A stretch of DNA of 64,000 bases from Petrosia ficiformis. Taxonomy: Eukaryota > Porifera > Demospongiae > Haplosclerida > Petrosiidae. Numbering within the stretch: the stretch's first letter is position 1; each line of letters starts with the position of its first letter. Positions 1-64,000 of this stretch are shown in pieces. Both the position numbers and the translations under genes were made by a program. The notes below the pieces were generated by a model that saw nothing but the letters and a program-made list of their open reading frames with translations, searched no databases and had not been told where the DNA came from. The stretch covers positions 6,346,347 through 6,410,346 of the forward strand of contig OX345641.1 of assembly GCA_947044365.1 (NCBI GenBank), given 5' to 3'.

Positions 1-1059
1 CATATCTGAAACCCAATAACATAATAAATATCCTACAAATACACATGTAGTCATACCCATATTCTGGTTATCAGTGTCATTACTGATGACAAGCTGTTAG
101 TGATACATTATAAAGTTCTCATTCATCAGATTATGATGAGCAACCTCTAGTTGAAAGTCATAACTTATATTGTTCATGTATTATCACTTCCTAACAGCTA
201 TTTGCACTCTATGGTATAATAATGGCTTGTTGAAACATTTCCTAATGGAGTCATTGGGCTCCACCTATTTAATTAATATTTATTGTATATAGCCCTTAAT
301 AAAACATTCCTGTACTGTAAATGTAGTACACACTACTACATGTATATCATCTACCATAGTACACATGCATTATGCATAGATACAAGATGGGGACTTTGGT
401 TTGCAAACGCTCACCTTGTTGCTTTTGTGCAAAATATGAAGGATTATTTTTGTATTCATAGGTCTTCCATCCAAAAAAAGGCAGTTAGAAGTTTGAGTTG
501 TTTGAACTGCGAGAGTCATAGAGGTAAGTCGTTTTCTAAAACACTTTCAGACAGTCGTCTTCATGTCTTCTGTACATAGCAATAAATAATTTTCAGATTC
601 ATGGCTTTATTAACAACTCTTCCTTGCAGTAAAGTAGGTTGGAATCTTTAGTTGTGTAAACTTTGAGGCTTATAAAGCTGACAAAACTACACACAAAGCT
701 AAATAAATTTATGGGTTATGATCATGAATCTGTTAATTTATGCATTTTTAACACATTATCTAGGTACTAATGGTGTATTACAATAACACTATACACATGT
801 GTACACATAATGATATGTACTTGTGTAAATGTATGCACTCAACTGTGTACATATGGATATCATTATGTTCATACATATATTCATAACAAACCTATCTTCA
901 TGAACAGTTATGTGTGGTAAAGTTAAATAACAAAAAGCTGGTCCCATTTAGCAAGAATATACCAGAATGAAGATACTGCTTCAGGTGTTCAATGGACAAG
1001 ATTAAAGAGCTTGTATCCTTAAATGATCGACAAAAACTTCAGTAGAGCATTTCTGACTG

Positions 1060-1370
1060 GATAGATGGATGGATGGATGAAAGGATGGATGGATAGATAG
1101 AGGGAAGTATGGATGTATGGATGGATAGATGCAAATATGGACAGACACATGGACAGACACATGGACAGATAAATGGACAGTTGGATGGATAAACAAATAG
1201 ATTAGTGGATAGCATAATGGACTGAGAAAAAGATGGATGATAGATGGATGGATAGCTGGACAGATGGAGAGATAAACGGATGAAATGGATAGATGGATAA
1301 GTGGATGAATAAAAATCACTTATCCCCAAAAAAGCATAGAGATTGACATGGATGGAAGGATGTGGACAGA
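1060..1370. repeat. TGGA tetranucleotide array
   Basis: Imperfect TGGA/TAGA/CAGA tetranucleotides run for about 300 bases, all with the purine-rich strand on plus. The minus strand reads as His-Pro-Ser-Ile open frames, which come from the repeat and are not genes. Confidence 0.9.
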
Positions 1371-1651
1371 TACGTAATGTAAGTGTATATGTAAGCATAT
1401 CTACTAAAGTCAGTCAAGTCACCAGCTTGTGTTTTGTTTAACATGCAAACCCAAATATTACATACAAAGCAAGTAGAATCTGAATAGTATCACTAGTATA
1501 TAGAATCCAAGTTGAATCAATGATTCTACTAAGATATATAAAAGTCATTCTACTTGTAGATTCTACTACTATTGAAGTTACTGATACTTGCAACTTCAAC
1601 TGCATTAATTACTGGATTTGATTTTGTGTATGTGTGTCATATTCAGAACAA

Positions 1652-1664
1652 ACCATGGACAATC

Positions 1665-1705
<41 letters not shown>

Positions 1706-1738
1706 TTGTTTCGACCTATTGGGTCTCATCAGCATGGT
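1652..1738 (-). ncRNA. Hammerhead ribozyme (type I, helix III capped by a TA microsatellite)
   Basis: Read on the minus strand. Helix I 5' side is ACCATG (1738-1733). The core CTGATGA follows at 1732-1726. Helix II is GACC / GGTC (1725-1722 with 1716-1713) around a 5-base loop. GAAA is at 1712-1709. Helix III pairs 1709-1701 with 1667-1659 (nine pairs including A15.1-U16.1), and the bases between are a self-complementary TA tract. U16.1 is followed by C at 1658 as the H17 cleavage base. Helix I closes with CATGGT (1657-1652), six pairs with 1738-1733. All invariant core bases of the family are present. Cleavage is predicted between 1658 and 1657. Hammerheads of this topology are known from retroelements, including Penelope-like ones, but no partner ORF is visible beside it. 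Confidence 0.85.
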
Positions 1739-1740
1739 GT

Positions 1741-2719
1741 AGCCCAATTTTACAATTCAATACATTGCTATATCGGACAGAATGACACGCATATTGTATG
1801 TTATAATTTTGACCTCATTTTTGAAGAGGGATCTTCTCCCGAAGAATAATTTGGTCAAATGCTTACCTTCAATCATTGGCTATTCCACAATATTGTACAG
1901 GAGCTCAATGAAATTTGGTCCAGGAAAAGCTATTATTAAATTTCAAATGTTGTTGGATTCCTATATAAAATGGCTGAATAACATGTGAATATGTATACAT
2001 GTAGGTAAGCATTTGATCAAAATTAGTTTAATGTAAAAAAGGCCTAGCTCCTTTTTGAACATTAGGTCACAATTATAATGTATATATAATTATTAAACAA
2101 AAATATAAAAGTGGAAACAAGCATTATCATACATATTGACACGTGTACCAATCATCTGGACTCCTGTGTGGGAGTGGTCCTGTCCTTTCTGTAGCTACAA
2201 GTAATGACAGGTCAGGAGAAGGGACCAAAACCTGTTGACCTAGTAATTACTGGATCGGAAACTCCCTTGATGACCAGAATTAAGAATTGAATTATAAAAC
2301 AAGCCACCAAGCACTATATATAATTTTAAAATCTAATTTATCATTATGAAAATGTATGGCTTTAAATTACATGTAGTATGTTAGCTAAATAAAATATCAA
2401 TTAAATTTCAGATACTAGTACCATTGAAGCTTTAGCGGAAAAGTTACTTCCTGGTTAGAGAGAGACCTGTCATTCAGTTGGGAGTCATTCACCACAGAGC
2501 CACCTGTTCATTCAGCATTGGCCTGAGGATCTGACAAACATGTACACCGTCTCTTTTTCTTAAACACACACATGTACAAGTGTATGTGTACATGTATGTT
2601 ATTAAACAAGCAAAAATGGGTCAAAGGCTTTATTCCAGCTTAGCAATGGTAAGTCACATTACAATACAAATACACCACATGAACATGATTATGTCTACAA
2701 AACATACATACAAAAAATA
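1741..2719. other. Non-coding stretch, no gene seen
   Basis: AT-rich sequence with short open frames only (up to about 70 codons), none resembling a known domain. It lies immediately upstream, on the minus strand, of the hammerhead ribozyme. I could not recognise a retroelement protein in it. Confidence 0.5.
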
Positions 2720-2724
2720 CTAGC

Positions 2725-2890
2725 TTGTAGAAACTGGAACTAATAGCTTTTTAGATGAAGATGCTTCACAAAAGTTATTCAAGATAAGAACAGTGGAAAC
2801 CAAATAACTGTGATAGGGTATTGAGTCAGTAATGATAACCGTAAAGTAATCATAGGGATACCTTTTTGTCCATATACGTATCTTGTTCCA
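2725..2890. repeat. Partial copy of dispersed repeat R
   Basis: It shares the blocks AGAAACTGGAACTAATAGC and ATCATAGGGATACCTTT, in the same order, with 62825-63030. The related copy at 48570-48745 shares the first block and a diverged form of the second. The 5' CpG-rich part of that family (62596-62780) is absent here. Confidence 0.5.
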
Positions 2891-2919
2891 TATTGAAATT
2901 AACATAGCATACACCGTAT

Positions 2920-4135
2920 ATGGATGGATATACGGATGGATGTATGAATGGATAGATGAATGGATGGATGGATGAATGTATGCATGAATGTATGGACTGA
3001 TGGATCAATGAATATGTAGACTGGTTACATGGATGGATGGATGAATGGATGGATCAATAGATGGATAGTTGGATGAAATGTATGGATGGATGGATAGATG
3101 ATGGATAAATAGATTGACGGATGAATGGATAGATGGATGGATACAGTGTAGATAATGGGTGAATAGACAAATGGATGGATGGATGGATGAAATGGATAGA
3201 TGGATAAATCAACGGATGAATGTATGGATGGATGGATCAGTGGATATGTAGACTGGTTACATGGATGGATGAATGAATGGATGGATCAATGGATGGATAG
3301 TTGGATGAAATGTATGGATGGATGGATAGATGGATGGGTGGTTGGATAGATGGATGGATGAAATGGATAGATGGATGGATGAATGGATGAATGTATGCAT
3401 GAATGTATGGACTGATGGATCAATGGATATGTAGACTGGTTACATGGATGGATGAATGAATGGATGGATCAATGGATGGATAGTTGGATGAAATGTATGG
3501 ATGGATGGATAGATGATGGATGAATAGATTGACGGATGAATGGATAGATGGGTGGATACAGTGTAGATAATGGGTGAATAGACGAATGGATGGATGGATG
3601 GATGAAATGGATAGATGGATAAATCAACGGATGAATGTATGGATGGATGGATCAATGGATGGATAGATGATGGATGGATGGATGGATGTATGGATGGATG
3701 TATGGATGGATGAATACAAGTGCTGAATTGATTAATGGTTGATAGACGGATGCAAATATGGTCAGATACATGGATAGATACATGTAAATTGACAGTTGGA
3801 TGGATAGACAAATGGATGACTGACTAAAAAGCAGAATGGACAGAGAAAAGGAGGGATGATAGATGGATGGATAGCTGGACAGATGGATGAATGTGGATGG
3901 AATGGGTAGATGGATGGGTGGATAATAGATGGATTGATAGATGGACGAATGGATGGATGGATGAAATATACATGTACATGGTTACAAGAATGGATGAATG
4001 AATAGAAAGATACACTAGATGGATGATCGGTAGATGGATGGGGAATAGATGGATGGAAATAAGTGTAGATGGTACTATGAATGAATGGAAAAGGGATAGA
4101 CGGAATGGATGAATGAATGGAAATTAGAGCTGAGC
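2920..4135. repeat. TGGA array with higher-order repeat structure
   Basis: TGGA-type tetranucleotides for 1.2 kb. On top of the 4-base unit there is a longer period of about 410 bases: a block with 'GTAGACTGGTTACATGG' occurs near 3014, 3247 and 3431, and the block from 2977 recurs from 3387. Minus-strand His/Pro/Ser/Ile frames are repeat artefacts. Confidence 0.85.
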
Positions 4136-5280
4136 AATAGCGAAATTTTTAACTATCACAATTTAATAGATACACTTGTATTTGAACGACAGTCAATACC
4201 ATCATGATAGTCAAACTACATGTATAATTTGTATACATATTCTGTTTATCTTCCATTTGTAGCAGAGAAACCAAGTACTCCACAAACCACTGTTAGAGCC
4301 CTCCAACAGAAACACTTGCAGCTCTTCAATCTTAATTAACAAGAACTATTCGTCGCTATCTTCTCATGTTTGATCACGTGGTTGTGGGAAAGTTGAGGCA
4401 AGACAATGTTAAATGCACATGCCCATAACATGTCCATTAACATGATAGTCACACTATTGCTACTATCACCCAGTCCTAAATGGATGAATGGATGAATGGA
4501 TGAATGGATAGATGGATGGATGTATGGATGTACATGTATGTATGGACTGATGGATGATACTGATTGGATATTAAACATTAAAACTCACCTCAATTTCATG
4601 AGGTAAACCTTGTAACTTCAAACATAAAGAAGAGAATTCTTATCATGTAGAATGAATCTGGTACTAAAAGGACATGTACACTTACATGTACATGAACGCT
4701 TCATAATGATTATCTCCAAAACTCCTGCCAGATGAGAGAAGGCGAATTAAAGAAACATTATAATAGAACAATATAGAAAATATAAATGATTATAGTATTC
4801 ACTATTAATCATTGCTCCAAAAATAACTGTGATTTCCCCAACAGTATTTTTGCTGAGGTGTTGAACAAAATGCTATCATTCCCTGATTAATTATTTCTTA
4901 CTTTCAGTCATTTTATACACAATGATATATTGTATTCAGTTAGAGTAGTCATTAGGCATTTTAGTAAACACATTTTACTGGCTTCTTGTACAAAATGGCT
5001 GAAGGTAAGAAATTCCTCAAATCATTATACAAGCAATGATACCATTCTAAGTCATGTGACATATGATAGTATGGTATTATATAAATAGGATATACATGTA
5101 GGAAGGAGAGTATCATGTGTAATGATACCTAAGTAATTACAGAGATGTTATACTTTAAGAAGACTGATACATGAAGAAAAAAAGCATCTATGATTGGTGA
5201 TTACAATACATTTATTTTTTCTCATTTATTATTCTATGATTGCTTTGTAATAACTAATAATTATTGATGATGATTATCTC
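4136..5280. other. Non-coding spacer of unit 1
   Basis: No gene is visible. A short TGGA array is at 4480-4560. The stretch 4570-4800 is paralogous to 9600-9790. Bases 4137-4190 resemble 8825-8880, marking another internal duplication boundary. Confidence 0.5.
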
Positions 5281-5431
5281 ATATCTGAAACCCAATAACA
5301 TAATAAATATCCTACAGATACACATGTAGTCATACCCATATTCTGGTTATCAGTGTCATTACTGATGACAAGCTGTTAGTGATACATTATAAAGTTCTCA
5401 TTCATCAGATTATGATGAGCAACCTCTAGTT

Positions 5432-6044
5432 ACCCTCGCCGCGTAGCGTAGGCGGAAGGGTACGGTAATCGTTTTGTCTGTGTGTCTGTGTGTGTGTTAG
5501 CAATTTTTCTGGAAAAATAAAAACATTGACATTTCAAAAGGGGTACTGGTAGACTTCAAATTATACAAGGAAAAAAAATAACGTAGGAATTCTTCTTAAA
5601 CCTTTCGGTTATAAAGTTATCACAATGTTTATAACTCACGGTTACTGTTTCCAGACTTGAGAAGACTCGTGGAGGCATCTGGACACATCAAAACATAACT
5701 ACTCCTGTATCATGACTATCGCTAGCAAAGCACTACATAAAAGCAAACAAAATTTGGGTAGTGGTTGCTACAACATCGAGTACTGGCTCCAAGCATTCTC
5801 CATTACTTTCAAACTCCGCCTATTTGTATTTTTCAAAGTCATGTGCTGTGCACTTTACTCGAACGTCAGCAGTTTTGAGGACTTGTCTATGCTGTCTTTG
5901 TGGAATATTTCACAAGACGAATTGAGGATCATTCTTTCTTCTTTCAGATAATACAGAGACTAAAATGTAAGACTTATAGTATAGACAAGGAAGAGACTAG
6001 TATAATCATACTAAGTAATAAGTAGTGACATGTTAGTTTATATA

Positions 6045-6086
<42 letters not shown>

Positions 6087-6306
6087 ATATCTATTATAAT
6101 ATTATTATAAAAACTAACATGCCAGTACGGTTTTATAACTTAATATGTTTTATACACAAACTAAACAATCTGAAGTAAACATTCTCATTATTATATGACC
6201 ATACAAACGAGCAATGATAATTATAATCTTTTGGCATATTATATTTCGAAATTATAGTTTGTATTACCTTGCCACGTAGGCGAGGGTCCCGTCCCGACGG
6301 CGCTCG
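5432..6306. mobile_element. Roughly 875 bp insertion element, ends ACCCTCGCC / GGCGCTCG
   Basis: Unit 1 preserves the uninterrupted site (CTAGTTGAA at 147-155), so the boundaries are read directly. TT occurs on both sides (5430-5431 and 6307-6308), suggesting a very short target duplication. The left end ACCCTCGCC is matched by an inverted GGCGAGGGT near the right end, followed by about 19 GC-rich bases ending CGGCGCTCG. The inner part has TG-rich sequence after the left end, a 79-codon frame of unknown nature (5712-5951) and a TA microsatellite at 6043-6084. A second copy of the right end, inverted, is at 46586-46640. Confidence 0.8.
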
Positions 6307-6739
6307 TTGAATGTCATAACTTATATTGTACATGTATTATCACTTCCAAACAGCTATTTCCACTCTATGGTATAATAGTGGCTTGTAGAAACATTTCCTA
6401 ACAGAGTCATTCACATAGTTGCTATATATTATTAAGAGGTTTGGGCTCCACCTATTTAATTAATTATCTTTTTTCTATGACAAATATACATCTGGATGTG
6501 CAGTATGTAGATGTACATGTACACATAGTGATATCTATACAATATACACATTTGGATATTATTGTGTTCATGCAGTTGTGTACCTTCGTGAACAGTTATG
6601 TATGGTAAATTTAAACAAAAACAGCTGCTTCCACATAGATAACAAGGGTATACCAGAATGAAGATACTGCTTCAGGTGTTCAGTGGACCAGATTAAAGAG
6701 CTAGAATCCGTAAATGAGTGACAACAACTTCAGTACAGC

Positions 6740-7045
6740 ATTTCTGACTGGATGGATGGAAGGATGGATAGATGGATGGATACACAGATGGATGGATGGA
6801 TGGATGGATGGATACACAGATGGATGGATGGATAGAGGATGGATGGACAGATGGATGAATAGATGGATGGATAGATACATAGATGGATGAATGGGTAGAT
6901 ACACAGATGGATGGATGGATACATAGATGGATGAATGGGTAGATACACAGATGGATGGATGGATGAATGAATGGATAGATACATGTACATACATGGAAGG
7001 ATGGATGGATGAATGGCTGCATGGATGGATGCATGGACAAATACA
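6740..7045. repeat. TGGA tetranucleotide array
   Basis: Purine-rich strand on plus, equivalent in position to the 1060-1370 array of unit 1 and preceded by the same flank (CTTCAG...CATTTCTGACTGG). Confidence 0.9.
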
Positions 7046-7239
7046 GGAATAGATGGCTGTGCTATAACTTTGTATCTGAAATGTATTGATGTCTACATAT
7101 GTTTTCAACTCTGCAATGGTCTCGTACTGTTATGTTCCTTGCCTAAGACTATATAAGTAGAAGATGATTTCTGAGTAAACAGATTTTATAAGAATTGTTC
7201 TATCCATTAATTCAATTTACCACAGGCTGAATGGAAAGA

Positions 7240-8820
7240 AAGATGGATGGATGGATGGAAGGATGAATCTATGGATGGATAGACGGATGTAAATATGGAC
7301 AGACACATGGACAGATAAATGGACAGTTGGATGGATAGACAAATGAAGCAGTATAGACGGAGAAAAGGATGGATGGATAAATGACAGATGGATGGATAGA
7401 TGGATGAATGAATAGACAGATGGATGGATGGAAGGATAGACGGATGGTTAGACAGAAAGATAAATTGATAGATGGATGGGTGGATGAATGGATAGATGGA
7501 TGGATAGATAGATGGATAGATGAATGGATAAATGGATAGATGGATGGATAGACAGAAAGATAAAAGGGATGAAATAGATAGATGGATGTGCAGATGGATG
7601 GATGAATAGATGGATGGATAGACAGAAAAATAAATTGACAGATAGATAGATAAATGGATGGATGAATGGATGGATGGATGATGGATGGATGGATGGATGG
7701 ATGCACAATGTATGGATGTATGGATAGATGGATGGATAGACAGAAAGGTAAGATGGAGGGGTGGATGGGTGGATGAATGGATGAATGGATTGATGGATGG
7801 GGTGGATGAATGGGGTGGATGAATGGATAGATGGATTGATGGAGAGATGGATGGATACATCCATCCATCCATCCATCTATCCATCCATCCATCCATCCAT
7901 CCATCCATCCATCCATAGATGTATGGATAGATGGATAGATGGATGGATAGACAGAAAGGTAAGAGGATGGATGGGCGTATGAATAGATGGATGGATGGAT
8001 GGATAAAAGGGATGAAATAGATAGATGAAGCAATAGATGGATGGATGGATGGATGGATGGATGTTTTGACAGATGGATAGATAGAAAGATAAAATGGATG
8101 TAATAGATAGATGAATGGATAGATGGATGGATGAATGGACAGATGGATAAGGGATGGATACAGTGTAGATAATGGATGGATAGACCAATAGATGGATGGA
8201 TAGATGGATGGATAGATAGTAAGAAAAAAGGGATGAAATGAAAAAATGGACGGGTGGATGGAAGGATGGATTAATGGTTGTATGAACGATGGATGGATAG
8301 ATAGTAAGATAGTAAGATAAAAGGAAATGGATAGATGGATGGATGGATGGATCAATGGATGAAATGGATAGCTGGATGGATGGATGGATGGATGGATGGA
8401 TCGATGGATGAAATGGACAGATGGATGTATCAATGGATGAATGGGTAAATGGGTGGATAGATGATGGATGAAGTGATAGATGCAAATATGGACAGACACA
8501 TGGACAGATAAATGGATAGTTGGATGGATAGAGAAATGAATGACTGAAACCAGAATGGAGGGAGAAAAGGATAGATGATAGATGGATGGATAGCTGGACA
8601 GATGAATGAATGATGGATGGATGGATGAATAGATGAATGGATGGATGGATAGATGGATTGATAGATGGATTGATAGATGGATGGATGGATGGATGAAATA
8701 CATATGTAGATGCTTGCAAGAATAAATGGATGAATAGACAGATACTAGATGGATGATGGATGGATGGATGGGGAATGGATAGATGGAAATAAAACAAGAT
8801 GGTACTATGAATGATTGGAA
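7240..8820. repeat. Large TGGA tetranucleotide array
   Basis: The longest array in the window, about 1.6 kb of TGGA, TAGA, CAGA and AGGA words. Because the minus strand rarely forms stop codons, it yields a 549-codon His/Pro/Ser/Ile frame; I treat this as an artefact. Confidence 0.9.
7858..7918. repeat. Inverted patch inside the TGGA array
   Basis: For about 60 bases the repeat switches to ATCC on the plus strand, then returns to GGAT. The switch makes long self-complementary arms with the sequence on either side. Confidence 0.85.
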
Positions 8821-9039
8821 ATTAGAGGTGGGTGATAGTGAAATTTTAACTATCACGATAATTAATACATGTATTCATAACAAACCTACCTCCTGAACAG
8901 TTATGTATGGTAAAGTTAAATAACAAAAAGCTGGTTCTATTTAGCAAGGGTTATATTAGAATGAAGATACTGCTTCAGGTGTTCAAAGGACAAGATTAAC
9001 GAGCTTATATCTATATATGATTGACTGTAGAGCGTTTCG

Positions 9040-9590
9040 GACTGGATAGATTGATGGATGCATAAGATGTATGGATGGATGCATAAGATGGTGGGTGGAT
9101 GGATAGATGGGTGGATGGATGAGTGAATGAATGGATACATAGAAGTGGTGATAGATGGATGAATGAATGAATGAATGAATGGATGGATGGATGATTGGAA
9201 GGATGAATAGATGGTGGATAAATGGTTGGGTTGAATGATGAATAGATGGATGGATGCATTGATGAATAGAAATATAGATGGTAATATGAATGTATGGAAA
9301 GATAGATGGGTGGAGAGATACATGTACTAGTAGATGGATGGATGAATAAAAATGAATGATGGAAGAATTGATGCATGAATGACTGGGAATATATATGATT
9401 GTACGAATGGACGAATAGATGAATGTTACTGTTCATGTATGTAATGTACATGTCTAAACAGATGGATGAACGGTAAGATGGATAGTTGTATGAATGGATG
9501 AATGGATGGAAAGACAAATGAAAGAATGGAAAGATTCATGTAGATAGATGGATGCAGGAACGGTGAACGGATCGGTGGATGGATTACACT
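9040..9590. repeat. TGGA/TGAA tetranucleotide array
   Basis: More degenerate array with many TGAA words, in the third copy of the flank sequence. No gene. Confidence 0.8.
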
Positions 9591-9920
9591 GATTGGACAC
9601 TAAAACAGTGAGAAGACCTTCATTCCATGAGGGAAACCTTGTAAATTCCAAAAGAAAGAAGAATATTCTTAACAGGGTGAATGAATCTAGTACTAAAAGG
9701 TTTTGATGTATGCGATTGTCTCCAAAAGCTCCTGCCAGAAGAGAGAAAGAGAATTGAGGAATGTAAAGAAACAACAATGTAGGAAAAATAAATACTTTGT
9801 AATCACTATTAATTATTGCTGATGACATTTTCATTTCGGAGACACAAAAACATAATATTATTATCAGATAGTATGATAGTACTATCTATGTAGGGATGAC
9901 ATGGAAAACAATAGTCACCC

Positions 9921-10040
9921 ATACATCCATCCATCCATACATCCATCCATCCATCCATACATCCATCCATCCTTTCATACATCCATCCAACAATCATCCA
10001 TCAATCCATCCATTCATCCATCCATCCATCTATCATCCAT
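9921..10040. repeat. ATCC array in opposite orientation
   Basis: About 120 bases of ATCC on plus, the reverse polarity of all the arrays between 1 and 9.6 kb apart from the small patch at 7858-7918. Confidence 0.85.
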
Positions 10041-10487
10041 CACAAATACAAATGATTACTATTCAACTATGTATTTTGTACAGGAAGACAATTTAAATAT
10101 GATCTGAAGCCCGCACCTACTAGATACCTAATATTAAAATGGTTGAATAGCAAGCATTCATATGTACATGTAACAAGAGACATCTAATTCCGTTCAAACA
10201 TAATCTAATAATAAAACTACTACATACACACATCAACTTATTATAGGATTATAAAAAGGGTTTGCTTGTTACCACACCCACATTTATAATTGATCATGCA
10301 CATTATTACAATCTGCTTGTATTGTTATCATGTGGTGTGTTTAAAGAAAGGTTGAGTCTTCCCTAATACATACACTCATGTACATGTACAAACACACATA
10401 CATAATAATGATACATATACATTACATACATCCTGTACATGTACTTCAGTATGATATATGACAATGATCCAATATAGACCAGTGAAA

Positions 10488-10656
10488 AAGCACAGGAACA
10501 ACATGGCTTTGGCAACAAAATGAAATACCACTTCTACATAACAACCCTACATAAGTATATACAACTTACGTCACAAAGAAATGATACTTATGTACGGTTG
10601 TTATGTGGAAGTGGTATTTCATTTTGTTGCCAAAGCCATCTTGTTCCTGTACTTTT
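10488..10656. repeat. Palindromic element, about 70 bp arms
   Basis: Arm 10488-10558 (AAAAAGCACAGGAACAACAT...) is the inverted copy of 10583-10655 (...TTGTTCCTGTACTTTTTC). The right arm with its following flank (10560-10710) recurs at 53998-54135. Confidence 0.8.
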
Positions 10657-11699
10657 TCAGTTTAATTATATATCCCTACATACTCTTTCATTTTTTAAAA
10701 TGTTTTTTATATCAATTTTAAGATCAAGAAGAAGTCTAATTACAAAATCTGAAATACTTTTTATATTAGCTGACTTGCATGCTTACATGTTTACAATGGT
10801 ACAATAAAGTCTCTAAATTATTTACAATAGATACAATGATTGATACTAAACTGGATATACATATACAATAACACAATGACTCATTGTTCTATTTAAGACT
10901 GTTATAACACAGACATTGCTACTTGATGAAAGGTCCTAACTCTTTGTTAGTGCATGATTACACTGTATGATCACATGATTTTTAGGGTACGATTATGATC
11001 ACGATTATGATTACAATTACAACAATTGTGTAATTGATTACCATCAATTACGATTATACTCATAATAGGCCCCAACCCTGTCTCAGACCACAATACAATA
11101 AAAACAAACATACTATTAAAGTAATGTCCTACACATGATACAGTCTGTGTATCTTACTTCTATAATTACATAGTTGTATTGTGGCAACTGGTTAGGTGTA
11201 TATTTTGCAACATCTCATCAAAACTTCCATTGTTAAATCTGTTCACTATATCAAGCATGGCTAGTTGGTACAGTGTATACATGTATATATACTGCATATA
11301 CATGTTCCACCTGTTAGAGTTCAGAGGTTTATGTGGATATATAGCTCAACCCTACAGGCATCAGATTATATTGACATAAATCTCTTATAGATGGTATATC
11401 TGGTATACACACCACCTAACCATGGTTTATACTACAATATAATATATATGTATATATACATGTGTACATGTATATATATGTATATATAATTATATATCCC
11501 GATACGGCGAAACATCAAAGTAAACCACAGCGATATATATAAGATATAGCACCCTGTGGTCAGATATAGCACTGCAGTCAGCAGATATAGCACTGCGGTC
11601 AGATATAGCACCTGCCGTCGAAACAGACTACAAGAAAACAACACTTACCTTCTCCAAAATGCCGACAAAAAGGTAGGAAAAGCATCAGACATCAACAAA

Positions 11700-11825
11700 G
11701 GTTTTGTCTTTCGTGATATATATTGGTTATATCACAGCCACTCGTGCTATACCACATTTATAAAAACCTCGCCCTCGGGCTCGGTTTTTATAAATCTGAT
11801 ATAGCACTCGTGCTGTGATATAACC
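11700..11825. repeat. Palindromic repeat with GATATAGCAC arms
   Basis: Sequence around CCTCGCCCTCGGGCTCGG folds on itself; GATATAGCAC/TATATCAC words on both sides relate it to the P1 palindromes. It is preceded at 11555-11610 by three direct repeats containing AGATATAGCAC. Confidence 0.6.
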
Positions 11826-11829
11826 TATA

Positions 11830-11847
11830 CATAATATATATATATAT

Positions 11848-11890
<43 letters not shown>

Positions 11891-11940
11891 ATATATATAT
11901 AATATAAATATTTATATATATATACATATGTATATGTAAT
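11830..11940. repeat. TA microsatellite
   Basis: Alternating TA with a few interruptions; reading frames through it (Tyr-Ile repeats) are not genes. Confidence 0.9.
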
Positions 11941-12107
11941 ATATATAGTATGCTAAAAGGTCCTATGTATATACAAAATATAAGACCTGAGTTTGTGTCC
12001 GACGATGTGATATAGCCCAAGCCTGCAAGGGCTATATCACATCCGGAGGACACAAAATGAGGATCCTATATGCAGTATATAGGACCTATTAGCATACTAT
12101 ATACAAT
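11941..12107. mobile_element. P1 palindromic element
   Basis: Ends TATAGTATGCTAAAAGGTCC and its inverse GGACCTATTAGCATACTATA; the centre is GTGATATAGCCC...GGGCTATATCAC. Nearly fully palindromic, non-coding. Other copies are at 12232-12390, 29536-29690 and 53311-53462. Confidence 0.75.
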
Positions 12108-12109
12108 AT

Positions 12110-12225
12110 AGTGTATGATGGAGACATCTCCTACACAGTGTGCACATGGAAGGTCCATATACAATATACAGAACTCACCACATCAAAGGGATAATGTCAC
12201 CATCAAACCATATACAAATATATGT
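12110..12225. mobile_element. P2 element
   Basis: Starts with a TATGATGGAGACATC-like word and ends CATCAAAGGGATAATGTCACCATCA. The same family is at 29416-29535, 53456-53600 and 53600-53680, each time touching a P1 element. Confidence 0.65.
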
Positions 12226-12231
12226 TTATTA

Positions 12232-12390
12232 TATAGTACACTTACAGTTCTTATATACAAAATATAGACCCGAGGTTTAGTGTCTGAGGATGTGATATAG
12301 CCCGAGCTTGCGAGGGTTATATCACATTCTCAGACACTAAACCAAGGGTTTATATTGTGGTATATAAGAACTGTAAGTGTACTATATACA
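12232..12390. mobile_element. P1 palindromic element with divergent ends
   Basis: The core GTGATATAGCCCGAGC...GGGTTATATCAC matches P1, but the ends are TATAGTACACTTACAGTTC and its inverse, so it is a subfamily. Confidence 0.7.
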
Positions 12391-12402
12391 ATATATAGTA
12401 TG

Positions 12403-12562
12403 CTGGTGGATTAAAGATTCACAGGTCTATATACAAAATATAAGACCTAACCACATCAAACGGTTGCCATGGTAGCATACTATGCTACCATGGCAAGCTC
12501 GGGCTATATCACATCCTCAGACACTAAACCTCGGGTCTATATTTTGTATATAAGTGTACTAT
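12403..12562. mobile_element. Chimeric P1-like palindrome
   Basis: The left half carries a small independent palindrome (GCCATGGTAGCATACTATGCTACCATGGC, 12466-12494) and the right half is a P1 right arm ending AAGTGTACTATATA. It looks like a recombined copy. Confidence 0.5.
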
Positions 12563-14900
12563 ATAATATACATATATCATGAGTATATTTCCACGCGATA
12601 AAATTGCAGCAGTTCCCCAAGATATCCTAAATTGCATTCTATAGATTACACTGTTATCTTACTAGAAGTATAAATGAATTGTATCATGTATGGATTACAT
12701 GTATACCAGTAGGAGTGTTTTAATATTGATGAATTAAAACCCAAAATCTCTTACATGTATGGTCTAATGATATTGATGACACTGACATTCCATCAGCAAA
12801 CACTCTTGACCTAAATATTCAATACTAACAGTCACTCAATCTGGACAGCTTTTCTGAAATAATAAAGAAACCATGTCACATCTGTACATTGAACTACATG
12901 TATATAATTTACAATCATGTATAAATATTGTAATAGGTCAAAGGGGAATTGTTAAAGTTACACACACACTTTATTTATTGCTCAATGTTGTAGTATTCAC
13001 CACCTCAATTGCACTTGATTTCATGTAGCATTTGAAGAGGGAAAGCTTTTAAACAAGACTATAGTTGTGTTTCCATGTTGCCACTAGACGTCTTCTAAAA
13101 GTAATGAAACAGAAATCGTGGGCTATAATAAAACCCAAAGATTTTAGAATAATTCTATTTTTCAATGTTATACTTGTGTGATTAGATTGCAGTTCCAATG
13201 TTAATAGTTTCACAGGAAATTTGTTGTTAAATGCTCAGACACACATAATGATTACAGCATTCCTCTGCTATGCTTACACAAATGAGGCTTAATAAAACAG
13301 TCACACATTCTCAGTACTAATAAAATATAGTATAGTAAAGTACATTGGTGTATACAAAATGTACAAATGGTAATGTTGTAATGTAAGTACAAGTATCAGG
13401 TAGTACAAGTAGTGCACTATACTGTATACTGTACTACATTGTGCATGTACATGCATATTGTACTACATATCATGTTCCGTCGGGACTACATCCTGAGACC
13501 AATTCACACATGGAAATATTGATGGTGTTTTATATTTGGTGGTATGGCAGTTTTGCTCAAATAAAATTCACCAATCAGTTCACAAATGCACATATGTATT
13601 CTATACATTTTTCCTACTGAGAAATATTTAATAACCAGCTAACAGTAAACAGTAACCCATAACTTTGTACTTCTGTCAATATTTCCACATATATGGTAAT
13701 ACTGTTAGTGACAATTTGTTTGGTAAATAAATACATTAATTTTGACATTCTACTACTCTATAATATCCTACCCTGGTCTGGTATATTATAGCTATTGCAT
13801 ATCTTGTTATGAGAACTACAAGATGTTTTATACAACTCTAGTATTATTATGTTGACAGTCAATGGTAATACTTATGTGTTGTATACTGGGTATATAACTA
13901 CTGGTAAGAAAGACATAAATCAAATTGTTATCTCCAGGACAGCCAAAGTTGAGCTTCTGAAAGTACATCTATTCTAACAAGTCAGTATCTTAGTTATATT
14001 TTAACTAAATGTAGCTGCTCTCATATAATATCTATATGCAAGATACTCTTAGAGGGGTGGGACTGGGTAATTGAGACTACATTTTCCAAGATATCATATT
14101 GTATGTGGAAAAGTAACCAGAAATTTAAAATCAAAACAATTAAATGATATGTAATGTAGAATCACAGTAATGCATGAAAGCAACTAACCTCTCTTACACC
14201 AAATCTTTGGTGTTTCTTGAAAATCCTGCACAATACACTAGCAAGGGCCATCTTGTAATATTGACCACGCCTTCTCGCATTCAAAGGGAAATTCCCTGGG
14301 CAATGTTGATACCACAAATATTTTAAGGACAGTCCTTGATACCACAAATACTTTAAGTGAAGATCTATAGGTGAAAAGTGGTAAGTTATCTTTCATAGTT
14401 AAATTAATAATTATAATCCATGTGTATCCTGTATGATGATGAATATCATATGTCTACATTATTTGAAATACTAGTTTTCCCACTATTTAACATACTTCAG
14501 TACTGATTAACAATGAATATACTTATTTAGGAATGTGCATTAATGAATTTGTTCTCAAAAAAGGATCCCACAACAACACAAATACTAGGATATTGTAACT
14601 ACTCTTACTAGATCCTGAGATAAGTGATCTCGTATTTTAAACTATTACCAGTTATTATCACAGTATAAATGAATGTATAGTATAGTATAGTTGTAAGGGT
14701 AGAGTGTGGTTTATATTTACACTAGCAAATGTGAATACTCCATTATTATCTACTGAACTCATATACTCCTGATATTACATAATTTCATAAACCTGTGAAA
14801 TGACTATAAATTGTTCCTATCTCATTATATCCTTACTAACTAGATATATGATGATACTGAAGTTGAACATGTTGGAAATATAAATGTGCTATCACTACAA
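12563..14900. other. Non-coding region upstream of the ankyrin gene
   Basis: No gene is visible. It includes the 13600-14380 block shared with 34405-35560. The promoter and any 5' untranslated exon of the downstream gene would lie here, but I see no clear TATA element. Confidence 0.4.
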
Positions 14901-17900
14901 ATGGATATTAGGGAATTGGTATGTCAGTATACATGTACATAATACATGTGTATGTGAAATGTGTGTACATAATTATTATTACTGATCACCGGTAATGGAT
15001 CATGTTTTAATTATGATTATGTGTGGATGAATACTTTTATTAAATATTTCACTAGTCTTGTGCAATCTAAACATTTTGTGAATGTAACTTGATTATATAT
15101 AATAATAGAAAGATATTGAAATTAAACTGCTAAATGAAAAGAGTAAATGAGTATTTGAACAATGTCCACACTTCTATTGACTATGATTAACTCATAATCA
15201 TAGAAATTAATTATAAACTTGTTATATCATGTGACTCATGATATAACAAGTTTAATAATTTGGTAGTATTATACATTTGTACTATACTTAAAGTCAGGTA
15301 ATTGAATTCCTCACCAGTACTAAACTAATAGTACATTACATATATTCATGTAATAGAGTATATAAATGTACTAACTTGAGATATTTTATTAATTATAATA
15401 AATAGAACAAGTTTGTGATCTGTTTTCTTATTAATTTCTTAGTAAAAATTATAAATAAATTTTATATTATATTATTGTGATCACTTTAGAATGAACAGTT
15501 ATATGATGCAGTAAGTGTTGGTGAAATTCACAAAATCAAAGATGCAATTACTGCAGGAGCAGACATTAATGATACTACTAGTTCTGTGGTGAGTATATAT
15601 CATGATCAATATTATAACATAACTGTAACAACTAAATATTGTAATCTTATCATCGACGCCTACAGAAAGAACATTGTACCTGGGCAAAGTCGGCACATGA
15701 AGCATGGCAAAACTTTTAGTTTGTTTAATTATATTCATGATTGGTGTGATCTAGTGTTGTTTTAGTTTGACAATGATGAATACTTTTAGTTATAGTTATA
15801 GTGCGCTTGGTTTCTCAAACTATTAGTTATGGTTATAGTGAAATAACTAAAATAATATTAGGCTTACTAAAAGGGTTTTAGTTTTAGTTAACTAACTAAA
15901 AGTATCTATTATTGGCCATATTTCATTTTAGTTAGTTATAGTTATTACAATAGATCAGCTATTTAGTTAACTAAAAGTCACAATACCTTACTAATAGGTT
16001 TAGTTATAGTATATATACACTTCCACATCCATCCCAGCTTTTATTTTAGGTAAAACAGTGTAAGTAACATACTTTCTACTGGGCAACTGGTACCTTGGTT
16101 CCAGACAGTGAAGTAAACAGGTAAAACCAACATCCTCTACAATGGAAAAAGGCTGTGTATCGAGGGCAATCATCTCGTCAATTAGTTGGTGTGTTTTCTT
16201 TGCTCTGGGATCGTTTATGTCCCATACTTTAACGTGATCTTGACTTTCTTCTAAGCTAATCTGTCTTAAAGGTTTGGCTTGCCTTATCTCTTTCCTTTTA
16301 GCGTCTTCATCCTCCTTATTCTTCAGATATTCTGAATACTTACTACGATTACACGATTCCAGGTGCTTTACAACATTAGTAGTTGAGTAGCTCTTTTTGT
16401 CTTTCCCACCACGGGCAACAGATTTGTTGCATAATTTACAAATGGCAAACCTTTCATCACTAGCAACTTCAAAATACTCCCATATTGGTGAACGCTTAGC
16501 CATTATGAGGAATTGATAACGTCTTGACGAACTTTAACAGTTGTAGAAAAATACCCACGTGGCTCCCGTTACTGCGCATGCGCAAATATAATAATTTTAT
16601 TTCAATAAAATTCAATACAGATATTTACCGATAAACATGATATCGGTACCGATCCAATTATTAGACGGATAATCGGTACATCTTTACTGTATACCATATC
16701 TCCTGGTCTCATCCTCAGCCACCCACTCACTTAATATGTGAGAAATGGCAAATTCCTTGATATTAAGGCTGATATCAGACTAACCTACGAGAATGTTCAT
16801 GTACATTTGTGATTTCATGATATTATAACACAATAACAAATATAATATTATAAACTAAAAACCTTCACCATCAGTTGAAACTAATGGCCATCCTCAGTTT
16901 CAATTAATTTCATTCATTATATATAACAGTGATAATTCATGAGGTTAATACTCCTCAACTAATACTAATAACACATGAATACAATTAAGTCAACTGTATG
17001 AAATATCAACCAAGATATCCTATTCATGTGTAACTTATACCCAAAACTACATTTAATTAACTATTATAATTATAAGAGTCACCAAGTTGTATGTCACAAT
17101 TGTTCGTTCTTTACAGTACTAATTATAACTATTTATTTCTCTTTCAATATCAGTTCGGATGGGCCCCTCTACATAGAGCTGCAATTAACAATAATATTGA
17201 AGTAGCTCGTGTGTTAGTGGAAGCTGGCGCTAGTATTGATATTATTAATGAGGTAATGATCTGTTTTATATTAAACAAACTACAAATGTGTATGATAAAT
17301 TGTGTAAACTAATTATATCTTCAGATATATATTGTGAACCACATATATTTCACAGTATTCATGGTTTCAAATTACAGTGACTATCGATATTGTCATGTTC
17401 ACTTGAACAACATAATTGTATGTCTTCTACAATAGACACAATTTATAGTGTAGTGGACCTAATAATTATGAATAGTGTTACAAACTGGGCATGCTCAGAT
17501 TGCCTCATGTTAAGTTCTCCTCATGATATATATTTTGTGTATGTTCTTTTTGGATCCATTATAATCTTAGTTAGGAACATACAGTATGTATATACAGTAC
17601 ATGTTAGGTATAGTAGAGTACTAGATTACTATAATTGTATGAATTCAAGGCAATGCAATCATTTTTATAGCTAACATACTCTAGCTGATGTATAATGTAG
17701 TATGTTATATTTGTATCTCTCATATAATGAAACAATACTCACAGACTGAATTATGATTTGTATTGTAAGGTTGCTATAGCAACATACTTCTGTCATGTGA
17801 CTGCATAGTATACAGTGCAGCAATAAAATAATTGGTCAGGTGACTTCTGGTGTTATCAGAAGGAAAGAATTCCGGATCCTTAGCCATAATATAAAATAGC

Positions 17901-20900
17901 TAATTCTTATAATGTACATCATGTGTACAAATGTACTATGTGATATCTAATGAATATTACTGATAAGATACATTCTGATATTTCATAATACATGTACCTG
18001 AAAATAATTGTTACTATAATTTCTATAATGTCTTGATTTCTGATTTACACCCTCTATAAATCATCACCATCATTTCAAACTAATGATCTTCCTCACCATC
18101 AATTATTATAATAGTTGTAATCCATTAGGTTAACACTTGTTATACATGAATACAATAAGTGAATATCTATTTGGAACATCAACCAACATATTATACATGT
18201 GACCTTGAACACAAAATTACATTTAACTATAAGTGTATCATGATCACAAAGTTTAGTGTGTTATTTACTAAATACTACATGTACTAATTATAAATAATTA
18301 TTATCTTGTCTTTCTATATCAGGATGGATGGAGTCCTCTATGCATTGCAGCACACCTCAATAATGTTCAAGTTGCTAGTGTTCTTATGGAGGCTGGAGCA
18401 GATCTAGAACTACCTAATAACGTAATGATTTATTTCATACTAAACACACTACAGATGTATTATATAGTTTATGTACAATTGATTGAATCTTCAGATATGT
18501 GAACCACATTTATTTTATAGTATGGCTTCATAATGTATAATGTACTACACTAGACACATGATAACATAATATTATAATGAATTCTGTGGTTGAGTCTGTT
18601 ACTGTATGGCAGAATATTTTCATCCAGTCTAATTTTCATATTTTTCGTGATACAGAACAATTTCATGAATATTTAACTCACAAAAAGTTATTGTCATGGA
18701 TGGAGTTTGAGCAATATCGATTTAAAAACGAAAGTTTGAGCCACAAAAATCAAAAATCGATGAAAACACGAAAATTAGACACCACGAAAATATCCTGCTA
18801 TACAGTAGTGTACAGCACTAGATTACAATATTATAATCTAAGTGATAATTAAGGATTTTTAGTTGTACATGTTCATACTCAATCATGATATTATTTATAT
18901 TATATGGTTTATATAAATATTATACTAGTTGATTGGGTAATATACAGTATAAGGGGAAAAAACGTCACCGAAGAGTAGAGGTAACTACGGCGCAACTTCG
19001 CTATAATTCTACTGTGAACGTGTTGAAAGTTCGCCGTTAGTTCGGTTAAACTGCGTTCTACGTTTGTGGGGGTACTTCGTTGTGTAAATTAATAATAATT
19101 AATTTTACTTAAGGCCGTGTCTATCGAAGTACACGTGATAGCATCATAGTCGGCTGTGGCAGTGTGGCTAAGCATGTCTTTAAGAAAGCAGCTTAAAGAA
19201 TTGCAAGAAAACTCTGGTGAGTTGCTTATAGGTGTTATTATAATGTATACTAGAGTTTTTGATGGTCTTCCCGATCCTGGTTGATGCCCGATGCTCCCTG
19301 TCTTCTCATACTTTTTCAAAATGTTAGCAACTCCACTTCTGCTTGCTGTTAATCCTTCATTCTTTCAAAGTCATGAGATGGTATAAGAATGCTTGCTAAG
19401 ACGTGAATGATACAAAATCCTTTGTTGTTTGTAGCTGCTATAAACCATCGCGGTAGATATTCAATTAGTATAAGCAAAGATAAATTATTTTAGCGCTATG
19501 TAAACTGTTTACATAGTATGGATTCATGACGTAATTGTTTCGCATGAATGATGTTAATTTATAATTGACCGCAGAACTACCTTTGAACTACTGTTTAAAC
19601 TACTCCGCAGTACTAGGAGTAGTACTGCGTAATTACTCTTCGGTTCGGCGATGTTTTTTCGCCTTATACTGTATCTACACTACTATCCAATATGAAGAAA
19701 CATCCTTTTTGTTCTTGTACTCTAACTGATGTTATACATGTATGTATCATTTTGTATTATTAGCATATCCAGTTTAAAATACATGTACTGCATGAAAATA
19801 TCTTTTACTAATTTCTATCACTTTTTGATTAATATCATGAAATCCTCATCATCATTTCATACTAATGCTCTTCCTCAGTTTCAATTAAGTTGTTTTATTA
19901 AATAATTTATTTGTTCTCTTCTAATATTGATAATTCATGAATTAATACTCAAATAATATAATAATACATGAATACTATAAATGTAATATCAATCAAGATT
20001 TCATGTACATGTGGAAATTGTACCTAAATATTCAATAAGTACTGTTCTAATTATTATGACTATTTATTTTGTCTTTTCACATCAGTATGGATTTGGAAGG
20101 TCTCCTCTCTGTATCGCAGTAGATAGGGATAATGTTCAAATGGTTCGTTTGTTGATTCAGGCTGGTGCAAAGACAAATCTACCTAATATGGTAAATTTAT
20201 TAAACAAACTACAAATGTGTATGATAATTAAAATATAGTTTGTGTACAACTAATTACATGAATCTTCAGGTATATATTGTGAACCATATTTATTTCACAG
20301 TGTGGTTTCATATATATGTATAAGTCACTATCTACATTATCATGTTCAGTTGAACAACATATCTTTTGTACACAGACACATGATGATAGTAACATCATAT
20401 ACTCCCTGTAGTTTAGCATTACAATATGTATGCTAGTGGAATTAGTATAATTATAACAATCCAAACAAAGTTGAGGATTATTATGCTATGTACTGTTTAA
20501 CTGATATAAAGTATGTTGTACATGTATGTCTTATATAATATCCCATAATGTAATCAATTAATATTATGTATGGTTTCTATTGCAACTTGGTATTAAACAG
20601 AACATATTGAAGCAATTAGTATGAAGTGGAAGTGTAGTAATGTTGACTGTGTTGATTATGTTCTATACTATTAACAATGAGTTGATTGTTATTGAGTTAT
20701 TGTAATGGTGTATGCATATAGCCAATTATCTATATTATTGTTTTATAGTCCCATTGTCTATGTAAGGGCAGCAGCCCTAGTTTCTGTATCTACATGTATA
20801 TAAGCTGCATTTTTATTCAAGAGATTTAGTCCAGATTTCACTAAGGCAGTTAATCCCTGTTGAGGTTACTATACATAATTGCCAACGAGGATGGCTACTT

Positions 20901-23900
20901 TATTTGGACATGTCGGGGAATTCGACAATAATAGGAAGAATGGATACAGTATGTAGAACAACTAGACCAAGCAAATGGCATTACTGCAAACAATTGGAAG
21001 AGAGCTATTCTATTGCTACAATAGGTCCCATGACCTACAAGACACTAAGGAATGTTGTAATGCCCAGAAAACCAGAAGAGATGTCATACCAAGATTTACT
21101 GGCTGCTATGAAGACACACTATCGTTCAACACCATCGGAGATTGTGCAACGATTTCGATTTAATAGCAGATCGTCACGTACGTGGAATAAACGATCCAAA
21201 TACACATGTGGGAACGCCTACTATTATCTGAGGTCAACTTAACTTTCCAGAAAGCCTTTGAGATAGCACAAGGACTGGAATCAGCAGTTCAGAATTTAAA
21301 AACACTTTTGCCTTCCAAGGAGATTCATAAGGTGGAAAAGACAGTTAGCACTCGTATATCTGTGGGAAGAGTAATTGTCGGCCCAAGTCTCATGGGTAGG
21401 GATTGGTTAGCCGTTTTCCATCTCAACTGGAAAGAAATTTATTATATTGAGAACTGTTCGATACAAAGTGTTCTGCAATCCACATGTCGTACCTCATTTT
21501 TGTTAGTCTAGGACAGTGCCGTATGCCTTGCGTGCTAGGGTAGAGGATGAGTTAGAGAGATTGGTGGAACTGGGAGTATTAGAGCCAGTCCAGTTTGCAG
21601 ACTGGGCAGCACCAATAGTTCTGTGCATGAAGAGCGACAAGTCATCAATAAGGATTTGCGGAGATTTTAAAATAACGATAAATTGTTCCATAAAATTGGA
21701 TCAGTACCCCTTCCCAAAAATTGAGGATCTATTTGCTAAACTCTCGGGTGGAAAAATGTTTACTAAGCTTGACCTAAGCCAAGCTTATCAGCAGGTTCGA
21801 TTGGATGCAGCATCAAAGAAGTTAGTAGTGATTAACACTCGAGAATTGTTCCGATATTATCGTCTGCCCTTTGGTGGTGTATCATCAGCACCCGAAATTT
21901 TCCTGTACCCTTTCTACTGCCGAGAAGAACTAGAGAAAGAAGGACACTCTTGTGTATTTGGAGTGAAGAGGTTTCACTCATTCCTGTATGGACACAATTT
22001 CACAATGTGTACAGATCATAAGCCTCTTCTTGGTCTGATAGTTGAGCACTGTTCAGTGCCTGCTCAAGCTTCTGCAAGGATCCAACCTGTTCAGTGCCTG
22101 CTCAAGCTTCTGCAAAGATCCAACGCTGGCCTTGCTGTTGGAACAATTGCAAGAAAGCCCTGTGTCAGCAGAACAAATAAACATCTCGACTAGTCCAGGT
22201 CGTTATTTGTTCTGCTGACACAGGGCTTTCTTGCAATTGTTCCAACAGCAAGGCCTGCGTTGGATCCTTGCAGAAACTTGGACTAGTCGATGTTATACCA
22301 TCCCAGGTGTTGTGATATGTTTTGAGTGGATGGCCAGATACATGTGACAATGATGTACTGAAACCATTTTATAGTAGAAGAATGGAGCTATCAACTCAAG
22401 CTGGGTGCCTGTTGGGAAACAGAGTCATTGTTCCTCTGCCTGGTCATCAACTGGTCCTGGATGATCTTGACCATATACATGTGACAGTGATGTTCTGAAA
22501 CCATTCTATAATAGACGAATGGAGCAATCAACTCGAGCTGGGTGCCTGTTATGGGGAAACAAACAAGAGTCATTGTTCCTCCGCCTGGTCGTCAACTGAT
22601 CCGCCTGGTTTTTAACTGATCCTGGATGAAGTTCATGAGGGACATCCTGGAGTCCAGGATCAAGAATGAAAAGCCTCGCTTGTATGTTTGTGTGGTAGGA
22701 TGTTTTTGGTAGGATGTTTTTGTTAGCTATTGATGCTCATTAAAAATGGATGGAGGTGGATACTATGAATTCAACTACTATTGATGGTCATTAAAAATGG
22801 ATGGAGATCGATACTATGAGTTCAACTACTTTCTTGGCTACTATACAATCGCTTCACAACATGTTTGCTCGTTTTGGGTTATCTGAGCAGGTCATCACTG
22901 ACAATGTACGTAATTTTGTTAGTGAAAAGTTTAAAGAGTTCCTCCATGGAATCAAACACACTACCTCTGCCACATATCGTCCTTCGACTAACGGATTGGC
23001 TGAACATGCTGTTCAAACGTTCAAACAAGTACTAACAAAACTAAAGGAACGTACAATTAATGAACATATATATCTCGATTTCTGTTCAACTACCTACAGA
23101 ATTACCCCTCAATCAAGAACAGAAACTTCTCCTGCTGAACTAGAAACTTTGGATATGGTTCCAGATGGATACTTGGATTGCTAGTGGAGAATACAGGACC
23201 GCTCTCTCTCTTTCAAGATTGAATGTGAAGGAGGAAGAATCTGGTGTCGACACGTGGACCATATTAGGAGACGCCTGGATGTCGTACCTGACCGAACCTA
23301 CAGCTTTAACTTCTATCGAAGCTCGCTACCCTTCTCGGGACAGGAAACCACCCGACCGTTACACGTATACCTCTTAGGAGGAAGAGATGTAGTAATGTCG
23401 ACTGTATTGATTATGTTCTATACTATTAACAATGAGTTGATTGTTATTGAGTTATTGTAATCGTGTTTGCATATAGCCAATTATCTATATTATAGTCCCA
23501 TTGTCTATGTAAGGGCACCATGCAGCCCTTGTTTCTGTATCTACATATATAGAAGCTGCATTTTGATTTAGTGCAGATTTCACAGTATCATTGTTGGGGT
23601 TACTACAGAAAGCATTTAGTAATGATAATTATTTGTATTTTCCACTTTCTAATAATGAAATATGTCTTCAGCTTTAATTATTGCCTTATAATGTTTATAT
23701 CAGGATTTATATGAGCAAGTGATTACTAACATTAATAACAATTATAAATTGTCTACAATATTATCAGTGAATACTAATTTAATTGTTGAGTTCACAACTT
23801 TATGAACTTTATGGGCAAAGCTTCATAAACTAAAAAGCTGAAATGTTGGGTTATTCATTATATCATACTCCAATCCCTGACTGTTTTCTAGATTAGTAAC

Positions 23901-26900
23901 CTACATGTATCATGTTCACTTGAATGATATAACATTTATATACTAGACATGTAATAATACTAACATGTATAGTATTTTATGATTGAGTATTCTTAATGTT
24001 AATATGACATTGAACCAATTGAATTGAATTTCATAAATTATGAAACTATCTAAAGAAGATGATAATTATTAATTTGTATTCACTAGTAATAAGGAAACCC
24101 TTGTACTGTACTGTATATTATGTACTTGTAATTGTTTTCTTCATGTAAACACATTAATGAATACATGTACATGTGTAGTAACAGTATATAGTCATAAAAG
24201 AGTCATTACTTCATATAAGAAATAGCTATATTACATATTCAAAATAGTATAATACTTATATAAACCACATAATACAATAATTTCATGCTTGAATAAGAAC
24301 AAAAACATCCTGATATAACCCTAACAATGTCAGTACTCCTAACATAATTCTTATATCATATAAGACTATATAAATGTACCAAACTGTAGTGATAATTATT
24401 ATCATAATTAAAAATTAAATAACTGCATATTAAATATTCTATACTATAGGATGGTAAATATCCGCTTGACTATGCAAGGACACAAGAAATGAGAGAAGCA
24501 CTTCTTGAAAAAGGTCAGTTCAGTTTAGTCATTTAATCATCATATACATATTGAATACACACATGTAGATGAACACAGGTATTGATACAAAAGTTGGATA
24601 CTCCCAAATATCATATTAATCATATTTCTATTGCTTGTACACATAATACATAATGAAATATTTAACATTAATTTATAACATAACATAATTCTCTATAGGT
24701 GCTTATTTATATCACATTATGTATAGTACGTATGTATATGAATTTATTATGTATAAATCAGTGGCAGATCCAGTAGGTCCTTGGGTGCATTACACCTCCT
24801 TTTCTACTCATGAGATTCAAAGCTACTTGATAGTGTAATATTTGATATTTTAGTGACAAAAATTTGAAAGGAATTATCCATGAACCTCGTGTTGTATATA
24901 ATTACAAGTATTTAAATTGTGTAATACTAAACACATACATGTATAGCCACACCTTCATGAATATTAAATTTTAATATAAGTTAAATTTGTCTACTGCACA
25001 TTCATTATATTACACCTTTTCAGTCACTATGGACCCATTATATAAATACAAATGGCATACCTTTGACTAATTAAATTTATCAACCTGCTTATCTACTTCT
25101 GTTTGTGTATAATATTATTTATATACATATGTAATATAGGTCTGATTGAGGTATTTTGTTCAGGATAATATGGCATTATAGGGCATCCCTATTCAATGTA
25201 GTACTAATCTCATGGGATATTTGTATTCATGGATGCATCCATAGGCGTATTTATACCCGGGCAGGCACGGGCATTGCCCAGGTAAAAAAAAAATAAAGTG
25301 CTTTGTTTATTTTGTCTCGGTGCGTACCACATGTATATAGGCGCGTAACGCGCGTTATTTAATTGAACTGCAGTGCATGCCACGCGCCTATATATATAGG
25401 AGGAGGGAAAACGCTCATAAAACCACATTATAAAAACTGTCAAATATTGATAACAACAAAGTTTATATACTGCAAATGATTGATGATTGGTGACCTTTGA
25501 GGATCCATATTCAAGGGAGGATGAGTGAGTAAAATCAATAGCTGAAGTAACTACCAATGATGGAACGTAGAACATGTACTAAAAAAGAACAGTACAGAAA
25601 ATAATTATTATCTAAATTAATGTTAAATTTGCCCAGACTCACAAGAATGCTAAAATAACTCTTCTTTGATGCACTCGACTTTATCAGTTATGTCAGTATG
25701 TCAGTTATAATAATAATTATATATCACTCCCACTAATAACTTTAATAATCATCAATAACCACTTAATAACCTTTATTGATTGCGATTAATTATCATGAAT
25801 AATTAATGAGCCCTGGTATGTACTCAACCCTAGATACGCCTATGGATGCATCTAGAGAGTTTTGAGATCTATAATTCTACAGAATGATTATAAATGTGAC
25901 TGAAGTTTATAAAATGAGAGTAAATGAATCACTTGATTTTCTATTCTCCATTTCAGAGAACAAAGCAATCTTCTCCCATGCAATGCAAGAAGGATGGGTT
26001 GACATCAATATCCTCAGGATAGCAATCATGGGTCCTCCTGCGACGGGAAAAACCTCTTTCCTACATCTACTATTCGACTGGCCCGCTCCTACACATCATC
26101 ACAGTACACCAATTGGTAATCGTCCAATACGTGCCATTCAAAGAGTAGCTACTCACGATGAAGGGAATGTATGGAGTACAGTTGGCATCCCAGAATTAAA
26201 TCAAATGATGGCAGAAGCTGCTCGATTACTTCGTTCCTCAGGTGGAAGAAAGATCGCACTAACCTCCAGTCAACAACAGACCGATATTTCCCAGCTCACA
26301 TCTGAAGTTGGAGATAATCCATCATGTATTGAGGGAGAAGCAAAATTATGTAAAGATCAAGTGACCCTTCCAAATACAACACAAACAATACAAAAACGAT
26401 CATCTCTTCCTACTCATACAGATATAGATGATGAGGATGTTGTTCGTTCCAAATTAATTCCAGATCCTTCACACTTCCCCAAAGAAGTTCTTCAATCATT
26501 AGCACAAGATAAAACATCAGGTGCTCTCTATGAATCTACCTGGATCAATGTTTTAGATAGTGGTGGACAACCACAATTTGCTGATATATCACGAGTCTTC
26601 ATTCATGGCAATGTAATCAATATCATTGTCTTGAAACTAACACAACGTCTCAATGACAAACCTACGTTTGCCTACTCCATTAATGGAAAAGCATTGACTC
26701 AACCTGCTGTACTACAGATGACATATATACAACTCATACAATCATTTGTACGTTCCATCGTTTCCTCAAAGTACACAATTAGGAAAGGATTAGAATGGGT
26801 AAAGCCTTTATTCGTTATTATCGGTACCTACTATGATCATACACATGGTATCAAGGGTTTCTTCAAATCCATTGAGCCACTAGCAGAGAAGAATCAACAG

Positions 26901-29165
26901 TTAATTCATGCTCTGAAAGAGTATAAAGAGCATCTTGTGTTTTACAATGAACACAACGAGGAACTTATCTTCCCTGTCGACAACATGTGCTGGTGGAGTC
27001 GCAAAAAGATTTCATCGGAGATTCGGCATCGTATCATATCCCACAACACACCTATTCCTATCAAAGTTCCTATACGATGGTATATGTTTGAGGTTAAGGT
27101 GAGAGAAGAGTCACTTAAAGTAGCACATGGTATGGTGACATTAGATACCTGTGAACAGATTGGTATCAAACTAGGAATGGGGAAGAAAGAGGTTTCCCAG
27201 TGTATTGAATATTTGAATTCACTTAGCTTGTTCCTCTATTTCTCTGTTCTCCCTCATGTGGTGTTTACTAACCCACAGTATCTTCTTGACACAGTTACTT
27301 CGCTTATCAGAATATCTTTCGTTGACTATCCCAACGAATTGCTAACTAAAGGTTTTCTCCTTCCACCCGACATGCAGAGAAAACTTCGTTGTGAAGGAAT
27401 CTTTTCAGAGGAGTTACTTCATTATCTGTCTCTTGAGTTTATACCCGATCTCTTCACAAAGGCTCACCTCATCCAGCTCCTCCAGTATTTATTCATAATT
27501 GCTCCTGTCTCAGAGACTGCTCCATTTCTGTACTTCATTCCATCTGCTCTACCCACTCGTTATCTCTCTGAAAAAGAGAAGAAAGAATTCTCACAATCCT
27601 GTGAGCCTCTGCTACTATGCTTCAAACACAAAGTAATACCACAGGTATGTTCCATTTGTGAACACAATTGCAATATTCAACTCTTATAATACCTCCTAAA
27701 ATAGCCACTATTATTAATCATAATAATTATTACTCTAATATAGATACTTTTTTTTACTAATTGTGACCACAATAATTACTCTTTCATTTACATCTTATAG
27801 GGTATTTTTGCTGCTTTAGTTGTTGCACTAATGAAGAGAAGTACTTCTCCAAGATTTACTTTGCATGAATCCATACAACAGTTACGATTTTCTGTTCACA
27901 TGGATTCTGATGACTTGGATGGATCAGTAGGGTTGATGGATTGTCATAACTGGCTAGAGATATATTACACAGGGTTACCTGGATCCCGTTGCAAAATAAT
28001 TCTTCAAGCAATACGTGAAGTTCTACCTTCCTGTGCTAGTGCATTACACTATGATGAGTCAGTAGCACGCGTAGTTCCGACCCTTCGATGTCAGAATGAG
28101 CATATTAAGTCCATGCCTCCACATCCAGCAAAATTGTTTTTTCTTGATGGAAGTTTAGTTGCTAAATGCACCGAAGAGCCGGCCCTTCCTCCAATTCAAT
28201 TATCCAATAAAAGATATGTGTCGTGGTTTAAACAAGAAAATGGTAAGTATATTCTCATTTGTACATACATAACATGCATATCATTATTACAATGTACAAA
28301 ATCGTTATTTTCATACTCAGTATAAGTTACACAAATTTTATCATTTGTTTATGTATAGTACATGAAGAATCTAATCAAGTTACACATCAACCAATTGAAA
28401 TTCCACCTGAACCATTATTACATGGTAAGTACTTCCTACATGTCATCTAAACTTGTGATTAAGTCAAGACATTAATATTTCATAATTATTTTTTTTCTAT
28501 ACACTTAATCCAGCTGTCTCTTTCATCATTCATTTTGCTCTTTGATTCAGTATTATCACACTTATGATACTTATAATATTTAGTAATTATGGGTGTACAA
28601 TGTTCATATTGAACACATACTTCTCAAAAACACATAAAATTTGATAATATGCATGATCACTGATTTTGTATTAAGTCTTGTGTGTTTCTCTTTATGGATA
28701 TGTTATTCATTACACAGATCAGACACCATTGACAGGAATTGAAACAGTAGATGGCAAATCTTTAAGTGGTAATATATAATTTCATTGTATTATGCTGTGT
28801 AATGTATAATTATTATTCATGTGAATATTATTGAGTGTTTAAACATACTATGATGATTGATAGAGTACTTCTCTTTCCATTTAAATGATACAATAGATAA
28901 TGATCTAGTCCAAGTGCTGAGAGCCACTGTTGAAGTTATTGAATGGTACAATCTGGGTCTGGAACTAGGCCTTCCATCTTATCAGCTCAACATAATTAAA
29001 AATGATAGTCGAGGAGTGACAACAGATGGTCATCGTATGATGTTAGAAAAATGGCTGGATACAGGATCAGCTTCTTGGAATTCACTTGTTAAAGCTCTGA
29101 AGAGTCCTCTGATTAACAAGGAAAGAATAGCTGATGAAATTGCAAAAGCCCATCCTTGTAATTAG
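14901..29165 (+). CDS. Ankyrin repeat / P-loop GTPase (ROC-COR-like) / Death-domain protein
   Basis: Inferred exons: 14901-14918, 15490-15588, 17154-17252, 18323-18421, 20086-20190, 24450-24513, 25957-27644, 27801-28242, 28359-28424, 28718-28768, 28864-29165. All junctions are GT..AG and the phases agree, giving 1010 codons. The start ATG at 14901 is the in-frame Met just before the first ankyrin exon; an upstream start is possible because the frame is open to an acceptor at 14843. Domains: ankyrin repeats at residues 7-161 (four full, one partial); P-loop GPPATGKTS at about 187; switch-like DSGGQPQF at about 362; GTYYD (G4-like) at about 451; a helical COR-like region to about 870; Death domain at about 918-1005. 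By family, this is a multidomain signalling switch coupling ankyrin recognition to death-fold assembly, probably cytosolic and in innate immune or cell-death signalling. That role is inferred. Introns are swollen by transposons. Confidence 0.85.
15490..15588 (+). CDS. Ankyrin exon 1 (part of the 14901-29165 gene)
   Basis: 99 bases, phase 0 on both sides, encoding NEQLYDAVSVGEIHKIKDAI and the AGADIN-type end of an ankyrin repeat. Exactly one 33-residue repeat per exon. Confidence 0.85.
15750..16689 (-). mobile_element. hAT-type element remnant with BED-finger ORF
   Basis: The right end (16689 reading down) starts CAGTAAAGATGTACCGATTA, typical of hAT termini. It is followed by the BED-finger ORF. 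The far side is an AT-rich repetitive stretch (15750-16010) rich in TAGTTATAGTTA words, related to 46484-46585. It sits in an intron of the ankyrin gene in antisense. The rest of the transposase is missing, so it is non-autonomous. Confidence 0.65.
16000..16503 (-). pseudogene. Truncated BED zinc-finger (ZBED/hAT) transposase
   Basis: 167 codons: MAKRSPIWEYFEVASDERFA, then CKLCNKSV and HLESCN, giving the Cys2-His-Cys layout of BED fingers (residues 10-55). A charged linker and SIVEDVGFTCLLHCLEPRY (about 118-136), the conserved start of the hAT core, follow. The DDE catalytic domain and dimerisation region are absent because the frame ends in the AT-rich stretch. Hence a 5' fragment, not a functional transposase. 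Confidence 0.8.
17154..17252 (+). CDS. Ankyrin exon 2
   Basis: 99 bases, phase 0/0. It contains GWAPLHRAA and VLVEAGASID, the canonical TPLH-like turn and helix pair. It follows the acceptor TTTCAATATCAG and ends at GTAATG. Confidence 0.9.
18323..18421 (+). CDS. Ankyrin exon 3
   Basis: 99 bases, phase 0/0, with DGWSPLCIAAHLNNVQVA and LMEAGADLELPN. The flanking intron sequence resembles that around exons 2 and 4. Confidence 0.9.
18945..19671. mobile_element. Tc1/mariner-like element remnant (727 bp)
   Basis: Inverted termini CAGTATAAGG(G/C)GAAAAAAC of about 25 bases, each flanked by TA (18943-18944, 19672-19673), the expected target duplication. It lies in the intron between ankyrin exons 3 and 4. 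The inside keeps only part of the transposase N-terminus. Confidence 0.9.
19250..19380 (-). pseudogene. Tc1-type transposase helix-turn-helix fragment
   Basis: The minus strand reads EGLTASRSGVANILKKYEKT then GSIGHQPGSGRPSKT, the second HTH and GRPR-like hook of Tc1 transposases. The upstream frame has stops and the DDE/D domain is gone. Confidence 0.8.
20086..20190 (+). CDS. Ankyrin exon 4
   Basis: 105 bases, phase 0/0, with GRSPLCIAVDRDNVQMVRLL and IQAGAKTNLPN. It is two residues longer than its neighbours at the start (YGFG). Confidence 0.9.
20633..20875 (+). repeat. 5' LTR
   Basis: Matches the 3' LTR closely, including TATTGAGTTATTGTAAT and CCCATTGTCTATGTAAGGGC. It is about 30 bases longer. 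Confidence 0.85.
20891..21300 (+). pseudogene. Gag-like remnant
   Basis: Begins ATGGCTACTTTATTTGGACA after the 5' LTR; stops appear within about 20 codons. Later pieces (MPRKPEEMSYQDLLAAMKTH) resemble the retrotransposon Gag-like region. Split over frames. Confidence 0.6.
21508..22100 (+). pseudogene. Reverse transcriptase / RNase H remnant
   Basis: RVEDELERLVELGVLEPV, then KSDKSSIRICGDFK, FTKLDLSQAYQQVRLD and YRLPFGGVSSAPEIF match the palm and fingers of Ty3 RT. The YxDD catalytic box region is deleted, and the frame jumps straight to an RNase H piece (NFTMCTDHKPLLGL). Not functional. Confidence 0.9.
22100..22290. repeat. Inverted duplication inside the LTR element
   Basis: About 85 bases (22105-22187) occur inverted at 22200-22285 around a short spacer, covering the sequence that follows the RNase H piece. 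Next to it, 22310-22465 and 22440-22605 are imperfect direct repeats. Confidence 0.8.
22760..23370 (+). pseudogene. Integrase remnant
   Basis: FARFGLSEQVITDN, FVSEKFKEFL and the GLAEHAVQTFKQ segment match the catalytic core of Ty3 integrases (the D and E regions). The HHCC finger is missing, and the C-terminal part is in another frame (ARYPSRDRKPPDRY). Confidence 0.85.
23398..23607 (+). repeat. 3' LTR
   Basis: Starts TGTAGTAATGTCGACTG, ends GGTTACTACA; see the 5' LTR. Confidence 0.85.
24450..24513 (+). CDS. Partial ankyrin / linker exon
   Basis: 64 bases, phase 0 in and 1 out: DGKYPLDYARTQEMREALLE, the first half of an ankyrin repeat that ends the array and leads into the GTPase exon. Confidence 0.8.
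25240..25844. mobile_element. Non-autonomous hAT-type element (605 bp)
   Basis: Termini CATAGGCGTA...TACGCCTATG with an exact 8-bp flanking duplication GATGCATC (25232-25239 and 25845-25852), the hAT hallmark. It lies about 110 bases upstream of the GTPase exon. It has no transposase. Confidence 0.9.
25957..27644 (+). CDS. GTPase/COR-like exon
   Basis: 1688 bases with no stop. It carries the P-loop GPPATGKTS, the DSGGQPQF switch-like motif, PLFVIIGTYYD and a winged-helix-like tail (EQIGIKLGMGKKEVSQCIEY). The insertion between P-loop and DSGG (about 170 residues) is low in conserved motifs. The exon begins at the acceptor ATTTCAG and ends CCACAG|GTATGT. Confidence 0.9.
27801..28242 (+). CDS. 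COR-like C-terminal exon
   Basis: 442 bases, phase 0 in and 1 out, starting GIFAALVVALMKR. Its last 150 bases (RCQNEHIKSMPPHPAKLF...) are duplicated in the pseudogene at 31226-31380. Confidence 0.9.
28359..28424 (+). CDS. Short linker exon
   Basis: 66 bases, phase 1/1, Pro/Glu-rich linker (HQPIEIPPEPLLHG). Good acceptor (TATAG) and donor (GTAAGT). Confidence 0.75.
28718..28768 (+). CDS. Short linker exon
   Basis: 51 bases, phase 1/1, encoding DQTPLTGIETVDGKSLSG. The phase match with both neighbours supports it. Confidence 0.65.
28864..29165 (+). CDS. Death-domain exon and stop
   Basis: Encodes the six-helix Death fold: LRATVEVIEWYNLGLELGLP, then TDGHRMMLEKWLDTG and WNSLVKALKSP, the family's helix 5/6 pattern, then stop at 29163-29165. 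Confidence 0.9.
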
Positions 29166-29189
29166 TTTTTCTTATTTTGTTAAACTAGT

Positions 29190-29195
29190 AATAAA
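29190..29195 (+). terminator. Polyadenylation signal
   Basis: AATAAA 25 bases after the stop codon of the ankyrin/Death gene. Confidence 0.7.
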
Positions 29196-29399
29196 AGCTG
29201 AGTTTGTTTTGTTTTTGATAGAAACCATAATAGAGGTTTATTTTTGGACTAATTATTTTATTCCTAATTATCGTTGGAATATGTTTTTATAATAATTTAA
29301 TGATTTGAATTTGAATTTCCTAAAAACAATTTTTTTGACTTCATGTGGTCACAACAGTGCATGTGTGAGGAGACTCAGAAGAGTAGATAACATGAGCTG

Positions 29400-29690
29400 C
29401 TATATATATATATATATGTAGTATGATGGTGACATCGATCATCCCTTTGATGCGTGAGTTTTGTACGTATATTGTATACAGGACTTCCATGTGCTCACTA
29501 TCCAAAAGATGTCACCATCATACAACATATTGCATATAGTATGCTAATATAGGTCTGAGTAAAGGACCCTCGTTTTGTGTCCTTGGATGTGATATAGCAC
29601 TCGCAGACACAGGCTATATCATATACTCGGACACAAACTCAGGTCCTATATTTTGTATATAGGACGTATTAGCATACTATATAATATATA
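29400..29690. mobile_element. Adjacent P2 and P1 palindromic elements
   Basis: TA tract, then P2 (29416-29535: AGTATGATGGTGACATC...GATGTCACCATCATAC), then P1 (29536-29690: ATAGTATGCTAATA...GTATTAGCATACTATA). It lies 230 bases beyond the ankyrin/Death gene. Confidence 0.7.
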
Positions 29691-30430
29691 TGAGAGTATG
29701 GAAGGGAATCGAACATATATAACATTAGTGGAATATATAATCAGCTGCAACATGCTTTCACTATTTCATGTTCATAATTATAAGTACCAGCATCACTTTA
29801 TCTTTAGCAAGAAGTCACCTTTTAATATAATATTTTTAGCCACACATGTGTATAATTATGTACTTATATGACGGGTATGTAGTACAAAAGGTGGATGACT
29901 GTTCAAAGTATAGTACAACGTATATACCGGGTACATACATTTAAAGACAATTGTCTATTCATTGTGGGACGACAATGATGATGTCATAAGATGTTATGTA
30001 TTTTCACTATTTCCTGACAGTTCCAAAAGGGCTTATAGTTTAGGAATTTAGGGTAACTCATCGATCTGTGTTCATGGTACTGTTAGTTCTTATAAAGATA
30101 GATTCCTTGACTTTTCTCTTTTTCGTGTTGGGCTCTGTACTGACCACCTCCCATTTGATGGTATGTTTTGTTTCAGCAACATGAAAGTGGATATGGTTTT
30201 AGATCTCAGCTGCTCTGTAAACGTTTTAGGTTCTTTCTGTTTTATTCTATATACGCCGCATTCACAATAGACAAGCATATATATATTACTTCTGTGGGGT
30301 TAGTTTTTAACTTCCATCACAGACTTTTGCCTGTGTTTTTAGGTGTAAAGGCTATTTCATCTTTATAGGGCTTGGATATTTGTTAACTCAATACATCGAT
30401 GTTTAGAAGTATCAATCTGAAGTTTTCTCA
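29691..30430. other. No gene seen
   Basis: Short frames only. No recognised domain or repeat structure. Confidence 0.4.
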
Positions 30431-30439
30431 ACAAATCCT

Positions 30440-30870
30440 TTTGAAGTCGATCATCTATAGTACAAGTGGTAGATAAGTACATGCATAAAGTACCAAATGT
30501 ACATTGTCCAGTCAATGTGTTTGGTGGACTGTAAACAGCACTAGTGCATGATAATGGCAATGGCTTTTCTATTAATGAAAATTAGTGGGCTGTCTATAGT
30601 ACCAGAGGATGATAATGGTAGGAGAATAGGCTCTTGTTGTGTAACATTACCTACAAATACATTGTCTAGTCATCAAGTTCAATGTTCCCTAATAGTGCAA
30701 TTTAGTGCACCATAATAATATAGTATGTAATAATAGTCCATTATTTGGCAATGGGCCATTACTTGTGTAATAGTAAGCTGTCTATAGTGCAAGTGGATGA
30801 TACTAGTAGGAGAAAAGGTTCCTGTCACTGTGTAATAATAATACTGTCTAGTGAATGAGTTCAATGGTCC
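30440..30870. repeat. Diverged tandem repeat, about 150-190 bp period
   Basis: Three units share TCTATAGTRCAAGTGGATGA, GTAGGAGAA, ATTGTCTAGTSAAT and GTTCAATG (about 30445, 30590, 30778). A T7-G8 homopolymer junction at 30876-30890 follows. Confidence 0.65.
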
Positions 30871-31225
30871 ATTACTTTTTTGGGGGGGGTGGGGTATAGC
30901 AAACTAATAGCAAAGCTAATAACAAAAGGTTACAGGAAAACGAAAGAAACAATACAATGTAGCAACAAAATAAATAGTTGAATAAAACAACAGGGAACAG
31001 TGAACAAATTAATCTAGATGACTAGATATCAATAATTTAAATTCTGAAATGGATGTGGTGGATTTATTTATGGAAGGAAGAGTTCCAAAGGTTGTGTAGG
31101 TCCAATATCTGGATAGCTGCAATCAAACCTGTAGTTTTGCTCCCAGGACTGTCCAACCTGTTGTGAACATCAATTTTAGCAGAAGAGATAATTAATGACA
31201 CACAAATAGCTGGATTTGGTATAAA

Positions 31226-32135
31226 TCGATGTCAGAATGAGCATATTAAGTCCACACCTTCACATCCAGCAAAATTGTCTTATGTGGATGGAAAACTGAT
31301 TGCCAAATGCACTGAAGAGGTGATATTTCCTCCTGTTCAACTAACAGACAACAGATATATATCATGGTTCGTGAAAAACGATTTAATGGTGGTATATAAT
31401 TATATTCATGCAGGATATTTTCCAATGCGGTATATGGTTCATCAATTATTTTTACTGACACCGGGTGATGAAGTAGTGTACTGTTTATTAATAAGGAAAA
31501 GTGCATTTATAAATAAACTTTGATTAGTACTTAGATTAGATTTGTGGACATGCAATTGTAGAGTAAATCATACAGGAGTTATAATAGAGACTTATAATAT
31601 AAACGTTTATATAGTAAATTAGGATCAAAATTATCTTTTATATTAAATTTGAGTAAAATATTGAATATAATATGTAATTTCTATAGTGAACACTGATTCA
31701 TACATAATATTACATTTATATCATAGGTTCATCACACAACAGCATTCCAGTTTCTGATAGAAACCTTACTACACCATCTTGTGATAGTGCTACAGGTACA
31801 ACACTATAACTAGTTATACTTTATCTCTCACTTCGTATTTGTATAATAGGTTCAACAACTCCTCTGACTATATTTACAAGACATGTAAATGAAATGTTAG
31901 ATGTGATATCAGATCCTGACACAGAGAGACTACCTAACGATCTGTCCTCAGCTAATCTAATACCATATTCTATCAAAGATGATCTTATCTCTACAAAAGG
32001 TCTCTCTCGTTATCAAAAAGCCAGTACTCTACTGAGATAGACAGATCACTCAGACTCACTAATAACCCACAAATATTAGAGAACTTCAGTAAAGTTTTAA
32101 TGAAACAAGAGAATATAGATGATAGAGACTGAATA
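31226..32135 (+). pseudogene. Broken paralogue of the GTPase gene ending in a CARD-like domain
   Basis: 31226-31380 matches the end of the COR-like exon (28083-28240) at about 80%: RCQNEHIKS, HPAKLS, AKCTEEV and PPVQLTDNRYISWF. The splice donor that follows in the intact gene is damaged. Two phase-1 exons follow (31727-31795 and 31850 on), the second reading LTIFTRHVNEMLDVI, LPNDLSSANLIPYSI and KGLSRYQKASTLL. A stop at 32038 is a one-base frameshift: the next frame continues the fold (SLRLTNNPQILENFSKVLM) to 32132. The hydrophobic pattern suits a CARD or related death fold, unlike the Death domain of the intact gene. Upstream ankyrin and P-loop exons were not found here. Confidence 0.7.
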
Positions 32136-32140
32136 TGAGA

Positions 32141-33070
32141 TAGATTTACTAAACACAGTGTTTTCATATTATTATTATAGTGTATAGGAACTGCCTCTTT
32201 TTTGTTTTAAATTAGCTTTGTATTTTCATGCTGATGTTATTATTATGGAAACTGATGTTATTATTATGGAGATTTTTAAATTATCGTCATTAATAATTAT
32301 GTGGAGCTAGACTGAAGAGATATGATTGATTTCACATGTTGAAGAGTAGGAGAGCTTGAGAATCTGACGCTTGTGGATCAGGAGTAAAGAAGCCAGGGTC
32401 TATAGAGATTATGAAGAATGTATTTTTATCAATTCAATGTATTATACATGTTATTTATGCATAACTATATAAATTATATATACACAATAAATTAATGAAC
32501 TGTGTTACAAATATCATCATACTTATTGGTGTAGAGACAAACGTCTTGTTGCATGTGTGGGTTGCAATTGGTTATTTCATTAGGTATACATGAGCCCAGT
32601 TAACCTTGTTAAAATGCCATTGGTTGTCAGAGTCAGGAGGTAGATTTTGCATCATATACAGCCAATTTTGATTGCTTTGTGTCGATTACATGTACTTGAA
32701 AATAGTAGTCCATGAAGAATCGAGATGAATAATGGTAACAATTGTATGTGGTTGTTTGGTAATCAAACTATATAAGAAATTTCAACGCATTAAGTATATA
32801 TACTCTACAAGACATTTTAAATTAATTTGTTTTCAATGTAATGCTGATACTGTGGAGGGATTAAACATAACAGGCCTCATGATGTGTGTGAAGGGAAACC
32901 ATTCAGCAAACATAACACAATATCCACCAGATTCATAAATACATATGACATGTTTCTCAGATAGCATGGAAAAATGCCATGTCTTTGTGTACTGTCTTAA
33001 GGATCCTATAATGCTTTTGTCTCTTTATCCCTCATTCCCTCAAAACAGAATGTATAAATATAATTTACTG
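32141..33070. other. No gene seen
   Basis: AT-rich, with a possible AATAAA-like signal near 32485. Short frames only. Confidence 0.4.
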
Positions 33071-33074
33071 AAAT

Positions 33075-35560
33075 ATGTAATAAGAGACATCTGATTTCTT
33101 TAAAATATAATCTAATAATAAAACTACTACATACACACATCAACTACATGTGTATAACTAATTTGAATTTAGAATATTTACCTTTCAATAGTCTAAAGGA
33201 ATGGTATTTATAGGGAGTTGAATTTTCCACAACTATCACAAACACCTACATATCCATAACCAATCTTATGAAACTACATATAAACACAACCACACCTGCT
33301 AAAAAATAAATATATGATATAATGATCATTAGGACTAATACTGCAGAAGAATCACTACATCCCTTAACACATTCCACTCCTCCATACACTTCACCACAAA
33401 AGGGGCCATAAATTTGTGTATTTGTGTTTAAGTATGCATAAGTACATAAATTTAAGTGCTTGTACTCAAGTCAAATAAGAAATAATCTTGAAGCACTTGT
33501 ATAGTCACTGTCATTAATCAGTCTTATGATAGTTATTAGTCATGTTATATTTGTACAGATTGTTTATTGTGCTTGATACAATTTAAGTACTTTATGTGGG
33601 CACTTGTGGTTAGACTTAAATACCTTGTGCTTGTACTTGACAAATCTTAAATTGCTTGTACTTGTACTTATAAGCACTTCACATGTACATGTACAGGGTA
33701 TCAATTTTCCCAAACACTCTCACTTTCAATACAAAGACATACATACATACATGTACACACCTGTACAAATAATGTATAATTATTTTACCTCATTTTCAGA
33801 AGTAACACTTTCTCAAAAATAAGATATAACAATAGTACATGCACTTACATTCATTCACTCATTGTTCCTTAATGTTCTACAGAAAGCTATTGACATTTTG
33901 TATACAGGAAGAGCTAATATTATGATTCATATTATCCAAATATCATTTAGAGCATGTATAAAATGGTGTAAGGAAAAGCCATTGCAGGTAAGCATTTTGT
34001 GCAAAACTGTCCCTTTTTTGAAAACAAGGTCATAAATGTACACTCTTAGGATTATAACAAGGGTTCGAATGTCACATTTTCAAAATTAAAACTTTTTACC
34101 ACACCCACTTTAATAATTGATCATGCACATTATTACAATCTACTTGTATTGTTAATCATGTGGTATGATTAAAGAAAGGTTAAGTCTTCCCTTCATCCTT
34201 AATACATACACACATGTACATGTACAAACATACATACATAATCATGATTATTATACGTACATAGACCCTGTACTTCAGTATGGTAATGACTCAATAATGA
34301 CAACTTCTAGTTATGCAAGTACATATGATTATAACATGTTTAGCTTCAAACAAGAGGTTTTAACTAAAACAAACAAATTAACATACACATACACATTCTA
34401 AACCCTTTCTACTGAGACATATTTAATAACTAGCTCATATACTCTGTGAACAGCAAACTATCAATTTTGGCAATATTTTCACATACATAGTAATACTGTT
34501 AGTGACAGTTTGTTTGGTAAATAAATATACTTTCTAATATCCAACCCTGGTCTGGTATATTATAGCTATTGTATATCTTGCTCTGAGAACTCCAAGATGT
34601 TTTGTACAATTATGTTGACAGTCAATGGTAATACTTAAGTTTTGTATACTGGGTATATAACTACTGGTAAGAAAGCCATAAATCAAATTGTTATCTCCAG
34701 GATAGCAAAGCAAGCATCTGAAAGTACATCTATTCTAACAAGTCAGTATCTTAGTTATATTTTAAATGTAGCTGCTCTCATATAATATCTATATACCAGA
34801 TAATAATACAGGGGATGGACTGGGTAATTGAGATTGGTTTTCTACAGAAATAAACTCACATTGTGTGTGGAAAACTAATTAGAAGTTTAAAACCAAACAG
34901 AATTGAGGATATAAAAATTTCATGTAGAATCACATCACAATAATGCATGAAAGCAACTAACCTCTTTTACTTGGTGTTTCTTCGATACAGTGGCGTAGGC
35001 CGACCCCTGGGTGTACAATGGGCGCGCGAAGCACGCCGAAAATTTTACTTAAATATTAATTTATTTATGATGGGCGTGTCGATTAATAATAATTGCATGA
35101 AAAGAAGTTAATAAAAGGCAGTTCTAGTTATACTACGAATTTCGCCAAGAACTTGTACGTGCAACTGTTATAAATCATCATTGGTAGTCCTGATATCATT
35201 ACTTTCCAGCTGTATCACTGTTCATCAGTTTCATCACTATGCTGCAGCCTTTGTCGCTTACTGAGAAGCAGAAGAATCTAATTGATTCACATCTAAACTG
35301 TCAAAAATAGTCCTCTGTCTGTCTACCTTTACTTTGCTTCTGAAAGGTCATCACAAATAAACAAACTTGACAGGTGTCGGAATATATATAATTGTTATTA
35401 ATTTTAATAATAATCAGCATAATTAAAATTCGAATTTAATTCTGATGCCCGGGCCCAGGGCAAATTCCCTAAACCTGGCAATGTTGATACCACAAATATT
35501 TTAAGCTCAATGTGTTGTCACCACAAATATTGAGCGCATGAGCCCCGGCTATATAAAACG
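33075..35560. repeat. Segmental duplication copy B (pairs with 10145-14380)
   Basis: See 10145-14380. This copy lacks the palindromic cluster but has gained a hAT-type element at 34988-35460. Confidence 0.65.
34988..35460. mobile_element. hAT-type non-autonomous element, one end lost
   Basis: Starts CAGTGGCGTAGG; the inside is an inverted copy of the 39393-39898 element (shared words TCACATCTAAACTGTC, CTATGCTGCAGCC, ATGCCCGGGCCCAGG). The right terminus is cut at about 35460, where the duplicated flank resumes. Confidence 0.8.
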
Positions 35561-35812
35561 CTGTCAACCTTTGTGGCAAACACAAGGCGGACACACTAAG
35601 TGGCTGACACGTACATAGACAATACACAGTCAAACCCCACCCAATGCATGCGTATAGTATTACTACGCTTCCCAATTTACCAGAGAATAATTGTATATAT
35701 AACTAATGGTAATTCTAATATTATATCAAATGTTATAGCTACACAGTATACATTAAAAACTGTTATTGAGATATAATTATTATTCACAAATCCACACCAG
35801 TCCTTGTCTTCA

Positions 35813-36222
35813 TTAATCTTGAGTCAGGCTAGCATTGCTGAATTCACGAATCCAGTTGACACCAGTAGCTATACTATGTTCAATAAAGTATTCCCAGTCC
35901 TTCCTGACAAACCAAAGTAATCCTCTTTCTGCTGCTGTTTGCTTCTCCTCTGATGCTTTATGTAAAGTAGTATGATGCCAAATATAATATTGGCTGCGTT
36001 TAGATATCTCACAGTGCCTACATATTAACTCATACGATATTAAAGTAACCTTGAGTCCAGTTTTTGCAATACCTGTTTTGTCACAATTTTTGGTAAGTTT
36101 ATTTGAACAGCCGTTCTCTGGAATATACTTTATATCAAAATGGTGAAGCAAAACTGTATTGATTTTACACTGATCACACCTTTTACCAGATGTTACATTG
36201 CTGCTGCATTCCCACATGAATT
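35813..36222 (-). CDS. Cysteine-rich C-terminal exon, unknown family (copy 1)
   Basis: Open from an acceptor (TATAG|AATTC at 36222) to a stop at 35813: about 136 residues with FMWECSSNV, CDQCKINTVLL, NKLTKNCDKTG, LICRHCEISKRSQYYIWHHT and ERGLLWFVRKDWEYFIEHS. Seven Cys, and Trp/His clusters. It is about 85% identical to 52715-53143, and the acceptor and entry phase (1) are conserved in both. That argues for a real coding exon rather than a chance frame. I do not recognise the family. Earlier exons are uncertain. Confidence 0.55.
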
Positions 36223-36458
36223 CTATAGACAAATTATAATTATTCATATAATAATAAATTATTTATAATAATAAATTATTATTTTCTTAAAGTTGTTAAT
36301 TACTATACAATCATACATAATCAAAGAAACATTTTGTAGAGTGGGGGGCCTAGTTTTGGGTTGAGAAGCTCACCATGAACATTTTCTGATATTAGTTATT
36401 CATGAAGGGCATCGTCAGTTAAAAGTTCACTAATAAACTGAATCAATAAAATAATTAA

Positions 36459-36744
36459 TTACTTAGACTTGACCAGACTAAAATACTGATGTAGTCTACT
36501 TGGAAGATTCAGCAGTTTTTGTGCACTGTGGAGATGGTGGCTTCGCCCACAACTCAAATAGAGATCTCCACAGACTTTGCATTTCTTTAGGAAACTTTTT
36601 GGCCCTTCTGGCCCCCCTTGTTCCATCACCCATGGGAAATAAGGCACTTGTGGTGCAGTAGTCTTGTCACCAGCAGCACCCCTCATCCTCATCTTAAAGC
36701 GTGTCTGGCACACTAATTCAATTCTCTTGTCATTGTCAACTGGA
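36459..36744 (-). CDS. Possible exon, unknown basic Cys/His protein
   Basis: From an acceptor-like AG near 36740 the minus strand reads DNDKRIELVCQTRFKMRMRG ... CKVCGDLYLSCGRSHHLHS to a stop at 36459. The Cys/His spacing could bind zinc. It is upstream of the 35813-36222 exon, but the phases do not join simply, so membership of one gene is unproven. Confidence 0.3.
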
Positions 36745-37740
36745 TATTTTGTTATAAATTATCCTACATAATTATTATGATGTAATCACAAGAAAGAATA
36801 ATGGGGGGCACCAAGACTTAAAATGAAGAAGGAGTTATAAGACAATGCGATTAATTGGTAAACATTTTTAGGAGGAAATAATAATATAACTAATCATGGG
36901 GAGTAGCAATGATGAAGAAACATTTGGTAGCTTTAGGTCCTCTACTTTTACAATTCCCTCTGGATATATAGAAAATTTAGCTAGTCCCAATATGAAAAGT
37001 TTATTGTATTAGCGGACATACATTTCAAGTGATGACTTGCAATTCAAATGTATAGTAGCACCCATGTTTTTCCGACTGAGCTATCAATTGATGTTTACAA
37101 ATACTTGATCTTATTTGGACAGATGGAATCCTGTCATAAAATTGACTTAGTGTGACAGATGCTATCCCTCGCTTTACAATGGGGAGTGTGGAGTATAGTG
37201 GCACAGAACCCTTGTCACAAACTTGAATAGTGATGCATTGACTTACATGTAGCATTCTTAATTGTTATTGACAGAAATATTGCAATCCTATTATAATCAT
37301 AATTACTAATTATATAATTATATACACTGCAAAAACTGATTTGTTGATTGATTGGTTACATGAATTTCATTTGCTCTTATACATATTAATAATGAAGCAT
37401 CTATAGAAACTTTATACTGTTTCTCTGCCGTATACAACAGTTATTGGCAGTTTACATTCTTCCTGCTGGACTGTATTATCCATTAGGAAGATGACAATTA
37501 GAACTGTTCTTATTATGTTTCTAATGGAAAGTACAGCTAATTGGATATCTAGCGTACTTTGATTGTTCTGCTGTCATTCTCAAAAGTGCGCATGCAATGA
37601 GTTTTAGCCCTTGAATTCAGGGTGTAAAACGACAGAATGTTTGTGTGTTAAGTGTATGGTGGGTGAGAAGTCAAATCAAGTATTTTAGTATCAGTGTGGA
37701 TGGATTTCCAGTAAACAGGTGTAATAACTATATCAAATAC
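36745..37740. repeat. Dispersed repeat fragments
   Basis: 37065-37220 shares CCCATGTTTTTCCGA, CAGATGGAATCCTGTC-like and TGACAGATGCT.TCCCTC words with 49335-49475, which ends in a TAGTCTGG-type terminus. Otherwise nothing coding. Confidence 0.5.
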
Positions 37741-37990
37741 CTTGTCATGATTACTTTGCCACCTATGTCAGACAAACTAAAAGGAACTTAGCACATAGAC
37801 TTAAACAACACAAAAGGGCCCTGACTAATTTGAACGCTCCGGCTTCTGCCATGGCAGAAGGCCGCAGAACACATGGCCACCAAACACTCCACAACTAGAG
37901 CGATACTACTCGACCCGCAACTGGCAATATAAAAGAGAATTCATCAACAAGACTCTGTAAACAGAGATCAAGGATCTCTACCTAAAACAT
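37740..37990 (+). pseudogene. Penelope-like retroelement GIY-YIG endonuclease remnant
   Basis: From 37752 the frame reads YFATYVRQTKRNLAHRLKQH then KRALTN and ASAMAEGRRTHGHQ, the Y(I/V)GQT-R...RL-EH...SA-AEH...TGH pattern that closes GIY-YIG nucleases of Penelope-like and related elements. It stops within about 60 codons; the reverse transcriptase part is not present upstream. Confidence 0.6.
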
Positions 37991-38141
37991 ATGATATATA
38001 CGGCTATTTACTGTTCACTACAAAACACTTGAGTGTTTTCAATCTGTTTAACAGTTTCTATTTCAACTTTATTTCTTCGACTTCATCTAATATGGTACAG
38101 AGTCTGATCTTTTTGCTGAGAAGAAACCAGACTTCACTGCA

Positions 38142-38821
38142 GTCCTGACCTAGTCTGGCGGTGCCGCCCACTTTGCATACGAGGAAGTGGTCTGGGGAAA
38201 CTAGCATCACTCACTCGTACATGCTGCAACGTACAGTGCAGCAACATACAGTGCAGCCCATTCAGATTGCAGTATTCAATGACCTCCTCTAAGGACACGC
38301 CTTGATAACGTGTGAGAAAAGAAATATAGTTTCTGCTGCTGAAAGTGCTGCTAAATCTCTTGGATATACGAAACTTAAGGACAAGCAAAGGGAAGTTGTA
38401 GTACACCTATGTTCAGGGAATGATGTGTTCGCTGTGTTGCCGACAGGCTATGGGAAAAGTTTGTGTTACACCTCTCTTCCCAAAGCTTTTGACACCCTGT
38501 TAAAAACGAAAGGATCCATCGTCATTGTTGTTTTGCTTTGACGGTTCATTGTTTAAGTTCCTGCGGTCAGACACTCTGTTAGTCACTTCTTCTTCGCAGC
38601 CGACACAATAAATCGAAGTCATGTTTTTACTTGCTTCTACTCACTTATACTCACACGTGGTTATACAATGAAAGCCGCACCTTTACATACTTGTCAGCCA
38701 CTTGATAGACTACTCCTTTAAACCAAGCCTACATTCCAGCGTGTACGAGTGAGTAGTGCTAGTTTCCCCAGACCACTTCCTCGTATGCAAAGTGGGCGGC
38801 ACTGCCAGACTAGTCCTGACC
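38142..38821. mobile_element. TAGTC-family element 1 carrying a RecQ helicase fragment (662 bp)
   Basis: Inverted termini of about 75 bases (TAGTCTGGC.GTGCCGCCC...) at 38151-38225 and 38740-38812, flanked by an exact 9-bp duplication GTCCTGACC (38142-38150, 38813-38821). The interior holds an open reading frame for the N-terminal part of a RecQ-like helicase domain and no transposase. Confidence 0.9.
38303..38541 (+). pseudogene. RecQ-like helicase fragment (motif 0 to Walker A)
   Basis: 79 codons: SLGYTKLKDKQREVVVHLCS, then GNDVFAVLPTGYGKSLCYTS and GSIVIVVLL, then a stop. This is the aromatic/Gln motif 0, Walker A (PTGYGKS) and the strand before motif Ia of RecQ helicases. No downstream DExH, motif III-VI or zinc region. 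The frame is intact within the fragment. It is wholly enclosed by the inverted repeats. Confidence 0.85.
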
Positions 38822-39392
38822 ACACTGCTATTGGCAATCATCTGATTCAGATTCAGTTACGTCAGACTTTTGCAGACTAGCAACATCATTACTGAAGTAC
38901 ACATGTAGTATAATTGTAGGTATATAGTTAGTTATCTACTTATCATCTTTACTGTCTTCTCTTAGAAGCAATACTCCTACTGTTTGAACATGCTGGTGGG
39001 CGTGGCACACGGACATTTGTATGAAAAAATAACTCAAAACTTAAATTCTAAAATTTGAAAGGGGGTTTCCATGAAAACCAAAGAAACCCCCCTTGATCCA
39101 CCACTGAGTAAATGAGTGAGCGCAAGCAACAAATTCTCTACATGAGAACATTAATTTATGTCACAGGGAATAAAAGGTGTTGATATGAAATAGTCTTCAA
39201 GAATTGGCATTTTACGCAATGACATATTGGACACCACCACATATATAATTATTGCTTTAAGTATTAAGTAATTTGTACCATGTACGTGTAGCTATATAAT
39301 TATAATTAGTCATTAATTATAATTATATAATTGGTTGTACAGATTGTTATAGCATAACTAATTTGTACCATACAAAGTAGTCATGCCATAGC
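38822..39392. other. No gene seen; possible solo hAT terminus
   Basis: 39070-39106 ends GATCCACCACTG, which read in reverse is CAGTGGTGGATC, a common hAT end. No partner end was found. Confidence 0.35.
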
Positions 39393-39906
39393 CAGTGGCG
39401 TAGCTACACCCGGGCCTGGCGGGCCTGGGCCCGGGCATCAGAATTAAATTCGAATTTTAATTATGCTGATTATTATTAAAATTAATAACAATTACATATA
39501 TTCCGAAACTTGTCAAGTTTGTTTATTTGTGATGGCCTTTCAGAAGCAAAGTAAACTGAGGTAGACAGAGGACTATTTTTGACTGTTTAGATGTGAATCA
39601 GTTAGATTCTTCTGCTTCCAAGCGACAAAGGCTGCAGCATAGTGATGAAACTGATACAGCTGGAAAGTAATGATATCAGGACCACCAATGATGATTTATA
39701 ACAGTTGCATGTACAAGTTCTTGGTGAAGTTCCTGACGATGTCGCAGTATAAGTAGAACTGTCCGTTTATTAACTTCTTGGTTGCGTTATTCATGTTATT
39801 ATTATAAATTGACATGCCCATCATGAATAAATAATTAGGTTAAAAATGTTCGGCACACTTCACACACTGATATCAATTAGGGTCTGGCTACGCCACTGGC
39901 CATAGC
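39385..39906. mobile_element. Non-autonomous hAT-type element (506 bp)
   Basis: CAGTGGCGTAGC...GGCTACGCCACTG termini at 39393-39898 with an exact 8-bp duplication GCCATAGC on both sides. The interior is non-coding and homologous (inverted) to 34988-35460. Confidence 0.92.
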
Positions 39907-40351
39907 AATCTGTACAACCAATTAATTAATGACTTTTTATAATTACATACACGTACATGGTACAAATTAATTGTGGCTTATGTCCATAACAATCAATGCA
40001 ACCAACTATAATTATATTACTGCCTATAGTAAATTGATAGTGGAGGTTGACTGATGAAGCTTTAAAAGGATTACAACTCAGTATTTTCTCGCACAGTATA
40101 TATATATATATATATAATAGAGAACATGCCACATCTGAGGTTAAGGAGATATGATAACAATATATAATTACTATACAACATACAATTCAGCTCCTTTACG
40201 ACATTTAAAATTTAAACTAATTGTGATACCTATAGAAGCAACTCTGGAAGTACATATACATTATGCTATTACTATTTTCAAATCTTATATTGTTATGGTC
40301 CACAGGACCATCAGTTTTAGTTATATTTACAATACTAATTCAATTATACCG

Positions 40352-40387
40352 CTGATGAAGACTACTGAAAAGCAGTCAAAACGTCTG
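40352..40387 (+). ncRNA. Hammerhead-like motif, degenerate
   Basis: CTGATGA (40352-40358), one unpaired A, a hairpin GACTaCT..AGcAGTC (40360-40377), then AAAACG in place of GAAAC. The same CTGAWGAA / hairpin / RAAACGT layout occurs in both arms at 60345-60665. G12 is lost, and no cleavage strand or helix I partner is visible, so an active ribozyme is unlikely. Confidence 0.3.
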
Positions 40388-40835
40388 GTTGAAATAAGCG
40401 TTAATCAAATGACTAGTGCATGATTCAAAGTATCTTACTTAATTATGAATATACCAAGTCTTACCATAAGTTAATTAGTTGTTTTGACAGAGACACTATT
40501 ACCTTATGCATCAAACATCAATCAAAATGTTTTTGGCTTCCAATATATATTTTATGTATATTATATTATTACAAAAAGTAAATGCAAATTATCAGGTTGC
40601 AATATCAGGTTGCAATATCAGGTTGCTATATATATTTATACCACAGTGCGTGGGCAATCACCATGGTAACCTTTGATGTACCACAGGGGAGATATATGCC
40701 ATAAAATGCCTGTAGACAGGGAGATGCCATTAAAATATCTAATACAGTGTACACTAATTAGCATAGTACTATGATTTCTACTTGACAACAGTGATGTCAA
40801 ATGTGATTTAATTGCATACGTTTGTGTTACCATGG

Positions 40836-41164
<329 letters not shown>

Positions 41165-41199
<35 letters not shown>

Positions 41200-41801
41200 T
41201 ATCCTGCAACTATGAATATTGTTTACACCCATAGACCACAGCGCATGTATCACAAAAAGAGGTGAACCTTTCATAGTTATACTATGGTCAAAAGCTTTGA
41301 AGTCATGACATGTGTTGTATATGTAGTTTAGAAAGATGCTTCATTCAGTCAATACCACGTAAAGAACACATGCTCAAAAAGCAGGAAGAATTAAGCTGCT
41401 TGACTGCATGCAGCGATTCCAGGTGTTGAAATAATTTTTTTTCTAATGTTTTTCAACAATCTTTAAAAGTATGAAGAGTTGATAATCAAAATTATAACTA
41501 TAAAATACTGCTTTGTACATGTTCTGTTATCAGTTCATTTATAGTGGGAGAAGTTCTGAGTATGTAAACTGTGAATCTTGTTTCATAGCTGGTGCATTTG
41601 CCACTTTACCAAAGTGACAAGCAGAATATGCTTTTATTTCACCCTATCATGCTATGCTCAAATTCCCAATTTTAATTATGCTTCCATTTAGGTACCTATT
41701 ATAATGTTAATTAGTCAGTAGCATAACTGATGCTTGTAATCTACAGATAATAGATATCTTCACTACAAAAAAGATTCTAAACTTTCTTGTACATAGGCTT
41801 G
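41165..41801. other. No gene seen
   Basis: 41520-41600 shares TTCTGTTATCAGTTC and GTGGGAGAAG with 54555-54610 and 52560-52610, a small dispersed repeat. Confidence 0.4.
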
Positions 41802-41918
41802 GGCCAGCTATAGTCTCGCATAGCCAGCCCATCCCTCTTCTGCTCTACGAGCAAGGGATCATCCCTCACTCATAGAGCGGAAGAGGGATGGGCTGGCTAC
41901 GCGAGACTAGGCCAGCTA
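41802..41918. mobile_element. TAGTC-family miniature element (99 bp)
   Basis: TAGTCTCGCATAGCCAGCCC...GCGAGACTA at 41811-41909, almost wholly palindromic, flanked by an exact 9-bp duplication GGCCAGCTA (41802-41810, 41910-41918). Confidence 0.92.
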
Positions 41919-42239
41919 TAGAGCCATTTCAGATTAGCTAATTTGTGTGACTTCATGACCTTTGAACACAAAGTTTACACATCCTACTATGCTGAATGTG
42001 CAAGATAATACAATTATAAATTATATAATATTACAATAATTAAATTTGATTTTCCTATATAACTAATACCAATTACCAAAAAATGAAAAATTCCCTTATT
42101 TTGACATTAGAATCCATGCTTCTTTAGAAGATAGTTTAAAGCATCTTGCATGAACAACTAAGTTTACAATATTCTTTTACAACTGTAGTAACCTATAAAT
42201 TAGCTAGTTACTTTAATAATTGTTTTTATAGCGATATAT

Positions 42240-42244
42240 ATATA

Positions 42245-42281
<37 letters not shown>

Positions 42282-42300
42282 TATATATATATATATTATA
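42240..42300. repeat. TA microsatellite
   Basis: Lies in a stretch that is otherwise homologous to 57640-57735; the tract is absent there. Confidence 0.85.
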
Positions 42301-42561
42301 TAACTGCACTAACTACCAACTACTAACCAATAACTGGTTTAAGGTTTAAACAGTTACTTTTTTACAGAGATATATAGTAATGATTCAATTATCAGACACC
42401 ACCTATACTCGGACACTATACATGCACTCTCTACCACTGCAACTCGAATTACTACACCATAGTATGAAAGTAAACTAAGTAATATCCCTGCATAACAAAT
42501 TTCATGACCATCGCTTGCTTAGTCTTGGAAATTTGGACACACCTATGCTTGGAAAAATTAA

Positions 42562-43230
42562 TAGTCTCGCGGAGCCAGACCTGACCTACTACGAAGGAAG
42601 GGTCTGGCTAACTGACTGTATAGAGTTTGTTCTGAAAACTAACAGAAGTAGGGTAGGCGAAAAGGGGCTGGTGGCTATTTCAAGTGTTTGTTAGAAAACA
42701 GAGCCTTGTGGAACTGCAGATTTTGCGATGAGTGTGCGAAAATGGGCTGGTAGCTATTTCAAGTGTTTGTTATAAAACAGAGACTTGTGGAACTGTAGAT
42801 TTAGCGATGAGTGTTTTCTGCTTCTTGTGCAATGCTGACATTAGTCACGGTTCTATGAAGACTAAAAGGAAGAGATTATCAGGTGCAAGCGACAAAAAAA
42901 GTTGTTGAGTGTCAGATATATTCTTTCTACCTCTAAATACATCAAAAGCTAGTGGTAGAATTCCATAAATCAAAGATTTCCCATATCCTGTTGGTGGTGA
43001 GACAAAGACATCATTTACAGACATGATCGATAGTATACCTTTTAGTTGTTAATCTTTTAATCTTACATTCATTTTTTCTGATACAAGTTCATCAGCAGCC
43101 TCCATCTTTGTTTATTATAACACCTACTAGTAGTTTAAGTATTGTGCGTACTGCCTTCAGAACAAATGCTATACAATCAGTTGGCCAGACCCTTCCTTCG
43201 TAGTAGGTTGGGTCTGGCTCCGCGTGACTA
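42562..43230. mobile_element. TAGTC-family element 2 carrying a RecQ helicase fragment (669 bp)
   Basis: Inverted termini of about 75 bases (TAGTCTCGCGGAGCCAGACC...). Flanking 9-mers AAAAATTAA and CAAATATAA match only partly. The interior includes a direct repeat (42640-42720 and 42715-42800) and, on minus, a RecQ-like fragment. Confidence 0.85.
42905..43104 (-). pseudogene. RecQ-like helicase fragment with stop, second copy
   Basis: The minus strand reads MEAADELVSEKMNVRLKD, a TAA stop, then QLKGILSIMSVNDVFVSPPT and GYGKSLIYGILPLAFD. This is the same piece of the RecQ domain as at 38303-38541 (KLKDKQ, NDVFAVLPTGYGKSL), but clearly divergent in sequence and with a stop where the other copy has Lys. 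It then runs into non-homologous sequence. Confidence 0.8.
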
Positions 43231-43635
43231 CAAATATAAGAGACAAGATTTGGCTTATGGCTAGATCTAAAGTAGATGTTGTTGCAGCAAATGGTACAGT
43301 AGCCATTAATTCCCAGCAGTTCTATTAGACGTATGGACAGCTGTCCATAAATAATAATTTCTCCGATCATAAGTTTGTCTGAATTTCATTTTTGCAAGCC
43401 TTTAAGCTCCAAGACCAAGCAAGCAATTGTCATGAAACTTGTTATGTAGGGATATTACTTAGTATATTTTCTTACTATGGTGTAATAATTCGAGTTGCAG
43501 TGGTAGAGAGAGCACTATACCTTCCGAGTATGGGTGGTGTCTGATAATTGACTCTTTACTCTATAGGTCACATATGAATGTGAAATGACATAATATATAT
43601 AATATAATTCAGTATGCATGGTTACTGTGACATAC

Positions 43636-44335
43636 CATTTCTTCGAGTACTCCGAAACAAAACAAAACCAAAACAAACTCCAAAAAATCCATCTTTTCCC
43701 AGAGAATGAGAACCTACAATATCAGAATCAGGATATTTTTCAAACAAAGGCAATGGATCTTTCAGAGGAATAGCATCTAAATCAATTATTACTATATCAT
43801 AACCCCAGTGGTTAATAAGGCGTACAACAGCACTCCGAGCCATCCACACATCCCATGAATATGCCTTTGTCCAGCGAAGTATAAAATGATGATATATAAG
43901 CTCATTCATGTTTACATAAATTGTCGATATTTCTTTCTTTTTAAGTATCTTATAAATATCTTTGTCAAAGGATAGAACAATGATGTCTTTCATATCAATA
44001 TTGGTGTTCAGATCAACAGCTACTAACCAATTCAATAATGTAACAAAGTATCCTTGGTCAGAAGCAGCTAAATAAACCATCTTGTTAGTTTTCTCAGCTA
44101 ATATACTTGCCAGTTCATGAACCCATTTCATTTGAGCAACTTCTTCAACTGTTCTTATATACTTCGGATATAGAAATGAGAAAGGAGGTCGAATATCAAA
44201 CCCAGGTCTTACTGTAGCTGATATGTAGCGATTTACAGTGTGGACATTTGGAATTAAGAAATAGTCAGCAGAGAAATATCCAATGAATGTTATCAAAATC
44301 AAAATTGAGATCAAAAGAACTTTAGTAATCTGCAT
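43636..44335 (-). CDS. Type-II membrane glycosyltransferase, first exon (copy A)
   Basis: Starts MQITKVLLISILILITFIGY, a signal anchor, then a lumenal domain with RPGFDIRPPFSF, KWVHELASILAEKTNKMVYL, LLNWLVAVDLN and the metal-binding DLD in VIIDLDAIPLKDPLP, then SDIVGSHSLGKDGFFGVCFG. It resembles the nucleotide-diphospho-sugar transferase family (Pfam PF03407 type). The exon probably ends at G|GTATGT (43636); the alternative is a read-through stop four codons on. About 233 residues are present where the family is usually over 300, so C-terminal exons are missing or unrecognised. The following intron is filled by the 42377-43559 element. Paralogue at 58000-58702. Confidence 0.8.
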
Positions 44336-45751
44336 TTTCTTTTCGCTGCTATTCTACGTAGAGACTTCTCTCGAGCCTGACTCCCTGTTTCTTAAAAACA
44401 AAATTATTATAACAGATTAGTACTGTAGCTGCAACTATTTGCTACCCGAATAATCAGTGGGTTAAGTGAGTGGGCGGCTGGGCACGAGACTATCGTGGGA
44501 AATCCCCTTTTCTGCTACAAGTTGTAGCTGTTGTGTGTTGAGCGTCTGTGAATGTACGGATTGTACGCTGGAACCAGTGAAGTTGATATTACACATGATG
44601 TGGATACTGACAGTTATATATAATGACAAGATACTGCGACTGTTTGGATTACAGGACTGGAAACTTCAGATGTAAGATTATCAATATTAAAATTAAACTT
44701 AGCTGTTTCATTAATTAAGAAAGTTAGCATATTTAAGGTTGTAGTCTTTTCCGTGGGCGGATGCTACTCCAATCAGTTTCTAATTTAGCACGTTTCTTGC
44801 TGCATGCAATCTGGTTCAATTCTGTATCTTTTGGAAGCCACACCCACCAGGAGGTGTCCGGCTTTTAACATAGAGTATCCTGCTAGTTGATTCTTTGTTC
44901 CCATAAATGGAAATAACGATCAATTTTCTATCTCATGTTTGAAGGTGCATGGTAAATGGTACAATCCAAGGATTATTACTCAAAAAGGAACTATTTTGAA
45001 GTATTGCCATCCCTCAGCATTAATAGAATATGATTCACTTGTTAGTATTGTATCACACAACTACAGTTTTGCCTTTAGCTACATTATATTATATATATAT
45101 ATATATATATGCATTTGTAACAATGAAATAATGACTGTCTTTTTATAATGCAACATACTTGCATATTATTAGTGTTAGGCCAGTACAAACCATTTTGGTT
45201 TAATTAGCAAATCCAAACTCACATAATTATAGTTTTGGTAATTAGTTAATTAAGGCAGAAGGAAGTTTCCTTAGTTTTGGTTTGGAAATCTCTAATACTT
45301 CTGCTAATACAAGATTCTTTAAAGCATTTGATTTTACAGGCACAGGTAATTTGAGATCTGTTTCCACACACATATATAGATCATTACCCAACCAAAAACT
45401 ACATGTGTTTGTTTAATAATTATGCATGGGTGGATCCTACATAATTTTATAATAATATTATGAATAATCGTTATTAATAGGCCATGTTGATACTTAGTCT
45501 TCCTACTCCTGGCTCTTGCTCCTGAGTCCCATACATGGGTGCTGTTTCAGTATCCCAGATTTTAGTATCTCGCTTTATAATTTAATTATATTGATTCCCT
45601 TGGCTCTAAGTTCGTTCTTCATATTTTAGTGTCATGTACAGCTCATCATCTTTTGTTTTAGAGTGATGTAGGTACCTATGTAGGATTTGTTTATCTACTA
45701 AGTCCAGTTGAAAGCAGCTCATGCAGGTGTTTCCACTGTTTCCATACTGTG
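44336..45751. repeat. Repeat fragments between copy A and element 45761-46325
   Basis: 44461-44492 ends CGAGACTA and is an isolated TAGTC-family terminus (reverse: TAGTCTCGTGCCCAGCCGCC), sharing CCACTCACTTAA with 16722-16735. 44750-44850 is an inverted copy of 47935-48035. No gene. Confidence 0.5.
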
Positions 45752-46334
45752 GGTAAAACTTAGTTTCGTCCCCAGCTACACCTCCTCTAAACTCGGGAGA
45801 GCATCTGGCAACAGTGGCCTATATTCTGGGGCAGGATGACATCTTCGTTATGTGATGGAGGGTGTGCAAAGAATATCTTAAACATTTAAAAACATGATTA
45901 TACAACAACGAAAATACTGAATTATATTTCTGTACTTCTTAACATTGCCTCCAAACCGTCATACACTAGCAACAACAACCAAATTACAGCGATTAACTAC
46001 TGGACAATGGCAGAGACACAAGACATTTTGTTTGGTTTAAAGTCATGTAGACAATATACAACAGACTTTTACCTAGCTTATCACAAGACTCAGTATCAAA
46101 GGATTTGCGCAATTGCGGATAGAATTAAGCCTAGAAGATCTTGAAATGAAGTCAATCTTCGAAACATGTGACACCTCCGTGTTAAATATGCAGATGATTG
46201 CGCTATCTGCAATCTGATTGGCATTCCAGCATTCCAGAATGAAATGTCATCCAGCCCCAAAATATTGGCCACTGTTGCCAGATGCTCTTCCAAATTAAGA
46301 AGTGGTGCAGCTGGGGATGAGACTAGGTAAAATT
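45752..46334. mobile_element. TAGTC-family element 3 (565 bp)
   Basis: Termini TAGTTTCGTCCCCAGC (45761) and the inverse of TAGTCTCATCCCCAGC (46325), about 95 bases of inverted repeat, flanked by GGTAAAACT / GGTAAAATT (8 of 9 identical). Interior: a 45-codon frame. Confidence 0.85.
46007..46144 (+). CDS. Small ORF inside TAGTC element 3, unknown
   Basis: 45 residues: MAETQDILFGLKSCRQYTTD then FYLAYHKTQYQRICAIADRI and a basic end. Intact but short; it could be chance or a captured piece of a host exon. No family recognised. Confidence 0.25.
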   Translation: MAETQDILFGLKSCRQYTTDFYLAYHKTQYQRICAIADRIKPRRS

Positions 46335-46483
46335 GTCTTTGTGGATACCTTGATTGGCTGCATAACACCCACCCACATTATCACTAGACAGGAAATGTGG
46401 TTATAATGGCATATTCCCTACTCATAAACAGGCATGCATATATCCTAAATCAAACCCTGGTCTCGATAGATTTACCAATAGTG

Positions 46484-46640
46484 TTGTTTTAGTTAATTAT
46501 AACTATAACTAAAACCCCTTTTGGTAAGGCATTTGGACTTTTTGTTAACTAAATTATAACTAAATTACAGGTCTGCTGTACTGAACGAGCGCCGTCGGGA
46601 CGGGACACTCGCCTACATAGCAAAGTAATACAAAACACTA
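46484..46640. mobile_element. Two abutting transposon ends
   Basis: 46484-46585 (TAGTGTTGTTTTAGTTAATT...) resembles the left flank 15751-15960 of the hAT-type remnant. 46586-46640 (CGAGCGCCGTCGGGACGGGA...) is the inverted right end of the 5432-6306 element, again next to AA/TT. Confidence 0.6.
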
Positions 46641-47237
46641 CAATTGTTTTCAGAATATAATAAAGTTTGTGTATGAAACAAACAAAACTTTTGTTACATG
46701 GAATAGAAATATACATTTATGGGCATTAATTAAATCTGTTCCTAGTCCTATAGTTGCAAACATTTAACAATTGAACTTATAGTTGGTTATTTGGAATACT
46801 TATACATCTTATATATACCATAGCTAATTTAGCTTTGAAGCACTATAATTTCACAGTACTGTCTAATCATATCTCACACAGCAAAAGTAGAATTGTTAAA
46901 ATAACAATGTATTTGTTAGTACAGTTGCAAGAATGCAGTCATACAGGATGTTATGACTGCATGATAACATACTTGTACCAATTATAATCAAATATCAATT
47001 ATAATATCTGCACAAAGAAGGTTTGGAAACCTACAATTTGTTTAATTAAAGCATTTATTATGCTTCTGTGTAGACAGCACAAAGATATTGAAACCGTATT
47101 ATAATTGGATTATAACTAGTATAAGGACATGTACATTGTATGTCACCATGCAGTCATAACAACCTACATGACCATTTTATAATTTCCATCATTTCTTGCA
47201 ACAGTACAAACGAATATTATTAGTTATTAATTTTTAT
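46641..47237. other. No gene seen
   Basis: Short stretches (CATACAGGATGTTATGACTGC) recur near 55205. No coding signal. Confidence 0.4.
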
Positions 47238-48760
47238 GGCCCGTAGGGCCATCTCGATGATTACTTTCCCATGGGTTCGAACTATATAAATATATATAAC
47301 GTTTATGTCACTTGCGTGAGTACGAAGTGGCGTGGTGCGTAAAAGAACACGTGCTCGAGCTCTACCCCATTATAAGGTTGTTATTTCACAACTTCCTGTC
47401 AGAGAGGAAGTGTAACCAACTTAAGGTGGTACTAGGGAGTGGGTGGATGCGACTCCAATCAGTTTGAAAATGGAATATTATATAATATGACACTAACCTG
47501 GTGTAATACCAACCTTCATATCTTCTTATCAGCTTTATATTGGCCTGTAATTGAGGAAAACAGGCTAAAATCTCTATTTTTCCAAACACACATAAGTACA
47601 AAACCACGAAAGCCACGCCCACCAATCATGGCGTGCACCAAGTACAATGCATTTTGAGAAAACGAATGAAGCCATTTTCATTTATAGTTACAAGAGGCTG
47701 AAGAAAGCTGAATCCTGTAGCTTTTCAGTGAAACCATAAAATTTACCTTTCTAGGCACTATCAAACTCCGATCTTTCTCAGAGAGCAACTACAGTTACCC
47801 CGCCATTGTTTCCCACCCACCGGGGGCGTGTTTAGGTTTGTTTCTGAAAATCCCCCTCCACCACTTGTGGGCCGTGTTTAGGTTTGTTTCTGATCAGTGA
47901 AAACATTTAGGCCCAATAATTATACCCCCGAGTGGGTGTGGCTTCAAAAACATTCAGAATTGAACCAGATTGTATGCAGCAGCAAGAAGCTTGCAAGAAT
48001 AGACACTGATTGGAGTTTCATCTACCCCTCCCCCTAGTACAACGTTAATAGAATACTTATTGAATCTTGGATGTACCACACTCCAAATTACTGTAAATTA
48101 CGAGAGTATACCAATATGGTGGCGGCATTCTATTGTCCAAAATGCCCACGCTTTGTTGGATGTGGTCGGGCAGTGCTTTGATTCAAATGTCCGCCCTTTG
48201 ATGTTACTTTAACGTTAGCTGAGGGAAAAGGAGATTAGAATGGGATGTTGATGTATGTGTGATGTATAGACTTGCTTTCTAGCTAGTTCTAGTGAGAGAG
48301 AAAAGGATCTTGGAAGAATAAGTGAAAAATACTGTTGGCTTGCAGACTTGAGAGGATGCTGTGCTTGCAGTAATTAGTAAGCAAGGTTGAGGTGACTGTT
48401 AGATTACTCCAGGAGGTCCAGAAAGTTGCAAAGAACCTGCATTGTGTGATGCTAAGCCACACCTCACACATTATGCTTGATCAAGGCATGTGTGGTTGTA
48501 ATAATTTCGAATATGTGTCTGTTGCAAGATTGAAAGGGCTATAGACAGGCAGAAAGAAAGCTGTGTACATAGAAACTGGAACTAATGTAAAGCTAGCCAC
48601 TATTCTACTTGAATTACAAGGTCCTTTAAAAGGTAAACAGAGTAGATAATCAAAATAATAATTATAATAGGCTGTTGTATTTCAGGCATGATAAAGCCAG
48701 CCATGTTTACTGAATGCTGGACACCACAAAGTAGTCATAGGAATACTTTTTTCTCTATAA
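47238..48760. repeat. Dispersed repeat R, copy interrupted by an inverted-repeat element
   Basis: 47238-47370 (TTATGGCCCGTAGGGCCATC ... GCGTAAAAGAACACG) and 48540-48760 (GAAAGAAAGCTGTGT ... GCTGGACACCACAAAG) correspond to the two halves of 62596-63070. The middle is displaced by the 47424-48043 element and about 500 unrelated bases. Confidence 0.65.
47424..48043. mobile_element. Inverted-repeat element, GTACTAGGG termini (about 620 bp)
   Basis: GTACTAGGGAGTGGGTGGAT...ACTCCAATCAGT at 47429 is inverted at 47995-48040. A partial inverted copy of its right part is at 44750-44850. No ORF recognised. Confidence 0.75.
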
Positions 48761-49334
48761 TATTGTTATTAATTATATTTGGAGTTTAATTATATCTGGC
48801 CATCAAAGGGTTTGGAAACCTGCAAACACATGATTAATTTATTCTAATGGACCTTTTAATACTTTGTGTACATCATGTCATAGTAACATCATGCATGTAG
48901 CCACGACATCCTCTATGACAATTGATAAACTAAATTGAAATTCCTTGCCACTGTACTAACCAATTAAATGGTTATTTTATATTAACAATTTAATTTTGGC
49001 AGTGACACTTTTTCACTGCATGTCTAAATAAACATCTTTGCTTATAAGAAAAGGATCTAAAACAAAAAGTTATACATAATTATTATGTGCTTTCATTTAG
49101 GTCTTGGTAGTCTTCAGGTAGCCTCTTACATGTACTACCTGGGTATGAGGCTACTACTTTAGTTATGGAAGAGGCTGGACATACACATATAAGTTTTGGA
49201 CAACTTGCCAGTATAGAAGCAGTCTATGATTTTTGGAATTTTTGTCTCAATTTTTATTGAAAGATAAAATTTGTAAATATGGTATCTTCACTCACAGCAT
49301 CTGCATGCATACATGTATATAGCCATATCAAATT
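48761..49334. other. No gene; dispersed segment
   Basis: 48810-48960 (CTGCAAACACATGATTAA..., CATGCATGTAGCCACGACATC) is related to 54760-54835 and 55740-55900. Confidence 0.45.
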
Positions 49335-49475
49335 GCCCATGTTTTTCCGAACTGTCCTTACAAAATTTTGATTGGACATACAGAATCCTGTCTGAAACTC
49401 CAAGAAAATTTACTTATTGTGTCAGATGCTCTCCCTCATTTTACAATGGAGGCTGCGGCTGGGGACCAGACTAAT
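49335..49475. repeat. Solo half of a TAGTC-family element
   Basis: Ends GGCTGGGGACCAGACTA; the reverse TAGTCTGGTCCCCAGCC and the following GGGAGAGCATCTG match the terminus of element 3 (45761). The other end was not found. Confidence 0.6.
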
Positions 49476-49780
49476 GCAAGTCAAAACCAAACAAATTAAT
49501 TATGTGGTAACTACCATATATATATAGAGGGCTGGGAAATTTTTGTGCTGTTGAAAATTTGCAATTCAGTGTCATTCGCAAAATTGTTTGCTTCTCTTTT
49601 CTAATTGAACTTTGAACTGTAACCTATGCACACAAACATAATCTTTATTATAATTTTGTTATTATAAAAATACATTTAAAAATTCTCAATAAATATGAAA
49701 GATGTATGGATGTGAAAGTTTTCCTAAATCTTTCAAATTTTATGAAAATTTTAACGAAGTGTCTGCTCCAGTCACCGGTC

Positions 49781-50952
49781 GTGGCTACAGCTCCGGAAAT
49801 TACCCATGTTGTGATATAAGTAGATCTGAACATGCAAGTGTACAGTAGAGAATGTTTCTTTCATTATTGGAGAAAAGTTTTCCTCGTTTATGGAAGTAGA
49901 AAGAAAAATAAAGAATTATGAGAAGAGTAAATTAGTTCAACTCACACGAAGAGATTCTAGAACATTGGAGGATGCTGCCAAACGTGTTCCTAAACGAGTG
50001 GAAGGTGCTCTTAGTGATGATAAAAAGCATCTTGAGGTCAGTCACATATTTTTCAGAGGAACAGAATCACATCATGAATGAGGTGAGTAGTATGGGTGCT
50101 GTCACAACATTAACTACTTTAAATGTTTAGGCCATTTATGATCACTTACCAAGACAAAGGCACATTGCTACTGAAGAGCGTGAAACTGTCAAGTCATTAC
50201 TATGCGTGCAGGCTAACAAAAAGTTAGTACAGCAGCACATCAGTAAAACATCAGGGAAAGTAGTGACTTTAAAGGACTTGAGTAATCTACGTGCACAAAT
50301 GGAGGTTAAGCCTGGAAATGGTACTGAATTGGAAGCACTGGAAGAAGATTTAACTGCAATTGAAGGTTTGTCATGTAAGCACATATATGTAGCTTCATTG
50401 TGTATTTCAATCCAAGTAATCGTAGTAGCATAATTATGTTTGTAAAGCATAGATATATAACATGATACTAATTTTTTTTCATAGTAATTTTGTCTTGGCT
50501 AGTTGAAGATAGAATTATACAAGAAGCTATTACTGGTACAGCTATTATAAACGAAGAGGATGTAGAAACACGACCTGAGAAAGTCCCTGCATCAATACTG
50601 GATGAAAATGTTTGTTTAATAAGTTGTAGGAAATACTTCACTCATGATGCCTGGGATATTGTGGAAGAAGTTATGAGATGTGTACAAAAAAATCCCCTGT
50701 ATTACTGTGGATGCTGCACTAATCCGATAAATGATGAAACAGAAAATTCTATACAATGTGACAGCTGTCTTTTGTGGTACCATTTCAAGTGTATTACTAG
50801 AGCTACTAAAGCGAAACATTGGTTTTGTCTTTCGTGTTATTCAGAAACCAGCCATTTTTTTGGGTGATTTTACTAAAATACTATTGTAATAATTTTTAAG
50901 TACTGCGCATGCGTATATCACCACGTGGGTGATTTCCGGAGTTGTAGACACT
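49781..50952. mobile_element. Inverted-repeat element enclosing a PHD-finger gene (1.17 kb)
   Basis: GTGGCTACAGCTCCGGAAAT...GTGATATA at 49781-49820 is inverted at 50912-50952 with about 80% identity over 40 bases. The only content is the PHD-finger gene. Target duplications are not clear. The right side also has TGCGCATGCGTA next to the repeat, similar to 16572-16583 beside the hAT-type remnant. Confidence 0.7.
49890..50867 (+). CDS. Three-exon PHD-finger protein within inverted repeats
   Basis: Exons 49890-50036, 50131-50365 (or to 50374) and 50485-50867; all GT..AG with matching phases (0, then 1), about 255 residues. The N-terminus is charged and helical (VERKIKNYEKSKLVQLTRRD), then HLPRQRHIATEERETVKSLL. 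The last exon carries a PHD-type zinc finger: YYCGCC, CDSCLLWYHFKC and HWFCLSC, i.e. C-x2-C ... C-x2-C ... H-x2-C ... C-x2-C with the Trp two residues before His. PHD fingers read histone tails in the nucleus. No catalytic domain is seen, so whether it is element cargo, an accessory protein or a remnant of a transposase gene is open. Frames are intact, which suggests recent activity or selection. Confidence 0.7.
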
Positions 50953-51740
50953 GCCAAATCTTTTAAACTACTGTTTGTAACATTAATTATAATTTTTCTT
51001 GTGTCAATGATTGATGATTAAACGTATAGCCATTAATTAAGAGATGTTATATTGAAGTGATGGCTGCTTGTATATAGGATTCATTAATTATGAATGACAA
51101 ATTCGTTCACATCCAATCGTAGCTATAAACAAACTGAGCCAAGATAACACAAATTTGGAATGAGCAAGTTGGGATTCACCTTTGAAGTTGCTGTCCAACA
51201 AGGTGGTAGTCAAAATGGGAGTCCAGGAAACAGGTGTTGGTGAAGTACATAAATTTCTTTTGAGAGAGGAAGAATTTTCATCAGGTTACTATTATATATA
51301 ATTACAGCAATAGAACTGGAAAGAATACGAGCCATGACAATTCTGTGATTGAGAAAATATTGCATGGACATTAGTGTATTCAACTGAGCATACAGTATTA
51401 CCACGAATGTTTAGCAACCAGTATGAAAACGCCATGCACTTACTGTTTTGCAAAGCAACTTGACTTTTATATCCTATAAAAATACAGTCGTCTAAAATGT
51501 AATTGTTGACCCTCTAAAGAATGAATTGCCAAGCTACTGTCTGTGACTTGTGATGTTGTTGATCCTTATGTATGATATCTGCAACTTTGGAGAAATCGTA
51601 CGGATACCATACCAAATTGGTTTATTGTTGCTGTTAAATGTGCAACTATATATCCAGGATATATACTATATATACAAGGATCAACATAGCCAAACTATAT
51701 AAGGTCCTATGTAGTTAGGGTTCAAATCACAACAAATTTG
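50953..51740. other. No gene seen
   Basis: Short frames and a small palindromic AT stretch at 51650-51690 (ATATATCCAGGATATAT). Confidence 0.4.
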
Positions 51741-51749
51741 TCATTTACT

Positions 51750-52260
51750 ACAACACATTTGTTCAGATTTCAGCCACCATTAGGTAGACCCTATGGTTTG
51801 GAGAATCTGGCCCCTAGTCTTTACATGAATTGTGTGACTTCCTGGATTCCCTGAGTCTGCGTTTTCCATCTACTCCTATGTTAATAAATAATTTACCACT
51901 TGAGCACATGGGAGTACCCATGTTAGTCCCTTTGACTTTACAGCACCCCTACAGACCTCCCATGCAATCCTCCCTCTCTCTCATTTCCATTTCCTCCTCC
52001 TACTGTGTCTTCCGACAAATCATCCTTCTCTTCCGGTTCTCTTATCCACTATGTGTTTGTCCCTCTGACCTTTCTTGCCCTTCTTATGTTCTTCCTCCCA
52101 TTTCCTTATCTGATCACCTTTCTATTCTCTTTTCTGTACCACTAGCTCAAGGTATCAAACACTCTTTAAAGGGTTCCATAGACGTTGTAAAGTGTGGGTC
52201 TACAATAAGGCCAACATCGATTTTGCCTTTCCTCTCTTCCCAGGGATAGTCTTTTGTCTT
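51750..52260 (+). pseudogene. LINE endonuclease remnant (copy 1)
   Basis: Mixed frames contain LCVCPSDLSCPSYVLPPISL, SDHLSILFSVPL (the SDH box of APE-type endonucleases) and GIKHSLKGSIDVVKCGST. The same text occurs at 59140-59560 on the other strand. Frameshifted, no reverse transcriptase. Confidence 0.65.
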
Positions 52261-52714
52261 CATTGTTAATTAATATGTTTGTATCACAGTATATATACAT
52301 AGTTATAATTTAACTAGATATGCAATGGGGTTTAGTTAATTAATGGCCATGGTAATTACATACGTATGCTTGAGGTCTACTGATCAAATAAGCTGGAAAA
52401 GAAAAAAAATCACTCTATGCATGCATCACGGCATTCATTTAGTATTGCATTTATGTAGATTTTTAGCATGTATTAACAGATTGGTTTATTTTAAATTGAA
52501 TGTTATATCAACTACTGATGAGCATTGTGAAGTGCTGTAGATGAGTCAAGCTGCTTTGTGCATGTTCTGCTGGTTATCATGTCTTATGTAAATTACAGTT
52601 GGAGAAGTACTGAACAAAATGCAACTGAAATAAACAAATCATTGTTTAAAAAATAACCAAAATGTTTAATAAAATTCAAAACTGGTAATTATTGTTCATG
52701 AATGTTCATAAGAG

Positions 52715-53143
52715 TCAAAAAGATATTTTAGATTCAGGATGTTGTAGTGAGAATTCACGAATCCAATTTATACCAGTAGCTGTACTATGTTCATTAATGT
52801 ATTCCCAGTCCTTCTTGACAAACCAAAGTAATCCTCTTTCTGCTGCCATTTGCTTCTCCTCTGATGTTTTATGTAAAGTAGTATGATGCCAAATATAGTA
52901 CTGGCTGCGTTTAGATATCTCACAGTGTCTACATATTAACTTGTATGATATTAAAGTAACCTTGAGTCCAGTTTTTGTAATACCTGTTTTGTCACAATTT
53001 TTGTTCATAATTTTATTTGTACAGCCATTTTCTTCTTTCTCTGGAGTATACTTTATATCGAAATAGTCAAGCAAAACTGCATTAATTTTACACTGATCAG
53101 CCTTTTGGCTTGTTACATTGCTGGTGCATTCCCACATGAATTC
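52715..53143 (-). CDS. Cysteine-rich C-terminal exon, unknown family (copy 2)
   Basis: Paralogue of 35813-36222, with FMWECTSNVTSQKADQCKIN, NGCTNKIMNKNCDKTG, LICRHCEISKRSQYYIWHHT and ERGLLWFVKKDWEYINEHS. The acceptor CTCAACAG|AATTC is conserved; insertions of a few residues keep the frame. The C-terminus is longer (QHPESKISF). Confidence 0.55.
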   Translation of the reverse strand, partial: EFMWECTSNVTSQKADQCKINAVLLDYFDIKYTPEKEENGCTNKIMNKNCDKTGITKTGLKVTLISYKLICRHCEISKRSQYYIWHHTTLHKTSEEKQMAAERGLLWFVKKDWEYINEHSTATGINWIREFSLQHPESKISF

Positions 53144-53310
53144 TGTTGAGAAAATTAAAATCACAAAAATTAATTTTACCTTAATAATTATAATCATTAT
53201 ACAGTTATTAATTACTGCAATCACAATGAATGCATTTGTAGTGCAGAATTAACCTTTGCCACAAGTGTGAAGGATAACAATACGCCATACAATTACGTAT
53301 GTATATTATA

Positions 53311-53690
53311 TAGTATGCTAATAGGTCCTATATATAAAATATAGGACCTGAGTTTTCTGTCCAAGGATGTGATATAGCCCGAGCCTGCGAGGACTATATC
53401 ACATCCGAGGTCACAAAACGAGGGTCCTAACATAGCATATAGGACCTATTAGCATACTATGATGGTGACATCACCTGCATAGTGTACACAGAGTGGTCTG
53501 ACAGGTCTATATTTAAAAATGTAGACCTCCTCTTTGGTCTATACCTATACAGACCTCACCACAACAAAGGGATGATGTCACCATCATACTATATATATAT
53601 ATATATATAGTATGATGGTGACATCATCCCTTTGATGTGGTGGGGTCTGTATATAGGACCCAAAACAGGTCTATATTTGGAGAAATTAAC
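53311..53690. mobile_element. Cluster of P1 and two P2 palindromic elements
   Basis: P1 at 53311-53462, P2 at 53456-53600, and a second inverted P2 arm at 53600-53680 around a TA tract (53585-53610). Confidence 0.75.
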
Positions 53691-53894
53691 CCATTAATAA
53701 CATGCAATACTTTATTGCCTAGTATAATAGTATTTCATTACCAAAACTGTTGTGAAATCATTGAGAACAAGTGATCAAAATATAGTTTGGGAAAAGATCA
53801 TCATGCAGTCAGACAGTACCAATCATGTAGTTCATTGATGTGGTGAGTCCTATATATTGTATGCAGGAGATGTCACCATCATACAATATATTGT

Positions 53895-54135
53895 ATATAG
53901 TATGCTAATAGGTCCTATATACTGAATATAGGACCTTCGATTTGTGTCCTCGGATATGATATAGCCCTCGCAGTATACACAACTTAAGTAAAGGCAAAAC
54001 ACAAAGAAATGATACTTATGTACGGTTGTTATGTGGAAGTGGTATTTAATTTTATTGCCAAAGCCATCTTGTTCCTGTGCTTTTTCGGTTTTGATATATA
54101 TCCTTACATACTCTTTCATTTTTTAAAATGTTTTT
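53895..54135. mobile_element. Half P1 joined to a copy of the 10.5 kb palindrome arm
   Basis: A P1 left arm (ATAGTATGCTAATAGGTCC) stops at about 53970. From 53985 the sequence matches 10560-10710 (GATACTTATGTACGGTTGTT...). One element has been inserted into, or has replaced half of, the other. Confidence 0.65.
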
Positions 54136-54830
54136 GTATACTATCAATTATCAAACATTAGTAATTAATTTCACAAGACTTTAATAATTTCATTACTGCT
54201 ATGATAGCATTGTCGTGATAGTGATATTACTACTATTATCCAACCCTAGAAAAAGCCAATGTGTTTTTATAGTGATAGGAGCAACTCTGGAAGTACACTA
54301 AATGTGTATACATTCTACTATTACTATTTTCAAATCTTAATTTTCTAAAATGTTATTTGGGTGGTACAACAGGCGGTATTCTACTTGGTGGTACCCATAA
54401 CAACAGCTTGCTCAGGCTTGCCTAAATTACTGCTTATGTGTATCAGAAAGTCTCACATCAGAATACTACACTGCATGTAAAAGTGGATTGGTTCTTTTTT
54501 GTTGTTCATGCATCGTATCTCCTCAATTGCTGATGTTAAGTTCTGTAAGCTGCTTTGTGCATATTCTGTTATCAGTTCTTATCTACATGAATAGTGGGAG
54601 AAGATCTGATATAGATTACGTTTTTCAAAGCTTTTGGATCATCTGCCGCTATTACTTGGACAAGCATTGTGTACAACATTCCAATATCAAAAGTTATGAA
54701 TACCTTTCACATCATTACTACTGAACTGAGGTGTTGAAGAGTAATTGCTAGTAGCATCATGCATGAGCCACAACATCCTCTATAACAATTGACAAGCTAT
54801 GCTATTCCTACAAACCAATAAAATGGTTTT
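54136..54830. other. No gene; dispersed fragments
   Basis: 54240-54340 resembles 40210-40300 (AGCAACTCTGGAAGTACA). 54545-54610 is the small repeat shared with 41530 and 52560. Confidence 0.45.
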
Positions 54831-54834
54831 TTTA

Positions 54835-55045
54835 ATGACCAGTGTTAAAATCAGTGGAAGTAATTAGGCCAATTAATTCAGGAAACTCCTCCCATTTGAT
54901 GCTCAACAAGGCTTCTGTATTGTAGTTGTCACATACTTGAAGTATGTCTTTTGGAATAATCATAATTGAAGAAGTTTCAATATTGTAGTGACTTGCATTG
55001 GTATCTGCCCACATTAATTCACTTAATCGTAATGTACGTACGTTT
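54835..55045 (-). CDS. Possible terminal exon, unknown protein
   Basis: From an acceptor-like ACAGTAG at about 55046 the minus strand is open for about 70 codons: RTLRLSELMWADTNASHYNI, SIMIIPKDILQVCDNYN and KWEEFPELIGLITSTDFN, then stop. Composition is protein-like, but no family or partner exon was recognised. Confidence 0.25.
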
Positions 55046-57480
55046 ACGAAAATCTACTGTCTCAGCCTCGTGTCAATCGTCGTCAAGTTATTTTGTAGCA
55101 CCCATCTTCTCTTCTCTACATGAAATATCTATTGATAAATTCATTAAATAAATCATACCAGCCATGGTTGTAAGGATACAAATTATAATCAAGTTAGTTG
55201 GTCATACAGGATGATATGACTGTGTGATAACACAATTATAACAATTATATACTCTAACTTCCTGTCCAATAGAAGCAGAATAAATGTTTTAAGTTGTTGC
55301 ATACGTTTCCAGCCCAATTACCAAAAAATGGTGTTATTTTAACAATTCCATTTTGACAATACAATACATGCTAGCTCCTACTTCCCCTCAGATATATGGC
55401 TTGATAGTTCCACCATGCTTGTTTTACATGGATTTTACTGTCTAAATTAGATATATAGCTAACAGTGCTTACAATTAGTTTGAAGTAGTTATTGTATCCT
55501 TGCATAACCAATTCTTGCAACTGCACATTGCGAAGAAAAAAAAGTTAAAATAACTAGGTCAGTACAGCTGCAAGGATTTAACCATTAGTTGGTTGTTAGG
55601 AACACATACATCTTATACCACAGATACATTGTACATTATAGTTGAATCACTATAATTTTAGGGTGTTGTCTACTCATAAAAGATTTAGTATAGTTTATAC
55701 TAAAGTACATGTAATTGTATCTGTCTCTCAAAATGTTTTGTAAACCCGCAAACACATAATACAATTTATACCTTCCAATACTTGGTGCACATTATGTTAT
55801 AGAAACATACATGCATGTAGCCATGGCCACTATATCTTCTATGATAATTGACAAACTAATTTGAAACTCATGATATTCCAATTGCAACTGTACTAACCCT
55901 GGTTATTTTAATGATTTATTTTTGCAGCGATGCATGTAGTAAGTAATTATTAGTAACTTTCATATTTGTTTTTACAGTGATAACTGTACTAACCAATAAC
56001 ATCGTGAAAACGCACAGTAATTTCATGTTTTCATATAAAATCTGTTTGCGCAGAAAAAGAGCTATAACAGTAATGAAGTATCATCATGACAAACTGACAT
56101 GCCGCTTTCTGAGTAGAACAATACCAAAGATGGTCACCTTCTCCAAAAAACTTTAATTTCGATAGGTTTTAATAGGTTCTATTCATTCTTCGATAAATAA
56201 CTCACTGTTTTAGCAGTATATATACTTCTTATGCATATGTGACCATCTACGCGAAAAAAAGGCATTGGTGAAAAAATTTCAAAATTGATTTTTTTTGTCT
56301 TGCCTGAACAGAGCATTAAATTAGCTGTAGCTACAGTGACCGAGTTAACCATGGCAGTCACAAATACTTTATTTCGAGAAAAACACAATTAAATTAATTT
56401 TTTAACCATTTAAATTAATGATTAGCAATTTATTTAGCAGTGGCTAGCAAAGCACAGAAAGGTCTCTAAGACTTGCTAAAGGTACCAGAAGACTGGTAAA
56501 ACATTGGTGAAGCTTTTTATGTAATAAAATAGTGATCGCCCAAATAATTCAGAACTGTCTACTTTCGATCATATCACCAAATTATATTTTGTCACCAATG
56601 CCTGGTTTTCGTGTAGACAGTCACATATGTACTTAAAATAAAGTTTTATTTGATTTAATTAGAGCAGTTGCTCTAAAGCAGGAGAGAATTTTGTTGTTGA
56701 AGGATAACCAATAAAAGCTTTTATGTTGTATTTCTATGCTTACCACGGGCTATGGAAGCTCAGGCTACATTTTTGACAGACAAACACTCTTTCATCACTG
56801 AGTACAGAATTCCTAATCCATGTTCTTCTAACAATAAGCCCTTTAGAACTTCCCTGGCTTAACTGCAGCTCTTCCATTTAATAGCTAAACTTGCTTGTTT
56901 CAGAGCTATTCCTAATCTCCCATCACACAAACAGCAATTCTCCATTTTAGTAACATCTTTTCACACACCCATTTTACATAAGTACTTTACTGGATGGCTA
57001 TAACAATGATTTTCTACCAGACCCTTTCCAATCCAAGCCACTTCGTTTAGAGTGGGAGGGGTTGGCTATGCAAAACTACATGTAATGAGGTGTCCAAAAA
57101 AGCATGGAACCATTTGCAATAGGTTGCCTATAATTATAAATCTGATATAGCACTCATAGGCGTGTTGTATGTATATATGTACATCAATACTTGTCATTGA
57201 TAATGCAGAGACTTGACAACTTTGACTGGACTAGCAAATTCACAATCACTTGAGCCAAATTCTACTTGCTAAGAGTGGATGTCTCACTGCCTACTTCAAT
57301 ACATGACAACTAGTACATCACTAAGGTAAAGCAGGTTACAAATGCCCTAATAAGGTCATACACACCCATTATCTGTTTCTGAATTTCTCAATAATAATAG
57401 GAGTAAAGGTCATTCCAGGAGTCCACTCTAGTGGTCCACATATTAATCTACAGTTTACATGTTACAAATTTTAACAGCTG
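55046..57480. other. Long non-coding stretch with repeat fragments
   Basis: 55720-55990 is related to 48780-49020. 57006-57078 reads in reverse as TAGTTTTGCATAGCC...GGGTCTGG, a worn TAGTC-family element. No coding sequence is supported. Confidence 0.45.
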
Positions 57481-57776
57481 CATAGCTTGATTTGTGGTGA
57501 CCGCAAAGTTTACACATAGGGGACTGTGTGATAATACAATAGTTATATAATTTCATTTCCTACATACCAAGAAATGGAAAATTCCTCTTATTTTGACATT
57601 ACAATCCATGCTTTATACAGTATTGAAGATAGTTTAAAGTTGTTATGCATGAACAACTAAGTTTACAATATTTTTTACAACTGTAGTAACTAATAAATTA
57701 GTTATTTTAATAATTGTTTTTACAGTGATATAAGTATAGGACATAGCCTTGGTTGGAGGAAGTTTTGGGCATATAA

Positions 57777-57833
57777 CACCAGTGAGATAATTGGTCAAGG
57801 GTATAGCCCGAGACAATTATCTCACAGGTGTTA
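57777..57833. repeat. Short palindromic element
   Basis: AACACCAGTGAGATAATTG and its inverse around GGTATAGCCC. The flank 57838-57890 recurs inverted at 40745-40800. Confidence 0.65.
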
Positions 57834-57999
57834 AATCTCACTGTTGTCAAGCAGAAGCCATAGTACTATGCTAATTAGTGTTTACTGTAAAAACATTGAA
57901 AATACAATTAGATGAGTGCTGGGGTTCGTTTTTACAGTGATATATAGGTCATGTATGAATGTGACATAATAATAATATAATTAAGTTATTGTGACATAC

Positions 58000-58702
58000 C
58001 ATTTCTTGGAGTACTCCTAAATAAAACAAAACCAAAACAAATTCCATAGTAGTGTGTCTTTCCCATTGAATGAGAAGCTACGATATCAGAATCAGGATAT
58101 TTATCTAACAAAGGTATTGGATCTTTCAGAGGAATGGCATCCAAATCAATTACTGTTATATCATAACCCCAGTGGTTAATAAGGCGTACAACAGCAATCC
58201 TAACCATCCACACATCCCATGCATATGCCTTTGTCCAGCGAAGTATAAAATGATGATATATTAGTTCATTTATGTTAATATAAATTGTTGATATATCTTT
58301 TTTTTTAAGTATCTCATAAATATCTTTGTCAAAGGAGAGAACAATGATGTCTTTTATATCAATATTAGTGTTCAGATCAACAGCTACTAACCAATTCAAT
58401 AATGTAACAAAGTATCCTTGATCAGAAGCAGCTAAATAAACCATCTTGTTAGTTTTCTCAGCTAATATACCTGCCAGTTCATGAACCCATTTCATTTGAG
58501 CAACTTCTTCAACTGTTCTGGTATACTGTGGATCAGGAAATGAGAAAGGAGGTCGAATATCAAACCCAGGTCTTACTGTAGCTGATACATAGCGATTTAC
58601 ATTGTGGACATTGGGAAATACGAAATATTCAACACAGAAATACCCAACGATCGTTACCAAAACGAAAATTGATATCAAAAACTTGCTTCTTCTAAATGCC
58701 AT
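58000..58702 (-). CDS. Type-II membrane glycosyltransferase, first exon (copy B)
   Basis: The frame opens at 58780, but the Met at 58702 (MAFRRSKFLISIFVLVTIVG) aligns with the start of copy A and puts the signal anchor at the N-terminus. It keeps RPGFDIRPPFSF, KWVHELAGILAEKTNKMVYL, DVWMVRIAVVRLINHWGYD and the DLD motif in VIDLDAIPLKDP. Donor at 58000/57999 (G|GTATGT), the same place and phase as copy A. Roughly 88% identical to copy A. Homology continues past the exon (57500-57735 with 41950-42240), so the duplication includes intron sequence. Confidence 0.8.
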
Positions 58703-58799
58703 TTGGCTATTATATCTATTAAATCTGTATCTGATGAAGCCACATCCTACTGCTGAAGTCATTTTAAAATTCAGGCCCAATCATCAAGACAGGTCGTTT

Positions 58800-59138
58800 C
58801 AGCCACACCCACTACTCTATGTTGTGTCACTCTTATTTCTCTTCACTTATCTCATGTTCTTCACTGTGTTGCAGAATAGTTACATGGAATATTAACAATG
58901 CAAGGATATTGGCAGTCTCTAAGTTGAAGAAACTTTGATTTGCTGCTTTGTTATACACGATTCTACCCTGATTTAACGGTACATTATACTCAATATTTAA
59001 TGTATCAAGCTGTGTAAGGCATTAGTACATTACACACTAGTATCTATAGTGATCAGATCTAAGGATCATTAATTATTTGTAAACTATATGTAAAGTGAAG
59101 CTAAACAGATTTTTGCTAGTTTCTATGTTCCATTCATC
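58800..59138. other. Upstream region of glycosyltransferase copy B
   Basis: No gene. It would hold the promoter; no clear element seen. Confidence 0.35.
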
Positions 59139-59139
59139 C

Positions 59140-59890
59140 CTAACTGGATTTCCTTTTAAAAAGATAGACCAACAGAAGTTGACATCTTTGAAAAGAAAAG
59201 ACTATCTCAGGGAGGAGAGGAAAGTAAAAGGTAGGCAAAATCGAAGTCAGCCTTATTGTAGAGCCATATTTTACAAAGTTTACAGAACCCTTTAAAGAGT
59301 GTTTCATACCTTGAGCTAGTGGTACAGAAGAGAGAACAGAAAGGTGATCAGAAGAGAAAATAGGAGGAAGAACGTAAAAAGGGCAAGAAAGGTCAGAGGG
59401 GACAAATACATAGTGGATAAGAGAAGGAGAACTGACTGATAAGTGAAAAATGAGTTGGCTCACAAATAATTTGTTTGAGGCCAAGGCAATTTGACAAATC
59501 AAGTAAGTTACTACTAAATGATGATTTAAGAAAATCAACATTAAAATCATGAACAAGAATTAAATCATGAGGATATATGTTCATTTAAAAGGCTAAGTGG
59601 CACTGTCAGAGTTGAGAGGATAACAGAATGTACCCGGGGTAAAGGAGTAATGATGTGATTTGATTAAACGAGAAAGAAATTCAAGATTTTAAGTGGAAGG
59701 CAAATTAGACACAGACAGAGTAGATTTAACAAAAACAGCTATACCACCGCCATGTCTACTATGATCAAGTCGAAAAGATATGTAATTGCATGGGTATTAA
59801 AATTATAGAATCAGCCAAGTTTCAATGACATATATATCGGGGGAATAATTAGTACAGAACAGAAGATCAACAGACTTAGGGAGGAGGCTT
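59140..59890 (-). pseudogene. LINE APE-type endonuclease remnant (copy 2)
   Basis: On minus, in several frames: YVIETWL, then HSRHGGGIAVFVKSTLSVS, DFNVDFLKSSFSSNLLDLSN, CLGLKQIICEPTH and SDHLSVLSSVPL. The order matches an APE endonuclease from its ET(W) motif to the SDH box. At least three frameshifts or stops; no reverse transcriptase. Confidence 0.8.
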
Positions 59891-60340
59891 TTGGCATTAA
59901 AGTAAAGGACAGATATATATATATATATATATATATACATAATTATGTACTTACGTATATACTAACGTACATATTTATGTACAGTACTGTATATCAGTGT
60001 TTTTGATAAGCTCATATGGTGCACCATTGGCCCTAAGAGCTTCCTATTTGGCACTGCACAGTTCTCTCTTAGGGCCAATGGCGCAGTTAATTATGATTAT
60101 ATTGTCACTAACAGCATTAACTCTTAGTTAATTGGCTCAAGATGTATTCTCAATGGCGCACACACTAACCATTTTTGAGCCAATTTGGCCCAAGCTTCAA
60201 ACCTTATCAAAAACTCTGCTGTATATACATATATGTACTTGTACACGTTCAGATTTACCTACATACATGCAGATAATGTACATACATACGTACATACTTA
60301 CATACATTATTTTAATTCCATAAAGGTTCCATATTGTGTT
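59891..60340. other. No gene seen
   Basis: TA tract at 59911-59935. An inverted pair TTAGGGCCAATGG / CCATTGGCCCTAA (60022-60085) forms a short hairpin. Confidence 0.4.
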
Positions 60341-60344
60341 TTCA

Positions 60345-60665
60345 ATATTCATAATGGAGGTTCTTGAACTTTATAACACAATAATTGTATTTTTGAAAAG
60401 ATCGTTTCCGCCTGAGGGCCTTCTTCAGCTTATGATATTTACAAGTTACATTCATCCTTTTTATTGATTGACACTGTAACCAAGATTTGTCCTAATTCTT
60501 CTTCTTTCTCCTGTCCTCCTTGTCCTGTACTATCATCTCCATGATTTCATATAAAAAGGATGAATGTAACTTGTAAATATCATAAGCTGAAGAAGGCCCT
60601 CGGGCCGAAACGTTCTTTTCAAAAATAAAATTATTGTGTTATTATAAAGTTCCATTATGAATATA
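60345..60665. repeat. Palindromic element with hammerhead-like motif in each arm
   Basis: Arms 60345-60463 and 60551-60665 around an 85-base pyrimidine-rich centre. The right arm reads CTGAAGA (60587-60593), A, hairpin GGCC-CTCG-GGCC (60595-60606), GAAAC; the left arm has the same on minus with a weaker helix. The extra A after the core and the lack of a closing helix III separate it from a true hammerhead. Similar motifs end Penelope-like elements. Confidence 0.7.
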
Positions 60666-61344
60666 CATTATTTTGTATTTGTATTATATAATTATTATAT
60701 TTATATAATTATAGTATTATATATTTTTGTGTATTAAGTTTGCATACATGACTTCATGTGTATATGTAATTACATGTAGTTGGCTGTCAGCCAGAAAAGG
60801 AAAGGTATGATAAAACCTTCAAATTCACTTTAAGATGTCCATGGAGAAGGAAACACTGATGAAACATACTACAATTAGACTACGAACATATACAGGAGAA
60901 AGAATAAATCAGAAGATTTAGGAAAAATCTCGGTTACAGTATCAATCAATAACAAAGCCTACTGATTGTCGAAAGAGATGGCCCCACTTCTCTTGGCTGT
61001 GACTGGCTCAAGAAAATTAAGCATTATCGGGTCAACTATTAATATTATAACCAACTGAAGGTTATCATTACTTTTTACAGTGTAATGTGATGAATACCAT
61101 TCCTTTTTACAGAGTCATACATAAGCAATCAGATTTTAGAGTGTATATTTGATGGCATACATTTTTATTTGGGATTTGAAAATTTGATACATTAAAGAAT
61201 CAAGACAATTCTATATACCTGGATTTAAAAGTCCAATTTCAAATCTAATAATGCAGTTGCAACAGTATCTCTTAAAAGGGCCTATATATTAGTAATGATT
61301 TTATAACTGTTTGTATATTGAAGATTAATGTTAAACAATTGTAC
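60666..61344. other. Downstream region of the EEP-family gene
   Basis: No gene seen. 60800-61030 shows short frames only. Confidence 0.4.
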
Positions 61345-61939
61345 TTAATGGTTAATTTCTAAGTTTGCAGCAGTGCAGAAGTTATTCAACTCAATCTGTG
61401 CTGGTGGAAGTGGGAGCAGTTGAATATTCTCAGAGAAATCCTTTTTTATTAGTGTCACTGAAACACCATAGTGGTCAGACAGAGGTACGCCTGTTGCTGT
61501 CTCCACGTTATCAAAAATCCTCTATTATAATAAAAGAGATAAAATTATTATAGCAAAATAATATTATTCTCAGTGGTCCAAGTTTCAAATGTACTGACCG
61601 TTGTTGATCTCACTCTCCATGGTGACGAGGTAGTCAAATAAACATGATCAATGGTCATATTGAGTGTAAAACCACTTGCAGCTACCATTGAGTTACTAGC
61701 ACAATACGTACATTGTCCTTGATTCAACACATAGGGACTAAAGAAACCTCTGGCAGTCACAAAACCATAATTGAACGGCAAATGCCATGTTGCCTTTGAT
61801 GTCACTGGTCCATGATTGAAGTCACCAAGTAGAATTGGTGCTTCCAGATCATCTATAGCAGTAAACAATATCATTAGCTCTTGGTACTGCTGATCTTCGT
61901 AGGATTCAAATAAAAAGGGCATACTGAATGGTGGGCCAA
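61345..61939 (-). CDS. Endonuclease/exonuclease/phosphatase (EEP) family protein, last two exons
   Basis: Exon 61939-61599 (phase 1 in, 0 out) and exon 61521-61345 with stop. The first has FESYEDQQYQELMILFTAID, the metal/phosphate motif LLGDFNHGP and MTIDHVYLTTSSPWRVRSTT. The second opens RIFDNVETATG and has VPLSDHYGVSVTL, the family's catalytic S-D-H box. About 170 residues, i.e. the C-terminal half of a typical EEP fold. The EEP clan includes DNase I, inositol phosphatases and neutral sphingomyelinases; which activity cannot be told. N-terminal exons should lie above 62.0 kb on minus, but the tRNA-bearing element and repeat R occupy that region and I did not find them. Confidence 0.8.
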
Positions 61940-62014
61940 CTATATTTAGTAAGTAAAAGAAGAAACTATTATAATAAATAATTCTAACAAGAAAGCATAA
62001 CAATATTATAGTTT

Positions 62015-62285
62015 ATAAGATAAAGAGAGTCACATATGTCCAGAAAAATTCTGGACCAGCTGGGATTTGAACCCAAGACCTTCTGATTACTAGTCAGATG
62101 CTCTATCATCTGAGCTACTGGAGCCAGGTTGAGGAAGAGCATTTCATAGACAGTGTCTACTACTTAGGTCAGGCAAACTCAGCTGTGTGTCTCTCTCTCT
62201 GAAGTTGCTAACACTAGTATACTACCCCAACCGCTATGCATGTGCCGTCAGAACTTCTGGACACGTGTGTCTCTCTTTATCTTAT
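62015..62285. mobile_element. Inverted-repeat element containing a tRNA-like sequence (271 bp)
   Basis: ATAAGATAAAGAGAG.CACA...GTCCAGAA (62015-62047) is inverted at 62253-62285. The tRNA-like sequence begins directly inside the left repeat, and the rest is a short unique stretch. No clear target duplication. Confidence 0.75.
62053..62125 (-). tRNA. tRNA-Thr(AGT)-like sequence
   Basis: 73 nt with A box TAGCTCAGATGA, anticodon arm TCTGA-CTAGTAA-TCAGA (anticodon AGT) and T arm with B box GGTTCAAATCC. The acceptor strands GGCTCCA / CTGGTCC pair poorly, so it is likelier a tRNA-derived polymerase III promoter of the surrounding element than a working tRNA. Confidence 0.6.
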
Positions 62286-62595
62286 CATGTATACATTCCT
62301 AGTAATTTAAATATTATAGTTCGCTAGCAAAACAAAACTAAGTTTCTGGAATTGATTTCAGACCTCTTGTACACATCAATCCATCTTCAATACAATTTGT
62401 ACTAATGTGCACGTGTTTATACTTTGTATATAACATAATTATTATGTTAGAGTGATATATCAAATTAGGAATCATCAAGTGCAAGCTAGGGCAATAACAC
62501 GAATAGCATGCTGTATTTCTGGAAAGAAAATACTGCATGTAAAATGTAATAGAGGAGTTTCAATACAATTATATTTTCCTCCATGCTGATTTATT

Positions 62596-63070
62596 TTTAT
62601 GGCCCGTAGGGCCATCCCTATGATTGCTTTCCCACGGGTTCGATGTATGTTTATATATATTATATGTTTGTGTCACCTACGCGAGTATGCGTTGTATACG
62701 TAGTTAAGGAAGTTACATCATTCCCGGGGGCTAAGTCAATTAATGGGCGTGGCGCGTAAAAGAACGCGCGATTAAGCTCTACAGTCTACACATCAGCGGA
62801 AAGAAAGCTGTGTAGCTTACGTAGAAACTGGAACTAATAGCTAGCTATTCTGCCTGAAATATATTCCTAAAGTTCTACAAGGTCCTTTGAAAGGTTAGGA
62901 GAGTAGATAATCAAAATAATAACTATAATAAGCTGTTGTCTTTCATGCTTGATAAAGTCAGCCATGATTACTGAATGCTGGACACCACAAAGCAGTCATA
63001 GGGATACCTTTATCTTCACTTAAACTTGTAAAGCAATCATAGGGATGTTTTTTTTCTCTATATACACTTG
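62596..63070. repeat. Dispersed repeat R, fullest copy
   Basis: Begins TTATGGCCCGTAGGGCCATC, then a CpG-rich part with GGGCGTGGCGCGTAAAAGAA, then GAAAGAAAGCTGTGT, AGAAACTGGAACTAATAGC and TGAATGCTGGACACCACAAA. Partial copies are at 2725-2890, 47238-48760 and 63630-63700 (inverted). No ORF. Confidence 0.7.
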
Positions 63071-64000
63071 TTCTGGTAGTTCTGGTAGAAGTATTTACAA
63101 ATCTTGATCTATATTGACTATAGCATAAGGTACATGTCATAATAATGCATATGGTAACAAACATAATTATTATTTAATACAGTATTAATGTTGCTGTAAT
63201 ATGTAACATATAGTATTATAGATACAACATGTGGTGTATTATTAGTATTTCAATTCTAACTTCCGCACAAACAACAAATGTTACTTGCTCATTCCAGTGA
63301 AATCAATTATGTACATGAGTTTGTACTGTACCTAAGTACAAATTCATGTACATATTTATATGTTTATATATCAAATAACATCTGATGTACTTGACTGATA
63401 TTTGAGAGTTAGTACATGTACGTAATTGCTATGGGCTTTACATACTATATGTTTATGTATAATATGCACATTGTAATGCTTTTGTTACCATTCTTTATTA
63501 AGCATGTACTACTGGTCAATATAGATCGAAATAAATTACTACTTAGCTAGACAAGAAAGCAGCATTCATTTATATAAGTCTCAGGAAGAATTGAAATCTG
63601 TAACCAAATTCTAGTTAGAACAAGATATATGGAGAAAAAAGTATCCCTATGATTGCTTTGTGGTGTCCAACATTCAGATGATTCAACACAGGGGCGGATC
63701 TAGCCTTGAAGTAAGGCAGTGTTCCTAACCATAATGTTGATACAAAAGTCCATGTAGATTTCCAGTTTCTATGCAAGCTATAAACTGGTCTGTAGTAGTC
63801 TCGTGTCGCTGACATACTACGTTATAAAACCACTTCCATATAACCCTACATGGGTACAGCTCTTTCTTTTTTGCTTTATAGAAGTTCTTATGTCAGATTA
63901 CATGGAAGCAGTTTGTTTAAAAACAAACTGGTAGAAGGCACATGTAAAGAATATCCTAATCATGTTTGAAATAACAAGTACACATGCAATGTCTGCCTTT
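63071..64000. other. No gene; repeat R fragment and a hAT-like end
   Basis: 63640-63690 is an inverted piece of repeat R. CAGGGGCGGATCTAG at 63691 looks like an isolated hAT terminus. Confidence 0.4.

Follow-up and report, generated by a model that had tools for sequence, protein, structure and literature searches.

What is the element near the start of this locus, and why is it there? The window (the whole stretch of 64,000 nucleotides that was analysed, C6:6346347-6410346) comes from the sponge Petrosia ficiformis. The first-pass annotation had called a complete hammerhead ribozyme on its minus strand and had suggested that it belongs to a small retrozyme-like or Penelope-derived element. 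In the retrieved sections of the literature, animal hammerheads reside mostly in short tandem retrozymes or Penelope repeats, or are a few gene-embedded relics (PMC7229834, PMC6431247, PMC3088659, PMC6155905). The same sections describe hammerheads kept in introns and in a 3' UTR and propose their descent from mobile elements (PMC3088659, PMC6155905).

The features of the element are given below. The classes and aligned copies named there are described in the following paragraphs, and core positions (A15.1, U16.1, C17) follow the hammerhead numbering.

1643-1746, minus strand: complete type I hammerhead ribozyme including the outer stem (84.9 bits with a model built without C6 copies; RNA fold z = -5.05)
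1742-1745, minus strand: 5' strand of the outer stem, GGGC, pairing with GTTC at 1646-1649 (fold)
1733-1738, minus strand: 5' strand of helix I, ACCATG (sequence; covaries between classes with the 3' strand)
1726-1732, minus strand: core box CTGATGA (sequence; invariant in 46 of 46 aligned copies)
1713-1725, minus strand: helix II, GACC (1725-1722) and GGTC (1716-1713), 4 bp, with loop CAATA (sequence, alignment, fold)
1710-1712, minus strand: core GAA (sequence; invariant in 46 of 46 aligned copies)
1702-1709, minus strand: 5' strand of helix III, ACAATCTG, A15.1 first (sequence, alignment, covariation)
1667-1701, minus strand: loop of helix III, a 35-nt A/T repeat expansion with (AT)17 at 1668-1701, variable among copies
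1659-1666, minus strand: 3' strand of helix III, CAGATTGT, U16.1 last (sequence, covariation)
1657-1658, minus strand: predicted cleavage bond between C17 (1658) and 1657 (from the place of C17 in the core)
1652-1657, minus strand: 3' strand of helix I, CATGGT, 6 bp with ACCATG (sequence; between-class covariation)
1646-1649, minus strand: 3' strand of the outer stem, GTTC, pairing with GGGC at 1745-1742 (fold)

The minimum free energy (MFE) fold of 1746-1645 consists of the hammerhead junction and the outer stem. Its energy is -35.2 kcal/mol (z = -5.05, to which the A/T hairpin of this copy contributes), and 0 of 200 shuffled sequences were equally stable. Three further copies gave the same junction with z values of -2.47, -1.90 and -1.98, and 3, 10 and 9 of 200 shuffles, respectively, were equally stable. 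Thus, the MFE structure was the hammerhead junction, with three helices and both ends in helix I, in all four copies tested. Covariation and folds show an internal loop and the outer stem in helix I of the family copies, and the A15.1-U16.1 pair is invariant across the 46 aligned copies. The minus strand of the window therefore carries a complete type I hammerhead, predicted to be a self-cleaving RNA. Sequence, fold, covariation, a model independent of the C6 copies and 262 core matches in the genome all confirm the first-pass call with its elements and coordinates: helix I of 6 bp, helix II of 4 bp (GACC/GGTC), CTGATGA, GAA, U16.1 and C17 were all read from the sequence, and the cut predicted from the position of C17 falls at 1658/1657 as proposed before. 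Helix III does close, with 8 bp ahead of the A/T tract instead of the 9 bp claimed.

A match to the Rfam hammerhead model, proposed earlier as a check, was not obtained at the curated cut-off. No hammerhead was reported when the 64-kb window was scanned at Rfam gathering thresholds. A permissive scan of positions 1-12000 detected RF00163 at 19.4 bits against a cut-off of 34 (E = 1.4), the match spanning 1738-1700. This score is low chiefly because of the (AT)17 tract in the helix III loop, which leaves the ribozyme itself unaffected. Copies with shorter loops reached 31.8-33.4 bits in a genome scan in which 73 of 18802 candidates were scored, and 33.8 bits in locus L070, so that all RF00163 scores observed (19.4 to 33.8 bits) are below 34 bits, a value that is a detection cut-off and not a structural criterion. 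We class the window element as a hammerhead despite its RF00163 score because every structural feature tested was present. A covariance model built from 24 copies outside C6 detected the window copy with 84.9 bits (E = 9.8e-17) and gave no second match with E up to 10 in the 64 kb. When the window copy was itself among the sequences of the model, it scored 92 bits, and the next match had 10.6. Applied to the C6 array described below, the non-C6 model detected the ribozyme with scores of 84.1-100.7 bits in 28 of the 29 array sources, corresponding to 27 of 28 distinct loci (L036 and L069 hold one and the same copy; L009 is the window copy). The sole miss was L017, where the ribozyme sequence is gone. 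The only match in the window at Rfam gathering level is a tRNA gene on the minus strand (62124-62052, 58.6 bits).

The first-pass annotation had also advised a search for other genomic copies, and these are abundant. The genome searched comprises 191.2 Mb in 29 contigs; the retrieved part of the description of assembly odPetFici3.1 gives 35 scaffolds, 191.25-191.27 Mb and a longest scaffold of 63,279,122 bases (PMC12648040). A core 31-mer with up to 3 mismatches matched 262 times (113 on the plus and 149 on the minus strand), its reversed control 0 times. A 39-mer with the ACCATG helix I gave 243 matches and a pattern favouring other helix I sequences 235; these sets overlap, and site-level analyses use the matches listed, about 100 per set. 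Helix I divides the family into two main classes, ACCATG/CATGGT and ACTGTG/CACAGT, which are two compensated base pairs apart. CACAGT was present in all 20 ACTGTG-class loci fetched (L077-L096), with an altered 5' strand in L095. An alternative helix II (exact pattern, other second pair, 5-nt loop) had 0 matches in the genome. Loop II reads CAAATA in three loci on C2, C1 and C13 (L097, L098 and L099); the helix I halves of L097 and L099 come from different classes, and L098 has lost its 3' half. A link to viruses was considered and dropped, as the core 25-mer had 0 exact matches in IMG/VR.

From these loci 48 distinct ribozymes were extracted and 46 aligned (alignment A5). L095 was left out since its altered 5' strand would break helix I, as was the minus-strand copy of L072, in which a helix III segment is duplicated; L049 (3' half deleted), L017 (ribozyme gone) and L097-L099 (6-nt loop II) are absent from the extraction. 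Standard pairs fill 98.1% of the cells in the 46 copies, compared to 19.6-39.7% when the alignment is slid. In 18 of the 46 copies both partners are exchanged at two pairs of helix I, giving 36 doubly changed cells where shuffles average 14.4; 0 of 500 shuffles reached the covariation score. The count of covarying pairs (2) and that of pair types show no excess over shuffles (483 and 500 of 500 reach them), so the helix I change is essentially one event between the two classes. Two pairs of the outer stem stay GC or GU in 93.5% of cells.

An indication of function comes from the array to which the window copy belongs. A 701-base query retrieved the window copy, 26 relatives on C6 (5.466-6.339 Mb, same orientation) and one on C14; among the C6 sites listed for the 39-mer, 26 of 27 lie on the minus strand and one is reversed. 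We aligned 27 of the 28 loci (26 from C6 and the one from C14, excluding L017) and collapsed them at 97% flank identity to 11 non-redundant copies. Only 2 of 54 ribozyme columns vary among these, compared to 222 of 400 flank columns (Fisher p = 1e-14), and the least variable flank window of the size of the ribozyme has 14 variable columns. The two parts of the ribozyme have mean identities of 99.1% and 100%, as opposed to 72.4% for the intervening loop and 80.7% and 76.9% for the flanks. The conserved blocks end close to the ribozyme, coincide with it and skip the helix III loop. Conservation above the surroundings, by which we would recognise a gene-embedded (domesticated) hammerhead, is thus present in the C6 array. 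As drift affected the flanks and the loop of helix III but spared the letters of the ribozyme, the fold is likely under selection for self-cleavage; gene conversion among the tandem copies is the less likely cause and could contribute in part.

To which transcripts such ribozymes might belong is indicated by copies on other contigs. The hammerhead of L071 is preceded, at a distance of about 1.57 kb, by an exon with the splice signals TTTTTTACAG before it and CCAG, then GTAACA at its end. The 66-aa peptide around this exon has 61 matches in the genome, of which 43 were checked (18 were dropped as short, overlapping or low-scoring) and compared with 56 listed ACCATG-class sites (C1, C2, C3 and two of C10). 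For 22 of the 43, an ACCATG-class hammerhead follows 1.4-3.5 kb downstream on the same strand; on C3 this holds for 13 of 14 checked copies, at 1.4-2.8 kb. The other 21 have no listed copy within 4 kb, some being far from any listed site. As the exon was taken from a hammerhead-bearing unit, the linkage shows a shared unit, not a function. Beside the window copy, a coding test flagged 174 windows, mostly microsatellites (best non-repeat window 2820-2940, p = 1.3e-5, uncorrected), and established no coding exon there or for the C6 array. Within the reach of these tests, the window copy thus agrees with the earlier remark that no protein gene is beside the ribozyme; related copies, by contrast, lie downstream of a coding exon.

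Elsewhere in the window, two minus-strand frames (43622-44353 and 57986-58780) encode Nucleotide-diphospho-sugar transferases (PF03407). Of the 25 genome matches to the second, 19 are spread over both strands of C6 5.44-6.41 Mb, and some have stops. Retroelement fragments occupy 20781-23184 on the plus strand, where the frame 21507-22193 has matches to reverse transcriptase (below cut-off) and RNase H. Further frames encode a BED zinc finger (16000-16533, minus strand) and a 604-aa protein that contains a GPPATGKTS motif and matches no Pfam family (25875-27689, plus strand). Long degenerate GGAT arrays at 2920-3963 and about 6700-9500 result in open frames rich in IHPS residues.

How the family spread was approached through the arrangement of its copies on C1, using the listed matches there, an incomplete set of 39 ACCATG-class sites (0-1 mismatch) and 86 sites of the other-helix-I pattern (0 mismatches). 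Among listed neighbours closer than 15 kb, 27 are convergent, 0 divergent and 3 on the same strand. Random placement would give 3.6 such neighbours, and 0 of 5000 strand shuffles reached 27 convergent pairs (maximum 16). The two classes are joined in 19 of the 27 listed facing pairs, which are spaced 0.57-12 kb, and further facing pairs occur among the matches listed for C2. In the region C2:5364566-5422415, four facing ACTGTG pairs occur in tandemly arrayed units about 17.5 kb long, each of which has a copy of a 434-aa frame. Repeat arrays other than the GGAT arrays of the window were seen upstream of many C1 hammerhead copies.

Two protein frames are associated with the facing pairs, the interiors of which, for the pairs listed, make up 0.24% of C1. 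Of the 22 matches that the 418-aa frame of L073 has in the genome, 5 fall within listed facing pairs. These 5 are among the six best; the remaining one of the six, at C1:34173588, lies outside all listed pairs. For the 434-aa frame of L076, 10 of 24 genome matches lie within listed facing pairs, namely the 6 best, all stop-free, and 4 of more distant similarity (27-29% identity). The remaining 14 fall into five places outside listed pairs. In all 15 framed cases an ACTGTG-class hammerhead is located upstream of the frame in the direction of the frame itself. Units E1, E3 and E4 have a long open frame 3' of the ACTGTG-class hammerhead on the same strand, an arrangement compatible with either an intron or a 3' UTR. 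Neither the 418-aa nor the 434-aa frame reached the cut-off of any Pfam family; the latter contains what we take to be a P-loop-like motif. Structure models of the framed proteins had pLDDT values of 32 (not used) and 59.8, and a PDB fold search with the better model returned 0 matches at E <= 0.001. PDB sequence profiles matched APS kinase and glucose-6-phosphate isomerase near E = 0.001, and neither assignment was convincing. Unit E3 also contains a transposase fragment (DDE_Tnp_1_7, presumably piggyBac-type), which is possibly a nested insertion. One unit is found in two near-identical copies on C1 and C2, which are alike for at least 960 bases beyond one hammerhead and diverge about 330 bases beyond the other; unit ends and target-site duplications were sought in these copies and not found. 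At 7087-7164 on the plus strand of L076, 0.8 kb beyond a facing hammerhead pair, there is a sub-threshold match to an HDV-type ribozyme (RF02682), with 36.2 bits against a cut-off of 44 (E = 0.0019). Judging by the facing pairs, the family may have moved as a gene cassette or together with one.

These arrangements bear on the mobile elements named in the first-pass annotation. A metazoan retrozyme, a tandem element of 170-400 nt with circular RNA expression, would account for a type I hammerhead in an animal, and retrozymes are known from many metazoan phyla, as stated in the retrieved part of PMC7229834. No tandem unit surrounds the window copy, however: at shifts of 120-699 the best 80-base window had an identity of 41/80, and repeats nearby are short-period only. 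Among the 110 sequences compared, the sole hammerhead neighbours were four distinct pairs, all of them facing, and a series of tandem units, each about 150-450 bp long and with its own type I hammerhead, was not observed. The retrozyme-like origin is therefore highly improbable, and we give even less credence to the terminal repeat of a Penelope-like element. Such elements do carry hammerheads (PMC6431247 and PMC6155905, retrieved parts), and of 16 GIY-YIG matches in the genome one lies 2.3 kb from a listed hammerhead copy and two more within 10 kb. Against this, neither a GIY-YIG domain nor the reverse transcriptase that would lie between hammerhead-bearing repeats was found in the frames scanned (at least 60-90 aa) between the facing copies of five units, and the two longest GIY-YIG frames (845 and 821 aa) are more than 100 kb from any listed hammerhead. 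Penelope hammerheads are moreover described as minimal and without helix III in the retrieved part of PMC6155905, whereas helix III here has about 6-8 bp.

Two other explanations take the facing copies as their starting point. The three-way junction could act at the DNA level, as a cruciform site for a transposase or recombinase with the ribozyme core being incidental, which would fit facing copies at both sides of the units. A cruciform site has no need of the unpaired CTGATGA and GAA, yet both are invariant in 46 of 46 copies, and the copies of the C6 array are not in listed facing pairs; we regard this explanation as very unlikely. Alternatively, a mobile or duplicating cassette would have the facing hammerheads as its frame, and any activity of theirs would belong to its life cycle; the copies on C6, C3 and C10 would then be leftovers, duplicated together with the DNA around them. 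The orientation statistics on C1, the near-identical unit copies on C1 and C2 and the presence of two protein frames within pairs that cover so little of C1 all argue for such a cassette. Passive leftovers would be expected to decay along with their flanks, but the C6 ribozymes did not, and unit ends or target-site duplications were not found. That the window copy is such a remnant seems to us rather unlikely.

We consider it probable that the window ribozyme is an RNA cutter acting in cis, which was duplicated with genes and then kept; both self-cleavage and this role are predicted. A minus-strand transcript would cut itself at 1658/1657 and so separate the upstream transcript from what follows, be it intron, 3' UTR or read-through RNA. 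The C3 copies illustrate this, since a cut in these copies, which share the strand of the coding exon upstream of them, would split the upstream transcript from the remainder. The family would have spread with gene-sized duplicating or mobile units, as the facing pairs around protein frames and the unit shared by C1 and C2 suggest, and copies may afterwards have been retained in arrays. Tentatively, and aware that it may well be wrong, we propose a wider scenario of a ribozyme-framed mobile cassette: opposed hammerheads, one per strand and often with different compensated helix I sequences, would enclose unclassified protein genes, and RNA transcribed from either strand could thereby cut itself at the frame, and single copies might later have been recruited as conserved RNA cutters in gene arrays. 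With hundreds of copies and selection visible within one genome, the purpose of gene-embedded hammerheads could be tested directly. The arrays and facing pairs would also allow testing whether gene-embedded relics derive from ribozyme-framed mobile units.

In the open-access literature (PMC, with most subscription papers outside it), we found no description of a sponge hammerhead, and the word 'sponge' is absent from the retrieved parts of PMC7229834 and PMC3088659. Compared with known systems, the family shares with Rfam RF00163 the core, the three helices, the GUC cleavage triplet and an open helix I with internal loop and outer stem. Its best scores are 33.8 bits for RF00163, 29.8 for RF02275 (HH9) and 34.6 for RF03152 (RAGATH-1), against cut-offs of 34, 52 and 56.3. 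In contrast to the Rfam hammerhead models, its helix III, about 6-8 bp long, is closed by a loop that varies freely; in the window copy this loop is the 35-nt A/T repeat. With metazoan retrozymes, as described in PMC7229834 (retrieved part), it has in common the type I hammerhead, the animal genome and the many copies; it differs in that no short tandem repeat was found and that neighbours are facing and mostly kilobases apart. Penelope-like elements and Terminons, in the descriptions retrieved, likewise tie a hammerhead to repeated, possibly mobile DNA, whereas here the orientation is opposed, helix III is full and no reverse transcriptase was found between copies. The amniote intronic hammerheads (RECK, C10orf118/CTCL, DTNB) and the discontinuous Clec2 3' UTR hammerhead, which the retrieved texts describe as gene-embedded and propose to be mobile-element relics, resemble the C3 copies that lie downstream of a coding exon, a possible likeness in gene embedding that would concern C3 rather than the window copy. 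Those hammerheads are confined, in the same texts, to few genes, whereas the sponge family comprises hundreds of copies in tandem arrays and facing pairs.
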